From a virus: DNA of 26,476 nucleotides. Positions 1-26,476 of the stretch are shown one piece after another. The translations under genes and the position numbers were made by a program. Under the pieces are notes generated by a model, which was not told where the DNA came from, did no database searches, and was given only the letters and a program-made list of their open reading frames with translations. Numbering within the stretch: position 1 is the first letter of the stretch; each line of letters opens with the position of its first letter. Location: the IMG/VR virus record IMGVR_UViG_3300037133_000007, positions 1 to 26,476 of that record. One strand, written 5' to 3'.

Positions 1-154
1 CTGGACCGGTAGGCCCTGTTGCACCGCCTGGACCGGTAGGCCCTGTTGCACCGCCTGGACCGGTAGGCCCTGTTGCACCGCCTGGACCGGTAGGCCCTGT
101 TGCACCGCCTGGACCGGTAGGCCCTGTTGCACCGCCTGGACCGGTAGGCCCTGT
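1..154 (-). repeat. 27-bp perfect tandem repeat encoding GATGPTGPG
   Basis: Five complete 27-bp copies occupy bases 1-135, and a sixth partial copy ends at about 154. The array probably continues left of the window. Each unit encodes nine residues, that is three collagen Gly-X-Y triplets, so a gain or loss of units keeps the reading frame. The copies are identical at DNA level, whereas the older repeats further right (155-470) have diverged, so this part looks recently expanded or recently homogenised. Confidence 0.95.
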
Positions 155-628
155 ACCGCCCACGCCGCCTAGTGCGCCGGTACCGCCTACGCCGCCTACT
201 GCGCCGGTACCGCCTATAGCGCCGGTACCGCCCTGTTGGCCGACTGCACCAGTTCCACCTTGCTGACCTACGGCGCCAGTAGCGCCAGTAGCAGCAGGAC
301 TAATTGGCCCAGTTGCGCCAGTTGCGCCAGTTGCTCCGGCACCTGTAGCGCCGCTCGGGCCCGTCGGCCCAGTGGCACCCGTAGCACCATTGACACCCGC
401 ACTGCCAGTTGCGCCGGTAGCGCCCGTAGGCCCGGCTGCACCTGTAGCACCTGCGCCTGTGGCGCCAGGTGATCCTACAAAGTAACCAAGCGAGGTCCAG
501 GCGGTTGAGCCATCCCCTATCTTAACCCTATCGGTGTCAGTCTCTAGTCCTATTTCACCTTGAGCGAGGATAGAGTTAGCCGTTGTCCAGTTAGCTGCGG
601 TATCACGGCGCAGTTGAATCCTAGTCAT
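1..628 (-). CDS. Collagen-like tail fibre protein, N-terminal part (runs off the left edge)
   Basis: This is the start of a tail fibre or receptor-binding protein; the C-terminus lies beyond base 1. Residues 1-50 form the short domain typical of the N-terminus of phage fibres (major tropism determinant N-terminal type). It has the pattern [11 protein letters not shown], then [17 protein letters not shown] and AWTSLGYF, and it usually attaches a fibre to the tail. From about residue 51 the protein is Gly-X-Y collagen-like repeat rich in GATG, GPTG and GGTG, with one interruption near a PISPAAT segment, and no stop codon to the window edge. Collagen-like repeats form trimeric stalks in phage fibres. 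The start ATG overlaps the stop of the preceding gene (TAATG). The frame was checked through the repeat down to base 2. The fibre role is a family inference; the host ligand is unknown. Confidence 0.9.
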
Positions 629-1683
629 TATGCGCCTCCTCCGTCTATAAATACACAGCCATGTTCCTGGTCAGCTTGGAAGATTACTTCAGCCTTATCA
701 CTGATGATCTGAATGCCATGTAGCGGACGACTAGGAGATACCCAGTTCGGACTTGGGAGAGCGGGATTAGGTGGGTTCTCAGTAGGAGTGTTACTTGGCA
801 ACTGCCCCATATGCATGACCGTCTGTTGCGTAGAGGTAAGCTGTACGGTCGGGACGTTCAAATAAACGAGAGTGCTAACCACTTGAACATCAGGATCGTC
901 AGGAAGAAAAGTCACTACCGGCTCCGCCGAAGTACCATCAGCGTATACGTCGGTTAGAGTATACCCAGCCCCAAGACTATAGTAACCAAAGCCCGCTTTT
1001 TCAGGCGGCGCTATAAGTTGGTCTATAGGCCAAGATATAGAGTTAGTCTCGTCTTCAACAGTAAAACCATCTACGGAATAAGCATCCTCGGCTACGTTAA
1101 CACAATATAAAAGCAACTGCTGTGCAGTAGCGATGGTAGTACTAGGCATATAGAAAGGGGGGTGGTCATCAAACTGTCCGGCCCAGCCGGAGAAGGTAGG
1201 TACCCCTGCAACCTCGGCATAGTAACCATCCAATATCTCCCAAGCAGCTACCATCAAAACCTCTACCCAATTTTCTGGGTTAGGTTGAGCATCCTCTAGA
1301 GCGAAGGCAGTATCAGGAGAAGTACCGTCAGCAATACGCCAATACAATCCGGAATCCCCGGTACTAACCGATTCCGTCCACCCTGTAGCCGGCCCCGTAT
1401 CAGTGTCATTACTATTAGGAATAACTATCTGCGCCACTAGCAAGTTACCTATTGTGGGGGTATCAGTCCACACTATATCAACAGATGGAAAGGTAACTGC
1501 CGTGTCCCATGTTGGGACAACAGGCACCGTGCTACCTATGCCGCTATTCACTACAACCGGTAGCGTTCGAGTGCCGTCCTGTATGGCCCACGTCTGCCGC
1601 TGAGCTAACGCCGCCCTATCAGCAACCGACTTCCTTAGATGATCCCATAGACCATCTTCTGCTCGTGGAGTAACGCTAGGCAT
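628..1683 (-). CDS. Minor tail protein
   Basis: A 351-residue protein between the tail hub gene and the collagen-like fibre, where actinophages encode baseplate and fibre-associated proteins. I recognise no enzymatic motif. The sequence is beta-rich, with many Val/Thr/Ile strands and few charged residues. The region around residues 45-290 resembles the jelly-roll-like minor tail proteins of actinophages, and a Pro-rich linker near residues 298-315 precedes a short C-terminal beta domain ending in GGGA. Its start overlaps the upstream stop (TAATG) and its own stop overlaps the start of the fibre gene in the same way, so the genes are probably translationally coupled. The role is inferred from position. 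Confidence 0.75.
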
Positions 1684-3248
1684 TACTCACCTCCCAGAAT
1701 AGGAGACGAGAAGGTCGTGCCTTGCTGCGGAGGAGTGTCCATAGTAAGTGAAACATGCGAATCGCCCTCATCGGCAATGTTAGCCTGATAGCTAATAATG
1801 CGCCACGGTGTAGGTGGAAGTCCATTGGGAAATCGAGGGTCGAAGATATGCCCATCCTGATCGTGCTTCGGCACCCACGTTACACAGTCATCGCCCACAT
1901 TGAATGTTCCAAGTCCGTTAGTTGGATTGAAAGCATCAACCGTGATAATCGGCGCCACCGGAGGCCACGAGTATAAGCGCAAACCAGAGTTAGCCATAGC
2001 CTGAAGTAGTGGGGTCGGATTTGGTGAGTTAAGGTTTGCGATATTGGTTACTTTGTCGGTGTTCACATATCCGCCATACAGGAAATCACCAGTTCCTATT
2101 TCAGCCGGCGTACCACCGGTATAGATGTTCTCTACCACAACGATGTCCTGGTTACCGCCAGTGTAGTACTCGGTGTTGCCTTGGGCTGTACCATCTTCGG
2201 GGAAGGTCCAATCGTGAGAGTTGCCGGTATGCAGTACGAGATTACTCGCTACACCAGCCGGTATAGAGCAGTTCGTTACTAGGTTAATGGGGCCAGATTC
2301 TCCAAGAACAATAGGAGCGCCACGCCTCGGATAAGACAGGTTCACTGTGGCCTGTATAGGCGAGTACTTCCCGGCCGTGTATGAGAAGTCTACTGCCGCA
2401 TCGAACCCTATACCCCAACCGAGTGCAGTCAATTGCGACAAGGTGTTGTTCATTAGTTGCAAGGACGTATAAGGGAACGTGATCGAGATATAGTTATCTG
2501 GGTTTATCTTAACCCCAGCTTCCATCTCGGCGTTAGTTACTACCCACCCTGAGTCTGTGGCACCAGGGAACGCTGTGGACTCAACATAGGCGAGCCCATG
2601 GTCACCAGTATCCCACGGACAGAAGTTATGCGTAGACCAGTCCTGCGTGAAGTCGCACACCCTCACACCATTGCAGTAGATGTCGAGCGACCCGCCCCAG
2701 ATGCCGTTGTTCGGTTCAGCTGTATATTTGTCAGCGATCATCTGCGCTGCCATAAGCATAGGGTCCCAGACATAGGGCTGGTACCCATACTCCGCATTAA
2801 TGTACGTAGAACCTACCGAGTGGTCGTGAATCCACGGTTTATTCCAAATGGGCATACCGTTCGGGTTATTAGGTCCAGTAATGCCAGAGTACGGCGGACT
2901 CGAATAGTCGGTAGCCTGTACCCAGTAGTTGAACCATCCCCAGCCCTCGGTAGCATCTATCTCGAACGTGAACCCTTGCTCACTGTACAAAGGCTTGCGA
3001 CCAGACACTACACCGCCCCAAACAATCTCACCATCAATGTCTATGATGAGAGTATTCCAGTTTGGCTTAGTCGAGTTTTGCCAGTTCTTCTTTGCAACGC
3101 CAGGGTCTTGAATGGCAAGCTGACCAGAGAATGACCCAGCAGCATTGACAGGACCACCGCCAAAAGTAACGCCCTTATACGGCAGTGATTCGATATAAGC
3201 ACCGAACAAACTATTATACATCAGGTACTCAATATTACCGGAGGACAT
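1683..3248 (-). CDS. Minor tail protein, baseplate hub (Tal-like)
   Basis: A 521-residue protein directly after the Dit-like gene, the usual position of the tail-tip hub in siphoviruses. The N-terminal 130 residues have the hub-like pattern of beta strands around a decorated ring: IEYLMYNSLFGAYIESLPY, then GQLAIQDPG and IDIDGEIVWGGVVSGRKP. The C-terminal part includes a strand-rich segment that ends with PWRIISYQANIADEGDSHVS, similar in character to other tail hub proteins. No peptidase or lysozyme catalytic motif is evident. The start lies just after the previous stop. The structural role is well supported by position, but the exact family is uncertain. Confidence 0.75.
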   Translation of the reverse strand: MSSGNIEYLMYNSLFGAYIESLPYKGVTFGGGPVNAAGSFSGQLAIQDPGVAKKNWQNSTKPNWNTLIIDIDGEIVWGGVVSGRKPLYSEQGFTFEIDATEGWGWFNYWVQATDYSSPPYSGITGPNNPNGMPIWNKPWIHDHSVGSTYINAEYGYQPYVWDPMLMAAQMIADKYTAEPNNGIWGGSLDIYCNGVRVCDFTQDWSTHNFCPWDTGDHGLAYVESTAFPGATDSGWVVTNAEMEAGVKINPDNYISITFPYTSLQLMNNTLSQLTALGWGIGFDAAVDFSYTAGKYSPIQATVNLSYPRRGAPIVLGESGPINLVTNCSIPAGVASNLVLHTGNSHDWTFPEDGTAQGNTEYYTGGNQDIVVVENIYTGGTPAEIGTGDFLYGGYVNTDKVTNIANLNSPNPTPLLQAMANSGLRLYSWPPVAPIITVDAFNPTNGLGTFNVGDDCVTWVPKHDQDGHIFDPRFPNGLPPTPWRIISYQANIADEGDSHVSLTMDTPPQQGTTFSSPILGGE

Positions 3249-3250
3249 TT

Positions 3251-4528
3251 CTAAAGGATCCAGGCACTAGCCCAGTTAATGTAGCCGACACAAGTAGATG
3301 AAGATACGACAGTGTCGCCGGGCATCAGTACGCCCCAGTCACTGTTAGGTTGCAGGGAGCCTTGGTACGGAGTCTGTGGAAGTGATATACCACCAGCAGC
3401 GTCCTGAAGGATCATCCCATACGCCTCAAGTTTTGTGGTGCCACTGACGCCAATAGCTCCGGTGAGGTACTGAACGCCGGTCATCGCGCCACCACTAAGC
3501 CCACTGTATGAGATAGTCGCTAATCCGGTACTGGTTTGAACGACAGCCTTACCCGAACCGGCGAACCCAACAAAGTCAGCAGTGGCGCTTAAACTAGCAG
3601 ATCCGTTAAGGGACTCCAAGGTAGTGCCGCCGCCAGCATATGCAGTACTACACGCAGCATTAGGACAAGCGGATCCGGGTCCAGCAAACTGAGTCACTGT
3701 CTGGTTATACATATCCGCCAGAAGGTACCCATTGTTAGTGATTGTGCCGTTCCAAATCATAGTGTTGGCGCCCATTTGTAAGGATGGGTCAAGTACCGGG
3801 GACGTGCCTGAAGCTGGCGGAGACATCAGATAGACAATAGGACGACAGTCCCAGTTACCGTTGTTGGTTATCGTTTGGTTGTCATCCCTAGCAAAGTACT
3901 GGGTTTGCGTTGGGTACTGGTACAAGCGAGGATCCGTACAGTGGACCAATAACTGAATGTCCTGAGCCAGATAACCCTTCGACATTGCCAGGTCTATCTT
4001 CCATGCACGATTACCGGGCCGGCCCATTACCTGCAAGATAGGTGGATCCATAACTGTCAGAAGACCAGTATCTGGCCCAGTAGTAGGAGCGCCGTGGACT
4101 AGACTACCATCTCCAGCGTAACTCCCTAGATAGACTCCCGCCATACCGGGCACGTTAATGTAGAGCGTAGTCTCTGTAGTTCCTTGGGGTGAGAATACGC
4201 TACCGACAATATTGAGGTTCTGTTGCACAGTAGCGCCAGGATTAGGAGTGCCACCAGCCGCACAGTCTCCCTTGAAAATAATGTCACGACCGGCGAGTAG
4301 ATCAAAGCCTATAAACTCACCAGTATCACGAGGGCGCCCAGAGTTACCTATGCGCAGCCCCTCAATGTCGAGGCCGTCTATCTCTTTCCAATCCACTCCG
4401 TTGTAGCCCATGCCAAATCGGTAGCTGTTGTAGCAGGCCATATAGCCCGAGAAGACTGAGCCATCGGTTGGCTGCAACAGCCCTATAAGGCCACTGGTTA
4501 AGTCGATATACGGCGGAACGCCTGCCAT
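3251..4528 (-). CDS. Distal tail protein (Dit-like) / minor tail protein
   Basis: A 425-residue protein following the tape measure. The N-terminal half has the hallmarks of siphovirus distal tail proteins: FGMGYNGVDWKEIDGLDIEG, a segment GRPRDTGEFIGFDLLAGRDI, and later RAWKIDLAMSKGYLAQDIQL with a following DPRLYQYP. Dit forms the hexameric ring that joins tail tube to tail tip. The C-terminal half is a Gly/Ser/Thr-rich beta domain that may be an extra carbohydrate-binding or decorating domain. The start was chosen at the ATG overlapping the tape measure stop (TAATG at 4528); an ATG at 4561 is in frame but lies inside the upstream gene and adds no family-like sequence. The function is a family inference. 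Confidence 0.82.
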   Translation of the reverse strand: MAGVPPYIDLTSGLIGLLQPTDGSVFSGYMACYNSYRFGMGYNGVDWKEIDGLDIEGLRIGNSGRPRDTGEFIGFDLLAGRDIIFKGDCAAGGTPNPGATVQQNLNIVGSVFSPQGTTETTLYINVPGMAGVYLGSYAGDGSLVHGAPTTGPDTGLLTVMDPPILQVMGRPGNRAWKIDLAMSKGYLAQDIQLLVHCTDPRLYQYPTQTQYFARDDNQTITNNGNWDCRPIVYLMSPPASGTSPVLDPSLQMGANTMIWNGTITNNGYLLADMYNQTVTQFAGPGSACPNAACSTAYAGGGTTLESLNGSASLSATADFVGFAGSGKAVVQTSTGLATISYSGLSGGAMTGVQYLTGAIGVSGTTKLEAYGMILQDAAGGISLPQTPYQGSLQPNSDWGVLMPGDTVVSSSTCVGYINWASAWIL

Positions 4529-7500
4529 TACTTGCTCGGTACTTTCGTTCTCATGGTCCATCCTACCTTGGCCGCTATAGCCGTAGAATCTGTAGGGTTA
4601 ATACCTGTGATCTCAATGTGAACACCAGAGCCAGCGAACTCAGTATTGGCCTTCTGTTGCTCAATGGAGATCAAAGCATTCTGCTTAGCCTCGGCTGTCT
4701 TGCCGCTGTTCTGAATAGCACTCAAGGTAGCTTGCGCCGTGGCGTTGTGCTTGTTAGCAATGTTCTGTGCTTGATCATACGCACGGTCTGCCTTAGCTAC
4801 TAGGCTGGCTTGATGCGCCTGGGCACCGGTTAAGTGCGTTCCCGCTAAAGTCTGTGCGAGTGAAGTTCCGCCAGCCTGCGCCGCATTAGCAATCTTCTGT
4901 ATAAGACCGACGCTAAGGTCCGTGTGCTTTTGCACAGTATCCATATGGACCTTGGCAGCAGATACAGCAGCATCTCCCGCCTTAGCAGTCTTAGCAACCA
5001 CGACCGACTGAGCATCTGCTGCGGATGTCCACTTCAATGTTATGACATCCAAGTGGACTTTCATTTCCTGAGTGACAAGGTTAAGACCATAGAGACCACG
5101 CTCGCCAAGAGTATCGGCAGTGATTGCAGCCTTGTCAGCGATAAGATCGGCAGACTGCGTAGCCCGAGCGCTAGCAACAGTGGCATTATCAGTAATCTTT
5201 TGTACGACCTGTGCGGCCATATCCTGTATGATTGCCGTCTGGTCCGTATATTGCGTAGTTTGCATAGCTAGCTCAGAGTTCAAGTTTACCTGAGTCAGGT
5301 TAGCCTCCAGCTGCCCATAGTACTTCAGCTCAGCATTATAGGTAGCAAGTATTTGTTGACCCTGCTTGTCGAGGCCCTTCGAGAATAGAGTGTGAACCTC
5401 ATCAATCATTTTATTGAATGAGCCACTCGTACTCTTACCTACCTGCGCCAAATAGTTACCTTGTGTAAGCTGCGGACCGCCAGTAGTGCCACCAAACTCC
5501 GTCTGTGGGCGCAAGGACTGAATGGTGCCAGTCTGCAATGCTTGCTGCATAGTCTGTAGCATTTGCTGTGACGCTGTTATCAATGAATTCTGTTTGAATC
5601 CAGCATCGGATGAAGTAGAAGATGCTGGCTTTTTCTTAGCGTCCGCTGCTAAGGCTGCCGCTGCCGCAGTCATTGCCGCATTCGCAGCATCCTCTGGGTT
5701 AACCGGAGTAGCTTCCTTATACCTCTTCTCCGCTGCCTTAAGTGCGGCTGGATCCTTACGATAGTGAGCTAACTCAGCCTCTTGTCCTTGTATCTGCCTA
5801 GTGTCAGCATTCCAAAGACCACTATGCGTTGCAACCTTAGTGTAATTGTCAAACATAGCTTTAACTTGAGCAAGCGTATCGGTAGGGTAGTATTCTTTCT
5901 GCTCACCCTTTAAGAATGATGTATTGTGTTCCTGGCTGTATCCTTTAGCAAATGCTTGCGGGGTACCGTGCCACTTACGCCCCATATACTCATCTTCCGT
6001 ACCTGTAGACCCCAAAGCGTTACGGTTATTGATCTCTAGGTTTATCTGCGCCTGTGCGTTCTTAAGTACATTCGGACCGCCCTGACCGATAGTGTTCTCG
6101 TAGGATTGAGTGGTGTTAACGACCGCGTTGCCCTGTGCAATCCTCGCCGCATCAGCAGCCTTCGAGACTTCGCCCCACCCGAGAACTACTGCCGCAAGGC
6201 CGGCCAGCACAAGGCTAAGGCCCATGGTCATTCCGGCCTCGGAAGCTTCTACCTCAGGCGCCGCCACCCGGGCAGCGGTCCCCACATCTAGCATACCAGT
6301 AGCGGCTAAGTCAGCTTGCGCCGCAACCTCACCATAAGAAGTAGCTAATACAACATTAGCGTCGGCAGCAGCCTGCGCAGCTCTCGCCACCGCCCCTTCG
6401 CTGGCCATAATGTCAGTAAGACTTACACTGGCCTTCACGATTGAGGCAGTCATAGTGTCAATAGAAACCTGTAGTGCATCGGTACCGCTAGTGGCTTCCT
6501 TAGATTGCAGGCCAAACGTATTGAATCGGTTACCTACTGTTAAGAATGTCTGCCCAAGGTTAAGAACTGTTTCACCTAAGAACAGGAGAACGCCGAGAAC
6601 TATAGGCCCAGCAAGTACAGCACCTAAAGCTATAGCGACGACCTTGTACTTCTCGAACCAGTTAATGACCTTCGAGATTTCTACCTCTAACCTCTGAATG
6701 ACATCAACAACATCGTGGCCGATAGTCACACCGAAGTTGTGCAGCTCGGCACGAGATTCCGCTACCTGACCGGCGAAGGTTTTAGAGAATGCATCCGCCG
6801 CTCCCTTAGTCCTATCACGTAGAGTTTCAAGGATCTTATTAATGGTGCCTACCGAAGTGGCATAGTTAATGTTAGCGTCCTTAACGGCCAACTGAGCTGA
6901 TGCCAAAGCTGCCGACGCTGCCACACCTACAAGCTGTCCATCGCTCATCTTCTGTTGTACGGCAGTTAGTTGCAGTTGAGCCTTAGCCGCAGCTTGCTGT
7001 TCAGTTACCAATGAGTGGAGTCTGCCCGAGGACACATTCAGGTTAATGCCCCACGAGAGCAGGGTACGAGTCGAGCCGCCATACACATGGTCTAGAGCAT
7101 CAGCCGCAGCGGCCAATGACACGTTCTTATAGCGGGCCAAATCCTCGACCAAGCCCATATCCGCAAAGGCTTTCTTGGTACCGCCAGTTGCCATGGTCAA
7201 GTTCGCCATAGACTGCGCAACGTCAGTGTTATCAAACCCCAACTTTGCTGCCGCAGACGAGGCAGCACCTAGCTGCTTATTGGATGCAGCTATCGTGGAA
7301 CCAGTATTCTTTGCCACAGTGTCGAAGGACACTAAAGCCTTCTCATACCCATCCCACAGCTTAATTCCCTCACCGGCTACTGCCAATCCGCCAGCAATGC
7401 CGGCGAACACAGAGATCTTACCAATAGACTCTAGACTAGACTTGAAGCCGCCCAACTTCGTAGTGTTGGACGAAATCTGTGTGCCCATCTTTGTCATGAC

Positions 7501-7659
7501 ATTACCGAATGGCAATCCCATGCTATTCATTTCATTGCCTATAGACGTGAAGATACCGCCCATGCCTTTGGCCTTCGAGCCAAACCCGGACGCAAACTTC
7601 TCACCCATGCCGGAGCCGGATGAGCCACCCTTAGCCTCCATCTCATCGAAGTCGGCCAT
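4528..7659 (-). CDS. Tape measure protein
   Basis: This is the longest gene in the window, about 1043 residues from the start chosen here. It is the tail-length ruler and DNA-ejection protein. It has a Gly/Ser-rich start, long Ala/Gln/Lys-rich helical regions, and two hydrophobic stretches: one around VAIALGAVLAGPIVLGVLLF and one around MGLSLVLAGLAAVVLGWG. Both are typical of tape measures. I chose the ATG at 7659 because GAGGAGGG lies about 13 bases upstream. The frame is open back to a GTG at 7737 overlapping the preceding micro-gene, so a 1069-residue form is possible. Codons at 6730-6798 encode a segment shared with the small gene at 22076-22270. The tail chaperone gene lies upstream, but a gp10-like gene and a micro-gene intervene. 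Confidence 0.93.
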   Translation of the reverse strand: MADFDEMEAKGGSSGSGMGEKFASGFGSKAKGMGGIFTSIGNEMNSMGLPFGNVMTKMGTQISSNTTKLGGFKSSLESIGKISVFAGIAGGLAVAGEGIKLWDGYEKALVSFDTVAKNTGSTIAASNKQLGAASSAAAKLGFDNTDVAQSMANLTMATGGTKKAFADMGLVEDLARYKNVSLAAAADALDHVYGGSTRTLLSWGINLNVSSGRLHSLVTEQQAAAKAQLQLTAVQQKMSDGQLVGVAASAALASAQLAVKDANINYATSVGTINKILETLRDRTKGAADAFSKTFAGQVAESRAELHNFGVTIGHDVVDVIQRLEVEISKVINWFEKYKVVAIALGAVLAGPIVLGVLLFLGETVLNLGQTFLTVGNRFNTFGLQSKEATSGTDALQVSIDTMTASIVKASVSLTDIMASEGAVARAAQAAADANVVLATSYGEVAAQADLAATGMLDVGTAARVAAPEVEASEAGMTMGLSLVLAGLAAVVLGWGEVSKAADAARIAQGNAVVNTTQSYENTIGQGGPNVLKNAQAQINLEINNRNALGSTGTEDEYMGRKWHGTPQAFAKGYSQEHNTSFLKGEQKEYYPTDTLAQVKAMFDNYTKVATHSGLWNADTRQIQGQEAELAHYRKDPAALKAAEKRYKEATPVNPEDAANAAMTAAAAALAADAKKKPASSTSSDAGFKQNSLITASQQMLQTMQQALQTGTIQSLRPQTEFGGTTGGPQLTQGNYLAQVGKSTSGSFNKMIDEVHTLFSKGLDKQGQQILATYNAELKYYGQLEANLTQVNLNSELAMQTTQYTDQTAIIQDMAAQVVQKITDNATVASARATQSADLIADKAAITADTLGERGLYGLNLVTQEMKVHLDVITLKWTSAADAQSVVVAKTAKAGDAAVSAAKVHMDTVQKHTDLSVGLIQKIANAAQAGGTSLAQTLAGTHLTGAQAHQASLVAKADRAYDQAQNIANKHNATAQATLSAIQNSGKTAEAKQNALISIEQQKANTEFAGSGVHIEITGINPTDSTAIAAKVGWTMRTKVPSK

Positions 7660-7729
7660 GGTTTTGAGTTTACCCTCCTCAAAATCTGAACGATTCATGA
7701 GGAGATACACCGTGACGTGCGCCGTAACT

Positions 7730-7873
7730 TTAACCACCCGCCTTGCGATATGTCTTACTACGATACTGATTACCTAGTTTCGCAACAGACATTTTAGCCT
7801 TAGTTTCAGGAGTACGATTATTGGCAGCTATAGATAGCTTAGAGCCAGATGGTGCTCTGTATACTCGTCCCAT
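7730..7873 (-). CDS. Micro-ORF with NUMOD3-like DNA-binding motif (possible homing endonuclease remnant)
   Basis: A 47-residue reading frame that starts immediately after the TAA of the gp10-like gene and ends just before the tape measure. The centre reads RTPETKAKMSVAKLGNQYR, which matches the NUMOD3 pattern (polar residue, P or S, ET-K-K-S-A-GxxR). NUMOD3 is a small DNA-binding module usually found next to GIY-YIG or HNH homing endonuclease domains. The rest is basic, with a C-terminus SKTYRKAGG. There is no nuclease domain, so it is either a decayed intron-encoded or free-standing endonuclease or a small DNA-binding protein kept by the phage. The stop codon overlaps the alternative GTG start of the tape measure. 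Coding is supported by the motif and tight spacing rather than by length. Confidence 0.6.
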   Translation of the reverse strand: MGRVYRAPSGSKLSIAANNRTPETKAKMSVAKLGNQYRSKTYRKAGG

Positions 7874-8287
7874 TTATTCCTCGGCATCAAAAAGTTTTTG
7901 CAGTTCAACTGACATAACAAGATCGGCATCTTCAGTTACTTCTCGGGCGGCAATCTCGATGAACGGGAGAGTATGCTGCTCTGCCCAGTTCCAAGTAGTA
8001 CGATCCGATCCGGCCTGTGGAAAGACAGGGTGACTAAAGGTGCGCTTAAGTTCTCCACCATCATAAGCAGCGGTAGGACCATCTGCCCGAATGATAGGTC
8101 CTAACCGACTGACATCCCATTTGATCCCCTTACGATCCATGTTATGCGGCGCATGGGCACGAGCAAGTAGAGCAGCGTCCCTTGCCATATCCCGAAGGGC
8201 CCGGTCAGTAGCCCGCCTTGTGCCCTGCGTTATACGGTCCATGTAGCCCTTGGCCGGTGTAGCATCTACCCTCATCATAGTACCCAT
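7874..8287 (-). CDS. HK97 gp10-like tail completion / minor tail protein
   Basis: A 137-residue protein with the HK97-gp10-like layout: an N-terminal helix with basic and Ala residues (RATDRALRDMARDAALLARA), a central HPVFP segment, then a C-terminal WAEQHTLPFIEIAAREV helix. Proteins of this family act at the head-tail joint or tail terminus. The gene sits between the tail chaperone and tape measure genes. The family is more usually encoded upstream of the major tail protein, so its place here is unusual. The start ATG at 8287 lies four bases after the stop of the frameshifted chaperone reading frame. A second in-frame ATG pair at residues 4-5 is an alternative start. The family assignment is by motif and is moderately strong. 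Confidence 0.72.
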   Translation of the reverse strand: MGTMMRVDATPAKGYMDRITQGTRRATDRALRDMARDAALLARAHAPHNMDRKGIKWDVSRLGPIIRADGPTAAYDGGELKRTFSHPVFPQAGSDRTTWNWAEQHTLPFIEIAAREVTEDADLVMSVELQKLFDAEE

Positions 8288-8290
8288 TTA

Positions 8291-9141
<851 letters not shown>

Positions 9142-9160
9142 AATACTTTTCCTTTCGTGA

Positions 9161-10297
9161 TTAGACTGAGAAACCGCTGTCCTTGGTAATAAGAGAGAAG
9201 CTAGGACTGGCGCCACCGGCGCTAATAACGCCCTTAAGGTTAATGGTGTTCTTCACAATGTCCAAGCCTTCCAGTGGCGCTTCACCACCAGACTGAATGA
9301 TAAGCTGCGGGAGAGTAAGAGCGAAGGTGTCGTAGTTACCAGACGAAGCAATCTGACCGCCAACTGCCTTGATAACCGTAGAACCCAATGGAGTGTAGTA
9401 CGGGTACTGGAACGAGTACGCACCAGTGCCACCAGTTTGTGCCCCAATGAACAGGTCGAAGATATCGGACTTAGACGTAGGCGTATAGTCCATATCTAGG
9501 GCTACTGCAACCTCAATAAGACCGTTAGTCACCGGCTCCTCTTTGAACTCCCGACCAATGTACGCACGGTCGGTAGCTAGTTTTGGCGTTAGGGTGACAG
9601 TAGCCTTGCGACAACCATCGACGCTGTTTCCGCCCACTGTAAAGAGCGAGGAGCTATTCGGCATTGTGAAAGGCACGAAACCAACAGGCTCAACCGTATC
9701 AGCAGCGAGGGCCGGGGTGTCAGTCTCCACGACGAATGCATAGTCCATGTCGTAGGAGAAGGTGACGATGTTGTCCCTCGGGAATACAAACTCGGCCTTG
9801 GTGATCTTACCGTTCACATAGTCCTGATAGTGGAGGTTACCACCAGTGTCAGGGACGGCCAGCTCGGCGTCGATCCATGAACCGTCCTGCACATACAAGC
9901 CAGCAGGAGAACCACTGGCAGCAGTAGTGTCAGTAACCGTGTAGGCTGTTGAACCTGTGGCTGCAAATGCGAGGGGCGTCGGAAGGGCAAGCCCACCGAA
10001 TACCTGGGCCAATAGGAGCGACATATTCGTGTTAATGAAGTCGCCGGTTAGAGATAGTTGAGCGTCCAAATAGACAGCAACGTTAGCGGATCCGATGTCG
10101 ATGACACCCGAGCCACTTTGGTAACGAATGTACGGTCCACCCTGTACCTTGTGTGGGTTATACGTACCCTTAGCTGACTTGACCGGAATCATTACATCCG
10201 GCGCCACGAAGCTAGCTAGGACGGCATAGTCAGCCGCTGTGTTTACACCTTGTGCAATGGCGAAGTAACCGCCCACACCACTTCCGATTCCAGCCAA
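9161..10297 (-). CDS. Major tail protein (tail tube subunit)
   Basis: A 378-residue beta-rich protein directly before the tail chaperone, the standard position of the tail tube subunit in siphoviruses. It begins GIGSGVGGYFAIAQGVNTAADYAVL and contains FINTNMSLLL, a mid-region with PRDNIVTFSYDMDY, and a late EAPLEGLDIVKNTINLKG strand pair typical of actinophage tail tube proteins. The start is an unusual TTG at 10297, supported by an AAAGGAG ribosome binding site about eight bases upstream. That site lies inside the last codons of the HNH gene. The gene should be strongly expressed because many copies are needed per tail. The family assignment is by position and general character. Confidence 0.85.
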   Translation of the reverse strand: MAGIGSGVGGYFAIAQGVNTAADYAVLASFVAPDVMIPVKSAKGTYNPHKVQGGPYIRYQSGSGVIDIGSANVAVYLDAQLSLTGDFINTNMSLLLAQVFGGLALPTPLAFAATGSTAYTVTDTTAASGSPAGLYVQDGSWIDAELAVPDTGGNLHYQDYVNGKITKAEFVFPRDNIVTFSYDMDYAFVVETDTPALAADTVEPVGFVPFTMPNSSSLFTVGGNSVDGCRKATVTLTPKLATDRAYIGREFKEEPVTNGLIEVAVALDMDYTPTSKSDIFDLFIGAQTGGTGAYSFQYPYYTPLGSTVIKAVGGQIASSGNYDTFALTLPQLIIQSGGEAPLEGLDIVKNTINLKGVISAGGASPSFSLITKDSGFSV

Positions 10298-10301
10298 TGT
10301 A

Positions 10302-10667
10302 CTACTCCTTTGTGCGGGCCATGGTTCTAATCCTATGGCAGTTTGAACAAACTACATTACACTTTTCTACTTCAGCTATAACTGTACCCCACGAACAAGT
10401 ACCCATATCGGAGATATTGAATAGCTTTTCTGTTCCGGGCAAGTGGTCTAAATCCAAGCAGAACGGATGATCTATAAAGTGTTCACCACAGTCTTGACAA
10501 CCGATTATCACTTTATATATGCTCACACAAGCATAAACTAAATCACGATGCTTCTTAGCATATGCCGCACACTTCTCGGCATTCCTTTTCTTCCATGCTG
10601 CATTATTAGCTGCAACCTTTTCAAGGTTACGTGCTTTCCATCTAGATTGCGGGGTATCTGTGGGCAC
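10302..10667 (-). CDS. HNH endonuclease (free-standing, homing type)
   Basis: A 121-residue protein. The N-terminal half is Lys/Ala/Asn-rich helical sequence with repeats of the type NxEKxAAxxxxxKK. The C-terminal half holds an HNH zinc-binding nuclease: CQDCGE, then DLDHLPG with the DH catalytic pair, then EKCNVVCSNCHRIRT supplying the second Cys pair and the final His. Such genes are common mobile passengers in phage genomes and cut intron-less or insert-free alleles. It begins at a GTG with AAAGGA upstream, sits between the neck protein and major tail genes, and its final codons carry the ribosome binding site of the major tail protein. All key Cys and His residues are present, so activity is plausible. 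Confidence 0.88.
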   Translation of the reverse strand: MPTDTPQSRWKARNLEKVAANNAAWKKRNAEKCAAYAKKHRDLVYACVSIYKVIIGCQDCGEHFIDHPFCLDLDHLPGTEKLFNISDMGTCSWGTVIAEVEKCNVVCSNCHRIRTMARTKE

Positions 10668-10682
10668 CGGGCAGTGTCCTTT

Positions 10683-11204
10683 CTAAATCGGAGATACTAA
10701 GGATCTGAACTCGAACGACCATCGAAGGGTACCCTGCCAGCCGGCCTGAGACTCGCCCTGAAAGCCGGGAGAGTGAGTGTAGTTACCAATGTGCGCTTTG
10801 ACTTCAAAAGGGTGCGGATAGGAAGTGATACCGAGAACGGGGATACCGTTGCCGCCACGATTTGTCACAACTGCTGCCATAACCACGTTGGTCATTGTGG
10901 CGTAAACCTGGGCCATGATGTCGCCAGGAACGGTCCCATCACCTTCTGTCGGGCCGCTGCCAGTGAACGTCGTGCAGTACCCCTCAATATTGAACGACTC
11001 GATGAAGGTATAGCCAGTAGCCTCGATGGTATACTCGTCATCGAATACGCCTTCTACAACGATGTAGCTTGCCGGCTCAAACTGTTCTAGATCAGCCTGA
11101 ACGACATAGACAGGTGGAGTCTGTGCGGCTGCCAATGTAACAATGAAGCCATACAGCGCAGCATACGAGGCCGGTGCAGCAGAGGGCAAAGTGGTGGCGG
11201 TCAT
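10683..11204 (-). CDS. Neck / tail terminator protein
   Basis: A 173-residue protein lying between the head-tail adaptor and the tail tube gene. I recognise no sequence motif beyond its size, mixed alpha/beta composition, and the order of genes, which matches neck or tail-terminator proteins of HK97-like phages. It has an N-terminal Ala-rich helix (ASYAALYGFIVTLAAA), then beta-rich sequence, and it ends LRWSFEFRSLVSPI. The start ATG at 11204 lies immediately after the adaptor stop; an in-frame ATG at 11273 lies inside the adaptor gene and is rejected. Its function is inferred from position. Confidence 0.65.
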   Translation of the reverse strand: MTATTLPSAAPASYAALYGFIVTLAAAQTPPVYVVQADLEQFEPASYIVVEGVFDDEYTIEATGYTFIESFNIEGYCTTFTGSGPTEGDGTVPGDIMAQVYATMTNVVMAAVVTNRGGNGIPVLGITSYPHPFEVKAHIGNYTHSPGFQGESQAGWQGTLRWSFEFRSLVSPI

Positions 11205-11206
11205 GG

Positions 11207-12532
11207 CTAACCAATCGTTTGCAAGTGGTAGCTCTCGAATATCTGGGCTATCTCGTTCGGTACGCCCGGCCACAGGCCGTCCCCGCCTTGCGTTTTCGGC
11301 CCAGCATCCTTAGTGAATGTACGGGATGCCTGGTACCAGTGCCTCCACCAGAAGGCCACTAGGTTGACGGTCGCCATCCATACGTTGCTAGGCACAGGGT
11401 CGTATCCAGCGACGTATGTTACCTCAATGTTCCTTGAGCCTGGGAAGAATGGCTTGGGCCAAGATCCGCCAGCAAAGGTGCGCATGATCTGGCCGGTGTC
11501 ATAATCCACCTGAACACCATCTATAGGGTTCTCCGGCGTAGACTCAGCGCACTGAACCATGCCTCCGGTGGACTGCCACTCCTGACACTTTATAAGCTCG
11601 ACTATGGGCGAGTAATGAAGTTGGATATACTCTCCGGACCAGCCGTCGTGCCTCTCATAGAACGTCGTCGGGCATAGAGGACGGTTCGCTATATCCTGAG
11701 CAGTGTAGCACGCCATGTCGATGATGCGTTGCAATATCTCAGACTCATTGCTACCTACTGCCGGCGCCTGCGTAAACTGCAACCAGGCCAGTACTTCCGG
11801 CACGTCGAGATAGGTCGTCCATTGCACGGAACCAGCAGGGTTGTGTGCTGTCGGATTGAACCCTCCGGGCGTGCCCGGCATAAGGTCTGAGATGTCGATA
11901 GTGGTGATCGGCTTACCGAGAACGAGATCTCCAACCTCCCCGCCCAACAGACCATTCGACTTAACATAGGTCACGTCCAGCGCAGTGACGCCGCCAACGA
12001 GACTGTAGCTATTCACTAGGTAAATGGCGTAGTTGTTAGGGTTGGACCCGTTGTATATGACGACGTTGCCACCGACGAGAGAGTCTACCCAATCCGCTAC
12101 AGATCTACCGATAGAGTCCGTTATGCTAACAAACACGGAGGATACTGCGGAATAAGCGGAGGAGTTGAAGTTCACAATGCCAGGGCCAGTGACACCGGCC
12201 GTAGTACCGTTCACAAACGAGAACGAGTACGGGGTATCGTAGGCCGGTATCTGAATCGAGTAATCTCGCTGTTGACCCTGAGCATTGACTGTACTAAACT
12301 GCTCGGTGACTTCGTACCATGCCCCTAAGTAGGGAACGGTGTCTAGGTCGCCATTCGCATAGAACGATTGTGAAATCTGCCCGCTACCGTCAAGAGTAAG
12401 AACCTTCGAGTTTGGAGATACAACGACACCGCTGTTACTCATAACTTCTGACAGTGTAACTGTCAAAGTGCCGAGTAGCGGGTCGGATCCATCTGAGAAC
12501 TTGCCTGTGAGTGCGACGGGCGTAAAAGCCAT
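11207..12532 (-). CDS. Head-tail adaptor fused to an N-terminal beta-rich domain
   Basis: A 441-residue protein in two parts. Residues from about 240 onward resemble HK97 gp6-like head-tail adaptors: YLDVPEVLAWLQFT, then EILQRIIDMACYTAQDIANR, a strand EYIQLHYSPIVEL, then DYDTGQIM and a final helix WMATVNLVAFWWRHW. Adaptors normally have about 100-200 residues. Residues 1-235 are an extra Ser/Thr/Val-rich domain beginning VALTGKFSDGSDPLLGTLTV, a pattern I associate with fibre or decoration domains of phage virions. The start has GAGGAATAAACCTAA upstream. The gene lies between the coiled-coil protein and the neck protein. The adaptor half is fairly sure; the role of the N-terminal half is unknown. 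Confidence 0.8.
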   Translation of the reverse strand: MAFTPVALTGKFSDGSDPLLGTLTVTLSEVMSNSGVVVSPNSKVLTLDGSGQISQSFYANGDLDTVPYLGAWYEVTEQFSTVNAQGQQRDYSIQIPAYDTPYSFSFVNGTTAGVTGPGIVNFNSSAYSAVSSVFVSITDSIGRSVADWVDSLVGGNVVIYNGSNPNNYAIYLVNSYSLVGGVTALDVTYVKSNGLLGGEVGDLVLGKPITTIDISDLMPGTPGGFNPTAHNPAGSVQWTTYLDVPEVLAWLQFTQAPAVGSNESEILQRIIDMACYTAQDIANRPLCPTTFYERHDGWSGEYIQLHYSPIVELIKCQEWQSTGGMVQCAESTPENPIDGVQVDYDTGQIMRTFAGGSWPKPFFPGSRNIEVTYVAGYDPVPSNVWMATVNLVAFWWRHWYQASRTFTKDAGPKTQGGDGLWPGVPNEIAQIFESYHLQTIG

Positions 12533-12538
12533 TTAGGT

Positions 12539-12895
12539 TTATTCCTCAATCGTTGCGCTGTTAATGCCGGGGTACTCCCCATCTACTGCACGCTCGACAG
12601 TGCCGGCCTTGTTGGCTCGGGTGGACTTGCCGGCGCCGCGCTCAGTGGCCGCAATCTCCTTGTCGATCTCTTTGGCCCGGTCCGGGTATCTCGCCTTCTC
12701 TGCTCGCAGAGCGGTGAGATATGCTTCGGTCCTATCGGCCACAACAGCCCCCGTATCTAGTGTCTTCTCGGTTGGCACCGGTTGCGCCCTGTAATAAGCA
12801 AGTTCCTTGTCTATGGCTGCGACATGCTTGGCGTCCCCTTTGTGGGACTCGCGCTCACGTTCGAGAGCCTTAATCAAAACTCTGGGATCTGACAT
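12539..12895 (-). CDS. Small helical protein with duplicated coiled-coil motif, downstream of capsid
   Basis: A 118-residue acidic/basic helical protein of unknown function. It contains two related segments: LIKALERERESHKGD followed by AAIDKELAYYRAQ, and YLTALRAEKARYPDRA followed by EIDKEIAATERG. This gives an internal duplication of an L-x-x-E-R-x-x-x...ID-K-E-x-A helix pair. Short proteins with this motif commonly occur directly downstream of major capsid genes in actinophages, so a head-associated or head-to-tail accessory role is plausible. The start ATG at 12895 has AAAGG eight bases upstream. The C-terminus reads ERAVDGEYPGINSATIEE and is probably disordered. Confidence 0.8.
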   Translation of the reverse strand: MSDPRVLIKALERERESHKGDAKHVAAIDKELAYYRAQPVPTEKTLDTGAVVADRTEAYLTALRAEKARYPDRAKEIDKEIAATERGAGKSTRANKAGTVERAVDGEYPGINSATIEE

Positions 12896-13100
12896 TTGGC
12901 ATACCTTTCGACTGGGTCAGAACGGGGAGTAAACGTTGCCCGCCGTACGACTCCCCGCTCCAACGATTTAGATACCCGGCTCTTTTACGGCAGCTTGCCG
13001 GATACTAACCCTGCTGCAAAGGGTCAGGTTGTCATAATAACTAAGGACAACCTATAGGTTGTGACGCTTAGTTATTATGATAACCTATAGGTTGTGACGC
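12896..13100 (-). other. Structured intergenic region after the capsid gene
   Basis: The 205 bases between the capsid stop and the next gene hold several inverted repeats and no gene. From the capsid side they are: the composite repeat at 13031-13104; a 5-bp hairpin at 13008-13024 (accct/agggt); a 5-bp hairpin at 12988-13000 (cggca/tgccg with a 3-base loop); and an 8-bp inverted repeat at 12923-12930 and 12950-12957 (cggggagt/actccccg, 19-base loop). None is followed by a clear run of T on the transcribed sense, so a classic intrinsic terminator is not supported. The hairpins could stabilise or process the abundant capsid transcript. This is inference. Confidence 0.7.
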
Positions 13101-13104
13101 TTAG
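13031..13104. repeat. Composite direct and inverted repeat at the capsid stop codon
   Basis: Two 23-bp direct repeats (13049-13071 and 13082-13104) contain the 12-bp palindrome AACCTATAGGTT followed by GTGACGCTTAG. In the first copy the palindrome extends to 16 bp (13047-13062). A 14-bp perfect inverted repeat (13032-13045 with 13067-13080) encloses the first copy in its loop. The right-hand copy includes the capsid stop codon. Alternative hairpins are therefore possible on the transcript, and the palindromes could also bind a dimeric protein on DNA. The arrangement looks like a mobile or duplicated regulatory element. Confidence 0.9.
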
Positions 13105-14672
13105 CTAGCAAACGTCGGGGTGACGAGTCCGGTGCCTTGGATAACGAAGTTAGCGTTGGCGTACCGAGCTGCGGTGTAGGCGATGTAGCCATAGATCTGA
13201 AGCAACACAGACATCTGGTTGCCATAGGTCTGAGGCAGGACCCTAGTCACGACAGGCGACTCGAACAAGTAGTTCTCCTCGAAACGTCCACCCAGGATGA
13301 CAGACTGGTTAGCACTAGCGCCAAGCTGCTGGGGAAGGTTAGCGTCTTCATAGGTATCGAGTCCGAAGATTCGAGTACCAATAGCGCCCTCGCCCAAATT
13401 CAGTCCCGCGTCCGTAGCAGTGGCAGCCGCATTGAACGGGCCGAGGTAGGACGGAACAACCAAAGGCCGACCCGCAGAGTCAAACTGCGAAGCAATGAAC
13501 TCCCAGTACGTCGGGCTCATAAAGCAGTGCGTGGACGGAAGGAACAACGTATTGAATACGTCGGCCTTAGCCTGACCAAGCTGCCCGTAAAGGCCCTTGA
13601 GGGTAGGAGTAGCTTGCGTCCAAGTGACAGTCTGTACGCCAGTGGTATTCAGAATACCAACGACATCGGCAGAACCTGCGCCGATCTGCTCGAACTGGTT
13701 AGTGCCATTACCGGATGCGACAGCGACATCGACAGCCTGGGCGTAAGCCTTGCCCAAGTCCTTGAATGCCATCTGATCGAAGGCGATAGGAGAGCGCTCA
13801 AGAAGCTGCAAGGAGATCAACTGTCCACCGGCCTTGAGGACCACCGGCAAGCTGATGTATGCAGTCTGAAGGTTCTGCATGAGCACCGGGGTATTCTCCC
13901 CACCCGACTGCGGGCCAACGGCAGTGCCGCCAACCACCTTCGGGATATTGATGTTCATGGTACCGTCAGGCAGAGGCTGCTTGTTCTGGCAATCCGCAAG
14001 GGGACGGCCGGCACGCATGAATGCAATCCACTCTAGCGTCTGGAACAACGGAGGAACAAACTCTCCACCAGCGCCCTGAGTAATGCTCAATGCACGCTCT
14101 TGAACGGATCCCGCAAAGTCACGGTACGAATAAACGTGGCCGTGGTTGTCTTCACGAGGGTTCTTAGCCTCAATCATCTGATCGAGGAAGTACTGCTCCG
14201 GTCCGCTGCGAGTGATCTTACCGTCAATCTCAGAGGCCACAATGTGGTTCTCTGCGCCGTGGCGCTGAAGGCGCTCAACTGCACCGAAGTACCGAGCCCC
14301 GAGACCAGCACCGAAGCCGGCGATAGCGGCGTCCTGAAGGAAGGAACGACCGTTCCCCTTCTCGTACACACGGTGCTCAGATAGCTTGGTCATTTGGCCG
14401 TCACCCTTGAGGGCGTAGCCGGTGCCGTACTGCATCCGAGCCTGTGCGGCTTTCTTCTCTTGGCGCTCAGTCTTACGAGCCGCTTCGGCCACTGCAATAG
14501 CGTCCTCACGGCCCTGAATCTTCACGGTCAACTCGCCCCGAGAGAAGTTTTCCTCCGGGGTGAAATCACGAGTCTCCGTGGCTGCGGTATTGACCACAGT
14601 CTCCAACTCAGTCACGAGCGCTTCACGCTCGGTACGGAGTGCGGCAAGAGCCGCCTTCGATTCCTTACTCAT
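13101..14672 (-). CDS. Major capsid protein, HK97 fold, with N-terminal scaffolding domain
   Basis: A 523-residue HK97-type major capsid protein. The first 80-100 residues are charged coiled coil (KESKAALAALRTEREALVTE) that resembles the delta scaffolding domain removed by the prohead protease. The rest has typical HK97-family features, including NREDNHGHVY-like N-arm sequence, a long central helix region, and a final IYGYIAYTAARYANANFVIQ segment. The start at 14672 is chosen because GGAGGG lies about seven bases upstream and the first residues match delta domains. An in-frame ATG at 14762 would add 30 non-family residues. It lies downstream of protease, decoration-like and HAD-like genes and should be the most abundant virion protein. 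Confidence 0.92.
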   Translation of the reverse strand: MSKESKAALAALRTEREALVTELETVVNTAATETRDFTPEENFSRGELTVKIQGREDAIAVAEAARKTERQEKKAAQARMQYGTGYALKGDGQMTKLSEHRVYEKGNGRSFLQDAAIAGFGAGLGARYFGAVERLQRHGAENHIVASEIDGKITRSGPEQYFLDQMIEAKNPREDNHGHVYSYRDFAGSVQERALSITQGAGGEFVPPLFQTLEWIAFMRAGRPLADCQNKQPLPDGTMNINIPKVVGGTAVGPQSGGENTPVLMQNLQTAYISLPVVLKAGGQLISLQLLERSPIAFDQMAFKDLGKAYAQAVDVAVASGNGTNQFEQIGAGSADVVGILNTTGVQTVTWTQATPTLKGLYGQLGQAKADVFNTLFLPSTHCFMSPTYWEFIASQFDSAGRPLVVPSYLGPFNAAATATDAGLNLGEGAIGTRIFGLDTYEDANLPQQLGASANQSVILGGRFEENYLFESPVVTRVLPQTYGNQMSVLLQIYGYIAYTAARYANANFVIQGTGLVTPTFAS

Positions 14673-14704
14673 AGTGTGCCCTCCAATAGGCTTGTTGGGA
14701 TATT

Positions 14705-14735
14705 CCGACATTGTGTCATGTGGACATATTGTCGG
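14705..14735. promoter_or_regulatory. Nested inverted repeat upstream of the capsid gene
   Basis: The 147-base gap between the HAD-like gene and the capsid start holds a nested inverted repeat: outer arms CCGACA and TGTCGG (14705-14710 and 14730-14735), inner arms TGTC and GACA (14714-14717 and 14723-14726). On the coding strand the element lies just upstream of the capsid ribosome binding site. A loose promoter-like pair (TTGTTG, 17 bases, TATGTC) overlaps it. It could be a promoter with operator, or an mRNA structure affecting capsid translation. Neither is proven. Confidence 0.4.
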
Positions 14736-14819
14736 GATTTTCTTACAACAAGTGGTTCCCATCAGTCCGGCTCTCAGGGCATGAGAGTGGTGCTTCGGTC
14801 CCGGCTTGCAGGTAAAGGA

Positions 14820-15173
14820 CTAGCCCTCTTTAGTGTTCCAGAGTAGCCAGCAAGGACAGAGGGTCTTAGCCGCCTTTACGTTGTCCTTGTTATTGTCGAA
14901 AAGCATAGCGATGTCGTTGTCCGCAATCGCTTTTGCCTTCTCGGTGTCGTGGGGCTTAGGCAGTACGATCAGCTTAAAATAGCTGCCTTTGCCGAAGCCC
15001 AGTCCAATGAGATAAGCCTCTTTACTAGCGACATCTGCTTTGGTTACTGTATCTTCCTCAACCCCAGTGATGATATACACGTGGTTCGCACCCGCCTGTA
15101 AGGACGAGCACAACGCTAACATCTCGGCTGGGAATGCGTCGAGTACCCCGTCAATGTCGAATCCAAAATTCAT
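14820..15173 (-). CDS. HAD-superfamily phosphatase-like protein
   Basis: A 117-residue protein with HAD fold signatures: FDIDGVLD with the nucleophile Asp6 and acid Asp8 near the start, a motif II Thr in VYIITG (Thr36), Lys residues in the region TEKAKAI, and LFDNNKDN giving motif IV acidic residue Asp93. Such short HAD proteins are phosphatases or nucleotidases, including the phosphatase halves of polynucleotide repair enzymes. All core residues are present. Its place between a virion protein gene and the capsid gene is unusual for a metabolic enzyme. The start has no obvious ribosome binding site, and the gene is probably coupled to the preceding one, which ends four bases upstream. The substrate is unknown. 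Confidence 0.85.
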   Translation of the reverse strand: MNFGFDIDGVLDAFPAEMLALCSSLQAGANHVYIITGVEEDTVTKADVASKEAYLIGLGFGKGSYFKLIVLPKPHDTEKAKAIADNDIAMLFDNNKDNVKAAKTLCPCWLLWNTKEG

Positions 15174-15176
15174 GGC

Positions 15177-15599
15177 TTAGACGATGTACCACTGACCGCC
15201 AATGGCGACAAAGCTTACGGCGCCAGAGTCAGCGACAGAAACAGCACCAGTAGCGCCATTAACCTTAACGCCGGCAGTCTTCTCAGCCGCAGCCAAAAGC
15301 ACGGTGACAGCACCACTAGCGCCGGCCACGGACACGTCCGAAACCTTAACGAATGGCCCAGCAGCATTAGGCGCCGTGGGGTAATAGGGAGGCCCAGAGG
15401 CAATCGCAGCCTGCGAAGGCTGAACGGCGACCTTAGGGAAAATCCCTGTAATGACAGGTAGGGTGACGGTGACGGGCTCCACGTCAGGCTGGCAAAGCAC
15501 TACATCGCCGGCTACAGCGTTGTAGTTCACGGTGCCAGAGGCGCCAGTCGAGCCGACGAAAGTCGCCTCACCGAGATACGGTTCTCCATAGCTAGGCAT
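15177..15599 (-). CDS. Small Ala/Gly/Val-rich virion protein (possible capsid decoration protein)
   Basis: A 140-residue protein with alternating small and Val residues, suggesting a beta-rich fold: GTVNYNAVAGDVVLCQPDV, then TVTLPVITG, and a C-terminal repeat of beta strands (VKVSDVSV, VKVNGATGAVSV, VSFVAIGGQWYIV). Its position between the prohead protease and capsid genes, the good ribosome binding site (AAAGGAAAG), and the likely beta fold fit a capsid decoration or head-fibre protein. Direct family recognition is not possible from sequence alone. Confidence 0.7.
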   Translation of the reverse strand: MPSYGEPYLGEATFVGSTGASGTVNYNAVAGDVVLCQPDVEPVTVTLPVITGIFPKVAVQPSQAAIASGPPYYPTAPNAAGPFVKVSDVSVAGASGAVTVLLAAAEKTAGVKVNGATGAVSVADSGAVSFVAIGGQWYIV

Positions 15600-15658
15600 A
15601 TTATCTTTCCTTTATGTTTGAGGCCGAGAATCTCTCAGCAGTTCTTATTGGTAAGGCA

Positions 15659-17086
15659 CTATCGCCTAGAGCGAAGTCTCAATAGCTCGACTTGCGCCCT
15701 AGCTACATGGACTGCTCCCTCGGCACTTCTAGTCCCGGCGCCATCGTTGGGCAAAACGGGGTTGCCATCATTCAGACTGCCAGTATCAAGTCCACCATTA
15801 TTACTCGCCAGGTTCTTACCCTTTGCGGGTTCTGTGTCTCCGAGCGTAGCCCGGATAGCAGTCTCGGCTTCAGCGATTCCGGTGCTCACGGCCTTGACGC
15901 CATTAGCGCCTTGCCCAAGAGCATCGAGAGCATCCTTAAGCAGTTGCTCATTGGCGCTCGATATAGTCTTGCCGGCACGGATACTCTCGATGGCATTCAC
16001 CACTGCGAAGGTACGGGCTCGGCTGCAATACATAAACTGGGGCTGGGATACCATTCGCTCGTCCATATACTTCAAGGCTCGGATAGAATCTTCAAGGATA
16101 GGCTCGCCCTCTTGTCCTAGTTGGCGCGTATTCACGTATTCCGTGAACATCTCCCCAGCAGATCTAAAGGTAGCCATGCCCTCACGCCCAACAATGTCGA
16201 GCATAGAGGAGCGGATACCGACAGAGGTCAACTTATTGGCAGGAGACTTGACAACAGATGCGTCAAATAGCTGAAGCTCTAGGACACTACGCTTGCTGTA
16301 TTCCTCATTCCAAGCATCCTTAGTCGCCCTGAATGAGAAGGACATCTTGGAGTAGTCGCCACGCTTAACACCGGACACGAGGTTCCGGCTAGAGGTATTG
16401 TCTAAAATATCTAGGCGAGCCTCACTACGAAGCCCCCTAGCGTCCTCGGCCAGATCCATAGTGCGGCCGGAGTCAGGGTGCCACGAGGCCAATACATCGC
16501 CCTTATGGTCTACGAGGTAAGGCACATACTCAGACTCTTTGAGAGTTTTACCGAACGCTCCGGGCTCGATTGTTTCGTCGTACTCACCCATCCAGTCACG
16601 ACACGCATAGGCGTTACCCGTAGTTGAGGGCCAGCCAACTAGGCTAGCCTCTGCGGGGTTCTCTCCCTCGGTACGCACCTGGAAGTCAGCGACCGTAGGC
16701 GGCTCAATCTCTCGCAGTGACCAGTGTTTCTTCGGCACTGCCGGCACCTTGTCCGGCTCGGCCGACTTAGTTTCAATCGGCACGTAGGTAGTGACGGTCT
16801 TCACGGTAACCGCCTTACCTACGTCAACCTCGCTCCCATTGAGCGTGTATGGGGCTGAAAACTTCTCGCCGTCCTGACTGAAGATAACGGAGTCATCGTC
16901 AAAGTCTTGGACATAGATCCACGAGTCGCTATCGTCCTTACCCTTCTTGTTGAACTTGGCCGTTACGGCAGTGCTCAAAGCGTCCATCAGGTCGCCATAG
17001 GACTTGCCATCTCGCCACTCGGCTTCAGCATAGTGCTCCCGCATTGTGACAGATTGAGCCTCGGCCTGCTCCTGAGTTACTTCCAT
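15659..17086 (-). CDS. HK97-type prohead protease with extra N-terminal domain
   Basis: A 475-residue protein. From about residue 140 it is a U35-family prohead protease: LVGWPSTTGNAYACRDW, then DETIEPGAFGKTL, YLVDHKGDVLASW containing catalytic His194, and KMSFSFRATKDAW with catalytic Ser249, followed by VLELQLFDASVVKSP. The enzyme matures the capsid by removing scaffold. Residues 1-110 are a separate domain with YGDLMDALSTAV and SWIYVQDFDDDSVIF segments followed by a Ser/Pro linker; I have seen similar domains ahead of proteases in other actinophages but do not know their role. The C-terminal 170 residues may be scaffolding. The start at 17086 has GGAGG nine bases upstream. Confidence 0.92.
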   Translation of the reverse strand: MEVTQEQAEAQSVTMREHYAEAEWRDGKSYGDLMDALSTAVTAKFNKKGKDDSDSWIYVQDFDDDSVIFSQDGEKFSAPYTLNGSEVDVGKAVTVKTVTTYVPIETKSAEPDKVPAVPKKHWSLREIEPPTVADFQVRTEGENPAEASLVGWPSTTGNAYACRDWMGEYDETIEPGAFGKTLKESEYVPYLVDHKGDVLASWHPDSGRTMDLAEDARGLRSEARLDILDNTSSRNLVSGVKRGDYSKMSFSFRATKDAWNEEYSKRSVLELQLFDASVVKSPANKLTSVGIRSSMLDIVGREGMATFRSAGEMFTEYVNTRQLGQEGEPILEDSIRALKYMDERMVSQPQFMYCSRARTFAVVNAIESIRAGKTISSANEQLLKDALDALGQGANGVKAVSTGIAEAETAIRATLGDTEPAKGKNLASNNGGLDTGSLNDGNPVLPNDGAGTRSAEGAVHVARAQVELLRLRSRR

Positions 17087-17110
17087 AACGACATACCTCC
17101 TACATACAAC

Positions 17111-17131
17111 AGGGTATCATATGCATACCCT
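17111..17131. promoter_or_regulatory. 7-bp inverted repeat upstream of the protease gene
   Basis: The 63-base gap before the protease gene holds AGGGTAT and ATACCCT arms separated by a 7-base loop (CATATGC on the plus strand). It lies just upstream of the protease ribosome binding site. It may be an operator or an mRNA hairpin. No terminator-like T run follows on the coding strand. Confidence 0.45.
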
Positions 17132-17149
17132 CTACGTCCAGTAGTTTGA

Positions 17150-17404
17150 TTAGCCAACATTATTGCCTCCTGGTAGAGGGATCATTGTCCCCTGAGAGTC
17201 ATCATACTTGAGGCCGAGCTTGGCGGCTATTGGATTCATTTCGTCCCCATAGTCCCAGCTCACCTTTATTCCATTCTCCTCTAGCATCCTATTCTGCGCT
17301 GCTAGAGCTTCCAAAATCTCGACGCTCTCAATGTCATACTCGGTAGGATCGTCCCACCCTAGTACATAGAGATCAGCCTCTATCTGAATAGGATTAATGG
17401 GCAT
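17150..17404 (-). CDS. Small acidic protein of unknown function
   Basis: An 84-residue acidic protein that I do not recognise. Residues 1-50 include a helix-rich segment EYDIESVEILEALAAQN, and later the charged ISO-like pattern EENGIKVSWDYGDEMNP. The start ATG overlaps the last codons of the preceding small gene, so the two are probably translationally coupled. It lies between the ADP-ribosyltransferase virion protein and the prohead protease, in a head-assembly context. Confidence 0.65.
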   Translation of the reverse strand: MPINPIQIEADLYVLGWDDPTEYDIESVEILEALAAQNRMLEENGIKVSWDYGDEMNPIAAKLGLKYDDSQGTMIPLPGGNNVG

Positions 17405-17624
17405 TAGGGTTGTACTCCTTCAGATATTCTTCGGCATTTGCCTTAAGGCTAGCGGGCGCTGCTTTCCAGCAAGGTAGCTGTGTCCAACCTAAAATAACAA
17501 CTCGGTTAAGCATCCCGCCAGGGCACAATCCTTCGAGAGTAGTCACAGGTTCATGAGTGTATGGATCCCGAACGTCCCAAACCCTAGTTTTGATCCAATC
17601 CTCGTCATAGTTATTAGGCGCCAT
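17394..17624 (-). CDS. Small protein of unknown function after the ADP-ribosyltransferase gene
   Basis: A 76-residue protein I do not recognise. It contains WIKTRVWDVRDPYTHEP and a hydrophobic segment MLNRVVILGWTQLPCWKAAP, followed by an acidic C-terminus. I placed the start at an ATG (17624) within the last codons of the preceding long gene, because GAGAGGATG lies a dozen bases upstream and the longer 90-residue form would begin deeper inside that gene. Its stop overlaps the start of the next gene. Position suggests a partner or inhibitor of the upstream toxin-like protein, but this is only an inference. Confidence 0.65.
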   Translation of the reverse strand: MAPNNYDEDWIKTRVWDVRDPYTHEPVTTLEGLCPGGMLNRVVILGWTQLPCWKAAPASLKANAEEYLKEYNPNAH

Positions 17625-20600
17625 AGTCAGCCGCATCCTCTCGATAGACCTTTGATACATTACCAATAACAGTCATTTCGTGCTCATTGAGACACCCAAC
17701 ACCAGTACGGGCCGTAGACATAATCTGTGAGGCGGGTATCTGCGCCGTTAGCAAGGAACCATACGGACTTCCGAAAGAACCTATTGCCACATCGAGAGAG
17801 GTAGACCACGAGGATATAGGGCGCATCTGTGCGGTCTGTATTATGTCGTGCGCCTGCGTAGTTATGCCTTTATCATTAGGTCCGGTAGGGACATTCTGTG
17901 TCGTCCCGAGATCCGCAGGATCGTCGCCTTGCGCCCTGTATAGGAGAACAGTAGCCACTCCCTGATCCTTAAGCATTTGCTGGGTATCAGTGTATTGGGC
18001 TCGAACAAACTCTTGCGCCACTGCCTGATTGTTACCTTGAGAAAGCAAGCCAGCCTTATCTGCCAAATAGCTACTAAGTGCTGAGTTCAAGTCTGGTGAT
18101 ACAACTGAGCCCCAACGCATAGAGTCCTGAAGTCCAAACTCTTTCTCAGCAGCGCTCTGAATAGCAAGAGACAGCGCGTTCGAGTCATTAGAGGTACCGG
18201 CCCAAGCGCTAACAAGTGTAGCTACTGCGGCCTCTCGCTCTTTACCCGCCGACCATAGAGTAGCTGCGGGTGAATCAGGCTGCATTGAAAACGGTGTAGC
18301 AAGACCTGGATGCTCCGCAAGACCAGCCAGTGCAACTATGTCCTTAGTCGAGGCCGTCATACTGGCAGACAGCCTGTCGGTAACATCGGCTTTGCACGCC
18401 TTCTCCGTATCAAGACTGTACTTGAACGTCTCATTAGCTGCGCCGTATTGTCCAGCCACCAGCGGGCTATTGACTCTGTCCAAGCCCGCCGTAGTAATAG
18501 TGCCCAGCGCCGAACCGGCTGGACCTTGCTGAATGATTGCTACAGCGGCCCTAAGAGTAGTGACATCTACCGGTGCTGGCGGAGGCGTTACCGATGCCGG
18601 CGCCGGTGCATATAGAGTCCCAACATTCGTGATATCGAGGTCAGACATATCGCTCAACGGTACATCGGTAATTGTTGGGTTAACCTCGTGAGATCCGCCC
18701 TGCCCAGACTTCGAGGCGATACCCTGTGCCGAGCCAGATGCTACATACCCTTCCGTTTGATCTCCCTCATGCCCCCACAGCATTGCCTGAGCCTCGGGCA
18801 TAATGATCTTAAAGCCGAGCATTGCCGAGACTATAGGAGTCGCCTCTTTAAGGGCGTCAACCTCACACGGATAGCACCCGCCCTTCCAGGTAACTCCATT
18901 CTCGGTTACGGCCGGAGTCTCATTTAATTTACCGAATGCGCCGGGGCTCTGTCCGCCAGTGACTACCCGAGTCATGATGGCGTCCATAGTGGCGAAGTTA
19001 GGGTCGTTCGGGTCATTGATGTTGTTGGCGAAGTTCGGCTGCTTCATAGCACCGGACTTAAGCCCGAGAATAGCATTCGTTACAGGAGTAGTTGGGTCCC
19101 CAAACACATGGCCCATAGCAATCTCAATGGCGTTACCCGTACCTAACTGATAGAAGGATGGCGTTAAGGTAAGCGCGTCACCATCCTTCGTAGTGCCCCA
19201 CTGCTCATCAGTAGACTTTCCCTCAATCACCATCTGCTTCATAAGGGCCTGCGCTGCGCTGGTCAGGTTCGGCTGTTGTGACAGCGCCACACCATTTTGT
19301 ATGTTGCAATCATTGACCGAAGATATTGGCGCCCCACCGCCATAACCAGGTACTACCGTACCCCCAGTAGCATCCTTACCTTTACCCACTACGGGCGTAC
19401 CGGTCAACTCATTGGTGGCGTACAGAACAGGTATCGGCAAGTTAATGACTTGATCGGTAGCTACAGCACGAGCTATATAGTGAGCCGCCGCCATCGAGAT
19501 ACCCAACTGAGTGCGGGCCGAGGTGGCCGAGATAAGACCAGCGGCCTGCAACGGAGTAATCGGGTTTGCGGTATTGGCAGTGTCTTTGACAATTTCTGGG
19601 CACTCATTATGATACCTCGGATATGCTGTCAGTCCGAATGCCACTTGTTGAGCATTCAACCCCTGAGCCGCTGCAACTATTTGATCCCGCATACCAGAGG
19701 TACTACCTGCGCCAGGGATCTTTGCTAGAGCGCCCTGCTGCCTATCCTGTATAGTCTGCGTTAGACCTAAGTCCTCGGTAGACGATCCTTCGGTACTAGA
19801 GAAAGTCCCATCAGGGTCGCCAACGTGAGCGTACGAAGGTGACATAGGACCGAATGCCGTAGACTCGTGGTTAGGGTCATAGTTCGGGTTAGGTAGCCCA
19901 TAGTCCCCAGTACCGCCTGTCAGGATAAGTGGACTAGGTAGCTTGTCAGACGCTGGATTAAATGGCGTGCCATCGGGGAACTGCCCAGCCATTCTGACCT
20001 GATTATTAAAGGCGGCTTGTGCATTGTTCCAGATGCTGTACTGATTGCGCATCACGCCTAATAGAGCGGCCTGTCCTGGGTTCTGTACCGTCTGGCTCGG
20101 TTCAACGGCCCATGCAACAGGAGCGCCAGATACTGGATCTTTCTTCAGGTATAGGCCGACGCTCATGTCAGATCGAGCGTACAGTGCGGCGCTGGCAGGG
20201 TCATTAACGTGAGCGTCTATGGTCGCCGCCATGGTGGCGTTGTCAGCGCTATAGGGTAGCTCGGTCTGAACGCCGGCAACCTGAAAGCCAGTATCAGGCA
20301 CAGTACCGTCATGAGGATTGATTGTAGCGCCAACCTCACCATTCTCGTCCGGCTTCATTTGTGAGAGGCACTGCTCCCACGAGGTTGGGTTCATTTCCTG
20401 CCCCGAGGTAGACCAACTTGTGTCAGTCAGATCGACAGGAGGTGGACCAGCATCAGCTCCACCGGCACCGCCGCCGCCTCCGCCTCCGCTACCATCCTCG
20501 AAGTAACCATGCCAACCATGGCCCTGTTCCTTCTGGGACTCCTCCTCGACATTGAGGCGCTCCTGAATAGGCCACGGTGGTTGTATTACCCGCTCCTCGT

Positions 20601-20667
20601 TGCTTACCGGAGCAACGTATGGGATGAAATCTCCTCGTTTGCTTACCTTCCAAGGCAGGGAGGACAT
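17614..20667 (-). CDS. Large virion-associated protein with C-terminal ADP-ribosyltransferase domain
   Basis: A 1017-residue protein directly after the portal gene, where actinophages often encode minor head proteins that are injected with DNA. The C-terminal 110 residues have the R-S-ExE signature of Arg-targeting mono-ADP-ribosyltransferases: LYRAQG (Arg911), SSWSTSLDVA (Ser955-Thr956-Ser957), and LNEHEMTVIG (Glu995-x-Glu997). All key residues are present. Residues 1-80 include a Gly-rich linker. The middle (about 330-640) is helical and has LQAAGLISATSARTQ and NFANNINDPNDPNFATMDAI segments that resemble a domain common in phage head proteins (similar to DUF7178), at low certainty. The start overlaps the portal stop (TAATG). 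The enzyme could modify host proteins after injection. Confidence 0.88.
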   Translation of the reverse strand: MSSLPWKVSKRGDFIPYVAPVSNEERVIQPPWPIQERLNVEEESQKEQGHGWHGYFEDGSGGGGGGGAGGADAGPPPVDLTDTSWSTSGQEMNPTSWEQCLSQMKPDENGEVGATINPHDGTVPDTGFQVAGVQTELPYSADNATMAATIDAHVNDPASAALYARSDMSVGLYLKKDPVSGAPVAWAVEPSQTVQNPGQAALLGVMRNQYSIWNNAQAAFNNQVRMAGQFPDGTPFNPASDKLPSPLILTGGTGDYGLPNPNYDPNHESTAFGPMSPSYAHVGDPDGTFSSTEGSSTEDLGLTQTIQDRQQGALAKIPGAGSTSGMRDQIVAAAQGLNAQQVAFGLTAYPRYHNECPEIVKDTANTANPITPLQAAGLISATSARTQLGISMAAAHYIARAVATDQVINLPIPVLYATNELTGTPVVGKGKDATGGTVVPGYGGGAPISSVNDCNIQNGVALSQQPNLTSAAQALMKQMVIEGKSTDEQWGTTKDGDALTLTPSFYQLGTGNAIEIAMGHVFGDPTTPVTNAILGLKSGAMKQPNFANNINDPNDPNFATMDAIMTRVVTGGQSPGAFGKLNETPAVTENGVTWKGGCYPCEVDALKEATPIVSAMLGFKIIMPEAQAMLWGHEGDQTEGYVASGSAQGIASKSGQGGSHEVNPTITDVPLSDMSDLDITNVGTLYAPAPASVTPPPAPVDVTTLRAAVAIIQQGPAGSALGTITTAGLDRVNSPLVAGQYGAANETFKYSLDTEKACKADVTDRLSASMTASTKDIVALAGLAEHPGLATPFSMQPDSPAATLWSAGKEREAAVATLVSAWAGTSNDSNALSLAIQSAAEKEFGLQDSMRWGSVVSPDLNSALSSYLADKAGLLSQGNNQAVAQEFVRAQYTDTQQMLKDQGVATVLLYRAQGDDPADLGTTQNVPTGPNDKGITTQAHDIIQTAQMRPISSWSTSLDVAIGSFGSPYGSLLTAQIPASQIMSTARTGVGCLNEHEMTVIGNVSKVYREDAADYGA

Positions 20668-22079
20668 TAGCGGCCTAGTTTAGAAGGAGGCTTTTTACCG
20701 CCTGTGTTACCGGTCGGGCCTGCCGATGAGACAGGAGGCGGCGGTGGGGCCGCACCCTCGGTGCCGGGCGGAGTATTGCCTGGCGTCTTTGGCGCATTCT
20801 GTGCCGCCCCTGTGTCCGCTGCGGATTGTGTCGCTGCGAGAGCGCCGCCACCCATAACCATGAAGTCCGAGTGAGCCGAGTTGATCGGTCCCCATAGACT
20901 ATCTGCGCCAGATTCCTTAGACACCGGCAGGCGCAAGTACTCACGACACTCATTAGGCGTAGCCACCGCTGCCATACGTAGAGCGTTAATGAAGGCCCCG
21001 AGCATCTCATCGTTAGTCTTAAATAGGTCAGACACGTTTCGACGGACATAGTATCCCGCTGGAAGCAGGGCGGTATACATCCGGTCAATCCTACGGGTGT
21101 ATCCAGAGAGTGAAAATATCGCAAACCCCATAATCATTTCCTGAAGTCCTTTGCCGTAGACCTCACTCCCTCCGGCGCTAGCATCTCCTACGAGGTGTCC
21201 AGGCACCCCGTAGAAACCACAAAGGTCTGCCCGGCTAAACGCTCTCGCCTCTAACAGTTGAGCCGTCTGCGGGTTCACACTGATCTGCTGCCACTTAGCA
21301 TTTGAGTCAAGGATCATGGGCGTATGACTCTGTCCAAGCCCGCCGTGTCGGGTCATGATCTCTCTGACGAGGCGCTCTTTGTCCTTCTGTTGCATAGGCT
21401 TATCGGTCGAGTACATTCCGCTCGGGGACATCCCCTGCGCAAAGTAGCGTGAGCCGTACTCCTGCATGGCAATAGGTAGGCCGAAGCCCATAGCACCTAT
21501 CTCAATAGGATTAAGCCCTACTAGGCCTTGCGGAAGAGACATCCACGGTACGTGAATAATGTCTCGTGTTGGAATGATAGGTCCAATATCAGACCCAATA
21601 CGGTACTGCCTAAAGCCCTTTTCGATGTTCACCCGCATCTGTGCGGGGTTGAGAATCTCTACTTGCTGCGCCAAGTCGAGCGGACCGCCTCGGTCCACTA
21701 CATGGAAGTAGGCGTTACCGTTAAGACCGAGGGACATGATGAGATTGAAGTCTGCCTGCTCCCGGTCAATGTCAGCGCAGGGATCTGCCACTACGTCGGG
21801 CGGGTCAACCTCGGGATCCTTATAGCTACGCTTGTTCCCCTGCTGCCTATGGACATGGACCTGTAGCCCTCCTACGGCGTCCCCGAGTACCCGCAGACAA
21901 GAGGCTACAGTCATGATCCCTAACACGGAACGCTCATTGACAATGACGCCAGCTACCGCCTGGTTGTATACGGACGGGGGTGGAATCGCCGCAGGATCCG
22001 ACATCCAGCCCCCCCACCCTCCTGCTGAAAGGGGCATTCCTCGCTGCTGTATTTGTTCCCTGCGCTGAGTTATTGTCAT
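20667..22079 (-). CDS. Portal protein
   Basis: A 470-residue HK97-type portal protein: N-terminal region with VIVNERSVLGIMTVASCL, then LVGLNPIEIGAMGFG, the family segment ARAFSRADLCGFYGVPGHLV, then RNVSDLFKTNDEMLGAF. The C-terminal 60 residues are Pro/Gly/Ala-rich and probably disordered. The dodecameric portal docks terminase and the tail. The start ATG overlaps the stop of the preceding 64-residue gene (ATGA). The first bases (ATGACAATAAC) recur at the start of that preceding gene, showing duplication of the initiation region. Confidence 0.92.
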   Translation of the reverse strand: MTITQRREQIQQRGMPLSAGGWGGWMSDPAAIPPPSVYNQAVAGVIVNERSVLGIMTVASCLRVLGDAVGGLQVHVHRQQGNKRSYKDPEVDPPDVVADPCADIDREQADFNLIMSLGLNGNAYFHVVDRGGPLDLAQQVEILNPAQMRVNIEKGFRQYRIGSDIGPIIPTRDIIHVPWMSLPQGLVGLNPIEIGAMGFGLPIAMQEYGSRYFAQGMSPSGMYSTDKPMQQKDKERLVREIMTRHGGLGQSHTPMILDSNAKWQQISVNPQTAQLLEARAFSRADLCGFYGVPGHLVGDASAGGSEVYGKGLQEMIMGFAIFSLSGYTRRIDRMYTALLPAGYYVRRNVSDLFKTNDEMLGAFINALRMAAVATPNECREYLRLPVSKESGADSLWGPINSAHSDFMVMGGGALAATQSAADTGAAQNAPKTPGNTPPGTEGAAPPPPPVSSAGPTGNTGGKKPPSKLGR

Positions 22080-22270
22080 GCTGACTGCCTCAAATACTCG
22101 ATAAGTTTTCCAAGTCGGGCAATGGCGACGATAAGAGCAGTGGCACCAAGGTTGTGTAGCTCAGCTCGGGCCTCGGCGACCTGTCCCGCAAAGGTCTTCG
22201 AGAATGCGTCGGCTGTTCTTTGTTCGTGCATGCGTGAACAGAGAACGCTGTCGCTCTGCGTTATTGTCAT
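22076..22270 (-). CDS. 64-residue patchwork protein sharing a segment with the tape measure
   Basis: A 64-residue protein between the membrane protein and portal genes, overlapping both by ATGA junctions. Residues 20-42 match codons 6798-6730 of the tape measure: ADAFSKTFAGQVAE then Ala or Ser, RAELHN, Leu or Phe, and Gly; 21 of 23 residues are identical. At DNA level 13 codons differ silently and only two change the residue, so both copies seem held by selection on the protein. The first codons copy the portal start (ATGACAATAAC), and a GATALIVA segment copies the neighbouring membrane protein. The role is unknown; mimicry of tape measure to block chaperone binding or a superinfecting phage is one hypothesis. 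Confidence 0.75.
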   Translation of the reverse strand: MTITQSDSVLCSRMHEQRTADAFSKTFAGQVAEARAELHNLGATALIVAIARLGKLIEYLRQSA

Positions 22271-22539
22271 TTCTTATGCAACTTCTTCCTCAGGCGTGCT
22301 ATAGGCTTCGGGATCCGGGGCGCTTTCACCATGAGGGGATCCCCGTATATGAACTCTGCCGCAACGATGAGAGCAGTGGCCCCGACGATCAAGGCCACGC
22401 CCAAGCCTGCTATGAGATATACGCCGGTGACGCACATAGCGGCGCCGGCTATCTCAAGGTACTGTCCGACATTGATAGGTAGCTTGTTCGCCGGCCGAGC
22501 ATACTCGGGCAGCTTCAACCATTCTTTGAAAGTTAACAT
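22267..22539 (-). CDS. Small two-helix membrane protein
   Basis: A 90-residue protein with two adjacent hydrophobic segments (about residues 27-42 with LEIAGAAMCVTGVYLI, and 44-62 with GVALIVGATALIVAAEF) and a strongly basic C-terminus (KAPRIPKPIARLRKKLHKK). This fits a small inner-membrane protein with a charged cytoplasmic tail. I chose the ATG at 22539 because GGGAGAGAGG lies five bases upstream; an in-frame ATG at 22677 lies inside the terminase gene. Holin or superinfection-exclusion functions are possible but not supported by more than topology. The gene sits in the packaging region, which is unusual for lysis genes. Confidence 0.75.
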   Translation of the reverse strand: MLTFKEWLKLPEYARPANKLPINVGQYLEIAGAAMCVTGVYLIAGLGVALIVGATALIVAAEFIYGDPLMVKAPRIPKPIARLRKKLHKK

Positions 22540-22555
22540 ACGGGCCTCTCTCCCT

Positions 22556-24199
22556 TTATTTAAACTGGTCTTTCGTGAGGTAGTCGGCTTCAGTAATGAT
22601 CTTCGGCTCCCGAGTCCATGACATACCGGGTGGCAAATCTTCGTCATTCTCGCTCGGCTCGTCATCGAGATAGTCACTGGTGAAAGTAACGTCCACGTAT
22701 TGATGAGATTCCAAGCCTAACTCCTTAGCCCGCTGTAGTGCCATGACGACACACACTGCGGCGTCCACGTACCCGGTAGACTTCTGATTGATCTTTTGGA
22801 TCCTGGGCTCTAGCGGATCCTTCACCCAGGCGTTCGCCATATGGCGAGCGAGGCGCTCGTCCCCATCATGCTCCAATAATGAGCGCTGTATGTCCTCATA
22901 AAGGCGCTGTGTAGCCTCGATAATGAACCGGCCACGCTGAGGGAACTCGACTATGGGTAGACCTTCCTCCTGAAGTACCTCAAGGTCCGACACCCAGAGC
23001 TTAGGGTCAGCCGCAACCTCAACCACTTGGTACATACCGGCCAGTTCTCGCAGGCGATTCATGACTGCCACTCGTGGTACTCGCCAGTTGTTGTCCTTGT
23101 ATGGCTTTTCCCATAGTCCACACAATTGAACGAATGGAACCGGGCGGTCTAGCGTCACTGCAACAAGTGCTGTAGCGTCGCCATCGAAGGATCCATCGAA
23201 CCCGATAACGATGCGTTCATGCGGCTCAAGATGCCCACCATCTTTAGTCGCTAACGTGGACCATACGCCTCTCGGTAGCCAGCGCTCGATGTCCACGAGG
23301 ACAACCTGATTGAAGTAGAAGCGCTTGGCTACATACTCGGGAGTCTCGGGGTCTTGGATCTCCTGGTATAGACGCTCGGGATCTACCCAGTAGGAGTCGC
23401 CTCGGGCTATTTTTATAGCCTTAGTGACCTCCTCGTGGTCTGTTAGGTCTTTAACTTCGGGCGCTTCGAGCGAGTCATACCAAACGCCGAGAACGTCCCC
23501 CTCTTGCACTGCGGTATATGTAGCCTCGGCTACCGACCCCTCACCTGGCTTATGAGCATTAGTGATCTCAAGGCTTCGTCCCGCACCGTCTCGGGCTTTA
23601 CCAAGATTACGCCGGATGACTCGTGCCATCTCGATGCCCTCGTTGTTTTGGAGCCAGTGATGCGTTTCGTTGAGGACGCAGAAGCTCGGACGGGGACCTT
23701 CAAGCGCTCTCGGGCTACTTGTGACGGCCTTGATGACACCTTTCCCACCCCTCACATATATGATCGTCTTACCCGGATCTACCTTAAACTCTTTCTTGAA
23801 CGCTGGGCTTATCATGCCAGGGAACAAGGACGTAGTGTTGCCGGTCTGTTCCTCGGACACTGCTGCTAACTGTACGAGGGGCATGGGGTGCATTGCCCCT
23901 ATAGGGTTCCCCGACTCATCCCAGCCGCCAAAGCGACAAGGACCGCACGCCTCTACTAGAGAGAGTGCCGCCAACATCGGGTCCTTACCCCAGCCCTTCA
24001 TACGCCTGATGACTCCACGACGGTATAGGAACCTACCGTCATCGTCTATCTCGTACCAGACGAGAACCATCTTGGCCTGTTCCTCGGTATAGCGCCAAGG
24101 TTGGCCGGCCTCTGGCCCGTCAGGTTGCAAAATCCAGCGTGTGGACCAATCGAGGATCCCCCAACCTAGTGTTCTGTTATCAGCGGGCAACTGATACAT
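22556..24199 (-). CDS. terL: Terminase large subunit
   Basis: A 547-residue DNA-packaging motor. The N-terminal ATPase half has a deviant Walker A (RRMKGWGKDP, about residues 65-74) and a Walker B-like segment FCVLNETHHW with acidic Glu178. The C-terminal half is an RNase H-like nuclease with the metal-binding Asp335 in GFDGSFDGDATALV, Asp398 in VAADPKLW, and Asp479 in GYVDAAVCVV. The length matches actinophage large terminases. The start has AAGGATTTAACT upstream, just after the lectin-like gene stop. It is separated from the small terminase gene by two virion-type genes, which is unusual. Confidence 0.95.
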   Translation of the reverse strand: MYQLPADNRTLGWGILDWSTRWILQPDGPEAGQPWRYTEEQAKMVLVWYEIDDDGRFLYRRGVIRRMKGWGKDPMLAALSLVEACGPCRFGGWDESGNPIGAMHPMPLVQLAAVSEEQTGNTTSLFPGMISPAFKKEFKVDPGKTIIYVRGGKGVIKAVTSSPRALEGPRPSFCVLNETHHWLQNNEGIEMARVIRRNLGKARDGAGRSLEITNAHKPGEGSVAEATYTAVQEGDVLGVWYDSLEAPEVKDLTDHEEVTKAIKIARGDSYWVDPERLYQEIQDPETPEYVAKRFYFNQVVLVDIERWLPRGVWSTLATKDGGHLEPHERIVIGFDGSFDGDATALVAVTLDRPVPFVQLCGLWEKPYKDNNWRVPRVAVMNRLRELAGMYQVVEVAADPKLWVSDLEVLQEEGLPIVEFPQRGRFIIEATQRLYEDIQRSLLEHDGDERLARHMANAWVKDPLEPRIQKINQKSTGYVDAAVCVVMALQRAKELGLESHQYVDVTFTSDYLDDEPSENDEDLPPGMSWTREPKIITEADYLTKDQFK

Positions 24200-24201
24200 A
24201 G

Positions 24202-24942
24202 TTAAATCCTTACGAAGAATCCGGGTGCGCTACCAGTAGGAGGCGGGGGACCAGAGCCAAACCACTTATCATTTAGGTACGCTTCGGTGGCTTCGATTTG
24301 ATCGGAAGTCAGAGTCACGTCTTGGTAGACGAGCACCTCGCCAATATATCCAATCATTGGAGAGCTAGCAGCACCCTCATATACATTACCACCCACGTAG
24401 AAGGTTGAGGAGGCTTCGGGAGATGCGTCGCCGGTAAACTCAGTACCGTCAACACGGAGAAATGATGCGCCAGCGCCATTCACACAACCACAAGAGAAGA
24501 TGTGAGGAAGCTCATCCTGGCTATTGCCACCACTTGGATAGTCCTCACCATACTCATATAGCTGCCAATCCCCACTACCATAGCCAGTAAGTAGACCAGT
24601 AGCTTCGACCAAAGGTTGTAGCCATATCCATGTCTCTCCACCAGCAGCACTCTGAGCCACTAAGAACACATAGAAGTTACCAGCATCGCCACTTCCAAAA
24701 GCAAGATTTACTAGTGCTCCGCCACCAGTAAACTGTACCGTAGGCAACCCGCTAGCAAAGTAACCAGGGTCATTATATGAAGCGTCGCCATTTCCAGCAT
24801 GAAGAATGTTACCTTGGCCGGAGATGTCAGGCCAGTATGGTAAAGCCTGACCATCTGTAAGGGTAGGATAGTATGCATCGCCGGCAAGCTGGCTAGCGTC
24901 ATACCAAGCTGCGAGGCCGGAACTAACGGGAGGCGAGGCCAT
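24202..24942 (-). CDS. LamG / concanavalin A-like lectin-fold virion protein
   Basis: A 246-residue protein with the layout of LamG/concanavalin A-like jelly-roll domains seen on phage virions and bacterial surface proteins: SGLAAWYDASQLAG, then ALPYWPDISGQGN, LPTVQFTGGGALVN, FYVFLVAQ, FLRVDGTEF, and IGYIGEVLVYQDVTLTSDQI near the end. Such domains bind carbohydrates, so it may decorate the capsid or tail and help attachment. The start ATG at 24942 overlaps the stop of the collagen-like gene (TAATG). A GTG at 24966 is possible but less likely. Its place between the terminase genes is unusual. Confidence 0.85.
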   Translation of the reverse strand: MASPPVSSGLAAWYDASQLAGDAYYPTLTDGQALPYWPDISGQGNILHAGNGDASYNDPGYFASGLPTVQFTGGGALVNLAFGSGDAGNFYVFLVAQSAAGGETWIWLQPLVEATGLLTGYGSGDWQLYEYGEDYPSGGNSQDELPHIFSCGCVNGAGASFLRVDGTEFTGDASPEASSTFYVGGNVYEGAASSPMIGYIGEVLVYQDVTLTSDQIEATEAYLNDKWFGSGPPPPTGSAPGFFVRI

Positions 24943-25505
24943 TATGCGACGCCCAAACAACGCCACTTAGAGGTAGCGGCATTCCATAGGAAGGTCACAT
25001 CGAGGCGTGCCGTAGTTACCGTAGTACTTGGTAGTGCTTGTGTCGAAGACTCAAATGAGGATCCCCACGTAATAGCGACAGCCGCGGTGCCGGTGATGGA
25101 TACCTCTAGAGTGTCACCCTTTGCCGGAGTACCAGTGACGGTAAACCCAGTAATGGTAGCGCTCTGGCCGGTAATCTCGACCACGTTATAGGTGTCGGTA
25201 TCAACTGCTGGCGTAGCCGAGTTAGCCGATAGGGATAGAACGGCAGGAGTAAACCCGGCGCCTGAGGCACCAGTTGCGCCAGCGCCCGTAGCGCCGGTTG
25301 CACCAGTGGCGCCAACACTACCGCCGCCGCCGCCACCCGGAGTAGCTACCCATGCTGAGCCGTTCCACCGGTACGTATTGCCATCCGCCGTAACAGCATA
25401 GGCCGGTAGGTCGGAGGGAAACTCCAAGCCGGCCTGTGTTGCGGCGGTGTACTGATAGAGTATATCGTTTCCATTCTTACCTGAGATTACAGCAGAACCT
25501 GCCAT
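24942..25505 (-). CDS. Short collagen-like virion protein
   Basis: A 187-residue protein with three parts: an N-terminal beta domain with ADGNTYRWNGSAWVATP, a poly-Gly linker with a short collagen-like GATGATGATGAGATG stretch, and a C-terminal beta-sandwich-like part (YNVVEITGQSATITGFTV, then DVTFLWNAATSKWRCLGVA). This matches short fibres or capsid decorations rather than terminase subunits. It starts with a very strong ribosome binding site (AAGGAGG) at the TAATG overlap with the small terminase gene. It likely works with the following lectin-like protein as an attached pair. Confidence 0.85.
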   Translation of the reverse strand: MAGSAVISGKNGNDILYQYTAATQAGLEFPSDLPAYAVTADGNTYRWNGSAWVATPGGGGGGSVGATGATGATGAGATGASGAGFTPAVLSLSANSATPAVDTDTYNVVEITGQSATITGFTVTGTPAKGDTLEVSITGTAAVAITWGSSFESSTQALPSTTVTTARLDVTFLWNAATSKWRCLGVA

Positions 25506-25942
25506 TAACTGGCCTCCTTGATCCTTCGATAGTCGTCCATAATAGCGATCTTTGTACCCTGCTCAGTGTCAGCCGCAGCCAACTCTATGCGAAGCCGGCG
25601 CCTGTCTCCTTCGGTAACGCCCAGCCTCGCCAACTCGTCCAAGCACTTATTGACTGCGCTGAAAGATATCAGACCAGTCATATGGTTTTCACTGAGGAGC
25701 GCCGTGTTCAGTGTGTCGAGAATAATGAAACCGAACGCCCAGTCAGACGCCTTGTAATATTGGGCCATTCCCGAGTCTGCGAGAGCCTCCCATAGCCGAA
25801 TGACAGCGGCCGTCCACCCTACCTTTGCCGGGTAGGGCAGTGCGACCTTAACGTCTTCCGTTTGCTCGATCTCGGCCTTATGATTCCTGCGCCGTGTAGT
25901 GTCTGACCTACCGGGTATAGGCCCTCTCGTGGCTACTGTCAT
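25505..25942 (-). CDS. terS: Terminase small subunit
   Basis: A 145-residue protein with the typical actinophage small terminase layout: an N-terminal basic segment RGPIPGRSDTTRRRN, then helix-rich AVIRLWEALADSGMAQYY, KASDWAFGF, and a conserved GVTEGDRRRLRIEL segment near the C-terminus. The protein recognises the packaging site and regulates the large subunit. Its start overlaps the Pup stop codon (TAATG), and the Gly-Gly-Glu codons of Pup (GGTGGAGAG) act as its ribosome binding site. Confidence 0.9.
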   Translation of the reverse strand: MTVATRGPIPGRSDTTRRRNHKAEIEQTEDVKVALPYPAKVGWTAAVIRLWEALADSGMAQYYKASDWAFGFIILDTLNTALLSENHMTGLISFSAVNKCLDELARLGVTEGDRRRLRIELAAADTEQGTKIAIMDDYRRIKEAS

Positions 25943-26139
25943 TACTCTCCACCCACCTGTCTGTACTCCATTGCTAATACCTCAGACCCCTCAAGTACCG
26001 TGTCGATCTCATCGAGGAGATCATCCGTAAACTGCAGCAGTGCCGAGGCATCTGGTGCCCGTTCTGATATTGCAAGTGCAGCAGTATCCACGTCGTGAGT
26101 GTTACCGGACTCCTGTTGTTCCTTTGATACTTGCTCCAT
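25942..26139 (-). CDS. pup: Pup-like protein (prokaryotic ubiquitin-like modifier) ending in Gly-Gly-Glu
   Basis: A 65-residue acidic protein whose C-terminal half matches actinobacterial Pup, the small protein that PafA attaches to lysines of targets for Mpa/ARC-proteasome degradation. It contains TDDLLDEID (38-46), then VLE (48-50), a conserved Tyr59, and the C-terminus GGE (63-65). In hosts Pup commonly ends in GGQ and is deamidated by Dop to GGE; this copy is encoded directly as GGE and would need no Dop. The N-terminus is charged and probably disordered. It has only one lysine (Lys6). I chose the start at 26139 because the length then matches the family. The longer 94-residue form starts in a zinc-ribbon gene in another frame. 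A PafA or Dop gene is not seen in the window. Confidence 0.85.
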   Translation of the reverse strand: MEQVSKEQQESGNTHDVDTAALAISERAPDASALLQFTDDLLDEIDTVLEGSEVLAMEYRQVGGE

Positions 26140-26248
26140 TTGCTGGTGCCCCCTCACAACACGATTCCTTGAGCCCACACTCGGGACAGCGCCAGTGACT
26201 TTTGATGGCGTCGTATACATGGTCACACAAGTCGCACGCCCGGATCAT
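26102..26248 (-). CDS. Small zinc-ribbon protein overlapping pup
   Basis: A 48-residue protein with two Cys pairs (ACDLCDHV, Cys5/Cys8; and WRCPECGLKE, Cys21/Cys24) typical of rubredoxin-like zinc ribbons, plus a further CC at 30-31. It has an excellent ribosome binding site (AGGAGAGG) just before its ATG. Its last 38 bases overlap the pup gene in another frame, so translation is probably coupled. Zinc ribbons of this size bind nucleic acid or proteins; whether it acts with Pup is unknown. Confidence 0.8.
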   Translation of the reverse strand: MIRACDLCDHVYDAIKSHWRCPECGLKESCCEGAPANGASIKGTTGVR

Positions 26249-26476
26249 TGGCCTCTCCTATCTGAGTGTCAAACAAAGCTCTATGGTATCCAAACTAGAT
26301 ACAAACAATACCTTCTATGGTCTGTCCCCGGCCAGGCCCGCCAGGAGAGGACTGGCAGCGGCTTGACCAGGGGGAACTGCATAAGTACGCAGGTCGTCGC
26401 ACGAAACCCTCCCAAATATGGCCTCTGACCAGGACTTATGCTACTCGTAACCTATATGATTATAGGACCCCTATAT
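26249..26476. promoter_or_regulatory. Leader region upstream of the packaging operon
   Basis: The last 228 bases hold no confident gene. On the coding strand there is a loose promoter-like pair (TTGTTT, 17 bases, CATAGA) shortly upstream of the zinc-ribbon gene, with the 5-bp arms GTATC and GATAC in between. Near the right edge a CCTATA/TATAGG inverted repeat with a 4-base loop resembles the CCTATAGG core found after the capsid gene. A short open frame at 26295-26402 is listed separately. No tRNA is evident. Confidence 0.35.
26295..26402 (-). CDS. Possible 35-residue leader peptide
   Basis: A short frame with a GTG start preceded by GGGAGGG about four bases upstream, encoding a basic, Ser/Pro/Gly-rich peptide with Cys residues (AYLCSSPWSSRCQSSPGG). 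It ends about 50 bases before the zinc-ribbon gene. The strong ribosome binding site is the main evidence; the sequence matches nothing I know, and it may be chance. Confidence 0.25.
   Translation of the reverse strand: MRRPAYLCSSPWSSRCQSSPGGPGRGQTIEGIVCI

Follow-up and report, generated by a model that had tools for sequence, protein, structure and literature searches.

The head-tail adaptor gene of this virus encodes a protein in which a complete adaptor of the T5/RcGTA type is preceded by a fibre-type domain, and this domain is itself interrupted in its last loop by an inserted region. The fused domain is not part of the adaptor fold, and in related viruses it is encoded by a gene of its own. 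We consider it probable that the fused domain would serve as a covalent collar on the outer neck, with as many copies as the adaptor, where it would brace the head-neck joint and display the insert.

The gene occupies positions 11207-12532 (minus strand) of a 26,476-base stretch of DNA, positions 1 to 26,476 of virus record IMGVR_UViG_3300037133_000007, which is a fragment and is referred to here as the window. It starts with ATG and encodes 441 amino acids. Because the identical protein is also encoded on two other contigs, and diverged copies with the same three-part layout occur at three further loci (L005, L006 and L012; 66-86% identity to the window protein), the reading frame is not a local assembly accident; a local frameshift or misassembly was rejected as its origin on the same grounds.

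The gene also lies where an adaptor is expected, with the capsid gene upstream and a probable tube gene downstream. The upstream neighbour, beyond one 118-residue open reading frame (ORF), is the major capsid protein (13101..14762, minus strand; PF05065, E 2.3e-7; phrog_2263, E 3e-38). Downstream is a 196-residue ORF (10683..11273, minus strand; by visual inspection, translation probably begins near 11204) that has no family match in Pfam, PHROGs or NCBIfam and, by position only, takes the place of the Neck1/tail terminator of the T5-like phage My1. Gene order then gives a 121-residue ORF (10302-10667, minus strand), without a reliable Pfam match, whose Cys/His spacing we take to resemble that of a small HNH endonuclease. 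It is followed by a probable tail tube protein (9161..10297, minus strand), for which the match to Phage_tube_2 (E 0.014) is under the curated cut-off. The order of capsid, adaptor, neck genes and tail tube is that of My1.

Several other genes of the window have unusual features. A small ORF between terminase and portal (22076-22270, minus strand) contains a 25-residue stretch that is identical at 22 positions to residues 314-338 of the 1069-residue probable tape measure ORF (4528-7737, minus strand), as if copied. After the portal lies a 1017-residue ORF (17614-20667, minus strand) without a Pfam match, the C-terminus of which presumably resembles a phage ADP-ribosyltransferase domain. Collagen-like Gly-Ala-Thr repeats occur in the genes at 2-628 (minus strand; tail end) and 24942-25505 (minus strand; before the terminase).

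The C-terminal half, residues 240-441 and the stop codon (11207..11815, minus strand), had been assigned to the adaptor family in the first-pass annotation, and both profile and fold comparisons agree. PHROG_442 ('head-tail adaptor') matches residues 263-438 (E 5.5e-15); NCBIfam gives no match for the protein, and Pfam only PF24163 (HCP) at E 0.058. The adaptor half was unreliable in a first model, from which the Foldseek result was used for the N-terminal domain only. A second AlphaFold2 model of the 441-residue protein, built from a 20-row alignment (mean pLDDT 68.7), has ten-residue mean pLDDT values of 64-85 over residues 241-400. With VIA-align, residues 236-441 match the RcGTA neck adaptor (6toa_D; Z 12.5, 3.5 A, 169 residues), Mycofy1 (Z 11.6) and the DT57C/T5 head completion protein (8hqo_P; Z 10.9, 5.2 A, 163 residues). 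Since the matches cover complete adaptors (6toa_D 7-193 and 8hqo_P 1-170), residues ~236-441 of the predicted structure are a complete T5/RcGTA-type adaptor on their own. The RcGTA and T5/DT57C proteins share this fold but lack the N-terminal 235 residues. Longer adaptors, such as a 290-residue Streptomyces phage Wofford protein, are included in the BFVD fold listing; the Milano collar and R4C adaptor chains are not among the fold matches listed, which excludes nothing. The adaptor of a related locus, L100, had no match in phage records.

In the model of the full protein, a check proposed in the first-pass annotation, residues 218-239, at the junction of the N-terminal half and the adaptor, have pLDDT under 50. 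The N-terminal half consists of beta strands with a single helix of four or more residues (145-152; 8 residues), in keeping with the earlier description of this half as beta-rich. Its main part, residues 1-97 (12242..12532, minus strand), belongs to a fibre-type (transthyretin/pilin-like) domain, the N-domain, that is most easily recognised in relatives with a compact form of it. By tblastn, the fused compact domain of L015 (best E 6e-4, 5 records) and the stand-alone domains of L100 (best E 3e-7, 22 records) and L096 (best E 1e-12, 18 records) match the N-termini of Streptomyces-phage tail fibres. PHROG scans of compact relatives gave phrog_14726 ('tail fiber protein') with E 8.1e-8 and 4.3e-6, and all six members of A11, our profile of the compact domain from relatives, match it at E <= 0.01; scanned alone against PHROGs, window piece 1-100 gave nothing significant (best E 0.086). 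An hhalign comparison of three fused with three Streptomyces domains gave 97.1% probability (E 5.8e-11). Judged by sequence homology over most of its length, the N-domain is the same domain that begins the tail fibres of Streptomyces phages (phiBT1 gp49, TG1, Samy, Darolandstone; phrog_14726). What differs is the context: the proteins that the domain opens in Darolandstone, Samy and TG1 are tail fibres encoded close to the endolysin gene, not adaptors.

Fold comparison points the same way. The best VIA-align match of the N-domain is chain 8keg_a of the A-1(L) neck fibre (Z 10.3, 2.4 A, 95 residues), followed by chains of the Ur-lambda tail tip (Z 8.9), the Bxb1 tail tip (8.6), the A-1(L) tail fibre (8.5) and the XM1 neck (8.4), with S-layer, pilin and transthyretin chains next (Z 6.5-8.3). 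The 8keg and XM1 chains were identified by matching lengths, 125 and 126, stated in the available text of the respective papers, and 9e7m_Ta and 9d93_Lb are known here as chains rather than as named proteins. At 8.4-10.3 the Z values of the phage chains are moderate and exceed those of the latter three kinds of chain only a little; the evidence from sequence does not depend on them. Foldseek matched the N-domain to the DEV collar (PDB 9COD) with probability 1.00 (E 2e-3 and 4.7e-3 with two models); this collar is not among the best 50 VIA-align matches listed. Pfam gave only sub-threshold matches for the N-terminal half: PF08400 (Prophage tail fibre N-terminal) matched one of ten A2 members (E 0.011; 16.2 bits, with the cut-off at 26.6) and the N-terminal half of L012 (E 0.18), and in L012 a carbohydrate-binding domain was also seen (below). 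NCBIfam gave no match for the N-terminal half, and in a PDB sequence search the best matches of the N-domain were MS2-type coat proteins (E 0.018 and 0.0061), which we judged to be chance. The sequence pattern that had earlier been likened to decoration or fibre domains is thus part of a recognisable fibre-type domain, as phrog_14726 in relatives, the A11 profile, the fold, and gene fission and fusion all indicate. Because no trimeric fibre or spike follows the domain, only the adaptor or, in split relatives, a stop codon, we do not call the protein a fibre.

The N-terminal 235 residues had been described as one fibre-like domain. The fibre-like character holds, but the residues form a domain split by an insert of roughly 110 residues rather than one continuous domain. 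The A11 profile matches the window twice, at 12233-12532 (model positions 1-96, E 3.2e-31) and at 11852-11917 (model positions 94-115, E 2.4e-4), and two-part matches recur in L012 (1-95 and 94-114), L050 (1-103 and 96-115) and L006 (3-94 and 52-115). It follows that the insert sits inside the N-domain, so that the 235 residues comprise one split domain and one inserted region. The insert, residues 98-208 (11909..12241, minus strand), is beta-rich and lies in the last loop of the domain. The last strand (TIDISDLMPG) returns in residues 209-222 (11867..11908, minus strand), and residues 223-239 (11816..11866, minus strand) form a linker that, by comparison of junction DNA, is equivalent to the stop/start overlap of split relatives.

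An insert of ~110-125 residues between the strands YSIQIPA and TIDISDLMPG is present in the window, L005, L006 and L012; a search of 19 records found it in 4. It belongs to no assigned family and may bear some likeness to a common fibre domain. At the same loop L050 has a different insert of ~75 residues (L050:3289-3537), which begins GAQAIQLSTLQWAQVVPGQSVTGSGVQ... and which we take to resemble a common phage fibre repeat. The fused relatives L053, L015, L057 and L098 have a compact domain of ~100-140 residues that runs straight into the adaptor without an insert. The window insert had no match in phage records, PHROGs or Pfam; in viral contigs it was found at 10 loci, all within the window's own clade, and against the PDB it reached E 0.0008 to a designed protein, with no single stretch passing. 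The N-terminal part of L050 with its insert likewise had no match in phage records. In L012, residues 164-216 inside the insert have a sub-threshold Pfam match to carbohydrate-binding domain X2 (CBM_X2; E 0.044, 14.3 bits against a cut-off of 28.9), for which the window's own protein has no match. Another loop of the N-domain, before QRDYSIQIP, carries short collagen-like Gly-Ala-Ser runs in L053 (2992-4068) and L012 (10157-11551), and these insertions suggest that this second loop is also exposed.

To place the fusion among relatives, 17 distinct adaptor genes were compared together with the DNA before each, the relatives having been reached via capsid, portal and adaptor genes and via the N-domain itself. 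Near-copies were counted as one lineage: L007 and L008 are DNA-identical to the gene of L006, L027-L029 to that of L053, and L122 and L123 to that of L121; L010, L011 and L013 differ from L012 in DNA sequence but were assigned to its lineage because they match the window with equal identity and length. The fused state is found in nine of the 17 (the window, L005, L006, L012, L050, L053, L015, L057 and L098). In seven the domain is a gene of 111-123 codons just upstream of the adaptor. Six of these overlap the adaptor start, by one base in L100 and L125 and by four in L121, L156 and L160, with the length in L097 depending on the choice of start codon; in the seventh, L096, one 152-residue gene lies between. 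The remaining locus, L099, has the domain ~8 kb from the adaptor on the same strand. On an adaptor tree of 14 rows, which leaves out L005 (truncated) and L156 and L160 (found later), well-supported branches force two changes of the fused state, so that fusion or fission has occurred more than once. That neighbouring genes have fused is an argument for joint action of their products.

The domain is not confined to this setting. A search with the domain yielded 15 loci, of which eight are linked to this adaptor family (five separate, three fused) and seven (L159 and L162-L167) showed no such adaptor. Among the seven, L164 and L165 have identical DNA, and in L159 the domain is carried by a fibre-like protein. 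In L162, L163 and L164 a stand-alone domain gene directly precedes a similar 108-residue ORF with a CPWCVS motif, and in L162 a large ORF comes next with a stretch that we take to be intein-like. Second copies of the domain (L139 and L140) occur in the records of L100 and L015, respectively; the first begins a 472-residue fibre-like ORF, the other a collagen-like ORF that runs off the contig. Streptomyces phage LuckySocke has a lone, weak homologue of 112 residues (gene 146; L147:4983-5321; E 0.01). This gene lies outside the virion genes, flanked by a RecA-like gene and by further small genes that lead up to an RNA ligase. In cultured phages, none of the seven matched regions inspected has an adaptor annotated beside the domain, and searches of genome contigs, confined to a few exact peptide patterns, found no relatives.

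Identity between the window and L005, L006 and L012, respectively, is 93, 69 and 77% over the N-domain, 77, 55 and 52% over the insert, and 87, 77 and 76% over the adaptor (only 71 adaptor codons for L005). Values of dN/dS were 0.08-0.12 for the N-domain (two comparisons), 0.13-0.18 for the insert (two) and 0.06-0.12 for the adaptor (three). They come from seven of 13 segment comparisons, six with infinite dS having been dropped, and two of the seven are rough, with dS near 3. In these alignments all three parts look to be kept as protein, and the insert is the fastest-changing part.

The first-pass annotation had suggested that the N-terminal half projects from the neck as whiskers or a collar. 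We prefer the collar, since bases of neck fibres are among the closest folds of the modelled domain. Whiskers find no support, as the model lacks helices long enough for a coiled coil, no distal fibre is present, and the domain leads straight into the adaptor; T4-type whiskers (fibritin) in particular were rejected, since the long coiled coil is absent from a half that is beta with one 8-residue helix. We infer the location, copy number and bracing role of the collar as follows. The adaptor would form the usual twelve-copy ring under the portal, and twelve fused domains would lie outside the neck, tied by the linker at 218-239, if the N-terminus is assumed to face outward; the modelled linker allows a capsid-facing or a tail-facing placement. 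The domains would pack round the adaptor as a fibre-less collar and brace the head-neck joint, with the fast-changing loop insert pointing outward. In split relatives the free domain protein would bind the same place non-covalently. Sequence and fold leave the neck location unproven, because the domain also occurs in tail fibres and away from adaptors, and because its five closest fold matches include two chains from tail tips.

Known neck structures provide the closest parallels, here as far as the available portions of the cited papers describe them. In DEV, the N-terminal barrels of gp53 form a 15-copy collar round a 12-fold adaptor (PMC10925440); the similarity is a fibre domain ringing the head-tail adaptor (PDB 9COD), and the difference is that the DEV domains are non-covalently attached and lead into fibres, whereas those described here are fused to the adaptor and lack a fibre. 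Trimers of A-1(L) gp82N (8KEG) bind the neck ring gp5 (PMC10966104), and the N-terminal domain of XM1 gp40 (7KJK) binds the head completion and terminator proteins and is said to reinforce tail-capsid attachment (PMC10457771). Both share the fold (Z 10.3 and 8.4) and bind neck rings, but are bases of trimeric neck fibres or spikes from separate genes. A collar of twelve would depart from the solved examples, which contain 15 copies in DEV and five trimers in A-1(L), and this speaks against it. In the Milano collar protein gp13, whose number immediately precedes that of neck 1 (gp14), a decorating domain interrupts the wall domain (PMC10491603). The resemblance is one of layout only; the Milano rings are jellyrolls, with 4 x 15 copies. 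Particles of phage 812 that had lost neck decoration proteins often have deformed or broken necks (PMC12886913). The adaptor of the marine roseophage R4C, described over 178 residues, has an N-terminal Ig-like domain on a flexible loop. This is its attachment domain; it lies at the periphery, in 12 copies round the neck, and touches the capsid, and the authors relate it to stability and not adsorption (PMC10276861). As far as the descriptions can be compared, the likeness is that of a peripheral N-terminal domain, and the difference is that the adaptor half described here is already complete and the N-domain is an extra, fibre-type part with an insert. Both a collar made of fibre-base domains and an adaptor carrying an Ig-like domain at its N-terminus have therefore been published. 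Our searches of the open-access literature brought up no account of an adaptor that has a fibre-type domain fused to it or encoded over its start.

Two alternatives accept a role on the particle surface, and we regard both as unlikely, to the same degree. The fused domain could be a docking platform, that is, a neck socket that receives the product of another gene, a fibre or decoration protein whose own N-terminal domain is similar; the whiskers of the neck would then be made of that product. The records of L100 and L015 each combine an adaptor-linked copy with a second copy that starts a fibre-like protein, and domains of this type touch head-to-tail in the DEV collar, according to the part of the paper available (PMC10925440). 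Yet the window, a fragment, holds no second copy, both A11 matches being in the adaptor gene, and split relatives could attach a fibre directly. The other proposal is that the N-terminal half, mainly its insert, is a decoration that binds cell-surface sugars, like the Ig-like domains on the capsid and tail of Douge, which bound mycobacterial glycans (PMC13033339, as far as available). It fits the rapid divergence of the insert, its replacement in L050 and the sub-threshold CBM_X2 match in L012. Against it, four fused and seven split relatives have no insert at all, so that binding cannot be essential; the window protein itself has no carbohydrate-binding match; and the carbohydrate-binding module of the A-1(L) neck fibre did not bind its host, as reported in the accessible text of PMC10966104.

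Much less likely still is that the N-terminal half is missing from the virion, either as an assembly or folding aid cut off at maturation or because the adaptor is also made from an internal start. The window does encode an S78 prohead protease (Pfam), and the low-confidence linker of the model may be exposed. However, the domain is an independent gene product in split relatives, and comparison of the nine fused genes revealed no internal start, preceded by a ribosome site, that is conserved among them. At codon 235, five of the nine have GTG, L005 has GTC and L015 has ATT, and L050 and L098 lack an equivalent valine; Met218 is present in all fused genes but L098, and no Shine-Dalgarno sequence precedes it in the window (by eye). 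An internal start that yields a short adaptor was rejected on this codon comparison.

That the N-terminal half is adaptor core, namely the usual adaptor beta-sandwich, we rejected as barely credible. In its favour is only the R4C adaptor, with its N-terminal Ig-like attachment domain. The adaptor half described here, usual beta part included, aligns end to end with complete adaptors, so that the N-domain does not stand in for that part. The A11 profile, the fold comparison, the stand-alone genes of seven relatives and the low-confidence linker at 218-239 contradict the reading.

The covalent collar remains our preferred explanation. A broader proposal, which we put forward tentatively and would not yet call probable, is that in this family of uncultured phages a free fibre-base domain may act as a collar protein without fibres, its gene overlapping the adaptor start codon, that at least two fusions or splits may have switched between a free ring and a covalent twelve-copy collar, and that the last loop may be an interchangeable display site. 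Fusion may remove the 15:12 symmetry mismatch of known collars, and the natural pairs of fused and split genes would provide material for testing collar function. The results also point to a neck loop that tolerates whole inserted domains, and suggest what the small gene that precedes the adaptor in related phages may do.
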